Assembly: GCF_902459645.1 (NCBI RefSeq)
Contig: NZ_CABPSK010000002.1
Span: forward strand, 1,328,767-1,392,766
Length of the DNA stretch: 64,000 nt
From: Pandoraea pneumonica
GTDB lineage: Bacteria > Pseudomonadota > Gammaproteobacteria > Burkholderiales > Burkholderiaceae
Direction of reading: 5' to 3'
The notes under the pieces are model-generated. The model did not search any database, was not told the origin of the DNA, and was given only the letters and a program-made list of their open reading frames with translations. The translations under genes were made by a program, and so were the position numbers. Positions 1 to 64,000 of the stretch are shown piece by piece. The stretch's first letter is position 1, and each line of letters starts with the position of its first letter.

Positions 1-1
1 T

Positions 2-748
2 TCGCCGATATTCACTGCCGACCCAGCGCCCGCATCCACTGGCACGACAAATCAACAACTCAACGCGATTGCGCCCGCACCTTCGCCGTCATTACCGTTC
101 GACACGCTGGTTCAAACGACCGCGCGCGACTATTCGCTCGACGCGGCGCTGCTGCATGCGATGGTCAGCGTGGAGTCGGGCTACGACGCACTCGCGGTCT
201 CGCCCAAGGGGGCCATAGGTTTGATGCAGGTGCGGCCGCAGACCGGGGCGCGCTTCGGGTTTCGACGTCTGGAAGACCCGGCCGAGAATTTGCGGGCCGG
301 GGCGTCCTACTTGCAATGGTTGCTCACCCGCTTCGACGGGGATTTGTCGCTGGCGCTGGCGGCGTACAACGCAGGGGAGGGCGCGGTGCTGCGTTACGGG
401 CGGCAAGTGCCGCCGTTTCGCGAAACACAGGATTACGTGCGCAAAGTGATGGCGGGGTATTCGCGGCTGACGGTCATGCCGTCGAAAAACACGGAAACCG
501 TCGTTGCGCCTGCTTCGCCAAGCGCTACCGCCGCGACGCCCACCGATGTGGCTAAGGTTCGGGCGCTGCCGCGCGATCGGCGCGATGGCCATGGAAGCCG
601 TGAGAGCGGCGATGTGCGGGCGTGGCAGATTTTGCGGGGGCTTGGCGCCCTGGTGACGCGCAGCCCGTCAAAGCGGACCGCGCCCACGATGGGCCGCGAT
701 CAACCGGCTGTCGTCATGCCAGCGAGCCAGACTCGCCGGTCGCCATGA
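2..748 (+). CDS. Lytic transglycosylase (SLT domain), 5' end cut by window
   Basis: The reading frame is open from the first bases of the window, so the N-terminus and start codon lie outside. The visible part holds a complete SLT (goose-lysozyme-like) fold: the ES motif with the probable catalytic glutamate (SVESGYD), the GLMQV motif, the AAYNAGEGAV motif and a C-terminal YVRKVMAGY segment. Proteins of this family cleave peptidoglycan glycan strands in the periplasm, forming 1,6-anhydro ends. The approximately 90-residue tail after the domain is low-complexity and Ala/Thr/Arg-rich. The domain call is firm; the specific member cannot be named. It is convergent with the glutathione S-transferase gene, 18 bases away. 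Confidence 0.85.
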   Translation, partial: SPIFTADPAPASTGTTNQQLNAIAPAPSPSLPFDTLVQTTARDYSLDAALLHAMVSVESGYDALAVSPKGAIGLMQVRPQTGARFGFRRLEDPAENLRAGASYLQWLLTRFDGDLSLALAAYNAGEGAVLRYGRQVPPFRETQDYVRKVMAGYSRLTVMPSKNTETVVAPASPSATAATPTDVAKVRALPRDRRDGHGSRESGDVRAWQILRGLGALVTRSPSKRTAPTMGRDQPAVVMPASQTRRSP

Positions 749-766
749 CGCGCCGATCAATGCCGC

Positions 767-3057
<2,291 letters not shown>

Positions 3058-3081
3058 CGCTAAGCCGTACCGCTGTAAATG

Positions 3082-3107
3082 AAAAGGGCCGCTGATGCGG
3101 CCCTTTT
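3082..3107 (+). terminator. Rho-independent terminator after purB
   Basis: A hairpin AAAAGGGCCGC / GCGGCCCTTTT with a TGAT loop is followed by a short T run, 25 bases after the purB stop. Confidence 0.9.
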
Positions 3108-3177
3108 TGCGTGTCATACGGGGTACTGAGTAGCTTGTGTATCATAGCCGGACAATTCATAAGGAGAATCCCCGCAA

Positions 3178-3627
3178 ATGAAGCTCGCCCTTGCACTCGC
3201 TACTCTCGCCGCAGCGCTGGTCCCGGCACTTTCGCACGCGCAATTCGCCAAGCCGGAAGACGCCGTGGAGTACCGCCAGTCGGCCCTGTTCCTGCTCGGT
3301 AACCACTTCGGCCGCATCGGTGCGGTCGTCAAGGGCGACGCGCCGTTCAACAAGGACGACGTGGCCAAGAACGCCGAACTCGTCGCCACGCTCTCGAAGC
3401 TGCCGTGGCCCGCGTTCGAAGGCGGTCAGACGACCGCTAAGAGCAAGGCAAAGCCGGAAGTCTTCACCGACAAGGTGAAGTTCCAGCAAGCGCAGGAGAA
3501 GATGGAAACGGCCGTGGCGCAGCTCAACACGGTGGCCAAGGGCGGCGATCTGGCATCGATCAAGAAGGCCTTCGGCGACGCCGCACAGACCTGCAAGAGC
3601 TGCCACGACAACTTCCGCGCGAAGTAA
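3178..3627 (+). CDS. Cytochrome c' / c-556 family protein
   Basis: A 149-residue exported haem protein. Residues 1-21 form a signal peptide ending in SHA before QFAKPED. The mature four-helix bundle ends with the C-terminal haem-attachment motif CKSCHDNFRAK, typical of cytochrome c' and c-556, where the CXXCH lies close to the C-terminus. These periplasmic cytochromes bind high-spin haem and may handle NO or shuttle electrons. AAGGAG at 3161-3166 sets the start. The downstream terminator makes it monocistronic; a cytochrome b561 gene lies convergent beyond it and could be an electron-transfer partner (inference). Confidence 0.92.
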   Translation: MKLALALATLAAALVPALSHAQFAKPEDAVEYRQSALFLLGNHFGRIGAVVKGDAPFNKDDVAKNAELVATLSKLPWPAFEGGQTTAKSKAKPEVFTDKVKFQQAQEKMETAVAQLNTVAKGGDLASIKKAFGDAAQTCKSCHDNFRAK

Positions 3628-3678
3628 GTCGATTCATTGCGTCGGTGAGGAGGCTTTCGCCATGGCGGACCTCCCATG

Positions 3679-3717
3679 AAAAAGACCGGTCCCCGAAAGG
3701 GCACCGGTCTTTTTTTG
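3679..3717 (+). terminator. Rho-independent terminator after cytochrome c'
   Basis: The stem AAAAAGACCGGT / ACCGGTCTTTTTTT with a C/G-rich loop is flanked by A and T tracts and may act in both directions between the convergent cytochrome genes. Confidence 0.88.
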
Positions 3718-3762
3718 TCTCGCGAGGGCGCTTGTCGGCGCTTGCTCGATGCGCGTCCGAAA

Positions 3763-4449
3763 TCAGTACGACGGCAGCGAAGCGACGGCCGGCGTGAGAT
3801 GCACGATGCGATACACCACCGCCGACGCCAGCACGATCAGCACCAGTGCGCCGGCGCGCACGCGCCAGTCGTCGCGCGCGGGCGGCGTGGGCGTCGCGAG
3901 CGGCTTGTCGCCGACGATCATCGGCGTAATCAGGTCCTTCTTACGGCGCACGCGATAGTAGACAATCGCCACCACGTGCAACACCACCAACGCGACGAGC
4001 ACCCACTGGTTGCGTTGATGCCAGCCGGTCAGCCAGTCGCTCAAATCCTTATCGATGAATTTGACGAGCGGGCCGTCGTTGAAGATGTCGTCGTTCGAGA
4101 AGAGCCCGAGCACTGCCTGAATGCCAAAGAACAGCAGCATGGCGATGACCGAGAGTCCGCCCAACGGCGTGTGACCGGCGAAGCGGGCATCAGTGGTGTC
4201 GGGCGCGCGCAGCGATTTGAAAAACGTACGCGGGCCGGTCATGAAGTCGCAAAAACGTGCGTAGCGCGGCCCCACGAGCCCCCAAACCAAGCGGAACATC
4301 AGCAGCGCGAGAATCGCGTAGCCGCACCAGAAGTGATAGATCATCGCGTTGCCGCCGGTCTTCGCGGTGACATAGGCGGTGAGCGCCAGCACGACGAACG
4401 ACCAGTGGAACAAACGGGTGGGCAGGTCCCAGATGCGGATCGGTTTCAT
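3763..4449 (-). CDS. Cytochrome b561-type membrane protein
   Basis: A 228-residue inner-membrane dihaem b-type cytochrome domain. It opens with IWDLPTRLFHWSF, where the His is a probable haem ligand in helix 1. Other helices carry IYHFWCGYAILALLMFRLVWG, the HTPLGG loop, WHQRNQW and ALVVLHVVAIVYYR, supplying further axial His residues. Proteins of this kind pass electrons between quinol and periplasmic c-type cytochromes. The start at 4449 is preferred over an in-frame start at 4491, because the latter overlaps the terminator of the secDF operon. The periplasmic cytochrome c' gene lies convergent on the opposite strand. Confidence 0.9.
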   Translation of the reverse strand: MKPIRIWDLPTRLFHWSFVVLALTAYVTAKTGGNAMIYHFWCGYAILALLMFRLVWGLVGPRYARFCDFMTGPRTFFKSLRAPDTTDARFAGHTPLGGLSVIAMLLFFGIQAVLGLFSNDDIFNDGPLVKFIDKDLSDWLTGWHQRNQWVLVALVVLHVVAIVYYRVRRKKDLITPMIVGDKPLATPTPPARDDWRVRAGALVLIVLASAVVYRIVHLTPAVASLPSY

Positions 4450-4473
4450 GGCGGAGAAAGGCGTGAATAATGG

Positions 4474-4505
4474 AAAAAAACCGCCGGACATGCCGGCGGT
4501 TTTTT
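4474..4505 (-). terminator. Terminator of the queA-tgt-yajC-secD-secF operon
   Basis: A nearly perfect hairpin AAAAAAACCGCCGG / CCGGCGGTTTTTTT with a five-base loop lies 29 bases past the secF stop. A and T runs on both sides make it a strong terminator. Confidence 0.92.
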
Positions 4506-4533
4506 GACTGACTGCTAACGCATCGCGTGTCGA

Positions 4534-5511
4534 TCAGACACGTGCACCGAAGTTCGGATCGTTGCGGTCGACGCCGTCTTCTTCGTCCTTGCCGCTGTGC
4601 TTGATGAGGTCTTCGCGCTTCACGCCGAACCACATCGCCAATGCAGCTGCCACGAACACCGACGAGTAGATACCGAACAGAATACCCACGGTCAGTGCCA
4701 GTGCGAAGTAGTGCAGCGTCTGGCCACCGAAGAAGAACATCGAGAGCACCATCATTTCCGTGCTGGCGTGGGTGATGATCGTACGCGACATGGTCGTCGT
4801 AATCGCGTGGTCGATCACCTCCTGCACGGTGGCCTTGCGCATCTTGCGGAAGGTCTCGCGAATCCGGTCGAAGATAACGACCGACTCGTTCACCGAGTAG
4901 CCCAGCACTGCCAGCACCCCCGCAAGCACCGCCAGTGAGAACTCCCACTGGAAGTACGCGAAGAAGCCCAGAATGATCACCACGTCGTGCAAGTTGGCGA
5001 TCACGCCGGCCACTGCGAATTTCCATTCGAAGCGGAACGACAGGTAAATGATGATGCCCACCACCACGAACGTGAGCGCCAGCAACCCGTCGGTGAAGAG
5101 CTCGTGGCCGATCTGCGGGCCGACGAATTCCACGCGGCGAAGCTGCACGTCAGGCGTGTCGGCCTTCAAGGCGCCCATCACGGCGTCGCTTTGCTGCGCG
5201 CTGGTGATTTGCTTGCCGTCCGGGCCGTTCTGAATCGGCAGACGGATCATCACGTCGCGCGAGGTGCCGAAGCTCTGCACCTGCACGTCGCGATAGCCCA
5301 GCTTGCCGACTTCGCCGCGAATCTTCTCGAGATCGGCTGCCTGCGTGTAAGCCACTTCCATGACCGTCCCGCCGGTGAACTCGATCGACATATGCAAACC
5401 GCGCGTCGCCAAGAAGAACACCGCCGCCACGAACGTGAGCGCCGAGATGATGTTGAAGATCAGGGCGTGCCGCATGAACGGCACGTCTTTCTTGATGCGG
5501 AAAAATTCCAT
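4534..5511 (-). CDS. secF: Protein translocase subunit SecF
   Basis: A 325-residue inner-membrane protein that works with SecD to use the proton-motive force to complete protein export. It has six expected membrane segments: the first near residues 15-35, then a periplasmic domain opened by IEFTGGTVMEV, then a five-helix block with SFRFEWKFAVAG and the family hallmark GYSVNESVVIFDRIRE. The C-terminus is a charged, Asp/Glu-rich tail. It starts 24 bases after the secD stop on the same strand. Length is normal for proteobacteria. Confidence 0.97.
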   Translation of the reverse strand: MEFFRIKKDVPFMRHALIFNIISALTFVAAVFFLATRGLHMSIEFTGGTVMEVAYTQAADLEKIRGEVGKLGYRDVQVQSFGTSRDVMIRLPIQNGPDGKQITSAQQSDAVMGALKADTPDVQLRRVEFVGPQIGHELFTDGLLALTFVVVGIIIYLSFRFEWKFAVAGVIANLHDVVIILGFFAYFQWEFSLAVLAGVLAVLGYSVNESVVIFDRIRETFRKMRKATVQEVIDHAITTTMSRTIITHASTEMMVLSMFFFGGQTLHYFALALTVGILFGIYSSVFVAAALAMWFGVKREDLIKHSGKDEEDGVDRNDPNFGARV

Positions 5512-5535
5512 GACTGTTTCCTCTCGCGCCTGCGG

Positions 5536-7428
5536 TTATTGCTCGCCTGCGTCGGGTGCGTTCTTCGCACCGTCCGGGCGCCAGACTTGACCGATCGCCA
5601 GCGACTTAAGCTTGCGACGGCCGCCGTACCACAGGTTGACCAGGCCGCGCGAGAAGAACACGGCAGAGAACATCGAGGTCAGGATACCCAGGCAGTGCAC
5701 CACGGCAAACGCGCGCACCGGGCCCGAACCGAAGGCCAGCAGCGCCAGACCGGCGATCAGCGTGGTCACGTTCGAGTCCAGAATCGTGGCCCAAGCATGT
5801 TCGAAGCCCAGCGAGATGGCCTTTTGCGCCGAAGCGCCGGCCCGCAGTTCTTCACGAATACGCTCGTTGATCAGCACGTTCGCGTCGATGGCCATACCGA
5901 GCGTGAGCGCGATAGCGGCGATACCCGGCAGCGTCAACGTGGCTTGCATCAACGAGAGCATGGCCACGAGCAGCAACAGGTTGAACAGCAGAGCGATCAC
6001 CGAGAACACGCCGAACAGCATGTAGTACATCATCATGAACAGGGCGATGGCGATCAGGCCGTACATCACCGAGTCCACACCCTTTTGCACGTTGTCGGCA
6101 CCGAGGCTCGGGCCGATCGTGCGTTCTTCGATGATTTCCATCGGCGCAGCCAGCGAACCGGCGCGCAGCAGCAGCGCCAGATCGTTAGCACCCTGTGCCG
6201 AGCCCATGCCGGTGATCTGGAAGCTCTGGCCCAGTTCGCTGCGGATGTTCGCCACCGTCAGCACTTCGCCCTTGCCCTTTTCGAACAGCACGATCGCCAT
6301 CGGCTTGCCGATGTTGTCGCGCGAGACATCGCGCAACACGCGTCCGCCTGCGGCGTCGAGCTTGATGTTCACCGACGGTTGCTGGTGATCGTCGAAACCG
6401 GCGGCGGCGCTCGTGATGCGATCGCCGCTGAAGATCACCGAACGCTTGAGCAGCACCGGCGCGCCATTGCCGTGCAGGAACAGTTCGTCCTGCGGCGGCA
6501 CCGGCGTGTCGGCCGACACGATACGCGGTGCGTCCGGGTCAGCCAGGCGGGCTTCGAGCGTTGCCGTACGACCGATGATGTCCTTTGCCTTGGCCGTGTC
6601 TTGCACGCCCGGCAACTGAACCACGATGCGGTCCGGACCTTCTTGCTGAATCACCGGTTCGGCCACGCCGAGTTCGTTCACGCGGTTATGCAGCGTGACG
6701 ATGTTCTGCTTGACGGCGTTGTCCTGCACCGCGCGGCGCGCGGCTTCGGTGAACGCACCCACGACCTTGAACGTGCCGTTCGGGCCAGCTTGCGTGGTGT
6801 AGGTGAGGTCAGGCAGGCCATCGGCGAGCACGCCACGGGCACGATCGGCATCGGCTTGATCCGTGAAGGCGACTTCGATACCGCTATCCGTGCGCGTCAC
6901 ACCGTTGTGGCGAATGTTCTTGTCGCGCAGCAGGGAACGGGCGTCGGCAGCCGAAGCGTCGAGGCGCTTCGTGATGGCGCCGGCCATGTCGACTTGCAAC
7001 AGGAAGTGCACACCACCGCGCAGGTCGAGACCGAGGTACATCGGCAGCGCGTGAATCTTGGTCAGCCAGGTCGGCGAAGCCGAGAGCAGGTTGAGCGCGA
7101 CGACATAGGTCGGATCGGTCGGATCGGTGTTCAGCGACGACTGGAGAAGATCTTTGGCACGAAGCTGCGTGTCGGTATCGGAGAAGCGAATACGCACGCT
7201 CGGGTTGCTACCCGTGCTGTCGAACACGGCACCTTGATAGGTGATGTTCTGTGCCTTGAGCGCGTCTTCAGCGCGCGAGAGCGTCGAGGGATCGACCTTG
7301 ACGGTCGCCTTGACGCTGGAAATCTGTACCGCCGGTGTTTCACCGAACAGGTTCGGCAGCGTGTAGAGCACCCCGATGGCAAGCGCCACCAGAATGATGA
7401 TGTATTTCCAGAGAGGATAGCGATTCAT
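5536..7428 (-). CDS. secD: Protein translocase subunit SecD
   Basis: A 630-residue inner-membrane partner of SecF. An N-terminal membrane segment (YIIILVALAIGVLYTLPNLFG) is followed by a large periplasmic region with GLDLRGGVHFLLQVD and VQLPGVQDTAKAKDIIG. The C-terminal multi-helix domain contains AIALTLGMAIDANVLINERIRE, the SecD version of the RND-type proton-relay motif. The gene sits in the conserved order yajC-secD-secF on the minus strand, 139 bases after yajC. Confidence 0.97.
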   Translation of the reverse strand: MNRYPLWKYIIILVALAIGVLYTLPNLFGETPAVQISSVKATVKVDPSTLSRAEDALKAQNITYQGAVFDSTGSNPSVRIRFSDTDTQLRAKDLLQSSLNTDPTDPTYVVALNLLSASPTWLTKIHALPMYLGLDLRGGVHFLLQVDMAGAITKRLDASAADARSLLRDKNIRHNGVTRTDSGIEVAFTDQADADRARGVLADGLPDLTYTTQAGPNGTFKVVGAFTEAARRAVQDNAVKQNIVTLHNRVNELGVAEPVIQQEGPDRIVVQLPGVQDTAKAKDIIGRTATLEARLADPDAPRIVSADTPVPPQDELFLHGNGAPVLLKRSVIFSGDRITSAAAGFDDHQQPSVNIKLDAAGGRVLRDVSRDNIGKPMAIVLFEKGKGEVLTVANIRSELGQSFQITGMGSAQGANDLALLLRAGSLAAPMEIIEERTIGPSLGADNVQKGVDSVMYGLIAIALFMMMYYMLFGVFSVIALLFNLLLLVAMLSLMQATLTLPGIAAIALTLGMAIDANVLINERIREELRAGASAQKAISLGFEHAWATILDSNVTTLIAGLALLAFGSGPVRAFAVVHCLGILTSMFSAVFFSRGLVNLWYGGRRKLKSLAIGQVWRPDGAKNAPDAGEQ

Positions 7429-7567
7429 AGCGGCGGGCTAGGGTGATGCCTCGTGGCAAACCGTGCTTCAGACCAGGCGCATGGCGGCACCCGTTGCCCC
7501 GAGGGCAGAGATGCCGCCAAACGCTGCGGCCGCCAGATACGGCGGCCGCGTGCGGTTGCGCGAAGGA

Positions 7568-7894
7568 TCAGAGCGCCTTGATGGTGCCCTTCGGCAGCAG
7601 GGTCGTGATCGCGCCCTTCTGCACGTTGATCTCGACGTTCTCGGCGATTTCAACGGTCACGAAGGTTTCACCGACCTTCGAGATACGGCCAGCGAGGCCA
7701 CCCGAGGTCACGACTTCGTCGCCCTTGGCGAGCGCAGCCAGCATGTTGCGGGTTTCTTTCTGACGCTTCATTTGCGGACGGATCATGATGAAGTACAGCA
7801 CCACGAACATCAGCACGAGCGGCAGGAAGCTCATCAGGTTGCTGGTCGAGCTAGCGGCGCCAGCCGTCTGAGCGAAGGCTTCGGAAATCAGCAC
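7568..7894 (-). CDS. yajC: Preprotein translocase accessory subunit YajC
   Basis: A 108-residue protein with one membrane segment (SFLPLVLMFVVLYFIMI) followed by the invariant RPQMKRQKE motif and a small cytoplasmic domain. It associates with SecDF and the Sec holotranslocon. The start codon is GTG at 7894, supported by AAGGAG about eight bases upstream on the minus strand. It lies between tgt and secD in the classical operon order. Confidence 0.96.
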   Translation of the reverse strand: MLISEAFAQTAGAASSTSNLMSFLPLVLMFVVLYFIMIRPQMKRQKETRNMLAALAKGDEVVTSGGLAGRISKVGETFVTVEIAENVEINVQKGAITTLLPKGTIKAL

Positions 7895-8062
7895 GTTCGG
7901 TTCTCCTTATGTGTAAGACGTGTAAAAGCCGCGTGTGGCCGGTTGCCCGGTCACGCGCGGCATGTGTTTCGGTGCGAGGATGCAGGATCCAAGCCCGGCA
8001 TTTTACCACCGCCCGACCCCGTTCCTCCGGGGATTCGGTGCCTGAGTTTCAGGCACGCACCT

Positions 8063-9283
<1,221 letters not shown>

Positions 9284-9399
9284 CTATTGTACCGGGTCGG
9301 GCAGGGGCGGTTAGAGAAGTGTCGTACAGACGGCGGCTGGCCGGGAGCGGAGACGGTGCGACGGCACCAGCCAGCCGCGCCGGCCAAGCCAGCGATGCA

Positions 9400-10482
9400 T
9401 CAAGCCGCCGCTTTCGGCGCTTCGTGCATCTCTTCGCGCGACAGAATCATCGCGTCGCCATAGCTGAAGAAGCGGTAACGCTGCTCGATGGCGTGACGGT
9501 AGGCCGCGCGGATCGTCTCCATGCCCGAGAACGCCGACACGAGCATGAGCAGCGTCGACTTGGGCAAGTGGAAGTTGGTGATCAAGCGGTCGACCAGTTG
9601 GAAGCGGTAGCCCGGCGTGATGAAGATATCGGTCTCGGTACTGCCCGCACGCAACGTGCCGGGTTCGCCACCCGCTGCCAGCGCCGCCTGCGCGGCCGAT
9701 TCGAGCGCCCGCATCGACGTCGTGCCCACGGCGATCACGCGGCCGCCGCGTGCGCGCGTGGCGGCGATAGCCTCGACCAGTTCGGGGGTGATTTCGTACC
9801 ACTCCGAGTGCATCTTGTGTTCGTCGAGCTTTTCCACGCGCACGGGCTGGAACGTACCGGCGCCCACATGCAGCGTGAGCGTCGCGCGCTGCACACCGAG
9901 GGCATCGAGTCGTGCGAAGAGCCCGTCGTCGAAGTGCAGCCCAGCGGTCGGGGCCGCCACGGCACCGGGGTTGCGGGCGTAGACGGTCTGATAGCGCGTC
10001 TCGTCGCCCGCATCGGCTTCATGGGCGATATACGGCGGCAGCGGCAGACGCCCGTAGGTTTCCAGCAAGGGATAGCAGTCGCTCGGGAAGTGCAGCGTGT
10101 AGAACGGATCGACGCGCTCGCCGACGGTGACTTCGAAGGCATCGGCCAGCCGCAGCACCGTGCCCGGCCCCGGGCTCTTGCTCGCGCGGATCTGGGCGAG
10201 CACCGTGGTGCTGTCGATCACGCGCTCGACGAGGACTTCGATCTTGCCGCCGCTGGCCTTCTGGCCGAACAGGCGCGCCTTGATGACGCGAGTGTCGTTG
10301 AACACGAGCAAATCGCCGGGTGCCAGCAGACCGGGCAGGTCGGCGAAACGGCGATCGTAGAGATGGGGCGGCGTGACGCTGCCGTCGACCTCCAGCAAGC
10401 GGCTGGCGGTGCGCTCGGCGAGCGCGGTCTGCGCGATCAGTTCGGGCGGCAGGTCGAAATCGAAATCGGAAAGGGTATACAT
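9400..10482 (-). CDS. queA: S-adenosylmethionine:tRNA ribosyltransferase-isomerase
   Basis: A 360-residue enzyme that moves the ribosyl part of SAM onto preQ1-modified tRNA to make epoxyqueuosine. The family's N-terminus ([15 protein letters not shown]), [36 protein letters not shown] and the C-terminal [16 protein letters not shown] block are all present. It is the first gene of the queA-tgt-yajC-secD-secF operon. It is divergent from recG with 100 bases between the starts, so both promoters must lie at 10483-10582. Confidence 0.97.
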
Positions 10483-10582
10483 CAGCGTTTACAATGCGTA
10501 GCAACCGACATTTTACTTGGTTCGTCGGGTGCCTTGCCGATATGGCGTGCACCCGGGGATCAACCCCTGACGCCGCGACTGC

Positions 10583-12904
10583 ATGACCGAACGCCGAATG
10601 CCCGCCCCAGCGCCTGCTGCCGACCTTGTGGATCTCGCCGATGCTGCCGAAAGTGCACCCGGGGAGACCGGGGCCGCACGCCGGGGCAAGGTGCCAGCAA
10701 AGCCGAAGGCAGCCACCAAGCGTGGTGCAAAAGCGAAAGCTGCGAAGTCCGCCAATGACAGCGCAGACGACAGCGCCAACGGTGCCGCAGTCAACGGAAA
10801 ATCCGCCAAAAAGCCTGCCGAAAAGCCCGCCCCGGGCAGCAGCGCCGCCCGCAAAGGCAGCGCGGATAAGCTCGCCAAGCTCGGTCTCAAACGTGACATC
10901 GATCTGATCCTGCATCTGCCGATGCGCTACGAGGACGAGACACGCCTGAGCAAGATCGGCGATGTGCTCCCCAGCGAGTTGGCGCAGGTCGAAGGCACGG
11001 TCACGTCTAGCGAAGTCGCCTACCGTCCGCGCCGCCAATGGCTGGTACGCATCGAAGACGAAGGGCACGAATTAGTGCTGCGTTTTCTGAATTTCTACGG
11101 CAGTCAGCAAAAACAACTCTCTGTGGGAACCCGAGTGCGCGTGCGCGGCGAAGTGCGTGGCGGTTTCTTCGGGCTGGAGATGGTGCATCCGGCGTATCGC
11201 GTGGTGTCCGATGCCTCGCAACCGCTGCCTGAAGCGCTCACGCCGGTCTATCCAAGCGCCGCCGGGTTGTCGCAAGCGTATCTGCGCAAAGCCATCCACA
11301 ACGCCATGGAGCGCACGCCGCTCCCCGAACTGCTGCCGCCTGGATTGCTGCAAGCGGCCATTGGTCCGGACCATCCGCTGCCGCCGTTGGCCGACGCCGT
11401 ACGGCTGCTGCACGCACCGCCCCCCAAAGTTTCCGAAACCTCGCTCATGGAGCGTTCGCACCCCGCATGGCTGCGGATCAAGTGCGAAGAACTGCTGGCG
11501 CAACAACTCTCGCTCAAGCGGGCGCAGGCGGCACGCCGACGTCTGGCCGCGCCGTCGCTCGGTAAGCACGTCCCCGGCGGACTGCTCGAGCGATTCGAAG
11601 CGGCGCTGCCGTTCAAGCTGACGGGCGCCCAGCAGCGCGTGTGGGCCGAGATTCGTGCCGATTTAGCCGAGCCGCATCCGATGCAGCGTCTGTTGCAAGG
11701 CGATGTGGGCAGCGGCAAGACCATCATTGCGGCGCTCGCCGCGACGCAGGCCATCGACGCGGGCTTTCAGGCCGCCATCATGGCCCCGACGGAAATTCTC
11801 GCCGAGCAGCATCTACGCAAGCTTTCCGCATGGCTCACCCCGTTGGGCGTGGAAGTCGCGTGGCTCGCGGGCAGCATGAAGGCGAAGGAAAAGCGCGAAG
11901 CGCTCGCACGCGTGGCGAGCGGCGAAGCACAGCTTGTCATCGGCACGCACGCGATCATTCAGGACACGGTGACCTTCGCCCGTCTCGGCATGGCGGTGGT
12001 CGACGAGCAGCACCGCTTCGGCGTGGCACAGCGTCTGGCATTGCGCAGCAAGATGGCGACCGCAGGCATGGGTGCAAACGCCATGCCGCACCAACTGATG
12101 ATGAGTGCGACGCCGATTCCGCGCACGCTCGCCATGACGTACTACGCCGATCTCGACGTCTCCGTCATCGACGAGTTACCGCCGGGGCGCAGCCCTGTGG
12201 TGACGAAGCTGATCAGCGACACGCGCCGCGCCGAAGTGGTCGATCGCGTGCGCGCGGCGGCGCTGGCGGGGCGTCAGGTCTACTGGGTGTGTCCGCTCAT
12301 CGAGGAAAGCGAGGCGCTGCAATTGCAGACCGCCGTCGACACGCATGCGCAACTGGTCGCGGCGTTGCCCGAGTTGCGCGTGGGGCTGGTGCATGGCCGC
12401 CTAGCACCCGCGGAGAAGGCCGCCGTCATGGACGACTTCACGCGCGGCGACACGCATCTGCTCGTCGCCACGACTGTGATCGAAGTGGGCGTTGACGTGC
12501 CCAATGCGTCGCTCATGGTGATCGAGCACGCGGAGCGTTTCGGCCTTGCACAGTTGCACCAGTTGCGTGGGCGAGTGGGGCGCGGCTCGGCCGAATCGGT
12601 GTGCTTGCTGATGTACGCGTCGCCGCTGTCGATGGGGGCCAAGGCGCGCCTGCAAACGATGCGGGAAACGACCGACGGCTTCGTCATCGCCCGTCGCGAC
12701 CTTGAAATTCGCGGCCCGGGCGAGTTTCTCGGCGCTCGGCAGTCTGGCGCGGCGATGCTGCGCTTTGTCGATCTGAACGAGGACGGCTGGATGATTCCCG
12801 GCGCGCAGGAAGCGGCGGAACAACTGCTGGCGTCGCATCCTGGCGCGGTCGCGGCCCATTTGGAGCGTTGGCTCGGCGCTCGCGAGGACTATTTGAAAGC
12901 CTGA
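10583..12904 (+). CDS. recG: ATP-dependent DNA helicase RecG
   Basis: A 773-residue replication-fork remodelling helicase. After an unusual N-terminal tail of about 95 residues rich in Ala, Lys, Asp and Ser, the wedge/OB domain begins at about residue 96 (LGLKRDIDLILHLPMRYEDET). Helicase motifs follow: Walker A LLQGDVGSGKTIIAALA, motif Ia, the DEQH box (VVDEQHRFGV), motif III MSATPIPRTLA, and the C-terminal TTVIEVGVDVPNA and QLRGRVGRG (motif VI). The LEIRGPGEFLGARQSG TRG-type segment is also present. E. coli RecG is about 693 residues; most of the extra length is the tail. Confidence 0.96.
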   Translation: MTERRMPAPAPAADLVDLADAAESAPGETGAARRGKVPAKPKAATKRGAKAKAAKSANDSADDSANGAAVNGKSAKKPAEKPAPGSSAARKGSADKLAKLGLKRDIDLILHLPMRYEDETRLSKIGDVLPSELAQVEGTVTSSEVAYRPRRQWLVRIEDEGHELVLRFLNFYGSQQKQLSVGTRVRVRGEVRGGFFGLEMVHPAYRVVSDASQPLPEALTPVYPSAAGLSQAYLRKAIHNAMERTPLPELLPPGLLQAAIGPDHPLPPLADAVRLLHAPPPKVSETSLMERSHPAWLRIKCEELLAQQLSLKRAQAARRRLAAPSLGKHVPGGLLERFEAALPFKLTGAQQRVWAEIRADLAEPHPMQRLLQGDVGSGKTIIAALAATQAIDAGFQAAIMAPTEILAEQHLRKLSAWLTPLGVEVAWLAGSMKAKEKREALARVASGEAQLVIGTHAIIQDTVTFARLGMAVVDEQHRFGVAQRLALRSKMATAGMGANAMPHQLMMSATPIPRTLAMTYYADLDVSVIDELPPGRSPVVTKLISDTRRAEVVDRVRAAALAGRQVYWVCPLIEESEALQLQTAVDTHAQLVAALPELRVGLVHGRLAPAEKAAVMDDFTRGDTHLLVATTVIEVGVDVPNASLMVIEHAERFGLAQLHQLRGRVGRGSAESVCLLMYASPLSMGAKARLQTMRETTDGFVIARRDLEIRGPGEFLGARQSGAAMLRFVDLNEDGWMIPGAQEAAEQLLASHPGAVAAHLERWLGAREDYLKA

Positions 12905-13074
12905 GCGGGCACGGGCGGCGCAATCTGCGGTGAATTCGACGGGTTGCGCATCGTGATCCATGGTGTGCCCACGATCGGGCGTCGCCTGAAAACGGGCAAT
13001 GGCCGCTCGATTGTGCTATAAAAAACAAAATCTATCGATTGCGGTAATCCGATTAATTTACAGGTTAGGACGAC

Positions 13075-14019
13075 ATGACCCTCACGGAACTCAAGTACAT
13101 CGTGGCGGTGGCGCGAGAACGCCATTTCGGTCGCGCAGCGGAAGCCTGTTTCGTCAGCCAGCCGACGCTCTCGGTGGCGATCAAGAAGCTCGAAGACGAG
13201 CTCAATGTGCAGATTTTCGAGCGGGGTGCCGCCGAAGTGAGCGTCACGCCGCTCGGTGAGCAGATCGTGGCGCAGGCGCAGCGTGTGCTCGAACAAACCA
13301 TTGCCATCAAGGAAATTGCCAAGCAGGGCCGCGACCCGCTCGCCGGCCCGCTGCGTTTAGGCGTGATCTATACGATTGGGCCGTATCTGCTGCCCGCGCT
13401 GGTCAAGCAGATGATCGAGACCACGCCGCAGATGCCGCTCATGCTGCAAGAGAACTACACGCTCAAGCTGATCGAGTTGCTCAAGCAGGGCGAGATCGAT
13501 GCGGCGATCATGGCGCTGCCGTTCCCCGAGAGCGGTTTGATGGTGCGCCCGCTCTACGACGAGCCGTTCGTGGTGGCGTTGCCGCGTTCGCACCCTTGGG
13601 CGACGCGCGAGCAGATCGACGCGGGCGACCTGAAGCAGGAAACGATGCTGCTGCTCGGCAGCGGGCATTGCTTCCGCGATCACGTACTCGGCGTTTGCCC
13701 CGAGTTGATGCGCTTCTCGCAGAATGCCGACGGCATTCAGAAAACCTTCGAAGGCTCGTCGCTCGAAACCATTCGTCACATGGTGGCGAGCGGCGTCGGC
13801 ATCACCGTGTTGCCAAAGACGTCGGTGCCCGAGTCGCAAGCGCCCGATAGTCTGCTGCGCTACGTGCCGTTCTCGGCACCGGTGCCCGACCGTCGCGTGG
13901 TGCTCGCATGGCGCAAGAGCTTCACGCGCCTGCCCGCCATCGAGGCGGTGGCACAAGCCATCGCCCGCTGCAATTTGCCCGGCGTGATTCCGCTCGATCT
14001 GCCGGCAACGGCAAACTAA
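13075..14019 (+). CDS. oxyR: Hydrogen-peroxide sensor and LysR-family activator OxyR
   Basis: A 314-residue LysR-type regulator. The winged helix-turn-helix is at about residues 2-60 (RHFGRAAEACFVSQPTLSVAIKKLE). The redox pair is at Cys199 and Cys208, in GHCFRDHVLGVC, exactly the positions of the peroxide-sensing disulfide in E. coli OxyR; this separates it from other LysR proteins. It lies upstream of a small open frame and a catalase gene on the same strand, its expected target. AT-rich sequence with short ATCGAT/ATCCGAT repeats precedes the start and could hold an autoregulatory site. Confidence 0.96.
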   Translation: MTLTELKYIVAVARERHFGRAAEACFVSQPTLSVAIKKLEDELNVQIFERGAAEVSVTPLGEQIVAQAQRVLEQTIAIKEIAKQGRDPLAGPLRLGVIYTIGPYLLPALVKQMIETTPQMPLMLQENYTLKLIELLKQGEIDAAIMALPFPESGLMVRPLYDEPFVVALPRSHPWATREQIDAGDLKQETMLLLGSGHCFRDHVLGVCPELMRFSQNADGIQKTFEGSSLETIRHMVASGVGITVLPKTSVPESQAPDSLLRYVPFSAPVPDRRVVLAWRKSFTRLPAIEAVAQAIARCNLPGVIPLDLPATAN

Positions 14020-14103
14020 GCCAAAACACGCAGCAAACCCCTCAGACCCCGTCAGACCCCGATGCGCCGCCGCTTCCCGCCGCGGCGCATTGTTTTTCCC
14101 TAT

Positions 14104-14140
14104 TCGATAGATATAGACAATTAATTCGACCGTTTTAATT
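14104..14140 (+). promoter_or_regulatory. AT-rich candidate OxyR site / catalase promoter
   Basis: In the oxyR-catalase gap, an AT-rich stretch with GATAGATATAGACAATTAAT and then TTTTAATTGG contains ATAG half-sites and spaced T-A pairs of LysR type. The match to the E. coli OxyR consensus is only partial; position rather than motif quality supports this call. Confidence 0.35.
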
Positions 14141-14202
14141 GGAATTATTAACCTAGCGACATGCGTTTGCGAACCCCTCGCCACGCACCTGAGGTGACCA
14201 CG

Positions 14203-14286
14203 ATGACCGCACTGAAGACCTATTTGCACGACATCGAAGCCACGCTGGAACACGTGCTTGCCGAGTTTGCGCAGATGGCGGCGTAA
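14203..14286 (+). CDS. Possible 27-residue small protein upstream of catalase
   Basis: The short frame [20 protein letters not shown] plus seven residues begins after a GAGGTG sequence with good spacing and ends 73 bases before the catalase start. The predicted peptide is a single amphipathic helix. An upstream in-frame ATG at 14161 would give 41 residues, but the GAGGTG site favours 14203. It could be a leader peptide or a small protein co-transcribed with catalase. I recognise no family. Confidence 0.4.
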
Positions 14287-14359
14287 GTCGATTCCAACGC
14301 GTCCATCCCCACGCAACCCGCCCGACGGGTTGACCGATCAAGAAACAGGAGAGCCTCGC

Positions 14360-15811
14360 ATGTCCGACACCAAGAAACTCACGACCGCCGCCGGTGCGCC
14401 GGTGCCCGATAACCAGAACACGATGACGGCAGGGCCGCGTGGCCCGGCGTTGTTGCAAGACGTGTGGTTCCTCGAAAAGCTCGCTCACTTCGACCGCGAA
14501 GTCATTCCTGAGCGCCGCGTGCACGCCAAGGGCTCCGGTGCCTACGGCAAGCTCACCATCACGCACGACATCACCCGCTTTAGCCGCGCACGCGTGTTCG
14601 AAGCCGTCGGCAAGGAGACGCCGGTATTCCTGCGCTTTTCCACCGTCGCAGGCGAGCGCGGTGCTGCCGATGCCGAGCGCGACGTGCGTGGTTTCGCGCT
14701 GAAGTTCTATACCGACGAAGGCAACTGGGATCTCGTGGGCAACAACACGCCGGTGTTCTTCGTGCGCGATCCGCTCAAGTTTCCCGACTTCATCCACACG
14801 CAAAAGCGCGACCCGAAGACGAATCTGCGTAACCCGACAGCGGCATGGGACTTCTGGTCACGCCATCCGGAATCGCTCCATCAAGTCACCATTCTGATGA
14901 GTGACCGTGGCTTGCCTGCGAACTATCGCCAACAGCACGGCTTCGGCTCGCACACGTTCAGCTTTATCAACGCGGCGAACGAGCGCTTCTGGGTGAAGTT
15001 CCACTTCAAGTCGATGCAGGGTGTCGAGAACCTGACCAACGCGCAAGCGGCCGAAGTGGTTGCCGGTGATCGCGAGAGCGCCCAGCGCGACCTGTTCGAT
15101 GCCATCGAGGCCGGTAACTTCCCGCGCTGGCGCATGCAAGTGCAAGTGATGCCCGAGGCCGATGCCGCGACGTACGCCATCAACCCGTTCGATCTGACGA
15201 AGGTGTGGCCGCACGGGGACTATCCGTTGATCGACGTGGGCGTGCTCGAGCTCAATCGCAATCCGGAGAACTACTTCGCGGAAGTCGAGCAGGCGGCGTT
15301 CAATCCGGCGAACGTGGTGCCGGGGATCAGCTTCTCGCCGGACCGCATGTTGCAGGGCCGTTTGTTCTCGTACGGCGACACGCAGCGTTATCGCCTCGGG
15401 GTGAATCACAGCGCCATTCCCGTGAACGCGCCGAAGTGCCCGTTCCACAACAGCTTCCACCGCGATGGTGCGATGCGCGTGGACGGCAATCTGGGCGGCA
15501 CCACGAACTATGAGCCGAACCGCTACGGTGCGTTTGCCGATCAACCGGAGTTCCGCGATCCGCCGGAAGCCGTGGGCGCAGTGGCCGATCGCTACGACCA
15601 TCGCGAGGACGACGACTACTACTCGCAGCCGCGCGCGTTGTTCCGGTTGTTCGACGATGGGCAGAAGTCGCGCCTGTTCGGCAATATCGCTGCCGCCATG
15701 CAGGGCGTGCCGGACGATGTGGCCGATCGGCAACTTGAGCATTTCACCAAGATCGATCCGGCGTATGCGCAAGGGGTGAAAGCGGCTCGCGAGGCGCTGG
15801 CGAAGCGGTAA
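14360..15811 (+). CDS. katA: Monofunctional haem catalase (clade 3-like)
   Basis: A 483-residue haem enzyme that dismutates hydrogen peroxide. It has the N-terminal [23 protein letters not shown], the proximal region [29 protein letters not shown] with the distal-site residues, the [19 protein letters not shown] block, and [14 protein letters not shown] carrying the proximal haem-ligand Tyr. The length fits small-subunit catalases. The start at 14360 follows ACAGGAGAG; the frame is open further upstream without support. OxyR control is likely from the neighbouring gene order. The symbol is by similarity only. Confidence 0.93.
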
Positions 15812-15902
15812 CGACGGGACCGTTACTTAGAAGTGATGCAGAGGCGGCACAGGGGCGAGGCGGCTCACACCGTCTCGCCAGTGTCGTTCTCGCAGTGTGA
15901 AT

Positions 15903-16601
15903 TCAGCCCGCGGGCCAGAACGCGCGAATGGCGGCGACGCCGTGGGCACCTGCGTTGCGTGCGGTGCTCAGGGTCTCGGCGCGCATGCCGCCGAGGGCGA
16001 ACACCGGCAGCGTCGTTTGCGCGGCGAGCGCTGAGAAAGCAGGCCAGCCAAGCGGCGTGGCATCGGGATGCGTTGCGGTGGCGAGCACCGGCGAGAGGGT
16101 CACGAAGTCAGCACCGATGCGGTGGGCTTGCGCGAGTTGCGCGGCATCGTGACAGGCGGCGCTCACGAGTTTCCATCCTGCGGGCCGTGCGGCGCATGCC
16201 AGCAGCCGCGCGCTGGTCAGGTGCCAGCCATCGGCGTGCGGGACAGTATCCGCGTGCAATCCGTTCGCGGCATCGAGCCAAAGGTCGGCGACGTCAGCGC
16301 GTGGATTGAGCAGCAACTGCGCGCCTGCGGCATGGGTGAGGGCCAATGCCGACTCCGCCAACGCGCGGTAACCGTCGGCATCGAGCGAACGGTTGCGCAG
16401 TTGCACCAGGCGAATGCCGCGCGCCAACGCCTGCGCGAGCAGAGACGCAAACGACGCGATCTGCGCAACGGAGGTGACTTCCGGTGTCACCAGAAGCTGA
16501 CGGGGAAGCGCGGGGTCGGCAGCGCCGGTTGCGCTGGACAGGCTGGACATCGACAGGAATCGGGCAAGGTCGGCGGGCATGCGGCAGTGTAACCGGAACA
16601 T
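15903..16601 (-). CDS. Thiamine phosphate synthase family protein (ThiE/TenI-like)
   Basis: A TIM-barrel protein of up to 232 residues. [19 protein letters not shown] matches the pyrophosphate/HMP-binding QLR(N/D)K segment of thiamine phosphate synthases, and [21 protein letters not shown] and PVFALGGM match the C-terminal phosphate-binding part. In many Burkholderiales a ThiE-like domain of this kind is fused to a Nudix domain; here it stands alone. Synthase function is therefore probable but not certain. No start codon (16601, 16580 or 16550) has a good ribosome site; the domain itself begins near residue 34. It lies between catalase and dps. Confidence 0.72.
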
Positions 16602-16689
16602 TAATCGCGTTACCGCATCAGACCAAGTGTGTAACTCGTATCGCGACGCGATGCGGGTAACCCTAGTGAATCAAACGAACGGAGTCATC

Positions 16690-17178
16690 ATGGCAAAGAA
16701 AAACAACGTCGCCACCGTGAACATTGGCATTAGTGAGAAGGATCGTAAGCGCATCGTCGAAGGGCTGAATCACCTGCTCGCCGACACCTACACGCTGTAT
16801 CTGAAGACGCACAACTTCCATTGGAACGTCACCGGCCCGATGTTCAACACACTGCATCTGATGTTCGAAGGGCAGTACAACGAACTGGCGCTGGCCGTCG
16901 ACCAAATTGCCGAGCGTATTCGTGCGCTGGGCTATCCGGCACCGGGCACTTATAAGGAATTCGCGAAGCTATCGTCGATTCCCGAGGCCGAAGGCGTGCC
17001 GAGTGCTGAAGAGATGATTCGTCAGCTTGTCGAGGGGCAGGAAGCCGTGACGCGCACCGCGCGCGGCATCTTCCCGACGGTGGACGCGGCCTCGGACGAG
17101 CCGACCGCCGACTTGCTCACCCAGCGCATGCAACTGCACGAAAAGAACGCGTGGATGCTGCGTAGCTTGTTGGCTTAA
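16690..17178 (+). CDS. dps: Dps-family DNA-protecting ferritin
   Basis: A 162-residue protein of the Dps/starvation ferritin family, which forms a 12-mer that oxidises and stores iron and shields DNA. The dinuclear ferroxidase ligands are visible in [36 protein letters not shown] (His, His, Asp/Glu positions). [13 protein letters not shown] is the typical second-helix end. The start at 16690 follows a GGAG site; the open frame upstream to 16579 is not homologous. It sits in an oxidative-stress and iron neighbourhood with oxyR and catalase. Confidence 0.94.
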
Positions 17179-17214
17179 CGCGCTAGCACACGCTAGTACG
17201 CGCTTGTTCGCGTC

Positions 17215-17242
17215 GGTATGCGCCGGATTCCCGGCGCATACC
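17215..17242 (+). terminator. Hairpin after dps
   Basis: A perfect 12-bp stem GGTATGCGCCGG / CCGGCGCATACC with a four-base loop lies 37 bases after the dps stop. There is no good T run, so termination is probable rather than proven. Confidence 0.6.
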
Positions 17243-17326
17243 ACCGGCACCTTTATCACCCCTATCGAATGAGAAATGTCATAGAGAAAGGGTGCACTCA
17301 TATGGGCAGTCCAGTACACTCGCTGG

Positions 17327-18118
17327 ATGCCCACCGATTGGCTTTTCCGCAACCTCCTCGTCGGTTTGTTTCTGCCGCCCGCCAATGTTTTGGTGCTGGC
17401 GGCGCTTGCGCTGATTGTCTGGCGGCGCTGCCCGCGTATCGGTAAGACGCTCGCCGTGACGGCCGCATTGGCGCTATGGCTTCAGGCGATGCCCTGGGTG
17501 GGCGATCGTCTGACGCGCAGCTTGAGCGTCGGCACACCGGTGGACGTGAAAGCCCTCGACGCGGCACGCCAGTCACCGCAGAGCGCTGGCGAACTGCCGC
17601 AGGCCGTCGTCATTCTTGGCGGTGGGACCAGCGTCGGCGCAACGGAATTCGGCCGCGCCGAGGGGGCCGATTTGCCCCCGATGGCAATCGCCCGCGTGCG
17701 CTATGGCGCGTTTCTCGCACGCCATGCACAACTGCCTGTTCTCGTGTCCGGCGGTGCGCCGTCGGGCTTTCCCATTGCAGAGGGTCGCCTGATGGCGCAA
17801 ATCCTCACCGAAGAATTCGGCGTACCGGTCCGCTGGACTGAGGCTCAATCGCTGAACACGGCGCAAAACGCCATCTTTAGCGCGCGCATGCTGACCAATT
17901 CCGGTATCACGCGCGTGTATCTGGTCACGAGCGCCTGGCATATGCGCCGCGCCCGCGATCAGTTTGTGCGCGCTGGGCTCACGGTGGTACCCGCACCGTG
18001 CTGCAACGAGCGCGCACTCGATCCCGAGGTCATTCCCGGCTGGTGGCCGACACTCGACGGCATGCGCAGTACGCGCTTCGCCCTGCGCGAGTGGATGGCG
18101 ATCGCCGTAGGGCACTAA
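17327..18118 (+). CDS. YdcF/ElyC family (DUF218) membrane protein
   Basis: A 263-residue protein. Two N-terminal hydrophobic segments (NLLVGLFLPPANVLVLAALALIVW and TLAVTAALALWLQAM) are followed by a DUF218 domain: AVVILGGG near residue 93, LPVLVSGGAP, the SLNTAQNA motif (usual form S-x-N-T-x-x-N) and VYLVTSAWHMRRA. The family includes ElyC and SanA, linked to envelope lipid-carrier metabolism. It is probably anchored in the inner membrane with its domain in the periplasm. Substrate unknown. Confidence 0.88.
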   Translation: MPTDWLFRNLLVGLFLPPANVLVLAALALIVWRRCPRIGKTLAVTAALALWLQAMPWVGDRLTRSLSVGTPVDVKALDAARQSPQSAGELPQAVVILGGGTSVGATEFGRAEGADLPPMAIARVRYGAFLARHAQLPVLVSGGAPSGFPIAEGRLMAQILTEEFGVPVRWTEAQSLNTAQNAIFSARMLTNSGITRVYLVTSAWHMRRARDQFVRAGLTVVPAPCCNERALDPEVIPGWWPTLDGMRSTRFALREWMAIAVGH

Positions 18119-18151
18119 GCCGCTTTTCACCCAACTGAATGAGAGAGACAT

Positions 18152-18559
18152 ATGAAGACGAAAGCCGTCCTGACCGCTGAAGACGTACAGAAGATCAACG
18201 CTGCTGCCGTGGCCGAAGCCACCGCGAACGGCTGGAATGTGTGCATCACGATCGTCGACGACGGCGGTCACGCGTTGTCGCTGCATCGCATGGACGGTGC
18301 TGCCCCCAGCACCGCAATGATGTCGCTGGGCAAGGCGCAGACGTCGGCCGTGGGGCGTCGCGACAGCGGTGTGTTCGAAGAGATGATCAACGGTGGCCGC
18401 TTCGCGTTCCTGAGCGCGCCGAACACGGCGATGCTCGAAGGCGGCGTCGCGATCGTGTTCGAGGGCAATGTGATCGGTGCAGTGGGCGTGTCGGGCGTGA
18501 AGTCGGTGCAGGACGCACAGATTGCCCGTGCCGGTATTGCTGCGGTGGTTGGCGCGTAA
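18152..18559 (+). CDS. GlcG/HbpS-like haem-binding family protein
   Basis: A 135-residue single-domain protein of the GlcG/HbpS family (formerly DUF336). Signatures are ITIVDDGGHALSLHRMDGA, the S-x-x-x-A-x-K-A region MSLGKAQTSAVGRR, and GNVIGAVGVSG near the C-terminus. HbpS binds haem or iron as a redox sensor in Streptomyces; other relatives occur in catabolic operons, so the role is open. There is no signal peptide. Its place just upstream of the haem-uptake gene hemP (opposite strand) is suggestive. Confidence 0.87.
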   Translation: MKTKAVLTAEDVQKINAAAVAEATANGWNVCITIVDDGGHALSLHRMDGAAPSTAMMSLGKAQTSAVGRRDSGVFEEMINGGRFAFLSAPNTAMLEGGVAIVFEGNVIGAVGVSGVKSVQDAQIARAGIAAVVGA

Positions 18560-18570
18560 GCACCAAAAAG

Positions 18571-18628
18571 AAAACCCGCAGCTCGTGAGCGGGTGAAAAA
18601 AGAAAACCCGCTCTCGCGAGCGGGTTAA
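18571..18628 (+). terminator. Tandem terminator-like hairpins
   Basis: Two direct copies of a hairpin (AAACCCGC...GAGCGGGT, each preceded by AAAAAGA or AAAAAAGA) lie within 60 bases of the HbpS-like stop. Tandem stems of this kind act as a terminator, possibly in both directions. Confidence 0.7.
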
Positions 18629-18942
18629 AGGCTTGTCAGGCCGGATGGCCGCAACCTGAGGCTTGGCAGGCTGGGCCACGAGGAGAACATCAATGAAACC
18701 CTTGTGGCTGGACAAAAAAAGTGGCTTGGCTGGCGCGCAACGCAGGTAGAGAGGGGCTTGCCGTAACTACATGGGATCGCGTTGCGTTCGCTGGCTACTG
18801 CCAAACACCTCTTAGGCGAGGTGGTCCCCACAAAACTCGGTGAAGGCGGCGGCAAGGTCGTGGTCAAGCCACCGCCAAAATTCTTTACTTCGCCTTCGTA
18901 CTGCCGGTTGCTACAAGTGACTGAGGGTACGGCTAACTTCGG
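18629..18942. other. Intergenic region without a supported gene
   Basis: About 310 bases between the tandem hairpins and hemP. Short open frames exist on both strands but none has a ribosome site, family resemblance or typical codon use. I see nothing further to support. Confidence 0.4.
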
Positions 18943-19194
18943 TTACTTCGTCAGAATCAACTTGCCGTAGCGCGTAGCGCGCAACTGGTAAGTCTGACCG
19001 TTGTGCAAGATGTTCACGCATTGCGTGCCTTGCAGCAGATGGTCGCTCGTCAAGACGCGGCCGGTTGCGTTGCTGGCCGGCTTCGCTGCTGCCGGGCTGG
19101 CCACTTGCGTACGCGACACCGACAAGGTGCGGCGCGGCGCCGTAGCGGGCGTGGTCTGGCGTGCAGTGGTGTGGCTTGCGCTCATCTGGCTCAT
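18943..19194 (-). CDS. hemP: Hemin uptake protein HemP/HmuP
   Basis: An 83-residue protein whose C-terminal 40 residues carry the family signature: SDHLLQGTQCVNILHNG followed by YQLRATRYGKLILTK. The N-terminal half is Ala/Thr-rich and disordered. In Burkholderia and Bradyrhizobium, HmuP is a small regulator needed for expression of the haem-receptor operon. A Fur-box-like sequence lies upstream, so iron repression is likely. No haem-receptor genes adjoin it here. Confidence 0.92.
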   Translation of the reverse strand: MSQMSASHTTARQTTPATAPRRTLSVSRTQVASPAAAKPASNATGRVLTSDHLLQGTQCVNILHNGQTYQLRATRYGKLILTK

Positions 19195-19222
19195 CCGTAT
19201 GTCTGACTGTGAGAAGAATCTT

Positions 19223-19243
19223 AAATGAGAATCATTCCCATTT
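19223..19243 (-). promoter_or_regulatory. Fur box upstream of hemP
   Basis: AAATGAGAATCATTCCCATT fits the GATAATGATAATCATTATC consensus well, with its ATGAGAATCATT core, and lies 29 bases before the hemP start. Confidence 0.8.
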
Positions 19244-19344
19244 ATATTTGAATTTGACTATTGTTCTCAAGTCGGCAATAGATTTTCTGGATTCGAGAAC
19301 GCCGGACGCGATGACGACGCGTCCGGCGTGAAGATGCGCGCTGC

Positions 19345-19815
19345 TTAGTCGAGCGCGCCTTGTTCGGCGAGGGCGCGGATGTGCGCGATGGTGTCGATAT
19401 CGGCCTCGCGATAGGCCGATTTCACGAACTCGCTGTACCGGGTGTCGGCGCTCGGCGCGTCTTCGGGCAGCGTGGTGCTGTAGATGAAGCGCACGAAGTA
19501 GTGCGTGGGCGTCGGCTCCTCGATCTTCATCGTGAGTGTGCCGCCCGCGTGCTGGTCGGTGGCCGCCGTTTCATAGCGCACCGATTGCAGCGCCTCGAAG
19601 ATCACGCGATCGCGCACCACCGCTTGTCCGAAGCGAAGCTCGCGCACCAACGTGTCGTCCGTGCGCTCGTGCACGATGCACTCGTCGAGCCCCAGCACGA
19701 AGTTGGCCGGTTGCTCAGCACGCAGCACGAGGCCGTTCCAGAGTTGCTCGCGCGAGAGCGCAAAGGCCAGCGGGTTCAGGAGGTCGTTAACCTCGATCAG
19801 GTGTTCGTACTGCAA
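19345..19815 (-). CDS. SRPBCC / DUF1857 family protein
   Basis: A 156-residue protein with the START-like fold of the AtaL/DUF1857 family: NDLLNPLAFALSREQLWNGLVLRAEQP at the N-terminus and a C-terminal SEFVKSAYREADIDTIAHIR helix. The likely start is TTG at 19815, because AAGGGGAAAC lies just before it and no ATG is suitable. Upstream sequence in the same frame overlaps the OsmC gene and is not coding. Related proteins bind hydrophobic ligands; no specific function is known. Confidence 0.82.
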   Translation of the reverse strand: MQYEHLIEVNDLLNPLAFALSREQLWNGLVLRAEQPANFVLGLDECIVHERTDDTLVRELRFGQAVVRDRVIFEALQSVRYETAATDQHAGGTLTMKIEEPTPTHYFVRFIYSTTLPEDAPSADTRYSEFVKSAYREADIDTIAHIRALAEQGALD

Positions 19816-19928
19816 GAAGTTTCCCCTTGAATTGATAACCGCCAGCGCGCCATTCTGGCGGGCCGGCGGAGCAGGTTCGGGCTGCGACAGTCGACGGTGA
19901 CCCGTCTCGGCGTATTGGCGTCTCGGCG

Positions 19929-20339
19929 TTACTCGATCAGCGAACTGTCGATGGCAATCGTTCCCGACAATACCTTGTGAATTGGGCACGCGTTGGCGAT
20001 TTCCAAGAGGCGCTGCCGTTGTTCTTCCGACAGATCGCCACCCAGCTCGATCTTGCGCGTGATTTGCGTCGTCCCCGCGGCCGGTTTGCCGTCCGGATTC
20101 ATGGCCAGCGTGACTTTCACTTCCTTGAGCGGCCATTCCTTGCGGCGGGCGTACATCTGCAACGTGATCGACGTGCACGCACCCAAGCTCGAGAGCAGCA
20201 GCGCGGACGGCATGGGACCTAGATCGCCACCGCCAAGCGAGGCGGGCTCGTCGCCAATCCATTCGTGCTTGCCATCCGAGAGACGCGTGGTGAAACCGGC
20301 GGCGCCCAGATGGGCGGTGACAATCGCTTCTGCGCTCAT
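19929..20339 (-). CDS. OsmC-family peroxiredoxin-like protein
   Basis: A 136-residue OsmC/Ohr-type protein. The first peroxidatic Cys lies in [21 protein letters not shown] and the second in [18 protein letters not shown], as in the YhfA/OsmC branch. Such proteins reduce organic hydroperoxides with two redox Cys residues in the cytoplasm. The start at 20339 is supported by AGGAG upstream. It lies between the SRPBCC gene and pirin, all on the minus strand. Confidence 0.9.
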
Positions 20340-20433
20340 AACAACTCCTGTTAGATGCACTCATGGGTCACAACGCACTATGCGTGTCATTGTGACCCAA
20401 TTCAGTCCTGCAAGTGCAATGCACGCGCGTCGA

Positions 20434-21324
20434 TCAGGCTCCCGTTGCCGGAATGTGGCCCATCCGTCCGGCCTGAAAGTCGAGAATCGCCTGACGAATC
20501 TCGCCTTCCGTGTTCATCACGAACGGGCCGTAACGTGCCACCGGCTCACCCAGCGGCTTGCCGCCGATCAGCAGGAACGACAGCGGGGTGTCGCTCTCGT
20601 TGCGCACGGTGACGCCTTCGCCCTCGTTACCGAACACGACCATCTGGTGCTTCTTGGCAGCCGTCGGCTCGGCTCCGAATTGCCCTTCGCCGTCGACCAC
20701 ATAGGCAAACACATTGAAGTCGGCCGGCACCGATTGTTCGAGCACCGCTTGCGGCTGCAACGTGAAGTGCTGATACAGAATCGGCGTGCGGGTCTCGATT
20801 GCGGCCTTCGTGCCGAGCGCCTCACCGGCGATCACACGCACCGACACCTTGCCGTCATCGCTGGTGGCGACAGGAATCCCGGCCGCAGGCAGTTCCTGAT
20901 AGCGCGGCGTCATCATCTTATCGACACGCGGCAGGTTCACCCAAAGCTGGAAGCCGTGCATCTCGCCGCCGCGCTCCTGAAACGCCTTCGACGGCATTTC
21001 GGAGTGAATGACCCCGGCACCGGCCGTCATCCACTGCACGTCGCCGGGCGTGAGCTTGCCCGCATGACCTTGCGAGTCACGGTGCTCCATTTCGCCTGCC
21101 AGCAGATACGTCACGGTCTCGAAGCCGCGGTGCGGGTGATCGGGCGCGCCCTTGGCTTCGCCCGGTTCGACCTGCATCGGCCCCATTTCGTCGAGCAGTA
21201 GGAACGGATCGAAATCCATCAGCATGCGCGTCGGAAACGGACGGTTGACGTAAAAGCCGGCACCCTCCTGCGTTTGCGCAGCCGTGAAGACGCGGGCCAC
21301 CGGGCGGGTTTGGGTCGTACTCAT
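20434..21324 (-). CDS. Pirin family protein
   Basis: A 296-residue bicupin protein. The N-terminal cupin carries the metal-binding and signature residues in DHPHRGFETVTYLLAGEMEH, WMTAGAGVIHSEMP and HGFQLWVNLP. The C-terminal pirin domain follows, with PLSFLLIGGKPLGEP and YGPFVMNTEGEIRQAI. Some bacterial pirins are quercetin 2,3-dioxygenases and others bind regulators; the substrate here is unknown. The start at 21324 is preceded by CAGGAGAG. Confidence 0.92.
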   Translation of the reverse strand: MSTTQTRPVARVFTAAQTQEGAGFYVNRPFPTRMLMDFDPFLLLDEMGPMQVEPGEAKGAPDHPHRGFETVTYLLAGEMEHRDSQGHAGKLTPGDVQWMTAGAGVIHSEMPSKAFQERGGEMHGFQLWVNLPRVDKMMTPRYQELPAAGIPVATSDDGKVSVRVIAGEALGTKAAIETRTPILYQHFTLQPQAVLEQSVPADFNVFAYVVDGEGQFGAEPTAAKKHQMVVFGNEGEGVTVRNESDTPLSFLLIGGKPLGEPVARYGPFVMNTEGEIRQAILDFQAGRMGHIPATGA

Positions 21325-21481
21325 GAGGGGACTCTCCTGTGTGGGCTGATACGCATAGGGCGTCATCAGTCCGTTGTCATGTGCAGACTATATCGGGGCG
21401 AGTGGGGCGGGGAGTAGCCCGGAAGCGGGGAAGGATTGTTACCCGATTGGAACAATCGAGCGGAAGTCGGTGCGGCAGACG

Positions 21482-21514
21482 AAAAAAAGCGCGGTGATGA
21501 ACACCGCGCTTTTC
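21482..21514 (-). terminator. Terminator of tonB-exbB-exbD
   Basis: The stem AAAAGCGCGGTG / CACCGCGCTTTT with a short loop, flanked by A and T runs, lies just past the exbD stop. Confidence 0.9.
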
Positions 21515-21544
21515 GTTTCAGCGATTCGTGAATCGACCGGTGGC

Positions 21545-21967
<423 letters not shown>

Positions 21968-21994
21968 GGCGAACTCCTTCTCTCTTGCTGCGGC

Positions 21995-22735
21995 TTAGCT
22001 GGCGCTGGCCGGGGTGGACTTGCGCACCGGCGTGACGTTGCTCGCGAACTGCGGCGAATGCAGGCTGGCGCCGGTCAGGAAGTAGGCGTGCAGGCTGTGG
22101 GCAAAGCGGTTGAGCTTCGAGACCACACCCTTGTTGCCGCGCGTCAGGGCGTTGTAGCCGAGCACTGCCGGGATCGCGACGAACAGACCGAAGGCGGTCA
22201 TGATCAGGGCTTCACCCACGGGGCCGGCCACTTTGTCGATGGTCGTCTGACCCGATGCGCCGATGGCCAGCAGGGCGTGATAAATACCCCAAACCGTACC
22301 GAACAGACCGACGAACGGCGAGGTCGAGCCGATGGAGGCGAGCAAGGCCAGACCGCTTTGCAGGCGCGAGACCGTGTCGTCCACCGAGTTCTTCAGGGCA
22401 CGCGTGATCCAGTCGCTCACGTCCATCTTGTCGTGCAGATGGGGCTGGCTTTGGCGATGGTGTTCGGCGGCGTCCTGACCGGCGAGGGCCAGTGCGAGGA
22501 ACGGGTTGTTGTTGCCCGACGATTCGCCCAGCTTTTGCAGACCGGCGGTGAAGTTCTCCGAGTGCCAGAAGTCGGGTTCGGCAGTGCGCGTGAGGCGGCT
22601 CAGACGGAAGATCTGCGTGCCCTTGATGATGATGACCGTCCACGACAGCACCGACATCACCAACAACACGATCGCGATGGCACGGGTGACGAAATCGCCC
22701 TGCGCCCAGACGTGGCTCAAACCATACTCTTGCAT
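21995..22735 (-). CDS. exbB: TonB-system proton channel protein ExbB
   Basis: A 246-residue MotA/TolQ/ExbB-family protein with three membrane segments: residues about 15-40, then LALLASIGSTSPFVGLFGTVWGIYHAL and AGPVGEALIMTAFGLFVAIPAVLGYN. The last two hold the conserved Thr and Pro residues of the family. The C-terminal tail is Ala/Ser/Pro-rich. It lies between tonB and exbD. Confidence 0.96.
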   Translation of the reverse strand: MQEYGLSHVWAQGDFVTRAIAIVLLVMSVLSWTVIIIKGTQIFRLSRLTRTAEPDFWHSENFTAGLQKLGESSGNNNPFLALALAGQDAAEHHRQSQPHLHDKMDVSDWITRALKNSVDDTVSRLQSGLALLASIGSTSPFVGLFGTVWGIYHALLAIGASGQTTIDKVAGPVGEALIMTAFGLFVAIPAVLGYNALTRGNKGVVSKLNRFAHSLHAYFLTGASLHSPQFASNVTPVRKSTPASAS

Positions 22736-22774
22736 TTTGCGTTCCTCTGGAAATCCAGTTCGTGAATCGTTACG

Positions 22775-23476
22775 TTAATTATTGAGATTAAACCCGAAGG
22801 CCTTGACTGCCGTCGTCTCGACCGCGCGGCCGTTCTGCATCGCGGGCGTGCAGCGCATCTTGTTCGCAGATTCAATGGCGGCTTTATCAAGACGAGGGAA
22901 ACCGCTCGACTTGGTGACTTCTGCGCTCGTTACCCGGCCGTTCGCGCCGATGACGAGGCGCAACGTCGTCGTACCTTCTTCGGCGTTGCGGCGCGACATC
23001 GACGGGTAGATCAGCGGCGGATCCGGGCACTCGATCTTCAATCCTTCTACACGTCCCGGCGGTGCGGCAGCGGGGGCGGGCGTCGGCGGTGCCGGCGGCG
23101 CGGGTGGGGCCGTATCTTTCACTGGCTCGGATTGCTGCGGCGGGGCAACGGGTTCGGCCTTCTGCGTAATCGCATTCTCAGGCTGCACACGCGGCTTGGG
23201 CGGCGGCGGGGCGACCTTTGGCTTCGGCGGCTCTGGGGTCGGCTTCGGCGGCGTGGGCTGCGGCGGCGTCGGTGCGACTTGCGGCGGGATGATCGTGGCG
23301 GAGAAGACCGTCGGAACAATCGTCGCCTTCTCAGGCTCGTTGCGCAGTTGCGACAAACCAATGAGTGCGGCGAGGTGGACGGCCACAATCGCCACCGCGA
23401 TCGCGATCGCTCGCGGCGACGTTAACGGATCGCGGCTCGGCGTGAGCGCGAGGGTCGTAGGGGGCACGGTCGACAT
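22775..23476 (-). CDS. tonB: Energy-transducing protein TonB
   Basis: A 233-residue protein with an N-terminal signal anchor (IAIAVAIVAVHLAALIGLSQL), a long Pro/Lys/Glu-rich periplasm-spanning section, and a C-terminal TonB domain (YPSMSRRNAEEGTTTLRLVIG and SSGFPRLDKAAIESANKMRC). It transmits the proton-motive force to outer-membrane receptors for iron carriers and haem. It starts the tonB-exbB-exbD operon. No clear Fur box is visible immediately upstream. Confidence 0.95.
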   Translation of the reverse strand: MSTVPPTTLALTPSRDPLTSPRAIAIAVAIVAVHLAALIGLSQLRNEPEKATIVPTVFSATIIPPQVAPTPPQPTPPKPTPEPPKPKVAPPPPKPRVQPENAITQKAEPVAPPQQSEPVKDTAPPAPPAPPTPAPAAAPPGRVEGLKIECPDPPLIYPSMSRRNAEEGTTTLRLVIGANGRVTSAEVTKSSGFPRLDKAAIESANKMRCTPAMQNGRAVETTAVKAFGFNLNN

Positions 23477-23572
23477 GGTAACGGCTAGGGTACGCTAATT
23501 GCGGCGATGAACGGTGAGTGAAGCGCGCTGTGCGGAACTCGGGGTTCGGATGGGCCGGACGTGCGATCAAAG

Positions 23573-23600
23573 GAAAACCGCGCCAAGGGGCGCGGTCGGC
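23573..23600 (-). terminator. Terminator between the bfd unit and tonB
   Basis: Read on the minus strand, ACCGCGCC / GGCGCGGT with a short loop is followed by TTTTCCTTT. It would end the transcript from bfd and the small frame before the tonB promoter. Confidence 0.8.
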
Positions 23601-23640
23601 GAATACAGCGAATGCGCGAAGCAGACAGCCTGACGTGCAC

Positions 23641-23703
23641 TCACCTTCGAAACAGGAAGAACGATAAGCATAACGTCGATACAAAGCCAATCAGGAGTTC
23701 CAT
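23641..23703 (-). CDS. Putative 20-residue membrane peptide between bfd and tonB
   Basis: The frame MELLIGFVSTLCLSFFLFRR is preceded by a near-consensus ribosome site (GGAGGTGTCAA before the ATG, minus strand) and followed by a terminator. The peptide is one hydrophobic helix with a short basic end, typical of small inner-membrane proteins. It could be co-transcribed with bfd from the upstream Fur-box promoter. I recognise no family. The near-ideal ribosome site is the main evidence. Confidence 0.5.
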   Translation of the reverse strand: MELLIGFVSTLCLSFFLFRR

Positions 23704-23853
23704 TTGACACCTCCGGGGGTGACGCGAATCGCTGGCTGGCGCATGGCCGCCTGATGCGGTTGACCGCATGCGAGACGCCTGGCTGGCTCCCTTGCCTTCG
23801 CGACTTACCGCAGTGTCGCAACGGCGAATTCCTAACGGTTGGCGCGCGCTGAA

Positions 23854-24117
23854 TTACGCGGCCAACGCAAGTTCTTGCATGACGACGACTTCGGTCGTGG
23901 TCGTGGTGACGTCGCAAGCCGACTGGCAGCAGCCACCGCACGAGCGGCCACAGCAGGGCGTGGCACCCGCGACCATTTCTTGAACGTACGGACCGCACTT
24001 GCCGCAGCATAGGGCTACGCCGAGGTCGATCTGAAGATCTTCCATCGAGGTGGCGCCAGCGTCGAGACAGGCCTTGATCTGGCGCTCGGAGACGGATTTG
24101 CAGACACAGACGATCAT
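23854..24117 (-). CDS. bfd: Bacterioferritin-associated ferredoxin with Cys-rich tail
   Basis: An 87-residue [2Fe-2S] protein. Its first 50 residues match Bfd: Cys4 and Cys6 in MIVCVCKSVSERQ, and Cys38 and Cys41 in LCCGKCGPYVQ. Bfd reduces ferric iron stored in bacterioferritin so it can be released. Residues 51-69 form an additional segment with six more Cys, not present in the 64-residue E. coli protein, followed by a Thr/Val run. A Fur-box-like site precedes it, as expected for a gene induced by iron limitation; bfr lies nearby. Confidence 0.92.
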   Translation of the reverse strand: MIVCVCKSVSERQIKACLDAGATSMEDLQIDLGVALCCGKCGPYVQEMVAGATPCCGRSCGGCCQSACDVTTTTTEVVVMQELALAA

Positions 24118-24141
24118 GATGAAAACGTCAAAATGTAACAC

Positions 24142-24162
24142 TAATGAGAATAATTATTATTT
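24142..24162 (-). promoter_or_regulatory. Fur box upstream of bfd
   Basis: TAATGAGAATAATTATTATT closely fits the Fur consensus and lies 25 bases before the bfd start. It implies derepression of bfd (and perhaps the small downstream peptide) when iron is low. Confidence 0.8.
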
Positions 24163-24330
24163 AAGCAATCGGATTTTGCAAGCCCCAATGACCTATCCCA
24201 TGGCACGCACATGGATATACGGGTGTTTGAATCGGGCTAAACAGTTGGACGTCGTGGGAAGGTTGTGCAGCCCGAATTTGGGCTGAACGCCCGTGTGGCG
24301 GGCTTCGGCGGGCGGTGCCCGCCGTCCGGT

Positions 24331-25203
24331 TCAGTCGGCGAGCGCCGAGGCTGTTTTGATGGCCGTGTCGGTTGCGGGCCACACGGCACCGTCAATTCGA
24401 CCGATTTCGACGGTCTGCGCGACGGGCGGATTCACGAGCAGGCGGTCCGCCATGGTCTGAAGGGCGTGAACGTTCGCTGTCGTGAATAACTGCATATCGC
24501 CGCTCGCGCCGGGTGTGCGGGGAGCGCACAGATCATCCGCTTCGAGGCGGCGCTGCAATTGGCGGGCGATGGCGGCGCCGGTGTCGATGAGCGTCAGCGC
24601 GCCGCCGAAGCGCTGTTGTATTGCCGGGATCAGAAACGGGTAGTGCGTGCAGCCCAGCACCAGCGTGTCGGCCCCTTGCGCCACCATCGGTGCGACGTAG
24701 CGTTCGAGCAACGCCATGACGGCAGGGGAGTCGACGTCGCCCGCTTCGATGCGTTCCACGAGGCCGTGCCCCGGTTGGCAAAGAAAGCGCTGACCTTGCG
24801 CCGTGTGACGGGCGAGTAAGTCGGCGAAGCGCGCGCTACGCAGCGTGGCGGCCGTTGCCAGCACCCCGATCACGCCGCTGCGCGATGCGGTGGCGGCGGG
24901 CTTGATGCCAGGCTCCACGCCTACGACCGGCCACGACGCGTCGGCGCGCAACGCGGCGACGCCGTGAGCGGTGGCCGTGTTGCAGGCAACGACGAAGGCT
25001 TTGGCACCGCGCTCGCGCAGCCAACGCCCTACGGCGAGACTGCGCTCGGCAATGAAGGCATCGGGACGTTCGCCATAGGGGGCGAAGGCGGAGTCGGCCA
25101 CATAGAGCAGCGACTCGTGCGGGAGCAGGGCGCGTACGGCTTGGAGGACCGAGAGGCCGCCGAGACCGGAATCGAAGACGCCAATCGGCGCGTTGGAGGG
25201 CAT
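24331..25203 (-). CDS. murI: Glutamate racemase
   Basis: A 290-residue cytoplasmic enzyme making D-glutamate for peptidoglycan. The family landmarks are GVFDSGLGGLSVLQAVR at the N-terminus, the first catalytic Cys in VVACNTATAHG, and the second in LVLGCTHYPFLIP. A terminator-like stem ends only 13 bases before its start, so it has either its own short leader or read-through from bfr; no clear ribosome site is visible. Confidence 0.96.
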   Translation of the reverse strand: MPSNAPIGVFDSGLGGLSVLQAVRALLPHESLLYVADSAFAPYGERPDAFIAERSLAVGRWLRERGAKAFVVACNTATAHGVAALRADASWPVVGVEPGIKPAATASRSGVIGVLATAATLRSARFADLLARHTAQGQRFLCQPGHGLVERIEAGDVDSPAVMALLERYVAPMVAQGADTLVLGCTHYPFLIPAIQQRFGGALTLIDTGAAIARQLQRRLEADDLCAPRTPGASGDMQLFTTANVHALQTMADRLLVNPPVAQTVEIGRIDGAVWPATDTAIKTASALAD

Positions 25204-25216
25204 GGCAAATAGAAAA

Positions 25217-25237
25217 GGGCCGGCAAATTGCCGGCCC
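25217..25237 (-). terminator. Terminator between bfr and murI
   Basis: On the minus strand the palindrome GGGCCGGCAATTTGCCGGCCC is followed by TTTTCTATTT. A second stem, CAAAGCCCG / CGGGCTTTG, lies at 25251-25286, immediately past the bfr stop. Confidence 0.82.
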
Positions 25238-25305
25238 CGAAATTCTAGCGCAAAGCCCGTTGGGCGGTGTTGACCAGCGGGCTTTGTGCGTTTGTCTTAC
25301 GTGGT

Positions 25306-25785
25306 TCAGTCTTCGAACGAAGCCATGCCCGACTGTTGGTAGTTTTGCAGGCCGACCTTGGCGATCAGTTCGATCTGCGTTTCCAGCCAGTCGATGTGTT
25401 CTTCCGTGTCGTGGAGAATTTCGTTGAAGATTTCGCGCGAGACGAAGTCTTTCACGCTTTCGCAGTGGGCGACGCCTTCCTTGCAGGTCTTTTGCGAGAG
25501 GTATTCGAGCTTCAGGTCGCAAGCCAGAATTTCTTCCGTGTTCTCGCCGATGAGCAGCTTGTGGAGGTCTTGCAGGTTCGGCAGGCCGTCGAGCATGAAA
25601 ATGCGCTCGATGAGCTTGTCGGCGTGCTTCATCTCACCGATCGACTCGTCGTACTCGTGCTTGCCGAGCTTGTCGAGGCCCCAGTGTTTGTACATGCGGG
25701 CGTGCAGAAAGTACTGGTTGATCGCGGTCAGTTCGTTGGTGAGCTGAGCGTTGAGGAGTTCGAGGACTTTCTTGTCGCCTTTCAT
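25306..25785 (-). CDS. bfr: Bacterioferritin
   Basis: A 159-residue haem-containing ferritin. Compared without gaps to E. coli Bfr, the ferroxidase ligands Glu18, Glu51, His54, Glu94 and His130 are present, and Met52 is available for the bridging haem. Position 127, Glu in E. coli, is Thr here ([11 protein letters not shown]), although Glu128 is adjacent. Bfr oxidises and stores iron as a 24-mer; the companion bfd gene nearby would serve iron release. It is followed by two terminator-like stems. Confidence 0.95.
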
Positions 25786-25937
25786 TTCGGATCCCTATAT
25801 GCAGTTGTGCAATTTGCAAGCGGTTGAACGATAGCCTGAAAACCGCCGAAAGCCAAGCCCTGTAAGGCTTTTCGTGAACCGAGACACGAATGGTAACGCG
25901 ATCCATTCGCGTTGATTTTGCATCGTCTTTCGCAAGA

Positions 25938-25965
25938 AAAAGGCCCGGACAGTGCCGGGCCTTTG
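25938..25965 (-). terminator. Terminator after fumarase
   Basis: AAAGGCCCGG / CCGGGCCTTT with a short loop; on the minus strand it is followed by TTTTTC. It lies 24 bases past the fumarase stop. Confidence 0.9.
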
Positions 25966-25988
25966 ACTACAACATCGCTACCGCTGGA

Positions 25989-27512
25989 TTACTCCGCCGC
26001 GACCGGAATCTTACCGATCTTGGCTTGCCATTCCTTCGGGCCGGTTTGGTGCACCGACACGCCGGTGGCATCCACGGCGACGGTGACAGGCATGTCCTTC
26101 ACGTCGAATTCGTAGATGGCTTCCATGCCCAGGTCTTCGAAGGCCAGCACGCGTGCGGCGCGGATTGCCTTCGACACGAGGTAGGCGGCGCCGCCCACGG
26201 CCATCAGGTATGCAGCCTTGTGCTTCTTGATGGCTTCGATGGCAGCCGGGCCACGTTCCGACTTGCCGATCATGACGGCGAGGCCCGTCTTCGACAGCAT
26301 CATGTCGGTGAACTTGTCCATACGCGTGGACGTGGTCGGACCGGCCGGGCCGACGACTTCATCGCGTACCGGATCGACCGGGCCGACGTAATAAATCGCA
26401 CGGCCATTGAAGTCGACCGGCAGCGGCTCGCCCTTGGCGATCATGTCGGCGATGCGCTTGTGGGCAGCGTCGCGGCCCGTGAGCATCTTGCCCGAGAGCA
26501 GCAGGGTCTGACCCGGCTTCCAGCTGGCGACTTCTTCCGGCGTGAGCGTGTCGAGGTCGACGCGCTTGCTCGTCTCGGTGTTCGGTGCCCAGTGCACGTT
26601 CGGCCAGGCGTCGAGCGACGGAGCGGCGAGGAACGAGGGGCCCGAGCCGTCGAGCGTGAAGTGGGCGTGGCGCGTAGCGGCGCAGTTCGGGATCATCGCG
26701 ACCGGCTTCGACGCGGCGTGCGTCGGGTAGTCGAGAATCTTCACGTCCAGCACGGTGGCCAGACCGCCGAGACCTTGCGCGCCGATACCCAGTGCGTTGA
26801 CCTTCTCGAACAGCTCGATACGCAGCTCTTCGTTCCAGTTTTGCGGGCCGCGCTTGATCACGTCATGAATGTCGATCGGGTCCATGAGCGATTCTTTGGC
26901 GAGCACCATGGCTTTCTCGGCCGTGCCACCGATACCGATGCCGAGCATGCCCGGCGGGCACCAACCGGCGCCCATCGTCGGCACGGTCTTCACCACCCAG
27001 TCGACGATCGAATCGGACGGGTTGAGCATCACGAACTTCGACTTGTTTTCCGAGCCGCCGCCCTTGGCTGCGACCGTGATGTCGACCTTGTCGCCTTCCA
27101 CGATCTCGTAGTGGATGACAGCGGGCGTGTTGTCCTTCGTGTTCTTACGGCCGGCTTCGGGCGGGGCGACGATCGAGGCGCGCAGGACGTTGTCCGGGTG
27201 CATGTAAGCCTGACGCACGCCTTCGTTGATCATGTCGGTGAGGCTGCGCTTGGCATCCCACTGCACGTTCATGCCGACCTTCACGAAGACCGTCACGATC
27301 CCGGTGTCCTGACACAGCGGACGGTGGCCTTCGGCGCACATGCGGCTGTTGGTCAGAATCTGTGCGATGGCATCTTTAGCAGCGGGGCTTTCTTCGGCCT
27401 CGTAGGCGCGGCCCAGTGCTTGGATGTAATCGTCCGGATGGTAGTAGCTGATGTATTGCAGGGCACCGGCGACGCTCTGAATGACGTCGTCTTCTTTAAT
27501 GACGGTAGACAT
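25989..27512 (-). CDS. Class I fumarate hydratase (iron-sulfur)
   Basis: A 507-residue [4Fe-4S] fumarase that interconverts fumarate and malate. It contains both domains of the single-chain class I enzymes: an N-terminal cluster domain (RPLCQDTGIVTVFVKVG, WCPPGMLGIGIGGTAEKA, NALGIGAQGLGG, CAATRHAHFTLDG) and a C-terminal domain (TGRDAAHKRIADM, GPAGPTTSTRMDKFT, GGAAYLVSKAIRAARV). These enzymes are oxygen-sensitive. The YqhA-like gene lies upstream on the same strand. Confidence 0.95.
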   Translation of the reverse strand: MSTVIKEDDVIQSVAGALQYISYYHPDDYIQALGRAYEAEESPAAKDAIAQILTNSRMCAEGHRPLCQDTGIVTVFVKVGMNVQWDAKRSLTDMINEGVRQAYMHPDNVLRASIVAPPEAGRKNTKDNTPAVIHYEIVEGDKVDITVAAKGGGSENKSKFVMLNPSDSIVDWVVKTVPTMGAGWCPPGMLGIGIGGTAEKAMVLAKESLMDPIDIHDVIKRGPQNWNEELRIELFEKVNALGIGAQGLGGLATVLDVKILDYPTHAASKPVAMIPNCAATRHAHFTLDGSGPSFLAAPSLDAWPNVHWAPNTETSKRVDLDTLTPEEVASWKPGQTLLLSGKMLTGRDAAHKRIADMIAKGEPLPVDFNGRAIYYVGPVDPVRDEVVGPAGPTTSTRMDKFTDMMLSKTGLAVMIGKSERGPAAIEAIKKHKAAYLMAVGGAAYLVSKAIRAARVLAFEDLGMEAIYEFDVKDMPVTVAVDATGVSVHQTGPKEWQAKIGKIPVAAE

Positions 27513-27549
27513 GAAACGGCTCTCGACTTAGTGGGGACTTGGTGAGGAT

Positions 27550-28122
27550 TTAGTGGGTATTGGTATTGGGTACAGCTTGGGGGGTAGCGTATGCCGGGGC
27601 GTGGCTGTCGTTGGTCATTTTGTTGACCACGGCCATCACGACGGCAGAAAGCAGGAACGAGATGTGGATAACGACTTGCCACATGATCGTGTGCGGCGTC
27701 TGTTGCGCCGCATCGATAAACGTTTTGAGCAGGTGGATCGACGAGATGCTGATGAGCGCCATCGAGAGTTTCACCTTGAGCACACCGGCATTCACGTGAT
27801 CGAGCCATTCGGGCTCGTCGGGGTGGCCTTCCACGCCGAGGCGGGAGACGAAGGTCTCGTAGCCGCCGATGATCACCATGATGAGCAGGTTCGAGATCAT
27901 CACCACATCGATCAGGCCGAGCACGACGAGCATGATCTGCGTTTCGTCGAAGCTTGCTGCGTGGGTGACGAGGTGCCAGAGTTCGGCGAGGAATTTATAG
28001 ACGTAGACGCCTTGCGCAGCGATCAGGCCGAGGTAGAGCGGCAGTTGCAGCCAGCGGCTGAAGAAAATGATGCGAGGCAGCGGGCGCATCGGCGCGTCGG
28101 AGGGGCGGCCGGGAGTCGACAT
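27550..28122 (-). CDS. YqhA family (UPF0114) membrane protein
   Basis: A 190-residue inner-membrane protein with about four hydrophobic segments: [56 protein letters not shown] (the most conserved part of UPF0114), [20 protein letters not shown], and [17 protein letters not shown]. Function is unknown. It is 37 bases upstream of the fumarase gene on the same strand and may be co-transcribed. Confidence 0.88.
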
Positions 28123-28291
28123 GGCAATCTTGACGAAGTGGGGGACATTCGCCTGCGCCCGAAGCCGCAGGCCATTTTTATCAAATCAACATCAATCGAA
28201 GCATTTGAAGCGTTTGAAGCATCTGGCTGGTCTCGTGATACGAAAACCGGCACCGGCGGCATTTTACAACGTCTTGCCGCCGGGGCTGCCG

Positions 28292-29278
28292 CTATCTGGC
28301 GGCAACCTTTTTCGCCGCCCCGGCACTTGGCAGCGCGGCCAGCACGATGCCCGAGACCGTCAGCGCGAGTGCAGCCCCTTGGGCGATCGTCAGTTGTTCG
28401 CCCAGAAACACGACGCCGTAGGCCGTTGCTGCGACCGGTACCATCGCCGTGAAAACGCCCGCCAACTGGGCGCTCACATGCCGAATGCCGCGCATCCAGA
28501 GGAAGAACGAGAACACGCTGGCGGCGAGTCCGTACCAGACGATGAGCGCCCAGTGACCGGGCGTGAGCGCCGAGTAATCGACGGCCATCAGCCCGACGAT
28601 ACCCAGCGGCAGCATCATCGCGCCACCGAGCAGGTGGGTGTAAGCGCAGATATCGATGGCGGCCATCTCCGAGGCCAGACGCTTGGAGACGATCACGTAG
28701 ATCCCCTCGCAAACCACCGCGCCCAGCACCAGCGCGTTGCCCAGCCACGCATTGCTGCTCGATCCAGCGGCCCCGGCCCCGTGCGAATCGCCGCGCGACA
28801 GATTCAGCAGCGCCACACCGAGAATCGCGAGGCCAATGCTAACCAGCGTGCGCCGCGACGGATGCTCGCGCAGCACGGCCCATGAGAGCAGGGCGACGCA
28901 GGCGGGCAGCGTGGCGGTAATCACCCCAGCAGCCGTCGCCGTGGTCTGCCGCACGCCGTAGAGCATCAGCAGCGTGAAGAGAAACGTGCCGAAGAACGTC
29001 TGCACGAAAAGGTTGCGCCATTGCGAGCGGGTGACGAGTCGCATTCTCGCCGGGCGATAACGCGGGGCGAGGGCGATGACGGCGATCACGAAGCGCCAGA
29101 GTGCGAAGGCGGCCACGGGCATGACGGCGACCATGGTTTTCCCGATGCCCACATTGGTGCCGACAAAGAACATCGCGAGCGCCAGAGCGAAGCTTGGAAA
29201 GCGGGCAAACAGCCGGTCGGTCGACGAGGGCAGCGCTTGTGCGGCGGGCGTCGAAGGGGGCGAAGAGGTCGAATTCAC
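28292..29278 (-). CDS. EamA/DMT-family transporter
   Basis: A 328-residue protein with ten predicted membrane helices in two EamA repeats. The first repeat starts near FALALAMFFVGTNVGIGKTMV and includes TATAAGVITATLPACVALLSW; the second includes LGNALVLGAVVCEGIYVIVSKRLA and GVFTAMVPVAATAYGVVFLGEQL. It is a drug/metabolite exporter of unknown substrate. I prefer a GTG start at 29278 with GGAG upstream; the frame is open to 29404 but that extension is basic and unlike the family. Confidence 0.85.
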   Translation of the reverse strand: MNSTSSPPSTPAAQALPSSTDRLFARFPSFALALAMFFVGTNVGIGKTMVAVMPVAAFALWRFVIAVIALAPRYRPARMRLVTRSQWRNLFVQTFFGTFLFTLLMLYGVRQTTATAAGVITATLPACVALLSWAVLREHPSRRTLVSIGLAILGVALLNLSRGDSHGAGAAGSSSNAWLGNALVLGAVVCEGIYVIVSKRLASEMAAIDICAYTHLLGGAMMLPLGIVGLMAVDYSALTPGHWALIVWYGLAASVFSFFLWMRGIRHVSAQLAGVFTAMVPVAATAYGVVFLGEQLTIAQGAALALTVSGIVLAALPSAGAAKKVAAR

Positions 29279-29515
29279 GGGCGCTCCGGGCGAGTCCGGG
29301 GTTGGCGGGATAGGGATGATGCGGGTAGGATTGTAGCGAATACGCCACGGTCTGCTGCACCGCAGTGACGCGCTTACGTGAGTCCCGCACGCGAGAGACG
29401 TCACGCGGGTGCACCAGTGTAAGGCGTTAGTAAGTCGCTCGTCTTAATGTGGCGTTAGCGATTTGTTTTGGCTTGATTGCAATGGTTTTTGCATATCCAT
29501 AAGAGGGGACAACTC

Positions 29516-31498
29516 ATGGCAGCAATTGAATCGGTATTGCAGGAGCAGCGCGTCTTCGCGCCGCCGCAGGCGCTTGTCGCCAAAGCGAACATCTCCGGCA
29601 TGCCCGCCTATGAGGCGCTGTGCGCCGAGGCCGAGAAAGATTACGAGGGATTCTGGGCGCGTCAGGCGCGCGAGAATCTGGCCTGGCACAAGCCGTTCAC
29701 CAAAGTCCTTGATGAGACCCAAGCCCCGTTCTACACGTGGTTCGAAGATGGTCAACTCAACGCGTCTTACAACTGTCTGGACCGCCAAATCGAAGCGGGT
29801 CTGGGCGACAAAACCGCCATTCTCTTTGAAGCCGACGACGGCACGGTGACCCCGGTTACCTACCGCGACCTGCTCTCGCGCGTGAATCGCTTTGCGAACG
29901 CGCTCAAGGCAAAGGGCGTGAAGAAGGGCGATCGCGTCGTGATCTACATGCCGATGTCGATCGAAGGCGTGGTGGCCATGCAGGCTTGCGCGCGTATCGG
30001 CGCGACGCACTCGGTGGTGTTCGGTGGCTTCTCGGCCAAATCGCTGAACGAACGTGTGATCGACGCGGGCGCCGTGGCGATCGTGACGGCTGACGAGCAG
30101 ATGCGCGGCGGAAAGGCGCTGCCGCTCAAGGCGATCGTCGACGAAGCGCTGGGCATGGGCGGTTGCGATCACGTGAAGTCGGTGATCGTCTATCGCCGCA
30201 CGGGCGGCAATGTGACGATGCAGGCCGGGCGTGACGAAGTGCTGCAAGACTTGGTCGCGACGCAATCGGACAAGTGCGAGCCGGAGTGGGTGGGCGCGGA
30301 GCATCCGCTGTTCATTCTTTACACGTCGGGTTCGACGGGTAAGCCGAAGGGCGTGCAGCACAGCACGGGCGGCTATTTGCTGTGGGCGTCGCTCACGATG
30401 CAATGGACGTTCGACATCAAGCCGGACGACGTTTTCTGGTGCACGGCCGACATCGGCTGGATCACTGGTCACACGTACATCGCCTACGGCCCGCTCGCGG
30501 TCGGTGCGACGCAGGTGGTGTTCGAAGGTGTGCCGACGTATCCGAACGCTGGCCGTTTCTGGGAAATGATCGGCCGCCACAAGGTGTCGGTGTTCTACAC
30601 CGCGCCGACGGCGATTCGTTCGCTGATCAAGGCGGCGGAACAGGCCCCGGACGTGCATCCGAAGAAATACGATCTGTCGTCGCTGCGCATTCTCGGGTCG
30701 GTCGGTGAGCCGATCAATCCGGAAGCGTGGATGTGGTACTACGAAAACATTGGCGGCGGCCGTTGCCCGATCGTTGATACGTGGTGGCAGACGGAGACGG
30801 GTGGTCATGTGATCACGCCGCTGCCGGGCGCGACGCCGCTGGTGCCGGGTTCGTGCACGCTGGGGTTGCCGGGTATCGATGTGGCGATTGTCGACGAGAC
30901 CGGTCAGGACGTGCCGAACGGTCAGGGCGGCATGCTGGTCATCAAGCGTGCGTGGCCGTCGATGATTCGTACGATCTGGGGCGATCCGGAGCGTTACAAG
31001 TCGAGCTACTTCCCGCCGGAGTTGGGCGGCAAGATTTATCTGGCGGGTGACGGTTCGATTCGCGATGCGAAGACGGGGTACTTCACGATCATGGGGCGTA
31101 TCGACGACGTGCTGAACGTCTCGGGTCACCGCATGGGCACGATGGAGATCGAGTCGGCGCTGGTGGCGAACCCGATCGTGGCGGAAGCTGCGGTGGTGGG
31201 CCGTCCGGACGATACGACGGGTGAGGCGATTGTGGCGTTTGTGGTGCTCAAGCGTTCGCGCCCGACGGGCGACGAGGCGAAGCAACTGGCGCTGGAGTTG
31301 CGTAACTGGGTGGGTAAGGAGATCGGTCCGATCGCCAAGCCGAAGGACATCCGCTTCGGTGACAACCTGCCGAAGACGCGTTCGGGCAAGATCATGCGCC
31401 GTCTGTTGCGCGTGATTGCGAAGGGCGAGGAGATTACGCAAGACACCTCCACGCTGGAAAACCCGGCGATTCTCGAGCAACTCAAGCAAGCGCAGTAA
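29516..31498 (+). CDS. acs: Acetyl-CoA synthetase
   Basis: A 660-residue AMP-forming enzyme that activates acetate through acetyl-AMP. Landmarks are the ATP-binding motif [52 protein letters not shown], the hinge aspartate region [21 protein letters not shown], and the C-terminal [11 protein letters not shown] with the acetylation-regulated Lys. The length is standard. The start at 29516 follows AAGAGGGG. The downstream DUF4212/symporter pair resembles acetate-type permease pairs and may supply its substrate. Confidence 0.96.
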
Positions 31499-31505
31499 GT
31501 TGGCT

Positions 31506-31573
31506 GCCGCGTCGTCGAAGTGTGGCGACGCGGCGGTGTGGCGTGGGGCGTCATCGTGAGTGGTGACGCCCCA
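31506..31573 (+). terminator. Two adjacent hairpins after acs
   Basis: Perfect stems GCCGCGTCG / CGACGCGGC (31506-31534) and TGGGGCGTCA / TGACGCCCCA (31544-31573) lie within 75 bases of the acs stop. Neither has a T run, so they may terminate weakly or stabilise the acs mRNA end. Confidence 0.5.
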
Positions 31574-31719
31574 TGTCGCATGAGGCATGCGCTGCGATGG
31601 TTTTTTGACGCCATTTCTGGCGTTCTTTCCGTGCGCATGGGCTGACGACTGCGAGCGTCGACACAACATCCCCTATGCAGTGCCGATGGGGCTTCCGTCA
31701 GGTGACTGACCGCGCGCCG

Positions 31720-32190
31720 ATGGTGAATCCTTTGAAGACCCGTAACGGCGACTCGACAGCGACATCGGGCCAGACCGACGACCTGCCGCGCAATTCGCAT
31801 TGGCATCGGGAGGCGGCGGCCATCGCTGCGCGCCACTGGCACCGCACGTTGTGGCTGGTGGCGGTGTTGATGGTGATCGGCTTCGTGGTGACGTTCGTGC
31901 CGCAGTTCTGGGCGCGCGAATGGATGTCGGTGAGATTTGCAGGCTGGCCGATACCGTTCTATATGGGCGCACAGGGATCGATCCTGATCGATATCGGGTT
32001 GATCGTTATCTATGCGTTGATCCAGCGTCGCAACGACGCGCGGTATCACGGTGAGTTGCAAGCGCTGCGCCGGGCGCGTAGTGACAGTCTTGGGCTTGGT
32101 GATGCGGCTGGGACTGGAATTGCTGGCGGTGTGCAGAATGCCACTTCTCGTATGACATCTCGCGCCACATCGGCGCCGAATTCCCAATGA
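31720..32190 (+). CDS. DUF4212 small subunit of sodium/solute symporter
   Basis: A protein of about 156 residues with two membrane helices: RTLWLVAVLMVIGFVVTFVPQFW and FYMGAQGSILIDIGLIVIYAL. The core RFAGWPIPFYMGAQGS is typical of DUF4212, which is nearly always encoded just before a large solute symporter, as here. A hydrophilic tail of about 50 residues after the second helix makes it longer than usual. It overlaps the next start by four bases (ATGA). The start is uncertain; 31675 is an alternative. Confidence 0.8.
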   Translation: MVNPLKTRNGDSTATSGQTDDLPRNSHWHREAAAIAARHWHRTLWLVAVLMVIGFVVTFVPQFWAREWMSVRFAGWPIPFYMGAQGSILIDIGLIVIYALIQRRNDARYHGELQALRRARSDSLGLGDAAGTGIAGGVQNATSRMTSRATSAPNSQ

Positions 32191-34205
32191 GTTTCACGCG
32201 CAGGCTGCTGCGCTACTACCTGTATTACACGGCGGGGTTCTTCGCGTTCGTGCTGATGATTGGCTTGCTTGAGCGGGTCAACGGGCCGGGCGTGTGGATC
32301 GGCTATGCGTTTCTGTTCGTGACGATCGCCGTGTATGCCGTGATCGGGCTGATTTCTCGCACGTCTGATGCTACGGAGTACTACGTGGCCGGGCGGCGTG
32401 TGCCGCCGATATTCAACGGGATGGCATGTGCTGCCGACTGGATGAGCGCGGCGTCGTTCATGGGGTTGGCTGGGTCGTTGTATGTGTCTGGGTATGACGG
32501 GCTTGCCTATGTGATGGGCTGGACGGGCGGGTATTGCTTAGTGGCGTTTTTGCTCGCACCGTATCTGCGGAAGATGGGGCGTTACACGGTGCCTGATTTT
32601 TTGGGCACGCGGTACGACAGCAATCTTGTGCGGGCGTTGGGGGTGTTCTCGACGATTCTTTGCTCTTTCGTCTATCTCGTTGCGCAGATTCAGGGCGTGG
32701 GGTTGATCGCGTCGCGGTTCATCGGCGTGGAGTTCACGATTGGCATCTTCTTCGGGCTGGCGGGCATTCTGGTGTGCTCATTCCTCGGCGGGATGCGTGC
32801 CGTGACTTGGACGCAGGTGGCGCAGTACATCATCATGATCACGGCGTTTCTGGTGCCGACGGCGATGATCGGCCATCAGACCGGACACGGTTGGTTTCCG
32901 CAGTTCAGCTACGGCGAAGCGCTGGCGAAGGTAGAGGTGCTGGAGCGCGAAATCCAGAAATCGATACCCGAGCGCGAGGTGCGCGACTACTACCGCGAGC
33001 AAGCGGAGCAGATGCAGCGACGGCTGGATGGCCTGCCGGATAGCTTCTACAGCGAGCGGGCAGAGTTGGAGCGTCAGTTGCTCGATACGAAGCGTCATAA
33101 CGGGCCGCTGCGTGAGGTGAAGGTACTGGAGGCGAAGCTCGAAGCGTTCCCGCGCGATGTGGGGGATGCGCAGAATCGCTGGCTCGAGTTGCGCAATCAA
33201 TATGCGGAACGGAGTGAGCCGCCGCATGCGATGACCGAGCCATTCCCGGCGAAGGACGATACGACGCGCAGTTCGCAGCGATTGAATTTCCTGCTGTTGA
33301 TGGTCTGCCTGATGATCGGCACGGCGAGTTTGCCGCACATCCTCACGCGGTACGGGACAACGGCGACGGTGCAGGGGGCTCGCAGTTCCGTGGGCTGGAC
33401 GTTGTTCTTTGTGGCGCTGTTGTATGTGAGTGCGCCGGCGTTGGCGGTGATGCTCAAGTACGACGTACTGCTGCATCTGGTCGGGGCGCGGTATGAGAAC
33501 TTGCCTGCGTGGGTGATTCAGTGGCGGCATGCGACGCCGGTGCAGCTCGACGTGTCGGATGTCTATCGCGATGGCGTAGTGCAGTGGGGCGAGATCTGGA
33601 TGCAACCAGACATGCTGGTGCTGGCCGGGCCGGAGATCGCAGGGCTGCCGTACGTGATTTCGGGGCTGGTGGCAGCGGGCGCGTTGGCAGCGGTGTTGTC
33701 GACGGCGGACGGGTTGCTGCTGACGATTGCGAACGCGCTGTCGCACGATGTGTATTTCCACATGATCGACCGGAACGCATCGAGCCAGAAGCGGGTGACG
33801 ACGTCGAAGATCCTGTTGCTTTGTGTGGCGATGTTTGCGTCGTATGTGACGTCGCTGAAGCCGGGCAATATTTTGTTTTTGGTGGGGGCGGCGTTCTCGT
33901 TGGCGGCATCGTGCTTGTTCCCGGCGTTGGTGCTGGGGGTGTTCTGGAAGCGCACGACGCGTCTGGGCGCAACGGCCGGGATGGTGAGCGGGTTGCTGGT
34001 GTGCGTGTACTACATCATGACGACGTACCCGTTCTTCACACGACTGACGGGCTTCGCCGGGGCCCGTTGGTGGGGCGTGGATCCGATAGCTGCGGGGGCG
34101 TTTGGCGTGCCGGTAGGGTTCGCGGTGGCAATCCTGTTCAGCTTACTGGGCGGCCGTCCGAGCGAACGGGACGAACACCTGGTGGACCACCTGCGGCGGC
34201 CCTGA
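32187..34205 (+). CDS. Sodium:solute symporter (acetate-permease-like, DUF4212-linked)
   Basis: A 672-residue SSS-family transporter. Typical segments are YYVAGRRVPPIFNGMACAADWMSAASFMGLAG, YTVPDFLGTRYDS, the SLPHILTRYGTT region, and AAVLSTADGLLLTIANALSHDVY. Between helices near residues 240-355 there is a long hydrophilic, Glu/Arg-rich insert with heptad-like spacing (EVLEREIQKSIPEREV onward) that is not part of the transport core and probably forms a coiled coil. Substrate is likely a short organic acid, judged from acs upstream (inference). Confidence 0.88.
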   Translation: MSFTRRLLRYYLYYTAGFFAFVLMIGLLERVNGPGVWIGYAFLFVTIAVYAVIGLISRTSDATEYYVAGRRVPPIFNGMACAADWMSAASFMGLAGSLYVSGYDGLAYVMGWTGGYCLVAFLLAPYLRKMGRYTVPDFLGTRYDSNLVRALGVFSTILCSFVYLVAQIQGVGLIASRFIGVEFTIGIFFGLAGILVCSFLGGMRAVTWTQVAQYIIMITAFLVPTAMIGHQTGHGWFPQFSYGEALAKVEVLEREIQKSIPEREVRDYYREQAEQMQRRLDGLPDSFYSERAELERQLLDTKRHNGPLREVKVLEAKLEAFPRDVGDAQNRWLELRNQYAERSEPPHAMTEPFPAKDDTTRSSQRLNFLLLMVCLMIGTASLPHILTRYGTTATVQGARSSVGWTLFFVALLYVSAPALAVMLKYDVLLHLVGARYENLPAWVIQWRHATPVQLDVSDVYRDGVVQWGEIWMQPDMLVLAGPEIAGLPYVISGLVAAGALAAVLSTADGLLLTIANALSHDVYFHMIDRNASSQKRVTTSKILLLCVAMFASYVTSLKPGNILFLVGAAFSLAASCLFPALVLGVFWKRTTRLGATAGMVSGLLVCVYYIMTTYPFFTRLTGFAGARWWGVDPIAAGAFGVPVGFAVAILFSLLGGRPSERDEHLVDHLRRP

Positions 34206-34261
34206 CGAAGAAATTTTAGTAAGCAGACGCCGAAGGGACTGGGATATTCCCGCCGACCTGC

Positions 34262-34267
34262 TATAAT
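34262..34267 (+). promoter_or_regulatory. -10 element of tRNA-Ser promoter
   Basis: A consensus TATAAT lies 14 bases upstream of the tRNA 5' end. The -35 region is not clearly identifiable. Confidence 0.65.
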
Positions 34268-34280
34268 GCGCGACTCTTCA

Positions 34281-34371
34281 GGAGAGATGGATGAGCGGTT
34301 TAAGTCGCACGCCTGGAAAGCGTGTATAGGTTAATAGCCTATCGGGGGTTCGAATCCCCCTCTCTCCGCCA
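34281..34371 (+). tRNA. tRNA-Ser (anticodon GGA)
   Basis: A class II tRNA of 91 bases with encoded CCA. The acceptor stem GGAGAGA / TCTCTCC is perfect, the anticodon arm is CACGC-CTGGAAA-GCGTG with GGA at 34315-34317, a long variable arm follows (TATAGG...CCTATC) and the T arm is GGGGGTTCGAATCCCCC. It reads UCC/UCU codons. Its 3' half is partly repeated at 39551-39588, marking it as the probable phage attachment gene. Confidence 0.97.
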
Positions 34372-34373
34372 CC
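34338..34373 (+). repeat. attL-like tRNA-Ser 3' end
   Basis: GCCTATCGGG, then the T arm, then TCTCTCCGCCAC. The outer blocks of 10 and 12 bases are identical in the copy at 39551-39588; the T-arm centre differs. Confidence 0.6.
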
Positions 34374-34402
34374 GCATTCTATAAGGCTTTCGGGCCTTAT
34401 CC

Positions 34403-34437
34403 GGAAAGCCCCGTTCCCTAATCGGACGGGGCTTTCC
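34403..34437 (+). terminator. Terminator downstream of tRNA-Ser
   Basis: GGAAAGCCCCG / CGGGGCTTTCC is a perfect 11-bp stem 31 bases after the tRNA CCA end. Confidence 0.82.
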
Positions 34438-34442
34438 TATTT

Positions 34443-35095
34443 GCACAAATCGACTTCTCGGCAGCAGTTTGACCTTTTCGGCCTTGCCGCGGTATGAGCG
34501 TCGGGTGGTCTGGGCCGTTGTGTGCGAGAGCGGTGCGCGGGCACGTTCAATCTATTCCGCGTTGCTCAACCCCCTGGCCCGCAGGTCGCGCTCGATAAGT
34601 CACTAAGAGATCTTCGTCTCAGCGGGCACCGTTCCTATGTAGCCACGCCACATCGAATCAGAGCCATCTGGGCGACCCGTCGCCTCATCGATAAAGGCGT
34701 CGCCGGTCAGCGCATGGAAAAGCCACTTTGACGCGCGCTGGGGCCGTGTTCGAATGGCGTCCGCAACTGCTTCGCGCAACTCATCTGTCCATTCGTAGAT
34801 CGTGTGCTTGCCACTGCTTTCGGCGGTTTTACGCCGTTGGATGTGGATACCCACATCATCAAAGTCTCTGTCAGGTTGGTGGACGAGTGTCTCGGCGACA
34901 GCGCGAGTCTCTTCCATCTTTCCAAGTCGCTCGGCCCAAACGAGATACGCCTCGGGTACGGGCGAGCGGAGGCGTAACTGCGTTTTCCGTCCCGCAAGGA
35001 CTCAAGGCCGCGCGGTACTTCGTAGTAGGCACCGCTTCGCCGACGCCAGCGTGTTGGGAGGCCGCTATTCGCTTCGCTTCTCAAGCGTCGTTTAT
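34443..35095 (-). pseudogene. Tyrosine recombinase (phage integrase) remnant
   Basis: Pieces of one integrase occur in order in three reading frames on the minus strand. The N-terminus (SEANSGLPTRWRRRSGAYYE followed by VPRGLESLRDGK) is at about 35095-34985. A frame change leads to TQLRLRSPVPEAYLVWAERLG and the catalytic-domain part EWTDELREAVADA at 34603-34990. A further change gives the ERDLRA segment near 34600-34570, and the end SYRGKAEKVKLL, whose Tyr is the expected nucleophile, is near 34480. Total length is well below the usual 330-plus residues, so there are frameshifts and probably an internal deletion. Its place beside tRNA-Ser fits its former integration role. Confidence 0.82.
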
Positions 35096-35267
35096 CAATC
35101 GTTCTATCACTGACGCTTTGGTCCGAAAGCTCCGAACCCTCCTGCCTATAACTAAGACTTTGGGTCGGCACTTCGCTGGAACGCGATGGTGCTTGATATA
35201 TCGACGCTCTAGCGCTATCACACACCGTTACCGCTTACGGCCCGCTTCTCGCGGGCCGTTTTCACTT

Positions 35268-35492
35268 ATGCCGTCTCTTGGCGGCGCATCAACGGCGCAT
35301 CTAGTGACAAACGCTGAATTGGTGGTTGAAGTGATTAAGACGTCGCCTGCTACGGCGGTTCCGGTAATGACGCTATTGGGTTACAGCATGGTGGCCGGTT
35401 GGGTAAGCATGGCGACGCTCGCCTACGTGGTGATGTTGGCAGCGCACTACATCTACAAGAACTTTATCAAGCCTTCGCGCAATCCGGAGTGA
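35268..35492 (+). CDS. Putative phage holin
   Basis: A 74-residue protein with a short polar N-terminus, then hydrophobic segments VPVMTLLGYSMVAGW and VSMATLAYVVMLAAHYIY, and a basic end (KNFIKPSRNPE). This size and layout, followed three bases later by an endolysin frame and then Rz/Rz1, match the holin of a lambdoid-style lysis cassette, which permeabilises the inner membrane. The call depends on context more than sequence family. The start at 35268 is the only reasonable ATG before the first helix. Confidence 0.65.
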   Translation: MPSLGGASTAHLVTNAELVVEVIKTSPATAVPVMTLLGYSMVAGWVSMATLAYVVMLAAHYIYKNFIKPSRNPE

Positions 35493-35495
35493 TGC

Positions 35496-35952
35496 ATGGA
35501 TAGCAAACAAAGGTTACTTGGGGAGCTTGCCTCAGGGGCGGTCGCGGCGTTGCTGGAGCTGGTCCCCCACGTTGAGGGGGGGGCGGTACGTGGCTTATCA
35601 GGATTCCGCCGGGGGATGGACGATCTGCTACGGCCATTTGCGTGGAGTACGTCCGCGAATGAAGGCAACGCGGGCATAGTGCGATGCGTGGCTCGAAGCA
35701 AACCTTCGGGGCGCGCTCGACCGAGACGTGCGTGTGCAGATATCAACCGCTGAACGCGTGGCACTCGCGGACTTCGCATTTAACTTGGGCGAAACGAACT
35801 TACGAAATAGCACGCTCTTGCGATTCGTGAATTTGGGGCGTCGCGACGATGCATGCAACGAGTATCGCCGTTGGGTTCTGGGCGGAGGGCGCAAGCTCAA
35901 TGGGCTTGTGAAGCCCCGTGAGTTGGAGGAATGGCTATGCCGGATGCATTGA
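35496..35952 (+). pseudogene. Phage endolysin (GH24 lysozyme), frameshifted and interrupted
   Basis: The frame begins MDSKQRLLGELASG and reaches the catalytic-Glu region LVPHVEG, then breaks at a run of eight G (35576-35583). In the next frame, YVAYQDSAGGWTICYGHLRG follows, the Asp/Thr part of the GH24 E-D-T active site. That frame meets an amber codon at 35677-35679, between ATRA and CDAWLEANL, where related proteins have an amino acid. The remainder runs to 35952 (FAFNLGETNLRNSTLL, then ELEEWL). Both lesions would stop synthesis of a working muralytic enzyme. Confidence 0.85.
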
Positions 35953-36320
35953 AACCGTGGACCGCAGTGACGGCCGTTGTGTTGCTCGTGTTGGCCTGCA
36001 TGGCGATCGGATGGGGCACTAACGGCTGGCGCATGAGTGCGGGGATTGCCGAAGCTCACAAGGTGCAAGCCGTCGAACGCGAAGCATCGGCGCGTGCGGC
36101 AATGGTGGATCTAGTCGAAGGCGCTAGCAAGGTAAGGACTGCGGCCGATTCGCACGACAGCGAGCGCGCAACGATCGTGGGCAAGCTCGACCAACTTTCG
36201 AAGGACTTTTGAAACTATGCCAAGGAAAAGCCGCCGCCTGATGATTGCCACCCTGATGCTGGCCGGGTGCGCCGTCTCTCCGACGCCATTGCCGCCGCCC
36301 AGCACGCCGCAGTAGCTTAG
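35931..36320 (+). pseudogene. Phage inner-membrane spanin (Rz), premature stop
   Basis: The frame starts MAMPDALKPWTAVTAVVLLV with one membrane anchor (VTAVVLLVLACMAIGWG) and a periplasmic helix, then stops at TGA 36210-36212. The same frame reads on as NYAKEKPPPDDCHPDAGRVR to a stop at 36318-36320, with the Cys and the RRL...IAAA end seen in Rz-type spanins. A single base change from an Arg codon would explain the stop. The Rz1 gene lies inside the downstream part in another frame. Confidence 0.72.
36217..36315 (+). CDS. Outer-membrane spanin lipoprotein (Rz1) embedded in Rz
   Basis: A 32-residue frame in the +1 phase relative to Rz: a basic start (MPRKSRR), a hydrophobic stretch, the lipobox LAGC, then a Pro-rich mature end (PTPLPPPSTPQ). 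This is the standard Rz1 layout: lipoprotein signal, short Pro-rich outer-membrane linker, gene nested in Rz. It joins with Rz across the periplasm to break the outer membrane at lysis. The frame is intact although Rz is interrupted. Confidence 0.75.
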   Translation: MPRKSRRLMIATLMLAGCAVSPTPLPPPSTPQ

Positions 36321-36461
36321 TGGCAAGCTGTCCGGTCCCTGACGCGCCCGTTGAGGTAGATTTTGATGTGTGGCAGGAGTGGACACAAAACACTTTGCTC
36401 AGAGCGCTTGTGAATTGTGCGCGACGTCATGCACGAACGGTGGCGGCTTGGCCGACCTAGG

Positions 36462-37286
36462 CTAGCCTGCGTCCTCAACGCGATGCCAGTGAGCGAAGAA
36501 TATCTCGCCCATGTCGAACACGGTCATACAGTCGCTAATAATCTGCGGGTGCAAGCTGAGAGGGCGGCTAGCTCCGTCGTCGCCTGTGCTGTGCAAAAAC
36601 AAGAATGTTGGATGCTTAAGGGCATCTTGTTCTTCGCAAATCGCTGAGTACAGCCTTTTCCCTTCCGGCGTGATGTCATAACCCAGCGCAAGCTTCCTTT
36701 TGTCCAGTTCCTTGTACCGATTTGCGTTGTCCGGGTGAACGTGAAAAGGTGGCACGTATAGTGGTATGCGATGCGCAAGCGAATCGCGGTATTCCTTCTG
36801 GTATTCGATATGCCATTTCTCAAGCTCTAAAGATTTGTTCCGGATTTCTACGGGGAAATAGTTGCGCGTCTCCGCCCGAAACATTCCGATCCACTTAACA
36901 CCTTTGCGATGACCGCGCAACTGATGACGTTCGACGAATGCCCAGGCGAAGTTCTCAAAGACGCCGTAAACATTCATCACAAACGCGTGGAGGTTGATCT
37001 GAACGTCGTGTAGCTTTTCTGTATCAAGCGGGCGAGTCGTGTTAGGAGGAAACTTCTCGAAGATATTCCCAATAGCTGTTTTGATAACACCTATCCGTCG
37101 CCCCGCACCGTATCGAAGATGGTGGGCGGTTTGTGTTTCTCCGAACGGAGCGGCGTGCCTGACACACTCGCCCATGAGGACGTCGAGGCGCTGCCGGATC
37201 TCAATCAAATTGAGAACGAATTGACGGTACTGCTCGTTCGTATATGGCATCGGGAGGCTATTTGTCGGCGCGGCGGCCAATGTCAT
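36462..37286 (-). CDS. HEPN-like hypothetical protein (island cargo)
   Basis: A 274-residue, mostly helical soluble protein that I cannot assign to a named family. The segment EYRDSLAHRIPLYVPP (Arg167-X4-His172) has the spacing of the catalytic R-X4-6-H motif of HEPN-domain RNases, and sits at the start of a late helix as expected for HEPN folds. Several Trp/Tyr/His-rich helices precede it (FVMNVYGVFENFAWAFVERH). HEPN proteins often act in toxin or anti-phage systems, but no partner gene is evident. Start at ATG 37286; an internal ATG at 37250 is an alternative. Confidence 0.5.
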   Translation of the reverse strand: MTLAAAPTNSLPMPYTNEQYRQFVLNLIEIRQRLDVLMGECVRHAAPFGETQTAHHLRYGAGRRIGVIKTAIGNIFEKFPPNTTRPLDTEKLHDVQINLHAFVMNVYGVFENFAWAFVERHQLRGHRKGVKWIGMFRAETRNYFPVEIRNKSLELEKWHIEYQKEYRDSLAHRIPLYVPPFHVHPDNANRYKELDKRKLALGYDITPEGKRLYSAICEEQDALKHPTFLFLHSTGDDGASRPLSLHPQIISDCMTVFDMGEIFFAHWHRVEDAG

Positions 37287-37301
37287 CAAAGTGGGAGCGT
37301 T

Positions 37302-37850
37302 CTATCCGGCGGTCTTTGAAATGGTCGTGATGACAAGGTACGCAGCGTGGGCAATCCAGTAAGCCGTGCAACCTACCCCAACCACCATAAAGCCAGTGGC
37401 GAAGCGAAGCATCCATGTGGGGAAGACGCGCTGTATCCGAGCCGGAACCGGTTTTGCAAGACCATCTTTCGACCGAATGGTCAGAGGCTGCAACTGCGTT
37501 TTATATGCGACCATTTGCAGTGTGACGAACTCGTGTGGGCCGAGCGCGTCAATCGTTATGACATGATGGCCCTCGGGAGTGGTTGACTCTGCGTAATTGA
37601 CGGCGGGAGAGAATTCAAAGAAATCGGGGCGTGTTCGGTGGAGTATTTCGACTTTCTCGGCTTGCTTGCGCCCCAGGTTCTGTAGGGTGAGTGACGTCGT
37701 CGCTAGCGATAATGAGTGCTCGTTGACGTTGAATGTGAAAGTGTGTGGGATCCAAAACGACAGCCGGGACTTGGGTTGGAGGTGCGTGAGCAAGTATCCA
37801 ACGAACAACGATAACAGCGAAGTGATGATGTACCCTTGGTACGCTTCCAT
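37302..37850 (-). CDS. Hypothetical membrane protein (island cargo)
   Basis: A 182-residue protein with an N-terminal membrane segment (IITSLLSLFVGYLLTHL), a beta-rich soluble domain of about 110 residues (SLATTSLTLQNLGRKQAEKVEIL reminds one of an Ig-like or lipid-binding fold), and a C-terminal hydrophobic helix (FATGFMVVGVGCTAYWIAHAAYLVITTI). I recognise no family. It ends 15 bases before the HEPN-like gene start, on the same strand, so the two may form a unit. Confidence 0.6.
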   Translation of the reverse strand: MEAYQGYIITSLLSLFVGYLLTHLQPKSRLSFWIPHTFTFNVNEHSLSLATTSLTLQNLGRKQAEKVEILHRTRPDFFEFSPAVNYAESTTPEGHHVITIDALGPHEFVTLQMVAYKTQLQPLTIRSKDGLAKPVPARIQRVFPTWMLRFATGFMVVGVGCTAYWIAHAAYLVITTISKTAG

Positions 37851-37966
37851 CCGTCTATTCTCCCCGGTTTGTTGTTTGATATACGCGTGGTGATTTTTCT
37901 ATACGTGAGCGTTGAATTAGTCATTACAGCAATTTCACAGCCGCGGCGATGTGTGAGGGTGGCGAC

Positions 37967-38160
37967 TCACGTCGCCGCCACTTCATCCGCATCTGAGTTC
38001 GTAGTCAGTGTCAGATGCATGCCTAGGGCACTTACGACTTTTGCAATGGTCGCGAATTCCGGATTGCCGGTGTCTGACAATGCACGATACAGTGCTTCAC
38101 GCGCACCGCCTCAGACCATAGTGTCTTCTGGATTTCGTCGTGCAACTGAATCACCTTCAT
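37967..38160 (-). pseudogene. HigA-like addiction-module antitoxin remnant
   Basis: Starting at 38160, MKVIQLHDEIQKTLWSE opens a frame that shifts near 38105; the next frame gives REALYRALSDTGNPEFATIA then KVVSALGMHLTL, a close match to the C-terminal helix-turn-helix of 'addiction module antidote' proteins of the HigA2 type. The middle (about 40 residues) of such an antitoxin is missing. No toxin gene is visible next to it. Confidence 0.65.
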
Positions 38161-38175
38161 AGTAGCTTTTCCGGC

Positions 38176-39246
38176 CTATTGGGACCTCTTTTGGAGTATC
38201 TCTGCTAGGTACTTCGCAAGGTCGCCTCGGCCTTCACGCTCGATTTTGGCTTTCTCGAGTTCCACCGTGGTTTGGTCCTTCGATAACACATGGTTCCGTT
38301 CTGTTGCGGCAATTGCTGACACCGTATTGGAGATCAGGTTTTGGCTGCCAAAATCGATTGCCGTGCGAAGGGCAATTTGCTTCGATTCCAGGTTTGTCAG
38401 CTCGTTTTGGAAGTATTTAATTTCCTGAAGACTAGACTTGTACAGCGACAGAAAAAAGAAAGCGAACAATTCAATCATCACCACTAACGTCATCCGCGGT
38501 AGGAAGTGTGCGGCGAATTCCCAAGTGCTTCTTGATATGGCTACTTCTTGGAGGACGGTCGTTGCCAGTAACGCTAATCCGATCACCGTGATGACGCCAC
38601 CCGCAGTCAAATTGACATTGCCTCGTCGCCCAAGTGATGCCAACTCTTTTACGATACGAGCACGTGACTCGGCGAACCTTGCTGATAGTTCCTGCGTTTT
38701 CGCCTCGTGCTTCTGATTGAATTCGATACGTCCCTTGAATTCACCGATCAGCGAGTCAGAAGCCTCCTTCTTGATCTTATCCTTGAGACATTCCACGAGA
38801 TACTGCCAATCGCGCTCATCATGGATCGAGATGATTTTGGGCGACGAACTAGCCCCCTCTAGACCGTTGGGCGAGCTACCTAACACTGAAGCTTGAGGAT
38901 AACGTAGCGAATTTTCCTTTAGCTGTTGTGCTTTGAGGTGGTCCGACGAAAGATGGATGAGCTCAGAAGTTACGAATCCGGTCTGTAGATACGCCATTAC
39001 AAAGGAAGCAGCTGAGAAGCCAAAGAGCATGAGGACTGTCAGTTGTAATACGAAGTGAGGGATTTCGGCGACCAGATAGTTCATCCAACCCTCAGAGCTT
39101 GACGCGATGAGCAATAGCGCTGCAAGAATTATCGGTCCGATAATAGCTACAACGTACATGCGCGCTTTTCTATCGTAAGGAAACAACAGGCTCGTGACGC
39201 CTTCTGCGAGTTCTTCGATGAAACTTCTATACGGGAATCGTGCCAT
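38176..39246 (-). CDS. Hypothetical membrane protein with central coiled coil (island cargo)
   Basis: A 356-residue protein. Two N-terminal membrane helices (VAIIGPIILAALLLIASS and FVLQLTVLMLFGFSAASFVMAYL) are followed by about 125 soluble residues, including a charged helix (RIEFNQKHEAKTQELSARFA onward). Two more membrane helices follow (GGVITVIGLALLATTVL and MTLVVMIELFAFFFLSLY), then a long charged C-terminal helix. No family is recognised. GC content is clearly lower than in the flanking core genes, suggesting transfer. Start at 39246 is preferred; a longer frame to 39387 lacks support. Membrane sensors of some anti-phage systems share this architecture, but that is only analogy. Confidence 0.65.
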   Translation of the reverse strand: MARFPYRSFIEELAEGVTSLLFPYDRKARMYVVAIIGPIILAALLLIASSSEGWMNYLVAEIPHFVLQLTVLMLFGFSAASFVMAYLQTGFVTSELIHLSSDHLKAQQLKENSLRYPQASVLGSSPNGLEGASSSPKIISIHDERDWQYLVECLKDKIKKEASDSLIGEFKGRIEFNQKHEAKTQELSARFAESRARIVKELASLGRRGNVNLTAGGVITVIGLALLATTVLQEVAISRSTWEFAAHFLPRMTLVVMIELFAFFFLSLYKSSLQEIKYFQNELTNLESKQIALRTAIDFGSQNLISNTVSAIAATERNHVLSKDQTTVELEKAKIEREGRGDLAKYLAEILQKRSQ

Positions 39247-39550
39247 TTTTTTCGTGATTAGAGTTGTTATGTATGGACAGCGTGGAACCTTGCTTGAGTA
39301 TCGGATTGAAAAGATACTTTGCCTGCGCGGCCTGAGCGAAAAGTTGCGAATCTCCGTATTGCCATACAGTGCTTTATGATAAGGCAATTATGAGAGGGCG
39401 GACATAAACGGGTCTTCCTATTGCGTTTTCCCTGCATGTGATGGAAATGGGGTGTTGCGTAGACGTGATAAGGGAGGCTTCAGGAATTGTTTGGTTGATT
39501 ATTCTCAATATGTTTCAAAGGTTTGTGCTACTGAGTTGGCTGGGTGAATG

Positions 39551-39588
39551 GCCTATCGGGGCGGGCGAATGCCCATCTCTCCGCCACA
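39551..39588 (+). repeat. attR-like diverged copy of tRNA-Ser 3' end
   Basis: GCCTATCGGG (10 identical), then a changed T arm (GCGGGCGAATGCCCA in place of GGTTCGAATCCCCC), then TCTCTCCGCCAC (12 identical). The upstream two thirds of a tRNA is absent, so this is a fragment rather than a gene. Confidence 0.6.
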
Positions 39589-39599
39589 GATAAAAAAGT

Positions 39600-39618
39600 G
39601 GCTCCCCAAGTGGGAGCC
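39600..39618. terminator. Hairpin flanked by A and T runs
   Basis: GGCTCCC / GGGAGCC with a five-base loop, with AAAAAA before and CTTT after. It could be the old terminator that followed the tRNA copy. Confidence 0.6.
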
Positions 39619-39667
39619 CTTTGCGCGTTTACTATCTTGGGGGATGTTTACCAACTCGGGGGAGCGC

Positions 39668-39994
39668 ATGAGACGACGTATCACCATCAATGTGTTTGAC
39701 CCGCTCGCGGCGATTCACGAGATCGCTAGCGACATGCATGCGGCAGGCGGTATCAGCAAGCGCACGATGCGTGAATATGATGAGTTGTGCATACCACCTG
39801 TTCCTGAATACACGAAGACGGCGATCATCAAGATTCGTAAGAGCGTACGCGTCAGTCAAGGCGTACTGGCTGCGTATCTCAATACCAGCCCTTCGACCGT
39901 TCAGAAGTGGGAGGCGGGAACAAAGAAGCCGAGCGGCGCAGCGGCCAAACTCCTCCAAGTGATAGAGAAACACGGGCTTGAAGTGCTGGCGTAA
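39668..39994 (+). CDS. Helix-turn-helix (XRE/HigA-type) antitoxin-like regulator
   Basis: A 108-residue protein. The C-terminal half is an XRE helix-turn-helix: IIKIRKSVRVSQGVLAAYLN then TSPSTVQKWEAGTKKPSGAA and KLLQVIEKHG. The N-terminal half resembles the linker of HigA/MqsA-like antitoxins (DELCIPPVPEYT). No RelE/HigB-type toxin gene is adjacent, so it is an orphan. TACTAT at 39630-39635 is a plausible -10, and the GGGGGAG before 39668 supports this start; an ATG at 39644 would be nearly leaderless. Confidence 0.78.
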   Translation: MRRRITINVFDPLAAIHEIASDMHAAGGISKRTMREYDELCIPPVPEYTKTAIIKIRKSVRVSQGVLAAYLNTSPSTVQKWEAGTKKPSGAAAKLLQVIEKHGLEVLA

Positions 39995-40024
39995 TTTCTT
40001 GCTGGCTTCTGCGTCGATTGATAT

Positions 40025-40047
40025 AGGGCTTCCCATGGGGAAGCCCT
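40025..40047 (+). terminator. Terminator after the HTH gene
   Basis: AGGGCTTCCC / GGGAAGCCCT is a near-perfect stem followed by TTTG, 31 bases past the stop. Confidence 0.85.
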
Positions 40048-40147
40048 TTGCACATATTCCGTTGGATAAATGCCTAGCTCGCGATTGGGCTAATGAAGCA
40101 GCGTGACGTATGTCGGCTTTCGTCGATAGACCCCCACGGCCATGCGA

Positions 40148-40369
40148 CTAGGCGGCGAGAAGGTCACCTTTTAGCTTGTGGCATTCGAGAACAAGTTCTA
40201 CGGTCATTTCGCTTAGCTCTTCGAAGATCGCGAGCAGAAACCTGTGCGGTATTTCGTTGCCTGCGTACGTCGTCGTGCACGTCGAGAGCGCAAGGATGCG
40301 TTCAGAGAGGACGTTGAGTCTGTCTACGGAAACGTGGACAAGGGAGGTTGCTGATGAATGATTCGTCAT
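40148..40369 (-). CDS. Hypothetical small protein
   Basis: A 73-residue acidic, helical protein ending in FEELSEMTVELVLECHKLKG. No family is recognised and no membrane segment is present. The frame is full-length from ATG to stop on the minus strand, with no good ribosome site. It lies just beyond the structured RNA candidate. Small helical proteins of this type are common in phage-derived regions. Confidence 0.45.
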   Translation of the reverse strand: MTNHSSATSLVHVSVDRLNVLSERILALSTCTTTYAGNEIPHRFLLAIFEELSEMTVELVLECHKLKGDLLAA

Positions 40370-40401
40370 GCGGGGTGCCTCGTACTAGCCAATTTCTGGA
40401 A

Positions 40402-40571
40402 CCCGCCACCCGCTGCATTGCGCAGGGGTGGGCGGGCACTGGACTAGGTTAGCGAACCGCTGGTCACTCGGATTAGGCGGCACACCCGAAGGTGTCCCAA
40501 TCCAGGCCCGCCCGTAGACACGGATACGTGGCACTGCGCACACGAAAGCCGCAAAGTTCGCGGCTGTGTGC
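40402..40571 (+). ncRNA. Structured RNA candidate, C4-antisense-like
   Basis: A 13-bp stem with one bulge (GGGCGGGC-A-CTGGA at 40430-40443 with TCCAG-GCCCGCCC at 40501-40513) encloses two hairpins, GGTT-AGCG-AACC (40447-40458) and ACACC-CGAA-GGTGT (40482-40495). A second strong hairpin with a three-base bulge follows (GCACAC, AGCCGC / GCGGCT, GTGTGC; 40538-40571). An alternative hairpin (40402-40411 with 40426-40436) competes for the same GGGCGGG. The branched form recalls phage C4 antisense RNAs, and CCAGCTTAGCTATCC at 40628-40642 is partly complementary to the first loop region. Strand and family are inferred. Confidence 0.5.
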
Positions 40572-40774
40572 CCGAGATATGACCGTTCGGGTCGCTAAAC
40601 CCGGCCGCGTTTGTGGCGCGACGGGAACCAGCTTAGCTATCCGACGATGAGGGCACCACGCGTTCAGAGTCGCATTCTAGGTCACTCGTTGAGATTCAGA
40701 ACATTCCGATGTCTCAATAGGGACTCTGCTTGGTCGGCTGCGACGTTCGTCGTGATGTGCAACCAGAAACAAAA

Positions 40775-40794
40775 ACGGAGCCGATTGGCTCCGT
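40775..40794 (-). terminator. Terminator of the minus-strand small membrane protein
   Basis: ACGGAGCC / GGCTCCGT with a four-base loop; read on the minus strand it is followed by TTTTTGTTT. It lies 23 bases past the stop of the frame at 40817. Confidence 0.82.
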
Positions 40795-40816
40795 TGGCTC
40801 GTTTGCACATACGGCT

Positions 40817-41092
40817 CTAACCGAATCGTTTGACTAATAGCCCGCTGCCGATGAGCCCCGCGATCATTGCGCCAATCGTAACGATGACGCTCGGGGTGAG
40901 AAGCGCCGCGGCAAGGCCAACCGCGGTTCCACCACTTAGCGTGGATGCGAACTTGATCATCCGACTCGCGGCCTGCGGGCGGTTCTGACTTGTGGGCAGG
41001 GGGCGGCCGTGTGCAAGGCGCAGCTTCCTGATAGAACGCGCCTTCGATGCGCTAGCTGCAAGTCTTTTTCGCGTCGGCGTGGCGGACACCAT
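40817..41092 (-). CDS. Small membrane protein, hypothetical
   Basis: Up to 91 residues: a basic N-terminal half, then two hydrophobic segments (STLSGGTAVGLAAALLTPSV and IVTIGAMIAGLIGSGLLV) with a short basic end. A GGAG site lies just before the ATG at 41092; an internal ATG at 40960 would give only the 47-residue hydrophobic part. A good terminator follows, supporting real transcription. The size and layout resemble phage holins, but no lysis gene adjoins it. Confidence 0.5.
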   Translation of the reverse strand: MVSATPTRKRLAASASKARSIRKLRLAHGRPLPTSQNRPQAASRMIKFASTLSGGTAVGLAAALLTPSVIVTIGAMIAGLIGSGLLVKRFG

Positions 41093-41634
41093 CTACTCCA
41101 GTGATCCTCCTGCGGGTTTGCCCATTTCTCTGGGGCGACATGGGGCGGATTGTATGGCGATGGTCGAACGCTTGAAGGTGATTAGGATTGGGGCATCTCA
41201 GTGACTACTCGCTGCGAGAACCGTCTGGCGTGCCATTGCAGCGACGAAGTAATTCTGGAGTGACATGGGAATTTGAGAGCCTCCCCAATCGGAGCTCGGA
41301 AACGATGTGGTGGCGGTACCTGTTAGACGAACTGGGCGTCCCAATCCGCTCGCCCACTAGCCCCATCCCCATCCCACCCCCCCGCATGAATGATTTCTCA
41401 TCGCGCATAGGCGTCGTTTTTTTCGTTTGTAAGGAAAAAAATGGCTGCCTACCTTCTCTCCACCGGTTCGTAGTCAAAAAACGCTGCTCGGATTCGTCGC
41501 TGCGGTAGGCGTTCACGCGCCGACGGCACTTGCCTTATGCGGCGAGCCGAGACAACCGAGCGCACTCGAATAACCGGACGGACCCGTCATTGAATCGGGT
41601 CCGGGGGGCAGAGATACATGGATTGGAGATCCAG
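41093..41634. other. Gene-poor region before the porin
   Basis: About 540 bases with no convincing gene. It contains a C-rich tract near 41366-41386, and an 8-bp stem CGGACCCG / CGGGTCCG at 41579-41603, 30 bases before the porin start, that may be part of the porin leader. The remaining short frames lack ribosome sites and family resemblance. It is probably the junction between island and catabolic cluster. Confidence 0.45.
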
Positions 41635-42711
41635 ATGAAGAAAATCGCAGTCGGCCTAATCGCACTTTTCCTGTTTTCCAGCTCGGCGCTGGCGCAGTCG
41701 AACGTGACGCTTTATGGCGCAATTGATGAAGCGGTCGTGTACTCGAACAATTCCGGTGGTGGGAGCGTGGTGCAATTGCTCGACAGCTATCACTGGAATA
41801 CGGTGTTCGGCATGAGGGGGACGGAGGATCTGGGGGGAGGGCTGAAGGTTGTCTTCGATCTGGCGAGTTATTTCAACTTGTCCAACGGCAAGCTGTTTCG
41901 ATCGGATACGTTCTTCAGTCGCAGCGCTTGGGTGGGGTTATCCAAGGCGGAGTATGGCACGCTGACATTCGGGCATCACAACGATTTTTCGGTGCTCCTG
42001 TTGGGCAACTCGCCGGGATTCAATTCAACGTTTTCGCAGACGCCAGCGAATGCCGACCACATGGCGGGCGGTTATGTGAACAACTCCGCCTCCTATCGAT
42101 CACCGACATTCGGCGGCTTCACCTTCTTTGCCCTCTATGCACTCCCCGGCGGCGCATCAGACACCTACAACCGCGGTCGAGCAATGAGCTTCGCCTTGTC
42201 CTATGCAGACGAGCGGCTAAAAGCGGCAATTGTCGGTACCAAAATCAACGGAGTGAACTTCACGCCCACCTTAGCCGGGATGAAAACGTTCCTCGGACAG
42301 ACCGTTACGCCGTATCGCCCCTTTGCCGTCGATTCGCAAAACATCTACGGGGCAAGCGCTTCCTACAAGTTCGCCGACAAGTGGACCGCAGGATTGAGCT
42401 ATACCGACGTGGCATTTGCCGGGTTTGGTCAATATGAATCGATCCGCAGTGGCACGGCTGACGTCATTTACGATTTTCAGCCGGACCTCAAGATCACGTT
42501 GGGGTATGGGCGCAGCGCTTTAGGTTCGGGGCGACTCTCCAACTACAGCCTCTTCGTCGACAAATTCCTTTCGAAGCGAACCGACGTCTATGTCGGTGCG
42601 AGTTTCGTGACGTCCTCCGGGGCGACGCAATCCGCCGTCTTATTCCCTCTCACGCCATCGACGACCAACCGTCAGTTTGCAGTGGCCACCGGGATACGCA
42701 CCTTCTTCTGA
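41635..42711 (+). CDS. Outer-membrane porin (Burkholderia type)
   Basis: A 358-residue Gram-negative porin. A 20-residue signal peptide ends SSSALA before QSNVTLYGAIDEAV, the hallmark start of beta-proteobacterial porins. FGMRGTEDLGGGLKVVFDL and AWVGLSKAEYGTLTFGHHND are conserved early strands, and the protein ends with Phe (ATGIRTFF) as outer-membrane barrels do. GGAG precedes the start. Being first beside an MFS importer and ring-cleavage genes, it probably admits the aromatic substrate (inference). Confidence 0.93.
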   Translation: MKKIAVGLIALFLFSSSALAQSNVTLYGAIDEAVVYSNNSGGGSVVQLLDSYHWNTVFGMRGTEDLGGGLKVVFDLASYFNLSNGKLFRSDTFFSRSAWVGLSKAEYGTLTFGHHNDFSVLLLGNSPGFNSTFSQTPANADHMAGGYVNNSASYRSPTFGGFTFFALYALPGGASDTYNRGRAMSFALSYADERLKAAIVGTKINGVNFTPTLAGMKTFLGQTVTPYRPFAVDSQNIYGASASYKFADKWTAGLSYTDVAFAGFGQYESIRSGTADVIYDFQPDLKITLGYGRSALGSGRLSNYSLFVDKFLSKRTDVYVGASFVTSSGATQSAVLFPLTPSTTNRQFAVATGIRTFF

Positions 42712-42822
42712 CGAGTAGTCCCGCGATTAATAAATCGGGAAGAAAACGCATGTGTTTGAGCGCGCTCGCTCCCGTCTGACGCAGAGTGAGTGCAGCAAAT
42801 CAAAGCTATTTGGAGGGTTTCA

Positions 42823-44103
42823 ATGAAACAGGGGAATATCACTTCCGCCGGGAATGTGCGGTCGGAAGGCAAGCGCACGAATGAACCATGGCTCATGGTC
42901 ATCTACGCGACGATCGGCGCGGGTGTGTGCAGCACGGCGGTCATCCTAATGACGGTGGGTGTGTTCATTCGAGCGCTGGGCGCAGCACACGGCTGGGATC
43001 GCGGGCAAATCTCCGGAGCGCTGTCTATCTGCGCGATCAGTCTGGCCGTCGCGACGCCGGTAATCGGTGCGCTGATCGACCGGTTTCACCTCCGAACCGT
43101 GCTTGTGACGTCGTTGCTCACCTACGGCGCGACGGTGCTGGCAGTTCCGCTGATGGTGAAGACGTGGGGAATCACCGGCTTTTTCCTCGCGTTTTTCTTG
43201 ATCGGCGTCTTCGGCGCGGGTTCGAACACCATCGTCTACTTGCGAGTGATCTCCGGTTGGTTCGACCGATCGCGTGGCCTTGCACTCGGCATCAGCATGG
43301 CTGGCGTTGCGCTCGGAGGGGCAATCGCAGCCCCCTTTGCCGCTGCGATGATCCAGCGGTTTGGGTGGGAAGCTGGCTACTACGCGCTTGGCGCAATGCC
43401 GATCGTGCTTGGCGTGCCATTGGGCCTGTTTCTACTGCGGGAAGCGCCGTCCGAGGGCAACGTAAGCGGCCGCGCCGCCGGGGTACTCGGAGCAGCCGGA
43501 AGCACGCTAACGCAAGCGCTCTCCAGCCGCGCATTCTGGCTGGTTGGGATTTCCGCATTCCTCATGGCCGTCGCGATCAATGGTGCGCAGATCCACTTGG
43601 TCCCCATGTTGCTCGACCGTGGCGTCGCGCTCTCGTCGGCAGCGTTCGCGACGACCGTATTGGCGGTTGCCGCGCTCATCGGACGCGTTGCCGCGGGTTA
43701 TCTATTCGATCGAATCTTTGCCCCTCGCGCCGCCATTGGCATCTTTGCGTTGTCGTGCGTTGGCTGCGCGGGACTTCTGGCAACAAACGCCCCGGGGTCC
43801 GTGTACCTGTGCGCGGCACTCCTCGGCTTTGGTGCTGGTGCCGAATCCGATCTACTGGGGTATTTGATTAGCCGGTATTTCGGATTGGATCACTTCGGCA
43901 AGATCTTCGGTTGGGTGTTTGCGTCGTTTATGGCGGGATCGGCCGTCGGCCCGGTCGTGTTCGGAATGGGATTCGACGCGTCGGGAAGTTACGCCATGCC
44001 GCTCTATCTGGCGTGCGTGGCCCTGCTGGCCGTCTGTGCGTTGTGCGCGATGATGCCGCGATATGCCCCCGTTCAAGAGGCTCAACTCGAAAGCGCGGCC
44101 TAG
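42823..44103 (+). CDS. MFS transporter
   Basis: A 426-residue protein with 12 predicted membrane helices. The first helix is ATIGAGVCSTAVILMTVGVFI; the loop between helices 2 and 3 is GALIDRFHLRTVL (the D-R-x-G-R-type motif), and ISGWFDRSRGLALGISMAGVALGG is the motif typical of monocarboxylate/oxalate-type MFS proteins. GGAGG before 42823 fixes the start. It is likely to import an aromatic acid or related compound for the adjacent pathway. Confidence 0.9.
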   Translation: MKQGNITSAGNVRSEGKRTNEPWLMVIYATIGAGVCSTAVILMTVGVFIRALGAAHGWDRGQISGALSICAISLAVATPVIGALIDRFHLRTVLVTSLLTYGATVLAVPLMVKTWGITGFFLAFFLIGVFGAGSNTIVYLRVISGWFDRSRGLALGISMAGVALGGAIAAPFAAAMIQRFGWEAGYYALGAMPIVLGVPLGLFLLREAPSEGNVSGRAAGVLGAAGSTLTQALSSRAFWLVGISAFLMAVAINGAQIHLVPMLLDRGVALSSAAFATTVLAVAALIGRVAAGYLFDRIFAPRAAIGIFALSCVGCAGLLATNAPGSVYLCAALLGFGAGAESDLLGYLISRYFGLDHFGKIFGWVFASFMAGSAVGPVVFGMGFDASGSYAMPLYLACVALLAVCALCAMMPRYAPVQEAQLESAA

Positions 44104-44203
44104 TCGACGGATAGCCCTCGGCTCGCTAAGGCACGAGCACCGGGACGCATTACAGAAAGTGAGGCAAGGGCGTCGAACAAAACGTGTATAGCGCGTTGAC
44201 GCC

Positions 44204-44220
44204 TTGCATACAGTGCACAA
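44204..44220 (+). promoter_or_regulatory. Candidate GntR operator 1
   Basis: TTGCATACAGTGCACAA lies 72 bases upstream of the hydratase start, matching 14 of 17 positions of the palindrome before the Rieske oxygenase at 47653. Confidence 0.6.
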
Positions 44221-44291
44221 AACTCTCCACTCCATTTGAGCCAAGCTCGCAGACGATCGTCTGAATGTTTGGCACGCGTTTCGGGGAAAAG

Positions 44292-45089
44292 ATGAAAGAA
44301 GTCGAACTAGAAGTGCTGATCGCGTCGAGATTACGCGACGCGTACACCAGCGGTCCCATTGCTCCATTCGCCTCCTGCGTGGACGGCGATATTGACGCCG
44401 CTTATCGCATCCAGCACCGCAACACCGACCATGCGATGAAGGTCGACCGCCGCCAAATCGTAGGGCGAAAAATCGGACTGACATCGACGGCTGTCCAGAA
44501 GCAGCTTGGCGTCGACCAGCCTGACTACGGTGTGCTGTTTGACGACATGGCAGTCGCCAATGGCGGGACCATCGATATGTCGAGCCTTTTGCAGCCAAAG
44601 ATCGAAGCGGAGATTGCGTTTGGTTTTCGCGTGGACATCGACGACTCGTCCCTCGAAATGTCCGACCTGTTTGAGCGAATTGAATGGGTCGCCCCGGCGC
44701 TCGAAATTGTGGATAGCCGCATCGAGAATTGGCGCATCGGGATTGTGGAGACGATCGCGGATAACGCGTCGTCTGGCCGCTTCGTGATTGGCCCGAAACT
44801 GCCATTCACGTCGGACATCGAGTTGGTGAACTGCCAAATGCAAATGCAGGAGAACCGGCAGGTGGCTTCGACGGGAAGCGGGGCGGCGTGTTTGGGGCAT
44901 CCGCTGAACGCAGCGCTTTGGCTCGCCAAAAAGCTGATCGAGGTGGGCCATCCGATCAAAGCGGGAGAGTTGGTGCTTAGCGGCGCACTCGGACCCATGG
45001 TGAGCGTCAAGCATCACAGCACGTATCACGCCGCTATCGAGGGGATCGGTGAGGTCTCCGTTCGGTCCAGCGCTGAAGCCGGAATTTGA
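44292..45089 (+). CDS. 2-hydroxypenta-2,4-dienoate hydratase family protein
   Basis: A 265-residue MhpD/XylJ/CarD-type hydratase that would add water to a 2-hydroxy-dienoate to give a 4-hydroxy-2-oxo acid, the step after meta-cleavage product hydrolysis. The family regions GRKIGLTSTAVQKQLGVDQPDYG, LLQPKIEAEIAFGF (metal-ligand Glu pair), VAPALEIVDSRIENW and ASTGSGAACLGHPLNA are clear. GGGGAAAAG before 44292 selects this start over 44265. The matching aldolase and acylating aldehyde dehydrogenase are not in the window. Confidence 0.92.
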   Translation: MKEVELEVLIASRLRDAYTSGPIAPFASCVDGDIDAAYRIQHRNTDHAMKVDRRQIVGRKIGLTSTAVQKQLGVDQPDYGVLFDDMAVANGGTIDMSSLLQPKIEAEIAFGFRVDIDDSSLEMSDLFERIEWVAPALEIVDSRIENWRIGIVETIADNASSGRFVIGPKLPFTSDIELVNCQMQMQENRQVASTGSGAACLGHPLNAALWLAKKLIEVGHPIKAGELVLSGALGPMVSVKHHSTYHAAIEGIGEVSVRSSAEAGI

Positions 45090-45110
45090 TTCGGAAGTTA
45101 GGAGAGGAAG

Positions 45111-45884
45111 TTGCCATACCTAGATCATCACGAAAGTCGGCTGTATTACGAAGTGCACGGCAGCGGTTCGCCGGTAGTGCTATTGCATGGCGTGGGCGGT
45201 AATCACGCAAGCTGGTTTTATCAAGTCGCCGCATGGCGAGCGCATTTTCAGGTCATTCTTGTGGATGCCCGAGGCTTTGGGAAATCCACGGACGCCGAGC
45301 TAGCCGGACGCACCGAGTTCACGAACGATCTCCTCGCAATTCTCAATGCGCTCGATTTGCACCGCGTATCGTTTGTTGCGCAGTCGATGGGCGCTGGCAC
45401 CGCGATCGATTTCGCGTGTCGCTACCCTGACCGTGTCGCGTCCCTCCTAATTGCCGATTCTCTGGTCGGCATTACCTTGCCGGAATCCGTCGCTTCGGAA
45501 ATGGCAAAAGTGCAGAGCGCGACGCGCGACCTGTCTCAGGCAGAACGCGTGCTCGGACGCACACACCTCGCCAATTCCCCAGCGATGACGCAGTTATATC
45601 TGCAAATTGCCGGATTCAATCGCTACACCTTTAAAACACTTGTTGGCGTTCAGCCGTCTTACACGCCCGAGCAGATCGCGGCGACGGGCGTACGTATCGG
45701 CTTTCTCGTTGGCGAGGAGGATGTTCTGTTTCCGGCAAAGATCGTATCCGACGTTTGCAAGCGCTTCATCGGATCGGAATTGATAACGCTTGCCAGCGCA
45801 GGGCACTCCGCCTATTTCGAGGCGCCAGACGCCTTTAATACCCGCGTCGCCGGTTGGCTTCGATCCCAAAAGTCCCAAGCATAG
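45111..45884 (+). CDS. Alpha/beta hydrolase
   Basis: A 257-residue enzyme with the alpha/beta-hydrolase signatures: oxyanion region VVLLHGVGGNHASWF, nucleophile elbow AQSMGAG, acid near GEEDVLF and catalytic His in SAGHSAYFEAP. It resembles 3-oxoadipate enol-lactonases and meta-cleavage product hydrolases; which cannot be decided. The start is TTG at 45111, backed by AGGAGAGGAAG and by the spacing of 21 bases from the hydratase stop, implying one transcript. Confidence 0.85.
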   Translation: MPYLDHHESRLYYEVHGSGSPVVLLHGVGGNHASWFYQVAAWRAHFQVILVDARGFGKSTDAELAGRTEFTNDLLAILNALDLHRVSFVAQSMGAGTAIDFACRYPDRVASLLIADSLVGITLPESVASEMAKVQSATRDLSQAERVLGRTHLANSPAMTQLYLQIAGFNRYTFKTLVGVQPSYTPEQIAATGVRIGFLVGEEDVLFPAKIVSDVCKRFIGSELITLASAGHSAYFEAPDAFNTRVAGWLRSQKSQA

Positions 45885-45916
45885 ACAGCCAGCGAACTGC
45901 GGCATGCAAAGAGCGC

Positions 45917-45982
45917 TCGCGAGATTGACCGAGGTCTGGATTGCCGGGGGGCAACCTTCTGCGCCTGTGGTCAATCTCGCGA
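45917..45982. repeat. 14-bp perfect inverted repeat with 38-base spacer
   Basis: TCGCGAGATTGACC at 45917-45930 pairs exactly with GGTCAATCTCGCGA at 45969-45982; the spacer itself holds a TTGCC/GGCAA stem. There is no T run. It lies between the hydrolase stop and the first GntR gene. Confidence 0.75.
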
Positions 45983-46049
45983 CGCACCCTTTAAGCCAAC
46001 GGCGCTATCGCTCACATTTGAGCGCCACTGATGGAAGGTTCCGGCGGCT

Positions 46050-46700
46050 ATGGCAGCTTCACAGGAAGTCGGGCAGCGATTGCGCGACTGGATATACGAC
46101 GCGATCCGAGATCTCGTCGAGCGCGGCAAGCTGCAACCCGGTCAACGGTTGACGGAAACGCATCTCGCTGCACGGTTTGGCGTTTCTAGAACGCCTGTGC
46201 GTGAGGCATTGTTTCAGTTGGCTAGGGAAGGGCTGCTGGAGCCATTGGAGCGAGGTTACGGGTTCAGTGAAATGCCGATGCAGGCGTTACTGGCCCGATT
46301 GGACGTGAAAGCGTTGCTCGATCCGGTGGTCGTCGCAAACGTTGCTGAATCGGGAACCGTCGCACATATCTCGCAAATTGCTATCTTGTCGGACGATGCG
46401 AGACGCGTGCTCCTTTCTGACGCCTCGTCATTCGCTGCGGCGAGCGCTGTTCACGGATTGCAGAAAACCCTCGGCACCGCTTGCACAAACCACGTGCTCG
46501 CACGGTGCTTCGTCGCTGCGGAAGATGACTTTCTCGCTGCGAGGCCATTGCTGCTGCGATCAATGAAAAACCGCTTAATGACCTCGGACTACCTGGACGT
46601 CTTCGTTAAGCAACTAGTGAGCAGGGACGCAATGTCAGCCGAGGCTCAAACGCGTGCCTATATCGCCAGACTCGCGGAGTCGTGCGGCATGCAAGCCTGA
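46050..46700 (+). CDS. GntR-family regulator 1
   Basis: A 216-residue regulator. The N-terminal winged helix is typical of the FadR/GntR family (LQPGQRLTETHLAARFGVSR then TPVREALFQLAREGLLEPL). The C-terminal domain of about 140 residues is helical but lacks the expected His/Asp metal-site pattern of FCD domains, so its ligand mode is unclear. It shares much of its DNA-binding domain with GntR regulator 2, which faces it from the other strand. It may control the adjacent catabolic genes. Confidence 0.86.
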   Translation: MAASQEVGQRLRDWIYDAIRDLVERGKLQPGQRLTETHLAARFGVSRTPVREALFQLAREGLLEPLERGYGFSEMPMQALLARLDVKALLDPVVVANVAESGTVAHISQIAILSDDARRVLLSDASSFAAASAVHGLQKTLGTACTNHVLARCFVAAEDDFLAARPLLLRSMKNRLMTSDYLDVFVKQLVSRDAMSAEAQTRAYIARLAESCGMQA

Positions 46701-46726
46701 GAAGTCGACGCAAGGAAGGGGGGCAG

Positions 46727-47431
46727 TTACGAACGCGTCTCCGCGGCCGTCTTTACGGTTCGCTTTCGAGGCGCACGGCCCGACGGGTTCGGATGCGTCT
46801 TTATCAGCATCTCGACATACTCTTTCGCAATTTTCCCCGCGCCTTTCACGTCGCGCGAACGAATTGCCTCGAGCAACAAGCCATCACGATGCACTGAAAT
46901 AGCGCGATTCCCTTCGTCTTTGTAATGCTCGTTGCGAACCAGCAGGAACTGATCTTCCAGCACTGCACAAACGCGCGTTAGCGCCGTGTTGTGGCTCATG
47001 TCGAGCAGTAGGGTGCGGAACTCATGTGCCGCCGCGACAAACGCGGAATACTTCGACGACGCCTCGGCCTTCTTCATCTTTTCGTAGGCGCTCGCCAAGG
47101 CTTCGATCTGCTCGTCGGATCCGTACTTTGCCGCGTGTTCGGCCAGCGGCGGATCGAGCAATAGCCGGACTTGCATGCGTTGCAGGAAATCTCGCGGCGT
47201 ATCCGTCATCAGCGAATACCCGCGATCGGTGCGCACAACCAAGCCTTCTCGCGCCAGTTGGAAGAGCGCCTCGCGTATCGGCGTGCGCGAGACCCCATAG
47301 CGCTCGGCCAATTCCAATTCAACGAGCCTAGACCCGGCCGGAATGGCGCCCCCGTGCAGATCCTCCCGAAGCAGTTGGTAAACCTGATCGCGTAGCCGAT
47401 CGCTCTGTACGACTCTACGGGTGGCGCTCAT
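46727..47431 (-). CDS. GntR-family (FCD) regulator 2
   Basis: A 234-residue FadR-type regulator. The winged helix (AGSRLVELELAERYGVSRTP then IREALFQLAREGLV) is followed by an FCD domain with the usual helices and the His residues in AHEFRTLLLDMSHN and SVHRDGLLLEAIRSRD. Divergent from the Rieske oxygenase gene, with an operator-like palindrome between them, it is the best candidate for the cluster's substrate-responsive repressor. Start at 47431 chosen because the frame upstream of it overlaps the divergent promoter region. Confidence 0.9.
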   Translation of the reverse strand: MSATRRVVQSDRLRDQVYQLLREDLHGGAIPAGSRLVELELAERYGVSRTPIREALFQLAREGLVVRTDRGYSLMTDTPRDFLQRMQVRLLLDPPLAEHAAKYGSDEQIEALASAYEKMKKAEASSKYSAFVAAAHEFRTLLLDMSHNTALTRVCAVLEDQFLLVRNEHYKDEGNRAISVHRDGLLLEAIRSRDVKGAGKIAKEYVEMLIKTHPNPSGRAPRKRTVKTAAETRS

Positions 47432-47652
47432 AGCGTTGAAGTTTTGGTTAGTTCGCACCGATTCTACGACGAAATGCCTGAGATTTCGGTGGGCAAAGTG
47501 GGATTCCGTGACATTCACTCAACACATTCGTAATGCTCATGCATAGGTGAATTTCAAATCGTTTGTTGCGCCTAGAACGCGGCCCTAGGATGGCAATCAC
47601 GTCGAGTTGCGGCGTCGACACTATCCGCTAGCAACGAGAAGTCCAGTATTCA

Positions 47653-47669
47653 TTGCATACAGTACGCAA
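47653..47669 (+). promoter_or_regulatory. Candidate GntR operator 2 (best palindrome)
   Basis: TTGCATACAGTACGCAA is symmetric at seven of eight pairs apart from the centre and one mismatch, and lies 25 bases before the CarAa-like gene start in the divergent gap with GntR regulator 2. Confidence 0.68.
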
Positions 47670-47693
47670 ACAAATAGATCGGAGACGCCCACA

Positions 47694-48854
47694 ATGAGCG
47701 AACAGGCACATTTTGTAGACGAAAGTTTGTTGAACAAGGTCCCGCGCTGGCGCAACTACCTTGCGGCGAAGCTCGGCTTTCGGAACCACTGGTATCCGGT
47801 GAAGCTGTCCAGCGACGTTCTCGAAGGCAAGGTGAGCCAAGCGACGGTGTGTGGCGAGGAAATCCTGCTCAAGCGCGTGGACGGTGAAGTGAAGGCGATT
47901 CGCGACCGGTGCCTGCACCGCGGCGTGAAGTTCTCCGAGAAGGTGGAGTGCTATACGCCCGACACGATCACGTGCTGGTACCACGGCTTCACCTACAAGT
48001 GGAACGACGGCAAGCTGTGCGACATCCTGGCCTCGCCCGACAGCAAGGCAATTGGGCGACGTAGCGTCAAAAGCTATCCGGTTCAGGAGGCCAAGGGCCT
48101 GATCTTTGTGTTTGTGGGCGACGAAGGGTTTGAAGCGCCACCGCTCGCGGAAGACGTGCCGCCGACGTTCCTCGACGACGATTTGGAATTGCACTGTGCG
48201 ATCTATGAAGTCGAGTCGAACTGGCGCGTCGGTTGCGAGAACGGCTTCGACGGCTTGCACGTGTACATCCACCGCGCGTCGGAGCTCGTGCCGGACACCC
48301 AGCGATCCCTGCCCATCGGGCACCTTGCGAAGTCGGGCGACGTGCTCGTACACGAGGAGGCGGGCGCACCGAAAGGCGTCTACGACGCATTTGCCAACCA
48401 TACGAGCATTTGGGAAGGGAAGGTCGATGGTCAGGTTGTCGTTACCGGCACGAAGCGCGTGTCTGAAAAGCCGACCCGAACCACGGCTGCGTCGCTCTGG
48501 ATGCCGTGCGGGCTGCGCGTCGATGACTTCCCCGATCAGGACATCACGCAGTTCGAGTTCTACGTCCCGGTGACGGAATCGAAGCACCTCTACGTGATGC
48601 TCGTCGGCAAGCGCGTTTCGACCGAGGAAGAAAGCGCGCACTTCAATCACGAGTTCTGGAATCGATGGAAGCCCATCGGTTTCGAGAACTTCAACGCTCA
48701 GGACATTCAGGCGCGTCTGGCGCTTCAGACCTTCTACAAGCGCGATACGGCCTGGCTCGACGAGATGCTCATCGAGGGCGATTCGCCGCTCATCAAATGG
48801 CGCGAGCTATGCCATCGCCATGCGCGCGGCATTCAGAAGCCGGAACACATGTGA
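47694..48854 (+). CDS. CarAa-like Rieske non-haem iron oxygenase, catalytic subunit
   Basis: A 386-residue terminal oxygenase closely resembling carbazole 1,9a-dioxygenase CarAa. It shares KLGFRNHWYPV, the Rieske ligands Cys73/His75 (DRCLHRG) and Cys94/His97 (TITCWYHG), LCDIL and YPVQEAKG, the mononuclear-iron His pair at 189 and 193 (ENGFDGLHVYIH), and the distant Asp in NFNAQDIQAR. Enzymes of this type are homotrimers without a beta subunit, matching its absence here. Reaction: dioxygenation or monooxygenation of an aromatic ring. Substrate is inferred only broadly as aromatic or heteroaromatic. Confidence 0.9.
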   Translation: MSEQAHFVDESLLNKVPRWRNYLAAKLGFRNHWYPVKLSSDVLEGKVSQATVCGEEILLKRVDGEVKAIRDRCLHRGVKFSEKVECYTPDTITCWYHGFTYKWNDGKLCDILASPDSKAIGRRSVKSYPVQEAKGLIFVFVGDEGFEAPPLAEDVPPTFLDDDLELHCAIYEVESNWRVGCENGFDGLHVYIHRASELVPDTQRSLPIGHLAKSGDVLVHEEAGAPKGVYDAFANHTSIWEGKVDGQVVVTGTKRVSEKPTRTTAASLWMPCGLRVDDFPDQDITQFEFYVPVTESKHLYVMLVGKRVSTEEESAHFNHEFWNRWKPIGFENFNAQDIQARLALQTFYKRDTAWLDEMLIEGDSPLIKWRELCHRHARGIQKPEHM

Positions 48855-48885
48855 GCGGTCGAGGCTCAATGGCGCAAGGTGAGCA

Positions 48886-50145
48886 ATGAAAAATACACAC
48901 GAGAATGAGCCGATTGTGATCATCGGCGCGGGCATCGCAGCCGTCTACGCCGCCGAAAGCGCGCGAAAGGCGGGCTTCGACGGCCGAATCATCATCTGCG
49001 GAGACGAGAGCGAGGCCCCTTACGACCGTCCGCCGCTTTCCAAAAAGGTGCTGCAAGAGGCAGCAGAAGCGGACCACATTTCGTTGCGAGACAACGCGTT
49101 TTACGACGCGCATGACATCGATCTGCGCCTCGGCAACGCGGCGCAGCGTATTGATCGGGACGCGCGTCAGGTCATGTTCGCCGACGGCACGTCCCTCGGA
49201 TACGGGGCACTCGTGCTGGCGACCGGATCGTCGCTGCGCACGCTTCCTTTGCTTCATCCCGGCATGCCGCACGTGTTTTACCTGCGCCGGATTTCGGATG
49301 CGATCGCATTGCGAGAAGCGCTGCCGAACATCCGGAGCCTCGCAGTGGTTGGTGCAGGCGTGATCGGCCTAGAAGTGGCTTCTGTCGCCAACGGCATGGG
49401 AATCGACGTGACGGTGCTGGAAGCGGGAGACCGTCCAATGGCTCGCGCAACCTGCGTCGAAGTTTGCAACTTCGTCGTGCAGCAGCACGAAAAACGAGGT
49501 GTGCGCATTCGCACCGGCGTCTCGATCAAGGAAGTCACCGAACGCGCGCCTGGTTACCGCCTGGCGCTCTCCAATGGCGAATCGCTAGACGCGGATGCGG
49601 TGGTGGTCGGCATCGGCGTGGTGCCGAACGTCTCCCTTGCCGCCGCCGCTGGCATCGAGACGTGCGCGTCGGGCATCTGCGTCGACGGGCGCGGCCGAAC
49701 CTCCGACGAGCACATCTATGCAGCCGGGGAAGTCGCGTTTCACTTCAACGCCCGTGCGGGCCGTCCGGAGCGTCAGGAGAACTGGCATCACGCGGTGGCC
49801 CATGGCGAGCATGTCGGACGGGCCATCGTGTGCGGTGGACCTGACTACGAAGAGATCAGCGGCTATTGGTCGGATCAGTACGACTTCAGTCTCCAGTCCT
49901 TTGGTGTCTCCATTGGCGAGCAGAACATCGTGCGCGGTGATCCCGCCAGCGGGGCATTCGTCGTATTCCACTTGCAGGCTGACGTGGTTGTTGGCGTCAG
50001 TGCCGTGGGCGCGCCTCGCGAAATGCGGGCGGGTAAAGCGCTCGTGAGGGCGGCGTCCAAGGTCCCCGTTTCGGTTCTGCGCGATGCCAGCATCGACTTG
50101 GCAAAGTGGCGGGACGATCGGCGTTTCGATGCCAAGTCAGCGTAG
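48886..50145 (+). CDS. FAD-dependent ferredoxin reductase
   Basis: A 419-residue NAD(P)H:ferredoxin reductase of the BphA4/CarAd-like glutathione-reductase fold. It has the FAD GxGxxG motif IVIIGAGIAAVYAAESAR, YDRPPLSKK, LATGSSLR, the NAD-binding LAVVGAGVIGLEVASVA, and the second FAD motif region HIYAAGEVAFHFN, where most relatives have Asp at the Glu position. Its electrons would pass to the Rieske ferredoxin at 51114 and on to the oxygenase. It begins 31 bases after the oxygenase stop. Confidence 0.92.
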   Translation: MKNTHENEPIVIIGAGIAAVYAAESARKAGFDGRIIICGDESEAPYDRPPLSKKVLQEAAEADHISLRDNAFYDAHDIDLRLGNAAQRIDRDARQVMFADGTSLGYGALVLATGSSLRTLPLLHPGMPHVFYLRRISDAIALREALPNIRSLAVVGAGVIGLEVASVANGMGIDVTVLEAGDRPMARATCVEVCNFVVQQHEKRGVRIRTGVSIKEVTERAPGYRLALSNGESLDADAVVVGIGVVPNVSLAAAAGIETCASGICVDGRGRTSDEHIYAAGEVAFHFNARAGRPERQENWHHAVAHGEHVGRAIVCGGPDYEEISGYWSDQYDFSLQSFGVSIGEQNIVRGDPASGAFVVFHLQADVVVGVSAVGAPREMRAGKALVRAASKVPVSVLRDASIDLAKWRDDRRFDAKSA

Positions 50146-50153
50146 GGGGCGGC

Positions 50154-51095
50154 GTGCGAATCCTATTTGCAATGACGGGCAAGGATACAAAGCCATGGAT
50201 CGATGCGCTTCGTAACGCAATGCCGGGGGCCGATGTGCGGGAGTGGGGCCACACCGACGTGGCCCCGGCCGATTACGTGCTGGTCTGGAAATCCGATCCA
50301 GTGACCCTGCGCAAACGCACCGGATTGAAAGCCATCTTTAACGTGGGGGCTGGGGTCGACTGGATTTTGAAAGCGGTCGAGCAAGACCCCACGGTGGTGA
50401 GCCGCGACGTGCCCATCTACCGGATCGAAGACGCTGGCATGGCATCGCAGATGGTCGAGTACGCCACGTACGCGACGTTGCGAAGCTTCCGACGCTTCGA
50501 TGCGTATGAGCAGCAGCAGCGCGAGGGCGTTTGGCAGCCGCTCGCCGTTCATACGGCTGGCGAGTTCATCGTCGGCGTACTCGGTTTGGGCAGCCTCGGT
50601 GCGGCGGTCGCCAGTCGGTTGGCGTCGTTCGGCTTCCAAGTCCGGGGCTACAGCCGGTCTCCGAAACGGTTGGATGGCGTGAGGTGTTTCAGCGGCAAGG
50701 ACGAGTGGTCTTCGTTCGTTCAGGGCGCCCATGTCCTGATCAATCTCCTGCCCAACACGCCGGAAACCCTCGGGGTACTGAACGCACAGACATTCCAGCG
50801 GCTTGCCAAGGGCGCGCACGTCGTGAATCTGGCGCGCGGCGAGCATCTGGTCGAGACGGATCTGCTCTCGGCAATCGAGCACGGACAACTCTCCGGCGCG
50901 ACCCTCGATGTCTTCATGCACGAACCACTCCCCGCCGGTCATCCCTTTTGGAAAGAACCACGTATCTGCATGACGCCACACATCTCGGCGCAGACGCGGT
51001 TGGGGGAGAGCGTCGAGCAGATGGTGCGCAAGATCGATGAGATTGAACACGGCCGAACGCCCACCGGTCGGGTGGATGTGCTTCGCGGCTATTGA
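50154..51095 (+). CDS. D-2-hydroxyacid dehydrogenase (GhrA-like)
   Basis: A 313-residue NAD(P)-dependent dehydrogenase of the glyoxylate/hydroxypyruvate reductase A branch. The Rossmann motif is VGVLGLGSLGAAVASRLASFGF; INLLPNTPET, VNLARGEHLVE (catalytic Arg region) and MTPHISAQT (catalytic His) follow. A GTG start at 50154 with AGGGGG upstream gives the conserved N-terminus; it begins eight bases after the reductase stop. It may reduce a 2-oxo acid released by the pathway. Its position between reductase and ferredoxin genes is unusual. Confidence 0.87.
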   Translation: MRILFAMTGKDTKPWIDALRNAMPGADVREWGHTDVAPADYVLVWKSDPVTLRKRTGLKAIFNVGAGVDWILKAVEQDPTVVSRDVPIYRIEDAGMASQMVEYATYATLRSFRRFDAYEQQQREGVWQPLAVHTAGEFIVGVLGLGSLGAAVASRLASFGFQVRGYSRSPKRLDGVRCFSGKDEWSSFVQGAHVLINLLPNTPETLGVLNAQTFQRLAKGAHVVNLARGEHLVETDLLSAIEHGQLSGATLDVFMHEPLPAGHPFWKEPRICMTPHISAQTRLGESVEQMVRKIDEIEHGRTPTGRVDVLRGY

Positions 51096-51113
51096 ACGGA
51101 ATAGGTAAGGCTT

Positions 51114-51431
51114 ATGGAAAAGAAGATTTTCTTGTGTCGCAAGGCGGATGTGCCGAGCGAGAGCGTGATTCAGGTCTGCCCGAAAGAGGTCGAGGACGGG
51201 CTCGCGGTTTATCACGTCGAAGGGAAGTTCTATGCGACGGAGGATCTCTGTACGCACGGCATGGTTGCGCTCTCCGGTGGAGATCTGCAAGGCACCACGA
51301 TTTTTTGCCCGCTCCATGGCGGGGCATTCGATATCTGCTCGGGCGAGGCGGTCGAGAAGCCGTGCACCGTGCCACTCAAAACCTACCGCGTCATTGAAGA
51401 AGGCGACGCGCTATTCGGTCTCATCGACTGA
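51114..51431 (+). CDS. Rieske-type [2Fe-2S] ferredoxin
   Basis: A 105-residue electron carrier. The Rieske ligands are Cys46/His48 in EDLCTHGM and Cys65/His68 in FCPLHGGAFD. It resembles CarAc and BphA3-like ferredoxins that link reductase and oxygenase. It lies 18 bases after the hydroxyacid dehydrogenase and 59 before the second Rieske oxygenase. GGTAAGG before the ATG is the ribosome site. Confidence 0.93.
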   Translation: MEKKIFLCRKADVPSESVIQVCPKEVEDGLAVYHVEGKFYATEDLCTHGMVALSGGDLQGTTIFCPLHGGAFDICSGEAVEKPCTVPLKTYRVIEEGDALFGLID

Positions 51432-51490
51432 CCTTGCCCTTAGTCACACGCCAGGCAGGAAGCGTCGATTCAATTTCGGAGGGGAAACGT

Positions 51491-52768
51491 ATGTTCAGTA
51501 AGGAAGACAACGAGCGACTGTGTCGAGTAGGCCCGGACACGCCGATGGGCAAGACATTCAGAAGCATGTGGATGCCGTTCCTGATGCCGGAAGAACTGCC
51601 CGGCCCGGACTGTCCGCCTATTCGCGTTCGCTTGCTAGGGGAAGACCTCGTTGCGTTTCGCGATACCAACGGCAAGATCGGCCTGCTCGATCGCTATTGC
51701 CCACACCGTCGCGTGGACCTTTTCTTCGGGCGCAACGAAGAGTGTGGTCTGCGCTGCGTCTATCACGGCTGGAAGTTCGATGTCACCGGTACGATCGTCG
51801 ATATGCCCGCGGAACCGGAGAACACGCGAATGAAAACCGACACGCGGATCAAGAGCTATCCGGTAATCGAATGGGGCGGCGTCATCTGGGCGTATATGGG
51901 AGATCCAGCGCACATGCCTGAGCGGCCGCCCGAACTCGAATGGGGACTCGTGCCGCCCGATTTTCGATTCATCACGAAGCGCTTGCAGCGCACGAATTAC
52001 GCGCAAGGGGTGGAAGGCGGCATCGATTCCAGCCATGTGGGCATTCTCCACAGTCACCTCGATGCGGAACATCCCGAGCTGCCGTTTCGCCAGCGGCAAG
52101 TGTCGCCCAACCTCGCCATTCCGTATCTGGCGTCGGACACCGCGCCGAAGTTCTTTGTTCGCCCGACCGACTATGGCATGGCCATCGGCGCGCGGCGCAA
52201 CGCGGGCGATACCTCGTACTACTGGCGCGTCACGCAGTTTCTCGCGCCGTTCTACACGATGATTGCGCCGATCAAGGAAGGGCGCGCATACATGGGGCAT
52301 GCATGGACGCCCATCGACGACGAGAATTGCTGGGTGTTCACGATGACGTGGAATAGCGATCGCCCGCTAAGTCAGGAGGAACTGGACCACGGCGCGGTGC
52401 ATTCGGACGTGATGAACGACGGCTCTTATCGCCCCTTAGTGACGGCGGAAACGGACTACGGCATCGACCGTCTGCGCCAGCGCCTGCATAGCTCTACGGG
52501 CATCGAAGGCATCGGCGTGCAGGACACCGCCGTGCAGGAAAGCATGGGCCCCATCGTCGACCGCTCGCGCGAGAATCTGGGTTCAGGCGACGCAGCCATC
52601 GTCGGCTTCCGCAAGGCGCTGTTAAAGCTGGCGACGCAGTGGGAAGCGGCTGGCGTGCTCGACGTGGCACACCACCCAGAGTGGTACCGCGTTCGATCCA
52701 CAGCCGCCATTCTCGAACACGGCATCGATTTTCAGGCGGGCACGTCGGCCGCGACGACCGTGGGTTGA
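51491..52768 (+). CDS. Second Rieske oxygenase (phthalate dioxygenase / LigX-like)
   Basis: A 425-residue oxygenase of the type shared by phthalate 4,5-dioxygenase and LigX-like demethylases. The start MFSKEDNERLCRVGPDTPMG is characteristic. Rieske ligands are Cys70/His72 (DRYCPHRR) and Cys89/His92 (RCVYHGW), and the catalytic iron ligands His182 and His187 lie in GIDSSHVGILHSH. GGAGGGG precedes ATG 51491. The substrate may be a carboxylated or methoxylated aromatic. Its last 37 bases overlap the convergent LysR gene. Confidence 0.91.
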   Translation: MFSKEDNERLCRVGPDTPMGKTFRSMWMPFLMPEELPGPDCPPIRVRLLGEDLVAFRDTNGKIGLLDRYCPHRRVDLFFGRNEECGLRCVYHGWKFDVTGTIVDMPAEPENTRMKTDTRIKSYPVIEWGGVIWAYMGDPAHMPERPPELEWGLVPPDFRFITKRLQRTNYAQGVEGGIDSSHVGILHSHLDAEHPELPFRQRQVSPNLAIPYLASDTAPKFFVRPTDYGMAIGARRNAGDTSYYWRVTQFLAPFYTMIAPIKEGRAYMGHAWTPIDDENCWVFTMTWNSDRPLSQEELDHGAVHSDVMNDGSYRPLVTAETDYGIDRLRQRLHSSTGIEGIGVQDTAVQESMGPIVDRSRENLGSGDAAIVGFRKALLKLATQWEAAGVLDVAHHPEWYRVRSTAAILEHGIDFQAGTSAATTVG

Positions 52769-53721
52769 TCCATCTCGCAACGCAAGCGACTGGCTTCTCC
52801 TGCAAGCCAGTCGCACAGCGATCGCACAGCCCCATCTTCCTGAGCGCCTTCGCGCATCAACAAGTGATAGGCCCCCGCGCTGGTGACCTCACCTAGCGGC
52901 GGCACTACCAACTCGTCGCGCCCCTCGTAGTTCTCCAGCACCGCCTTCGGCACAAGCGCCACCCCCTTGCCATCCTTCACGGCTTGCAGCGTGATGAAGA
53001 AGTGCCCGAAGTCGAGCGGGTTGGCGTCGTCGGGCACACGCAGTCCGTGCAAGGCCAGCCAATCCGGCCACGCGTGCCGTCGGCTCGCCGTATTGATCAG
53101 ACGGTATTGAAGCAAGTCGGCAGGCGCGTTGATGGCGCCTACCGCGTCCATGAGATGCGGCGACACGACGGGGACAAGAATGTCCGGGAAGAGAGGCTCG
53201 ACATAGACGTCCTTCCAGTTCTCCGTCATATCCAGATCGATGCGCGGCGCGCGCCGGTCGTAGCGTTGTCCGGGGACCTTGCCCACGCGGATGGCGACAT
53301 CCACCTTCTCGCTGTGGAGATTCACGGGGTCGATCGACGAGATCAGCCGGACTTCGATATCCCGGTGTGCTTCGGTGAATTGCGCCAGCCTCGGCATGAG
53401 CCAGCATGTGGCGAGCGTTGGCAGGACATCGAGCGTGACGACGCGGTGGGTGTCTCGCACAGCGCGATGCGTCGCCATAGAGATGATGTCGAGCGCTTGT
53501 TGAATCGATCGAAAGTACTCGCGTCCAGCGGGTGTCATTTCGATCTTTCGCGTCAGCCGGACAAACAGCTTTTGCCCGAGAAAACTTTCGAGAAGCCGAA
53601 TCTGCCGGGAGATCGCCCCCTGAGTCAGATGTAGCTCTTCTCCGGCTTTGGTAAAGGACAAGTGCCGCGTCGACGCTTCGAAAGCGCGCAGGGCCAGCAA
53701 GGGGGGAAGACGATAGCTCAT
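52732..53721 (-). CDS. LysR-family regulator (GcvA-like)
   Basis: A 329-residue regulator. The helix-turn-helix (LRAFEASTRHLSFTKAGEEL then HLTQGAISRQIRLLESFLG) is of the GcvA/AmpR branch, followed by a two-lobed ligand-binding domain with VDVAIRVGKVPG. Start at 53721; the longer frame to 53850 is not conserved. It is divergent from the extradiol dioxygenase operon and may activate it with an aromatic co-inducer. It overlaps the second Rieske gene by 37 bases tail to tail. Confidence 0.91.
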   Translation of the reverse strand: MSYRLPPLLALRAFEASTRHLSFTKAGEELHLTQGAISRQIRLLESFLGQKLFVRLTRKIEMTPAGREYFRSIQQALDIISMATHRAVRDTHRVVTLDVLPTLATCWLMPRLAQFTEAHRDIEVRLISSIDPVNLHSEKVDVAIRVGKVPGQRYDRRAPRIDLDMTENWKDVYVEPLFPDILVPVVSPHLMDAVGAINAPADLLQYRLINTASRRHAWPDWLALHGLRVPDDANPLDFGHFFITLQAVKDGKGVALVPKAVLENYEGRDELVVPPLGEVTSAGAYHLLMREGAQEDGAVRSLCDWLAGEASRLRCEMDQPTVVAADVPA

Positions 53722-53948
53722 ATGACGTACCAAGTTCGACAAGCTTGAGACAAGGTTCCCGCGCCGGTGTTGATCAATGACGCATTCCGAAATGCACACA
53801 TCCGACGCAGAAAAAATCGTTTGTTGATGGGAGAGGTGAACTCCTACCATCCAGACTCGTATCCGACAGGTCGCGCAGGTTCGAAAATGCAGAAAAACGC
53901 GATTTGTGTGGCTTGAGTTCTTTATTTATCAGGCACTTACGGATTCCA

Positions 53949-53965
53949 CTGTATACAGCATTCAA
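53949..53965 (+). promoter_or_regulatory. Candidate GntR operator 3
   Basis: CTGTATACAGCATTCAA, 26 bases before the first extradiol dioxygenase start, contains the perfect palindrome CTGTATACAG and the CAA end shared with the sites at 44204 and 47653. Confidence 0.55.
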
Positions 53966-53990
53966 TGGATTCGATACTAGAGAAAACGCT

Positions 53991-54977
53991 ATGGCAAAAA
54001 TTGTGATGGGCATCGGTTCCTCTCATAGTCCGACCCTTTTGATGAAGCCATCCGCATGGTTGGCCCGCGCCGCGACTGACGATCAGAATTTCTTTGTGCT
54101 TCACGATCACTCAGGCGCTCGGGTGAGCTATGGCGAGTTGCTCGAAAAGGCCGACCCGGCAATCCTGGACGAGATCACACCTGCCAAACTCGAGCAGCGT
54201 CATAAGCAGAATCAGGCGGCTGTGGCGCAACTTGCCGAGACGCTCAACAAGGTGAACCCCGACATCGTCGTGATCATTGGCGACGACCATAAAGAGGTGT
54301 TTCACGACGACAACATGCCGGCACTATCGGTGTATTGGGGCGAGACCATTCCTTATCGTCCGACGGGGATCATGAAGTGGAAGTACGACCCTGATCTCGA
54401 TCAAGAACTCTGGTATCCGCAGGAGCCGAAGGACTATCCCGTCGCGTCGCAATACGCCGAGCGCTTGATTCGCGGAATGATGGATGACGGCTTCGATGTC
54501 GCGCAGTCCAAGTACTTTAAAGATCAGCAGGCAATGAGCCATTCCTTTGGCTATGTCTATTACAAGCTGATGACCGAGAAGATCTACCCGTCGATTCCGG
54601 TCAGCATCAACACCTATTACCCGCCCAACAATGTGTCGCCGCTGCGCGCCTATCGCATCGGGCAGTCGATCCGGCGTGAGATCGAATCATGGAGCGAAGA
54701 CCTTCGGGTGGTGGTCATGTCGACGGGCGGGCTGAGTCACTTCGTCGTCGACGAAGCGTTCGATCGAAGTTTTCTTGAGCGCCTTGCCGCGGGTGGACCC
54801 GACGTCCACGCTCAGCTGCCGCTGCAAAAGCTTCAGTCGGGGAATTCCGAGTTCCGCTGCTGGTCGGCATTGGCCGGTGCAGTCGACGGCATGAAGATGG
54901 ATTTAGTCGACTACATCCCGTGCTATCGCAGCCCCGCCGGAACCGGATGCGCAATGGCATTTGCGACCTGGTCGTAA
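53991..54977 (+). CDS. Class III extradiol dioxygenase (LigB family) 1
   Basis: A 328-residue ring-cleavage dioxygenase of the LigB superfamily. Iron ligands expected from LigB are His12 (GSSHSPTLL) and His100 (IIGDDHKEVF); a late Glu and the acid-base His in STGGLSHFVVDEAFD complete the site. It opens an aromatic diol next to a hydroxyl. It is the first gene of the run that also holds an aspartate-dehydrogenase-like gene, a LigA-like subunit and a second LigB-type enzyme. Longer than the 302-residue LigB; the extra part lies at about residues 20-65. Confidence 0.9.
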   Translation: MAKIVMGIGSSHSPTLLMKPSAWLARAATDDQNFFVLHDHSGARVSYGELLEKADPAILDEITPAKLEQRHKQNQAAVAQLAETLNKVNPDIVVIIGDDHKEVFHDDNMPALSVYWGETIPYRPTGIMKWKYDPDLDQELWYPQEPKDYPVASQYAERLIRGMMDDGFDVAQSKYFKDQQAMSHSFGYVYYKLMTEKIYPSIPVSINTYYPPNNVSPLRAYRIGQSIRREIESWSEDLRVVVMSTGGLSHFVVDEAFDRSFLERLAAGGPDVHAQLPLQKLQSGNSEFRCWSALAGAVDGMKMDLVDYIPCYRSPAGTGCAMAFATWS

Positions 54978-55066
54978 CGCTAAGCCTTTGGTTCGGGCAG
55001 CGGCGTGAAAACCATGGCTGCTGCCCTTGATAACACCGGTGAATTCGAGGATTGGGAAAAGTAGAT

Positions 55067-55891
55067 ATGCAAGCGCATACGAGCGGTCAAACGAAACGAG
55101 TGGGTGTGGCGGTACTGGGGACGGTGGGTAAGTCGATTGCGAAAGCGCTCGATGAGGGGATTCCGGGGATTGAGCTTGTCGCCGTCGCGGCGCGTGATGG
55201 CAAAGCGGCTGCTGAGTGGGCCGCCTCGCTGCGGAGTCGTCCCGTTGTCGCCAGCTTTAACCAGATGGCGGAGATTTGCGACGTCGTCATCGAATGCGCA
55301 CCGGCGCATCTTCTGCCGGAAATCGCTGCGCCGGCGCTCAAATTGGGGAAGCAGGTTGTCGTACTTAGCTGCGGCGCACTGCTCGATAACGATGAACTCA
55401 TCGATATTGCGCGTGAGCACGGCGGACAAATCGTGATTCCTACCGGGGCGCTGCTGGGACTGGATGCAGTGAACGCTGCGGCGGAAGGCCGAATCATGTC
55501 GGTGAACATGGTGACGCGTAAGCCCGTCAAGGGACTGCTGGGCGCGCCGTATCTTGCAGAGCAAGGGATCGTGCTCGACGGAATCATCGAGAAGACGCGG
55601 ATATTTTCCGGCACGGCACGCGAAGCGGCGAAGGGCTTCCCCGCGAATTTGAATGTCGTGGTTGCGCTATCGCTGGCGGGCATTGGGCCCGACCAAACGA
55701 AGCTGGAAATCTGGGCCGATCCGGACATCACGCGAAACATGCACACCATCACGGTGGAATCGGACGCGGCGCTGTTCTCCATGTCGATCGAAAACATTCC
55801 GACTGAAAACCCCCGCACGGGGCGGATTACGGCGCAAAGCGTATTGGCGCTGCTGCGCAAAATGACGTCGCCGATGCGCGTGGGAACGTGA
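55067..55891 (+). CDS. Aspartate dehydrogenase-like (NadX/DUF108) enzyme
   Basis: A 274-residue NAD(P)-dependent oxidoreductase. The Rossmann start (VGVAVLGTVGKSIAKALDEG) and the C-terminal DUF108 domain (SLAGIGPDQTKLEIWADPDI, RNMHTITVESD) match L-aspartate dehydrogenase, and IPTGALLGLDAV is the family's nicotinamide-site region. In NAD synthesis it would make iminoaspartate, but no nad genes adjoin; in this ring-cleavage operon it may act on another amino acid, imine or semialdehyde (inference). GGGAAAAG precedes ATG 55067. Confidence 0.85.
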   Translation: MQAHTSGQTKRVGVAVLGTVGKSIAKALDEGIPGIELVAVAARDGKAAAEWAASLRSRPVVASFNQMAEICDVVIECAPAHLLPEIAAPALKLGKQVVVLSCGALLDNDELIDIAREHGGQIVIPTGALLGLDAVNAAAEGRIMSVNMVTRKPVKGLLGAPYLAEQGIVLDGIIEKTRIFSGTAREAAKGFPANLNVVVALSLAGIGPDQTKLEIWADPDITRNMHTITVESDAALFSMSIENIPTENPRTGRITAQSVLALLRKMTSPMRVGT

Positions 55892-55900
55892 GGCGTGGCC

Positions 55901-56197
55901 ATGAGCTTACGTCGTCCCCCTGTGGAACTGCACCGGCTGATTAGTGCGCTCGTGCACCGTCCCGAGTTGGTCGCCCGGTTGCGAGAGGCGCCGGATCAGG
56001 TGCACGAGGAATTCGGGATTCCCGCAGATCAACGCGTGCAATTGCAGGCCGAGCCAACGAAAGCGCTGCGCGAACTCGATGTGCATCCGAACTTGCAGTT
56101 TAAGTATCTCGGTGCCCGTGGCTTGTTGAAGCTGGCCCCGGCGTCGATTGCTCCCTTTCTTCAACAACAAGGTCTTGGCGATGGGAAAGATTGTTAG
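55901..56197 (+). CDS. LigA-like small subunit of class III dioxygenase
   Basis: A 98-residue helical protein. LHRLISALVHRPELVARLRE followed by DQVHEEFGIPADQ is the pattern of the alpha subunit of LigAB-type enzymes and of CarBa-type small subunits, which cap the active site of a LigB partner. It starts ten bases after the previous stop and overlaps the next LigB-type gene by 17 bases, so the pair is translationally coupled. The family call is moderate because the protein is short. Confidence 0.75.
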   Translation: MSLRRPPVELHRLISALVHRPELVARLREAPDQVHEEFGIPADQRVQLQAEPTKALRELDVHPNLQFKYLGARGLLKLAPASIAPFLQQQGLGDGKDC

Positions 56198-56999
56198 TGC
56201 CGCGGCCACGTCTCACACGTTCGGCGTGGCGGATGGGGTGGAGGCGCAAGCGCAGCGCATCTTCGACGGCATCGACCGAATTGGGCAGGCGATTCAGGCA
56301 TCCAAGCCCGACGTGATCTTGATTGCCACCAGCGACCATCTCGTCAACTTCTCGCTCGATTTCCAGATTCCACTCGCTGTCGGCATCTCGGACGAGTGGT
56401 GTCCCTACGGCGATCTTGGCGTGCCTCGGCAACCGTTTCCGGGACATCGGGCGTTTGCCACCGAACTCGTCGCGTTTGCCGCTACGAAGGATTTCGATCT
56501 TGTTGCGGTCGAGAACGTCAAGCCGGATCACGGGCTTGCCATGCCGAACGCGATCATCAATCGCGGCATGAACGTGCCGGTCGTGCCGATCTACATCAAT
56601 ACCGTAATGACACCAGCACCGACTTGCGCACGGAGCTTTGCGTTGGGCAAGGCTGTGCGGGCGTTTGTGGAAACCTCGCGACCGGCGCGCGAGCGTGTCG
56701 CGGTTTTGGCGACGGGCGGGCTCTCGCACTGGATCTGTTTGCCCGATTCAGGGCGCGTGAATGCGAAATGGGATCGGGAATTGATCGAACGAGTCGTGAC
56801 CGGTCGCGGTGCGGAACTGGCGGACTTGTCGTTCGACGAGATCATCAAGGACGGCGGAAACGGCGGACTCGAGATGGCCACTTGGGCATTCATGGCCGGG
56901 ACGACGGGGGCGAGCGTGGGCGAACAGGTCTATTACGAAGAAATGGCCGCGTGGTGGACCGGCATGGGCGGAGTGCTCATGCATCTGGATGGGGCGTGA
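56181..56999 (+). CDS. Class III extradiol dioxygenase (LigB family) 2
   Basis: A 272-residue LigB-type dioxygenase. Iron ligands are expected at His12 (ATSHTFG) and His53 (ATSDHLVNF), with the acid-base His in ATGGLSHWICLP; these spacings are as in protocatechuate 4,5-dioxygenase LigB. Coupling with the overlapping LigA-like gene suggests an alpha2beta2 enzyme like LigAB or CarBaBb. AAGG upstream supports ATG 56181. Confidence 0.9.
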   Translation: MGKIVSAAATSHTFGVADGVEAQAQRIFDGIDRIGQAIQASKPDVILIATSDHLVNFSLDFQIPLAVGISDEWCPYGDLGVPRQPFPGHRAFATELVAFAATKDFDLVAVENVKPDHGLAMPNAIINRGMNVPVVPIYINTVMTPAPTCARSFALGKAVRAFVETSRPARERVAVLATGGLSHWICLPDSGRVNAKWDRELIERVVTGRGAELADLSFDEIIKDGGNGGLEMATWAFMAGTTGASVGEQVYYEEMAAWWTGMGGVLMHLDGA

Positions 57000-57050
57000 T
57001 TTTCATCCACCCGCGACGCGTTGTTTCTCTAAACATTTGAAGAAGGTTTG

Positions 57051-57902
57051 ATGATGAGTTATCCCTCTCTGCCTGCGGATATTCAGGCGGCAAGTCATAC
57101 GGTCGATGTGAATGGCATCGAAACGCACTACCTCGACATTGGACATGGCGACCCGCTGATCTTGATCCATGGCGGTGGCGCCGGTGCTGACAGCTGGGGC
57201 AACTGGCGTGGCTGCCTGGAAGCTTACGCAAAGCACTTTCGCGTGATTGCCTACGATATGCCGGGCTTCGGTCGTTCAGCGAAACCGTCTCCCGATGTGT
57301 ACGAGTACACGCAACAGAACCGCAATCGCCATTTGCTCGGATTCATCGATGCGCTTGGCCTTGAGCGTGTCAGGATCATTGGGAATTCGATGGGCGGGGC
57401 GACAGGGCTTGGGCTGGCGATTGACCATCCGGAACGCGTCGAAAGGCTCATTTTGATGGGGAGCGCTGGACTGAATATCGCTAATCCGGATCCGTCGTAC
57501 ATCAAGAACCTGCAAGGCTACGACTACACGCTTGAAGCCATGCAGCGGATCATGCGTGCGATGGTGGGATCTCGTCACGTTGTCGATCCGGTGATCGTGC
57601 AATATCGCCACGAGATCATGCAGAACGAAGACGCCCGGCAGGCGATTCAGCAAATCACCCGAGCCAAACTGACTTATGAGCGCGAGCAGATTGCGTCAGT
57701 GAAGACGCCGACCCTTGTCGTCGGCGGAAAAGAGGACAAAGTGGCGGTGCTGGCGAGAACCTACGGCTATCTGGAGCTATTGGATAACTCGTGGGGATTC
57801 ATCGTGCCTCACGTCGGTCACTGGGTGATGATCGAAGCCCCGCAAGAGTTTGCGGTGATGACGTTGGGCTTCCTGACGGACCCCGCCTTCGTTGCGTGTT
57901 AA
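57051..57902 (+). CDS. Meta-cleavage product hydrolase (BphD/CarC/MhpC-like)
   Basis: A 283-residue alpha/beta hydrolase. The oxyanion region LILIHGGGAGADSWGNW and nucleophile elbow IGNSMGGATGL (Ser at about residue 113) are the signature of C-C hydrolases acting on ring-fission products; Asp in GGKEDKVAVLA and His in HVGHWVMIEAP complete the triad. It would split the vinylogous 1,5-diketone made by the preceding dioxygenase, giving a 2-hydroxydienoate for the hydratase at 44292. Two tandem ATGs (57051, 57054) are possible starts. Confidence 0.92.
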   Translation: MMSYPSLPADIQAASHTVDVNGIETHYLDIGHGDPLILIHGGGAGADSWGNWRGCLEAYAKHFRVIAYDMPGFGRSAKPSPDVYEYTQQNRNRHLLGFIDALGLERVRIIGNSMGGATGLGLAIDHPERVERLILMGSAGLNIANPDPSYIKNLQGYDYTLEAMQRIMRAMVGSRHVVDPVIVQYRHEIMQNEDARQAIQQITRAKLTYEREQIASVKTPTLVVGGKEDKVAVLARTYGYLELLDNSWGFIVPHVGHWVMIEAPQEFAVMTLGFLTDPAFVAC

Positions 57903-58018
57903 GCCGTAGCGACCTGCCGTCAACGTGACATCAATGCGTATTACGCTTTCACGGACGTTTTGAACGTGTATGCGGTACCAACACATACGAAAGCATTGAT
58001 ATTACGGGATCATTTCAA

Positions 58019-58678
58019 ATGACAGTGCCACACCTCATCAATTTGATCGCGCATGTGGCAGCGGGTGTTTGCGCGATGGGTATAGGGTTTTGCATCCTGT
58101 TCACGACCAAAGGAACGGTCGTGCACAGGAAGATGGGGCGCGCATTTACCTATTTCACGCTTGCCGTGTGTCTCTCTGCGGTGATCGGCAGCGTGTTTTT
58201 TCGCTTCATTCCGATGTTTGCAGTGCTGACCGTTCTGGTGGCATTTCAGCTACTAAGCGGTTGGCATGTTATCTACACCAAGGATCTAGGGCCGAACAGA
58301 GTCGATTTGCTTCTTGCGTCATGTGCAACATTGGTCGGTGGTCTGCTACTGAAGCAGGTACTGTTTTCCCCATCGACGGGCAGCACGTCAAACGTGGTCG
58401 TATATTCGTCGCTCGGGACGCTAGCGCTCTTAATTTTTTATGAGTTCTTGCGCTGGACCTTTCCAAAGACATGGCACGCGAATCTGTGGCGTTACGAGCA
58501 CATCTACAAACTCGTCGCCTCTCTTTTTGCCATGATTTCGGCGTTCGTCGGCAATGTCATTCGCTTTGGTCAACCATACTCTCAAATTGCTCCGTCGATC
58601 ATTGGGTTGCTCACCATTGGATGGTTCTTCTGGATGAACTATCGATACCGAATGAAGCCGTCGTTGACTGCTGCCTAG
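58019..58678 (+). CDS. DUF2306-like multi-pass membrane protein
   Basis: A 219-residue protein with about six hydrophobic segments: NLIAHVAAGVCAMGIGFCILFT, FTLAVCLSAVIGSVFFRF, MFAVLTVLVAFQLLSGWHVIYT, LLLASCATLVGGLLL, YSSLGTLALLIFYEFL, and IIGLLTIGWFFWMNYRY. The short basic loop VHRKMGRAFTYFTL is seen in DUF2306-type proteins. No function is known. An inverted GTATG...CATAC at about 57967-57988 lies in its upstream region. GC is somewhat lower than in its neighbours. Confidence 0.65.
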   Translation: MTVPHLINLIAHVAAGVCAMGIGFCILFTTKGTVVHRKMGRAFTYFTLAVCLSAVIGSVFFRFIPMFAVLTVLVAFQLLSGWHVIYTKDLGPNRVDLLLASCATLVGGLLLKQVLFSPSTGSTSNVVVYSSLGTLALLIFYEFLRWTFPKTWHANLWRYEHIYKLVASLFAMISAFVGNVIRFGQPYSQIAPSIIGLLTIGWFFWMNYRYRMKPSLTAA

Positions 58679-58834
58679 GCCAATGAGAATTCCACGGCCA
58701 CATACTTGCCACAAGCATCGCAAAACCCCATAAAATCAAGCGTCTTATAAGGCTCTCGATTTTCAATGGGCTCGCCATTCGATTGGTGGATCTGTTGGAA
58801 ATTGAAGAATGACCTCCAACGGGGAAAGGGCGTC

Positions 58835-59875
58835 ATGGCAAACACGGAAATTCGGATTTCAACGGATTCGATCGAGCCGTCGTTACGCGACGACTTTTGG
58901 CGTGAAGTGACGCGTCCATTCGTCGAGACCATGCGTTCCAAGACTTCGAATGCGGTCCCGTTGGAAGGCGCGATGCTGATCCGCACCGTCGGGGGTATGA
59001 CGCTGGGTTCGACCAAATTCAACGCGCAGCGCTATGTGCGCGACAAGCGAACCATCGCGCAAGGCGGCCTCGATCATTACCTGATTCACGTGTTGGCGGC
59101 TGGATCAATTCACGGCGACTTTGCTGGGAAGGATGTCGTCGCCGCGCCGGGTGGCATCTGTGTCATCGATCTCGCGCGAACCTACACGTGCGAAGTTGAC
59201 GCGGGCGTGCGAGTGGCTACGACGGTTCCGCGTGCGAGTGTCGAGAAGTTGTTGGGTTCGCGTGATCTGCACGGCTTCGTGCTGAAAGCCGGTCTGCCGC
59301 TGACGCGATTGCTGATTGATTATCTTCAGGGCTTGCACGAGATTTCCGCGAGTCTGTCGGCCAGCGAAGACATCGCGGTGCAAGACGCGCTCATGACGTT
59401 GCTCGCCGCTGGTCTCGCGAACGCGCCGCCCGCGCATGCCGAACCGATATCCGTACTCGGGCGTGCGTTACGTGAGCGCTTGCTGGCGTTTATCGATAGC
59501 AATCTCACTCGCGCAGATCTAGGTCCCGAACTTCTCACGCAACGATTTCGCATTTCCCGAGCGCATCTGTATCGCACGTTCGCGGATGACGGCGGCATTG
59601 TGAGCGTCATCCGAAACAAGCGTCTTAACGCGGCCTACCGGGCGTTGCTTGATCCGAGCCGGACGGCAAGATCAACGTCGGCCATTGCGGCCGATTTCGC
59701 ATTTGCGGATGCGGGGAAGTTTCGCAAAGCCTTTGCCGCGAGTTTTGGCGTGACGCCCGACGACGCGCGTGAACAGGGGCAATACATTGCGTCTTTAACT
59801 GACGGCGCCGGTCATCTATCGACCCACTTCGCGGCGTTCAGCGGGCATTCAGTCGCGCGGCAGACGCGTAACTAA
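58835..59875 (+). CDS. AraC-family regulator
   Basis: A 346-residue regulator. Residues 1-220 form an AraC-binding-like sensing domain with the cupin-type DHYLIHVLAAGSIHGDFAGK segment. The C-terminal DNA-binding domain holds both helix-turn-helix parts: LGPELLTQRFRISRAHLYRTF and SAIAADFAFADAGKFRKAFA with FGVTPDDAR. GGAAAGGG before ATG 58835 sets the start. It precedes the convergent outer-membrane barrel gene; its target is unknown. Confidence 0.91.
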   Translation: MANTEIRISTDSIEPSLRDDFWREVTRPFVETMRSKTSNAVPLEGAMLIRTVGGMTLGSTKFNAQRYVRDKRTIAQGGLDHYLIHVLAAGSIHGDFAGKDVVAAPGGICVIDLARTYTCEVDAGVRVATTVPRASVEKLLGSRDLHGFVLKAGLPLTRLLIDYLQGLHEISASLSASEDIAVQDALMTLLAAGLANAPPAHAEPISVLGRALRERLLAFIDSNLTRADLGPELLTQRFRISRAHLYRTFADDGGIVSVIRNKRLNAAYRALLDPSRTARSTSAIAADFAFADAGKFRKAFAASFGVTPDDAREQGQYIASLTDGAGHLSTHFAAFSGHSVARQTRN

Positions 59876-59955
59876 TAGAGGGGAAGGACGGCCGCGGCAC
59901 CCCGCTGTCGATTTGCGAGGCCACCAGTCGCGACAACATGTGATGTGCTGTTGGC

Positions 59956-60723
59956 TCAAAATCGGTACCTCAGGCCAATGATCGGCCCCTGTTGAACAAC
60001 GTTATAAACGAAACCGCTCTTGTTGTATTTAACGCCGAGCGCCCGGTATCCCAACATGACGGACCAGCTCTCTTTAAATTGATATCCGACAGCCGCCGTC
60101 ACATCCCAATCAAGATCCGCCTGGCCTGTCCCGACGACGCCCCAGCCTGTCAGATACCAGTTGTCGGTCAAGAAGTAGTTTCCTCGGACTCCCGCAACCG
60201 CATCGACCCACGTCGCGCTATCGCTGCGACGCTTTCCGTTGAGCGCGCCCGCAGTGATGTCGATATCGGTGCTCGCATACCAGACGCGTGCGCCTGCGAC
60301 TAAATCAAGTCGAGTCTGGCCGTTGGCGAGGATGTTGTAGCTGCCGCCTAGAACGCTGGTGAATGTCTTCGACGTGACATCGAATTTCCCGCCGGTAGAG
60401 ACGCGTCCATACATCACGTCTGCCAGCAAACCGTAGCGACCATATCGCGCTTCGGCTCCCGCCATGAACGACAAGTCGACATTCTTGAGAATGTCGCCGA
60501 AGTCGGAACTGACATGACTCGCGGCCATGCCGAACTGTCCAACGTTGCCGTGTATTCCCGCTGCCCAGATGTATGGGCTGACACTTAACGTCCAACGTTC
60601 CGCATTCGGCGATGCGCTCGTTAAAAGCGTTGGCGGGACGGAAAGCGCATCCGCTGCGAATGCCTGAGTGTGAATCCCCGATAGGGCGCTCAACAGCGTC
60701 GCCTTCGCGATAAATGATTTCAT
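59956..60723 (-). CDS. Outer-membrane beta-barrel protein
   Basis: A 255-residue exported protein. The signal peptide MKSFIAKATLLSALSGIHTQ ends near AFA-ADAL. The mature part alternates polar and hydrophobic residues with many aromatic strand ends (LSVSPYIWAAGIHG, MAGAEARYGRYGLLADVMYG) and ends GPIIGLRYRF with terminal Phe. It resembles small OmpW/OmpA-like eight-strand barrels, without clear family. The start at 60723 was chosen for the signal peptide. It lies 51 bases past the phosphatase gene's... next stop, on the same strand, and may be its operon partner. Confidence 0.78.
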   Translation of the reverse strand: MKSFIAKATLLSALSGIHTQAFAADALSVPPTLLTSASPNAERWTLSVSPYIWAAGIHGNVGQFGMAASHVSSDFGDILKNVDLSFMAGAEARYGRYGLLADVMYGRVSTGGKFDVTSKTFTSVLGGSYNILANGQTRLDLVAGARVWYASTDIDITAGALNGKRRSDSATWVDAVAGVRGNYFLTDNWYLTGWGVVGTGQADLDWDVTAAVGYQFKESWSVMLGYRALGVKYNKSGFVYNVVQQGPIIGLRYRF

Positions 60724-60774
60724 GGTGCTCTGATTCGGCATCTTGTCGGTCAATCAATCGGTTCGATAAACGCC

Positions 60775-61608
60775 TTATTGACTCGACAAGGCTGCTGCTT
60801 CGCTCGCGCAGTTCAACTGCGATGACGCCCCCTTCGACTGCTGCGCTAACACTTCTTTGCGAGCCGCTTTCAGATCGGCAAGAAATGCCGCATTTGTGTG
60901 AAGCTTGGCGACCGTCGCCGCGCCCATGGTGCGTCCCGCGTCTACGTCGCTTTGCCAGTGAGCGTTGCAGATAACACGGCTTTGGCCGAATTCCAGACCG
61001 CGCCGCAGTAGCGTATCGGCTCGACTGGGATTGATTTCAGACAGAATGAGTCCCCACGCCCAGCCTGCGGCGGTATGTCCCGAAGGGTAGGAGCCGTCAT
61101 TGCGCAGCAACGGTTCTTGCTCAGGAAAGCAGGTGCCTTCGTTGTGAACCACGAACGGGCGCGTGCGGTTATAGGTGTTCTTCACGCCATAGGTTGATAG
61201 CCCGGCATCCGTTAACACGCGCTGCATCAGGCGGTAGAGTTGCGGCGTCTTCTTTTCGCTGATATCGACGCCCATCGCGCAGGAGAAATTCTTCGCGGGC
61301 TGCGGAAACTTCAGATCGGCGTCCAGACGGGCCAATTCAGAGCGTGGCTTACCACGCAGCGGGACGGTTGCCTCCCGCGCCGCTTCGTCACGAGCGAGTG
61401 CTGCACTGCCGTCGGCTGGTGGCGGTCCTAGCAATTCCAAACTATTGGGCAAGTCTTTGGGCTGGATGTAGCCGGGCACCAACTGGAAGTGCGGATCGGT
61501 GACGTCGGGACTCGGGCCTGGGATGTTGTCTTTAGCAATCGAAATGCCAGCTTGCATGCCGACGACGACCGACAAAGCAGTGATTCTCTTGCGAAGTTGC
61601 GAGCGCAT
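60775..61608 (-). CDS. Class A non-specific acid phosphatase (PAP2 superfamily)
   Basis: A 277-residue PhoN-type enzyme with the bacterial class A phosphatase motifs: K-x6-R-P in KNTYNRTRPF, PSGHT in GSYPSGHTAAGWAWG, and S-R-x5-H-x3-D in SRVICNAHWQSDVDAG. The catalytic His residues are the ones in PSGHT and NAHWQ. Residues 1-25 form a possible signal peptide, so it probably acts in the periplasm on phosphate monoesters. The start at 61608 is chosen for that signal. The outer-membrane barrel gene follows on the same strand. Confidence 0.9.
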   Translation of the reverse strand: MRSQLRKRITALSVVVGMQAGISIAKDNIPGPSPDVTDPHFQLVPGYIQPKDLPNSLELLGPPPADGSAALARDEAAREATVPLRGKPRSELARLDADLKFPQPAKNFSCAMGVDISEKKTPQLYRLMQRVLTDAGLSTYGVKNTYNRTRPFVVHNEGTCFPEQEPLLRNDGSYPSGHTAAGWAWGLILSEINPSRADTLLRRGLEFGQSRVICNAHWQSDVDAGRTMGAATVAKLHTNAAFLADLKAARKEVLAQQSKGASSQLNCASEAAALSSQ

Positions 61609-61906
61609 GGGCGATAGGTCTCTTGGAATTGAAGGTCTTGTGTCTTGGAATAGCAGGACCGCGACCTTGATACCTTTCGCCAGTTTTATTCGTACTCCGG
61701 ATAACAAGTTATCTAGTGAGTCGTGTTCTTCTATAACAAGGTGGCTTGTGCGATCCTGCTCGCGACTTTACCCGTGCTGCCTTCGGAAATGACGGCGCGG
61801 GCAGTGCGGTGAGACAAATCGCAAGAGATAAAGAGACAGAGCCGTGGAATGTTCGTCGCGTATAGCCGTCTCTTATGCCTTTACACGAGCTAGCCGTTCG
61901 CGATGA

Positions 61907-62794
61907 CTACGCCTTAAACCGAGCGACCAGAAAGTCGAGGAACGTGCGCAGCTTGACCGACAACTGGTGGCGCTCCAGATAAATCGCATGGATGTCGGCG
62001 TTCGGCAACGCCCAATCGTCCAGCAGAGCGACGAGGTCGCCGCGCGCCAGGTGCTCATCGATCTCCCATTCGGACCGCACGGCGATGCCACGGCCCTCGA
62101 GCGCCCAATGCAGGACGGCACTGCCGTCGTTACTGGCCAGTGGACCGTCGACTTTGACCGTCTCAACGCGCTTGCCTCGCGAGAAATGCCAACTGCCGAA
62201 GGCGGACTCGTTCTCGCGAATGATGAGGCAAGCGTGCTGCGTCAGATCGTGCGGCGTGGTTGGTGAGCCGTGACGCTTCAGATAGGCGGGCGACGCGCAG
62301 ACGATGCGACGATTGCGCATGAGGCGACGAGCATTCAGCCGAGCGGCAGGGATTTCACCAAAGCGGATGCCGACGTCGAAGCCTTCGTCCTGCAAGCTCA
62401 CCGGGCGGTCGCTCAGGTGCAGTTGGATCTTCATCGCAGGATGCTGCGCGACGAAGTCCGAGATGGCGGGGGCCAACCGCGCGCGGCCGAAGCCGAAGGA
62501 GGCGTTCACTCGCAGCAAGCCGGTCGGCTCCGCGCGACTGCGCGTGACTAGTTGTTCCAGCTCGGTCAATCCGTCGAGCAGACGCGCGCCATTAGATAGA
62601 TACAGCTCACCCTCAGGCGTGAGGCTCAGCCGCCGCGTCGTCCGGTTCATCAACCGAACCCCGAGCCGGCGCTCCAATTGCGCGAGCCGCTTGCTCACTG
62701 CGGGCGGTGTCACCCCGAGCTCCCGGGCGGCCGCTGCGAGATTGCCGTGGCGCGCCACCAGCGCAAATAGACGCAGTTCCGAAAAGCCATCCAT
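61907..62794 (-). CDS. LysR-family regulator (CrgA-like)
   Basis: A 295-residue regulator with helix-turn-helix FALVARHGNLAAAARELGVT then PPAVSKRLAQLERRLG and a ligand domain of the CrgA/DhcR branch (HLSDRPVSLQDEGFDVGIR). Start at 62794 gives the conserved MDGFSELRLF. It is divergent from the dehalogenase-like gene, with only 114 bases between starts, so it probably controls that gene. Confidence 0.92.
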   Translation of the reverse strand: MDGFSELRLFALVARHGNLAAAARELGVTPPAVSKRLAQLERRLGVRLMNRTTRRLSLTPEGELYLSNGARLLDGLTELEQLVTRSRAEPTGLLRVNASFGFGRARLAPAISDFVAQHPAMKIQLHLSDRPVSLQDEGFDVGIRFGEIPAARLNARRLMRNRRIVCASPAYLKRHGSPTTPHDLTQHACLIIRENESAFGSWHFSRGKRVETVKVDGPLASNDGSAVLHWALEGRGIAVRSEWEIDEHLARGDLVALLDDWALPNADIHAIYLERHQLSVKLRTFLDFLVARFKA

Positions 62795-62908
62795 ATAAGA
62801 GCCTTTTGCCGTCGTTATTCGTTCCAAATGGTAACGAGTGGAATTACTTTGCGGAAACCCAATCGCCTGAGGCATCAATTAGACTCAAAACGGTTTCGGG
62901 AGACAACG

Positions 62909-63796
62909 ATGTTCGAAGGATTTACTGACGCGTCCGTCCAAGTCGACGGCATCAACATTCACGCCATCCGTGGCGGACAGGGGCCGGCGCTGCTTTTATT
63001 GCACGGGCATCCGCAGACGCACGTCATCTGGCACAAAGTGGCGCCGAAGCTAGCGGAACACTTCACGGTGATCGCGGCGGATCTGCGTGGCTATGGCGAT
63101 AGCGGCAAGCCAGTTGGGGATGCGGGGCACGAGAATTACGCCAAACGTCGAATGGCGCTTGATCAGGTCGAACTAATGCGACACCACGGGTTCGCGTCAT
63201 TTTCCGTGCTCGCGCATGACCGCGGCGGACGAGTGGCGGCGCGTATGGCGCTCGATCATCCAGACGTCGTGACGCGCTTGATTACATTAGATGTGGCGCC
63301 GACGCTGGCGATGTATGAGAAGACGTCCTTTGATTTCGCCCGCGCTTATTGGCACTGGTTCATGCTTGTGCGCCCGGCGCCGTTCCCCGAGACGTTGATT
63401 CGCGCGGACCCCGATCTCTATCTACGTCAGACGATGGGCGCACGTAGTGCTGGCTTGGCACCCTTTACTAAAGAAGCGTACGCGGAGTACCTGCGCTGCC
63501 TTCAGGACCCGGCCACTGCGCACGGCATGTGCGAGGACTACCGGGCGAGCGTGACGATCGATCTAGAGCACGACCGGGCGTCGTTGGCGTCTGGGCAGCA
63601 GATCCGTTGTCCTTTCTTGGCGCTGTGGGGCGCGCACGGTGTGATTGAACAGTGCTTCGATCCTATTAAAGAGTGGCAGGCGTACGCGCCGCAGGTAGAA
63701 GGAGAGGCGCTGCCGTGCGGACACTATCTTCCTGAAGAGGCACCGGACCAGTTGCTTGCGCGTGTGCTGCCATTCCTCGGTGTGCCTGCAAAATAA
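62909..63796 (+). CDS. Fluoroacetate/haloacetate dehalogenase-like alpha/beta hydrolase
   Basis: A 295-residue hydrolase matching fluoroacetate dehalogenase. The nucleophile is Asp104 in LAHDRGGRVAARMALDHP, followed by the substrate-binding Arg residues; the halide pocket has His149-Trp150 in YWHWFML and Tyr211 in CEDYRAS; the base is His272 in PCGHYLPEEAP. With Asp as nucleophile the enzyme would displace halide from a 2-haloacid, forming a glycolate-type product. ATG 62909 begins the conserved N-terminus; LysR control is likely from the divergent gene. Confidence 0.88.
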   Translation: MFEGFTDASVQVDGINIHAIRGGQGPALLLLHGHPQTHVIWHKVAPKLAEHFTVIAADLRGYGDSGKPVGDAGHENYAKRRMALDQVELMRHHGFASFSVLAHDRGGRVAARMALDHPDVVTRLITLDVAPTLAMYEKTSFDFARAYWHWFMLVRPAPFPETLIRADPDLYLRQTMGARSAGLAPFTKEAYAEYLRCLQDPATAHGMCEDYRASVTIDLEHDRASLASGQQIRCPFLALWGAHGVIEQCFDPIKEWQAYAPQVEGEALPCGHYLPEEAPDQLLARVLPFLGVPAK

Positions 63797-63824
63797 GCAC
63801 CTTCAAAAAAGTTTCACAAACCCC

Positions 63825-63853
63825 TTGCGCGCATCGAAGAAGGTGACTAATAT
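63825..63853 (+). promoter_or_regulatory. Strong promoter (-35 TTGCGC, -10 TAATAT)
   Basis: TTGCGC at 63825-63830 and TAATAT at 63848-63853 are separated by exactly 17 bases, and the transcript would read out of the window. The downstream leader is purine-rich and resembles leaders of Burkholderia rRNA operons. Confidence 0.65.
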
Positions 63854-63989
63854 CTCGTCTCTCGCAACGACAGCGACGCAGCGAAAGCAGCGAAGCAAGT
63901 AAGTGCGACGGGCTGGAAAGCCTGGTGGTTAGTGGTTTTGGAGCTTGTGAGTCGCTACGGCGACGAGCGAAAAGAAGCGAAAAAAACTG

Positions 63990-64000
63990 TTGACGACGAC
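63990..64000 (+). promoter_or_regulatory. Second -35 element at the window edge
   Basis: TTGACG at 63990-63995, preceded by AAAAAACTG, is a near-consensus -35 whose -10 lies beyond the window. Tandem P1/P2 promoters of this form typically precede rRNA operons. Confidence 0.5.

Follow-up and report, generated by a model that had tools for sequence, protein, structure and literature searches.

A conserved gene cluster in Pandoraea pneumonica that combines a carbazole-type oxygenase with a further Rieske oxygenase and two ring-cleavage enzymes

We analysed a 64,000-nucleotide stretch of the Pandoraea pneumonica genome (hereafter, the window) and identified a conserved catabolic unit, in which a carbazole-type angular oxygenase (CarAa) is coupled to another Rieske oxygenase (LigXa) and an additional ring-cleavage enzyme (LigB1). 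A largely similar set of genes is present in no fewer than 17 further bacterial genomes. The genes, their families, the conserved key residues and the conservation of the set were all observed, and we favour the reading that the unit probably encodes a pathway that degrades both rings of a fused heteroaromatic compound, with a car-like upper part followed by the action of LigXa and LigB1 on the other ring. A first-pass annotation had described the combination as undescribed-looking; full-text searches of open-licence papers listed no description of such a cluster, and the set proved to be conserved as a unit. All of the gene types named in that annotation were present as intact reading frames: the CarAa-like oxygenase with its reductase and ferredoxin, the LigX-type oxygenase, two LigB genes, a LigA-like subunit, a C─C hydrolase, a hydratase, a porin, an MFS carrier and three regulators, which are two GntR proteins and one LysR protein. 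Its list did not include the genes for an aspartate-dehydrogenase-family enzyme (AspDH, 55067–55891), a GhrA-like enzyme (50154–51095) and a second α/β hydrolase (abh1, 45111–45884).

The carbazole-type upper genes

The terminal oxygenase CarAa (47694–48854, plus strand) matched a carbazole dioxygenase in the PDB (E 2e-116), and is 46–49% identical to the carbazole dioxygenases of carbazole plasmid clusters. The residues C69, H71, C90 and H93, which we take to be the Rieske ligands, and H183, H187 and D333, presumably the iron ligands (pCAR1 numbering), were kept in 18/18 aligned rows of the CarAa clade. The window also provides the probable electron-transfer partners of this oxygenase, a FAD ferredoxin reductase of the HcaD/AndAa type (48886–50145, plus; Pfam Pyr_redox_2 and Reductase_C, with NCBIfam matches below cut-off) and a Rieske ferredoxin (51114–51431, plus), which matches the pCAR1 ferredoxin stretch at 56% and shows the CxH and CxxH motifs in its translation. 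Between them lies an accessory gene for a GhrA-like D-2-hydroxyacid dehydrogenase (plus strand; NF012013, 350 bits against a cut-off of 403). The regulators are GntR 1 (46050–46700, plus; Pfam GntR), GntR 2 (46727–47518, minus; assigned by reading the translation rather than by a Pfam scan), which diverges from carAa, and the LysR protein (52732–53721, minus; Pfam).

The CarBa/LigA-like small subunit (55901–56197, plus) gave no Pfam or NCBIfam hit. Its alignment with CarBa of pCAR1 (28%) and pCAR3 (19%) revealed an HP-L motif common to all, and its gene overlaps by 17 bases that of LigB2 (56181–56999, plus; Pfam LigB), a catalytic ring-cleavage subunit that resembles CarBb of pCAR1 and pCAR3 (40–45%) and of IC001 (36%). 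Based on this position and the likeness to CarBa, the small subunit was paired with the downstream LigB2, as in car clusters. This corrects the earlier picture of two LigB-type genes around one LigA-like subunit. The CarC-like meta-cleavage product hydrolase (57054–57902, plus) matches the hydrolase stretches of pCAR1, pCAR3 and IC001 at 45–47%, and its nearest solved chain is 1J1I, a ‘meta cleavage compound hydrolase’ (E 3e-72). The window holds counterparts of both the two-subunit CarBa─CarBb enzyme and the CarC hydrolase of car clusters. These relationships of CarAa, CarBa/CarBb and CarC support the heteroaromatic or biaryl route suggested at first pass. We rejected the possibility that LigB1 and LigB2 together form a two-subunit 2-aminophenol dioxygenase, since LigB2 overlaps the CarBa-like gene, while LigB1 is separated by AspDH and is missing from three relatives.

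The Pandoraea cluster shares with the car clusters of pCAR1, pCAR3 and IC177 a CarAa-type oxygenase and the CarBa─CarBb─CarC order, as well as the hydratase and BphIJ lower steps. Its Rieske ferredoxin and flavin reductase correspond to the class IIB make-up of IC177, as described in PMC10992316. It differs in its full gene order from the car clusters consulted, in the separate clade of its CarAa, and in its extra genes, which encode LigXa, AspDH, a further LigB-family dioxygenase and another hydrolase. A divergent carbazole (or dibenzofuran) cluster, with carbazole as the substrate and an unusual handling of anthranilate or salicylate by LigXa/LigB1, would account for the carbazole-cluster homologues of CarAa, CarBa, CarBb and CarC and for the GntR gene adjoining and diverging from carAa, a layout also seen in pCAR3. 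The carAa-C-Ba-Bb order at two relatives' loci (L019 and L021) is likewise that given for IC177 and OC7 in PMC10992316. Several observations nevertheless make this alternative unlikely. In a tree that included four carbazole-plasmid enzymes (pCAR1, two from pCAR3, and IC001) and left out the IC177, OC7, OC9 and Caulobacteridae types, the CarAa clade split from all four with 100/100 support and a long stem, and did not group with the characterised carbazole enzymes. Residue 259, which is A in the carbazole enzymes (pCAR1 reference), is T in 17/18 clade rows and S in one; residue 262, I in those enzymes, is A in 16/18 and H in two; and R188, R198, H204 and R258 are new with respect to pCAR1 and invariant across the clade rows. 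Furthermore, the consulted stretches of the carbazole clusters contain no orthologue of LigXa, LigB1 or AspDH. A search of the Pandoraea genome for the TIGR03228 anthranilate 1,2-dioxygenase, which does not cover the three-component AndA type, gave a top score of 109 bits, well short of the 672 required, a result that cuts either way. The OC7, OC9 and Caulobacteridae-type car sequences outside the tree could belong to the clade.

The LigXa and LigB1 module and the accessory genes

The LigXa-type oxygenase (51491–52768, plus; Pfam LigXa_C and Rieske) has isophthalate dioxygenase (9INA, E 1.5e-104) as its nearest solved relative. Both Rieske proteins of the cluster are thus closest, among solved structures, to ring-attacking enzymes, and we dismissed a demethylase reading of either. 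In isophthalate dioxygenase (IPDO), R234 and H257 bind the carboxylate, according to PMC12445078. Both were kept in 16/16 aligned LigXa rows; however, 4/5 control homologues carry them as well. They are thus characteristic of the subfamily rather than of this substrate, and the LigXa active-site residues were dropped as a specific substrate marker. LigXa also keeps G172, V178 and I246 of IPDO, whereas F333 is replaced by I in 16/16 rows and F249 varies. Unlike the iph cluster, which has a single reductase, the Pandoraea cluster has a ferredoxin and a reductase, and no PdxA-type diol dehydrogenase was found among the scanned window proteins.

Angular dioxygenation followed by LigAB and a hydrolase is the logic of the fluorenone route. 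A fluorene/fluorenone-type substrate, from which the CarC product would be phthalate, taken by LigXa as a phthalate dioxygenase, would fit this logic and the grouping of LigXa with phthalate-type oxygenases. Yet R207, which PMC12445078 describes as the second arginine that binds carboxylate in phthalate dioxygenase (the site is L198 in IPDO), is represented by I, V, A or L in 16/16 LigXa rows, which does not agree with a phthalate 4,5-dioxygenase, and AspDH, found in 17/17 clade genomes, has no obvious place in such a route. We set this reading aside as very improbable.

LigB1 (53991–54977, plus; Pfam LigB) is a single-chain class III ring-cleavage dioxygenase of 328 aa. Its predicted fold is nearest to LigB and DesB, then MhpB, with the 2-aminophenol dioxygenases after these. 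H12, H100, H250 and E287 were invariant in five aligned rows, and their His/His/Glu positions are taken here as the metal-binding ligands of LigB-type class III extradiol dioxygenases. When the DNA around the loci of 16 genomes was examined and clustered, a VOC-fold gene was common only to the three genomes without LigB1. In the LigX─LigZ─LigY biphenyl (DDVA) route of Sphingobium SYK-6, a LigXa-type oxygenase with a ferredoxin and a reductase acts first, then a dioxygenase of the LigB family (~330 aa), and then a hydrolase. The Pandoraea set resembles this by description, without sequence comparison, but is coupled to CarAa and CarBaBb─CarC, and its hydrolases have the α/β fold. In 3,4-dihydroxypyridine degradation by Rhizobium TAL1145, a pyridine-diol is processed by PydA and PydB, comprising a dioxygenase of the LigB family (Pfam02900) and a hydrolase (PMC7356986); the likeness to the Pandoraea set is one of reaction logic only.

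AspDH (plus strand) passes the L-aspartate dehydrogenase model NF009825 with 401 bits against the curated cut-off of 253. Its N-x-H motif aligns with that of TM1643, and the histidine of this motif, in the C-terminal region, is presumably catalytic. Close homologues adjoin unrelated genes in plasmids, and AspDH could have a side role in the cluster. The plasmid neighbours of LigXa, LigB1 and AspDH homologues formed mixed contexts without a pointer to the substrate. No PdxA or short-chain diol dehydrogenase was found among the scanned window proteins (a set without the porin, GntR 2 and the ferredoxin frame). The involvement of a diol dehydrogenase is possible, because AspDH marginally matches GFO_IDH_MocA (24.6 bits, cut-off 24) and a short-chain dehydrogenase gene lies near the loci in 4/16 relatives whose DNA was examined.

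The hydratase-like gene for 2-oxopent-4-enoate (2-hydroxypenta-2,4-dienoate) (44292–45089, plus; NF008461, 295 bits against 350) and abh1 (plus strand; Pfam Abhydrolase_1) reached no functional NCBIfam cut-off; abh1 is proposed to act on the second ring as a hydrolase or deformylase. The reported lack of an aldolase or aldehyde dehydrogenase holds for the window, but not for the genome, where contig C6 carries a BphJ─BphI-type pair that is 79% and 88% identical to copies adjoining the cluster in two relatives. The MFS carrier (42823–44103, plus; Pfam MFS_1) is preceded by a Gram-negative porin (41632–42711, plus), a probable uptake channel recognised by eye from its translation. Porin-like genes adjoin the cluster at the relatives' loci L009–L011, L014 and L016; the tie of the porin is weaker than that of the core genes.

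Conservation of the gene set

A single scan returned 17 named genomes with the clade CarAa, which therefore match CarAa by construction and span the Beta- and Alphaproteobacteria. Examination of their DNA at set thresholds detected GntR 2, the reductase, the ferredoxin, LigXa, AspDH, LigB2, CarC and abh1 in 17/17 (abh1 partially in Variovorax). The LigA-like subunit was detected in 15/17, LigB1 in 14/17, the hydratase in 15/17 (one partial), the MFS carrier above threshold in 10/17 (two partial), and the GhrA-like gene in only 9/17. Among 299 genomes of the family, that of Pandoraea pneumonica included, nine had the clade CarAa at ≥75%, and the same nine had a LigXa orthologue at ≥70%, the next among the matches listed being 51%. 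LigB1 was present at ≥93% in six of these nine and in no other of the 299 (next 38%). Gene order and strand vary between genomes, which speaks against the simple descent of a single block. Conservation of the set as a unit goes beyond chance. Counted against the two-ring reading were the patchy GhrA, the sub-cut-off hydratase and abh1, and the separate contigs on which the cluster genes of Herbaspirillum lusitanum lie.

The nearness of LigXa to isophthalate dioxygenase among solved structures, and the separation of the car-like and LigXa/LigB1 modules, or their location on different strands, in some relatives, would be compatible with two unrelated pathways that happen to adjoin, the second serving an aromatic acid with a single ring, for example isophthalate. 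We consider this improbable, since both modules co-occur in 17/17 clade genomes and in the same 9/299. An isophthalate route, moreover, needs a PdxA or short-chain diol dehydrogenase, neither of which was among the scanned window proteins.

In contrast to the carbazole clusters carried by pCAR1 and pCAR3, this cluster lies on the chromosome or is at least not typical of plasmids. The clade CarAa was absent from a set of 72,556 plasmid records, in which the closest sequence reached 49%, and is spread over Burkholderiales and some Alphaproteobacteria, which suggests a natural substrate.

A candidate two-ring pathway and its substrate

From the gene content, we infer the reactions of the two-ring pathway, their order and the nature of the substrate. 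CarAa, fed by the ferredoxin and reductase, would add O2 at the ring-junction (angular) position to generate a 3-aryl-catechol, a step that would need no diol dehydrogenase. The LigA─LigB2 pair would open the catechol ring, and the CarC-like hydrolase would release 2-hydroxypenta-2,4-dienoate and an aromatic acid containing the other ring. The former could be converted to pyruvate and acetyl-CoA by the hydratase together with the BphI/BphJ pair of contig C6. LigXa would then oxygenate the carboxylated ring of the released acid and LigB1 would open it, a role that the VOC-fold gene may fill in the three relatives without LigB1. Finally, abh1 and AspDH would process the nitrogen-bearing fragment. 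The substrate is expected to carry nitrogen and a carboxylate, and the second ring is probably both carboxylated and nitrogen-bearing.

A speculative candidate, to which we give only a slim chance, is β-carboline-3-carboxylate or a close tryptophan-derived tricycle, mineralised by the cluster. CarAa would attack the benzo ring, and CarBaBb and CarC would release 5-aminopyridine-2,4-dicarboxylate, an isophthalate-like acid. An attack by LigXa on the adjacent C─COOH and C─NH2 carbons, as by anthranilate dioxygenase, would lead to the loss of CO2 and NH3 with no dehydrogenase required. LigB1 would open the resulting pyridine-diol, abh1 would remove a formyl group, and AspDH would handle the remaining 2-imino dicarboxylate. 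This assignment fits the presence of AspDH in 17/17 genomes, the new basic CarAa residues and the scanned proteins devoid of a diol dehydrogenase, a point qualified by the short-chain dehydrogenase of four relatives. It also fits the amino-acid permease gene in three relatives and the FAD oxidases in four, whose likeness to N-methyltryptophan or pipecolate oxidase is weak and below cut-off.

Such a unit could consume both rings of a fused compound. The cluster could show the natural purpose of carbazole-type oxygenases, and it offers a defined gene set that can be tested against a few tricyclic compounds.

Gene organization and the car-like module

The cluster lies on contig C2 of the 5.85 Mb genome, where its forward-strand genes occupy 41.6–57.9 kb of the window. 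The first part encodes a porin, an MFS carrier, a hydratase, a second alpha/beta hydrolase (abh1), and a GntR regulator; the middle encodes CarAa, a ferredoxin reductase, a GhrA-like reductase, a ferredoxin, and LigXa; and the last part encodes LigB1, an aspartate-dehydrogenase-family protein (AspDH), a LigA/CarBa-like subunit, LigB2, and a CarC-like hydrolase. The reverse strand carries another GntR gene and a LysR gene. The spacing is tight from CarAa to LigXa (gaps of 31, 8, 18, and 59 bases). LigB1 follows the divergent LysR gene and is separated by 89 bases from AspDH, which precedes LigA by 9 bases; LigA and LigB2 overlap by 17 bases, and a 54-base gap lies upstream of CarC. Directly upstream of the cluster, at window positions 36,001–40,000, the G+C content is 0.50–0.54, compared with 0.60–0.65 in the first 30 kb, and this stretch is perhaps acquired DNA.

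The closest PDB match of CarAa was carbazole 1,9a-dioxygenase (E = 2e-116), followed by 2-oxoquinoline 8-monooxygenase (E = 1.5e-79). CarAa shares 46–49% identity with its counterparts in the carbazole-degradation clusters of pCAR1, pCAR3, and Acinetobacter IC001. For LigB2, identity to CarBb is 40–45% on pCAR1 and pCAR3 and 36% in IC001; for the LigA-like small subunit, identity to CarBa is 28% (pCAR1) and 19% (pCAR3). The closest solved chain to the C─C hydrolase was 1J1I (E = 3e-72), which we take to be CarC of strain J3. As on pCAR3, a GntR gene is divergent from carAa. All 18 clade rows in the CarAa alignment, which left out P. iniqua and IC001, retain the Rieske and iron ligands. R188, R198, H204, and R258 are clade-specific and missing from the three aligned carbazole enzymes; if these residues point into the pocket, they would be compatible with an anionic substrate.

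Conservation of the gene set in the CarAa clade

A pattern-based scan of genome contigs yielded 80 CarAa loci. In the CarAa tree (83 rows), the window and loci L009–L026 formed one clade (support 100/100, stem 0.6) of 19 rows, comprising the window and 18 loci from 17 named genomes, and the CarAa proteins of pCAR1, pCAR3 (two), and IC001 formed a separate group. The window CarAa shares 98–99% identity with the CarAa proteins of Pandoraea sp. PE-S2T-3 and P. iniqua. Not represented in this tree are the car types OC7, OC9, and Caulobacteridae I and II, which are named in PMC10992316. For this reason, and because the carAaCBaBb order given there for OC7 also occurs in L019 and L021, we retain an unlikely alternative, namely a divergent carbazole (or dibenzofuran) cluster with carbazole as its substrate and the LigXa/LigB1 module acting on anthranilate or salicylate. 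Searches of open-licence papers turned up no description of the cluster.

The gene set was surveyed by best tblastn matches over ~20 to 75 kb per genome with identity thresholds of our own choosing; the DNA around the loci was extended in 13 of the 17 genomes, and Herbaspirillum lusitanum was surveyed across separate contigs. All 17 genomes matched GntR, CarAa (by construction), the reductase, the ferredoxin, LigXa, AspDH, LigB2, CarC, and abh1 (one abh1 partial). Matches were also found to LigA (15/17), the hydratase (15/17, one partial), LigB1 (14/17, one fragmented), LysR (13/17), MFS (10/17, two partial), and GhrA (9/17). The gene set is conserved across the CarAa-clade genomes. In eight outgroup stretches of 7 to 21 kb each (L027, L028, L033, L034, pCAR1, two of pCAR3, and IC001), there was no LigXa or LigB1 match above 33% and no AspDH match.

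Among 299 genomes of the family, including that of the window, CarAa at ≥75% identity occurred in nine (next full-length matches, 38–39%), and the same nine had LigXa at ≥70% (next listed, 51%); six of them had LigB1 at ≥93% (next, 38%). Among 369 genomes of the class, the clade CarAa was present solely in the window's genome. Three others carried a 44–48% homologue, and none of these three had a LigXa match at E 1e-130.

Several observations concern individual records. Sphingomonas mali has two CarAa-clade genes (L021 and L023) ~35 kb apart, and GH3 glycosidase-like genes homologous to each other are present at the two loci. In Cupriavidus UYMMa02A, the LigB1 orthologue is present as three overlapping pieces (contig C111, 22,382–23,363), reflecting either decay or sequencing error. 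L028, L064, L082, and L072 include MAG contigs titled Klebsiella pneumoniae with out-of-place-looking CarAa relatives, and a Rhodococcus record whose CarAa relative the tree tool places with cyanobacteria; the records behind these four loci are perhaps mislabelled.

The LigXa and LigB1 module

LigXa belongs to Pfam LigXa_C, and its closest solved relative is 9INA, identified in PMC12445078 as isophthalate dioxygenase (IPDO). According to that paper, R234 and H257 of IPDO form salt bridges to the two carboxylates of the substrate, and G172, T175, I246, F249, I294, and F333 are further determinants. R234, H257, G172, V178, and I246 are retained in all 16 aligned LigXa rows. Across these rows, S takes the place of T175 and I that of F333, position 294 is either V or I, and F249 is variable. 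None of the 16 has R where phthalate dioxygenase carries its second arginine. Four of five control homologues, namely those at 46–50% identity, including a contig C7 paralogue of the same genome, also retain R234 and H257, and the fifth (32%) does not; this speaks against the pair as a marker of one specific substrate. The LigXa substrate is thus likely carboxylated, judging from these residues, with no particular compound indicated.

For LigB1, a single 328-aa chain, the predicted fold (mean pLDDT 74.8, from an alignment of five sequences) is closest to LigB and DesB, and then to MhpB and 2-aminophenol dioxygenases. A second catabolic cluster in the same genome (L173, contig C7, ~126–136 kb) contains two LigB1-like (34–37%) and two LigXa-like (47% and 32%) genes, with neighbours resembling RraA-family proteins by eye. 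Two or more LigB1-like matches of ~36–38% occur in eight further same-genus genomes.

A search of 17 genomes, including that of L027 and omitting that of L013, found no LigB1 orthologue in Paraburkholderia lycopersici, Pandoraea communis, and P. terrigena, nor in L027, which is outside the clade. The L013 locus has an 81% match. The three LigB1-less clade genomes share a VOC/glyoxalase-fold gene by Pfam (L014 4291–5256, 321 aa; homologues in L015 and L016), with weak HpaD likeness (77 of 321 bits) and no counterpart in the other 13 genomes clustered, a set that left out P. iniqua. This gene may replace LigB1 in ring cleavage.

Proposed route and substrate

In the reading we prefer, CarAa, CarBaBb, and CarC would convert an unsubstituted benzo ring to 2-hydroxypenta-2,4-dienoate, the release of which fits the presence of the hydratase and BphIJ. 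The absence of an aldolase or aldehyde dehydrogenase noted in the first-pass annotation holds within the window, but not for the genome, which carries a BphJ-type acetaldehyde dehydrogenase and a BphI-type aldolase on contig C6 (79% and 88% identical to the Caballeronia arvi and Paraburkholderia lycopersici copies). In the DNA examined around the clusters, each type occurs in 8 of 16 genomes.

The remainder after CarC would be an aromatic acid, and the obvious candidates to oxygenate and open it are LigXa and LigB1. The occurrence of an AspDH-family gene in all named clade genomes suggests that nitrogen stays in this second fragment past ring opening; AspDH homologues occur in other gene contexts too. 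PydA/PydB (PMC7356986) provides a precedent for a pyridine-diol being processed by a LigB-family dioxygenase together with a hydrolase. Since AspDH has a marginal GFO_IDH_MocA match in Pfam and a short-chain dehydrogenase is present in 4 of 16 relatives in the DNA examined around the clusters, a diol dehydrogenase may also be part of the pathway. AspDH, short-chain dehydrogenase, and RraA-family genes are side by side in L019, L020, and the Bosea plasmid pB32-1 (L121), which lacks car-like genes across the 16.8 kb read.

In three relatives, an amino-acid permease adjoins the cluster; four have FAD oxidases whose resemblance to N-methyl-L-tryptophan or L-pipecolate oxidase is weak and scores below the cut-off. 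Taking together the hints from AspDH, the basic residues of CarAa, the permease, and the FAD oxidases, our boldest guess at the substrate would be beta-carboline-3-carboxylate.
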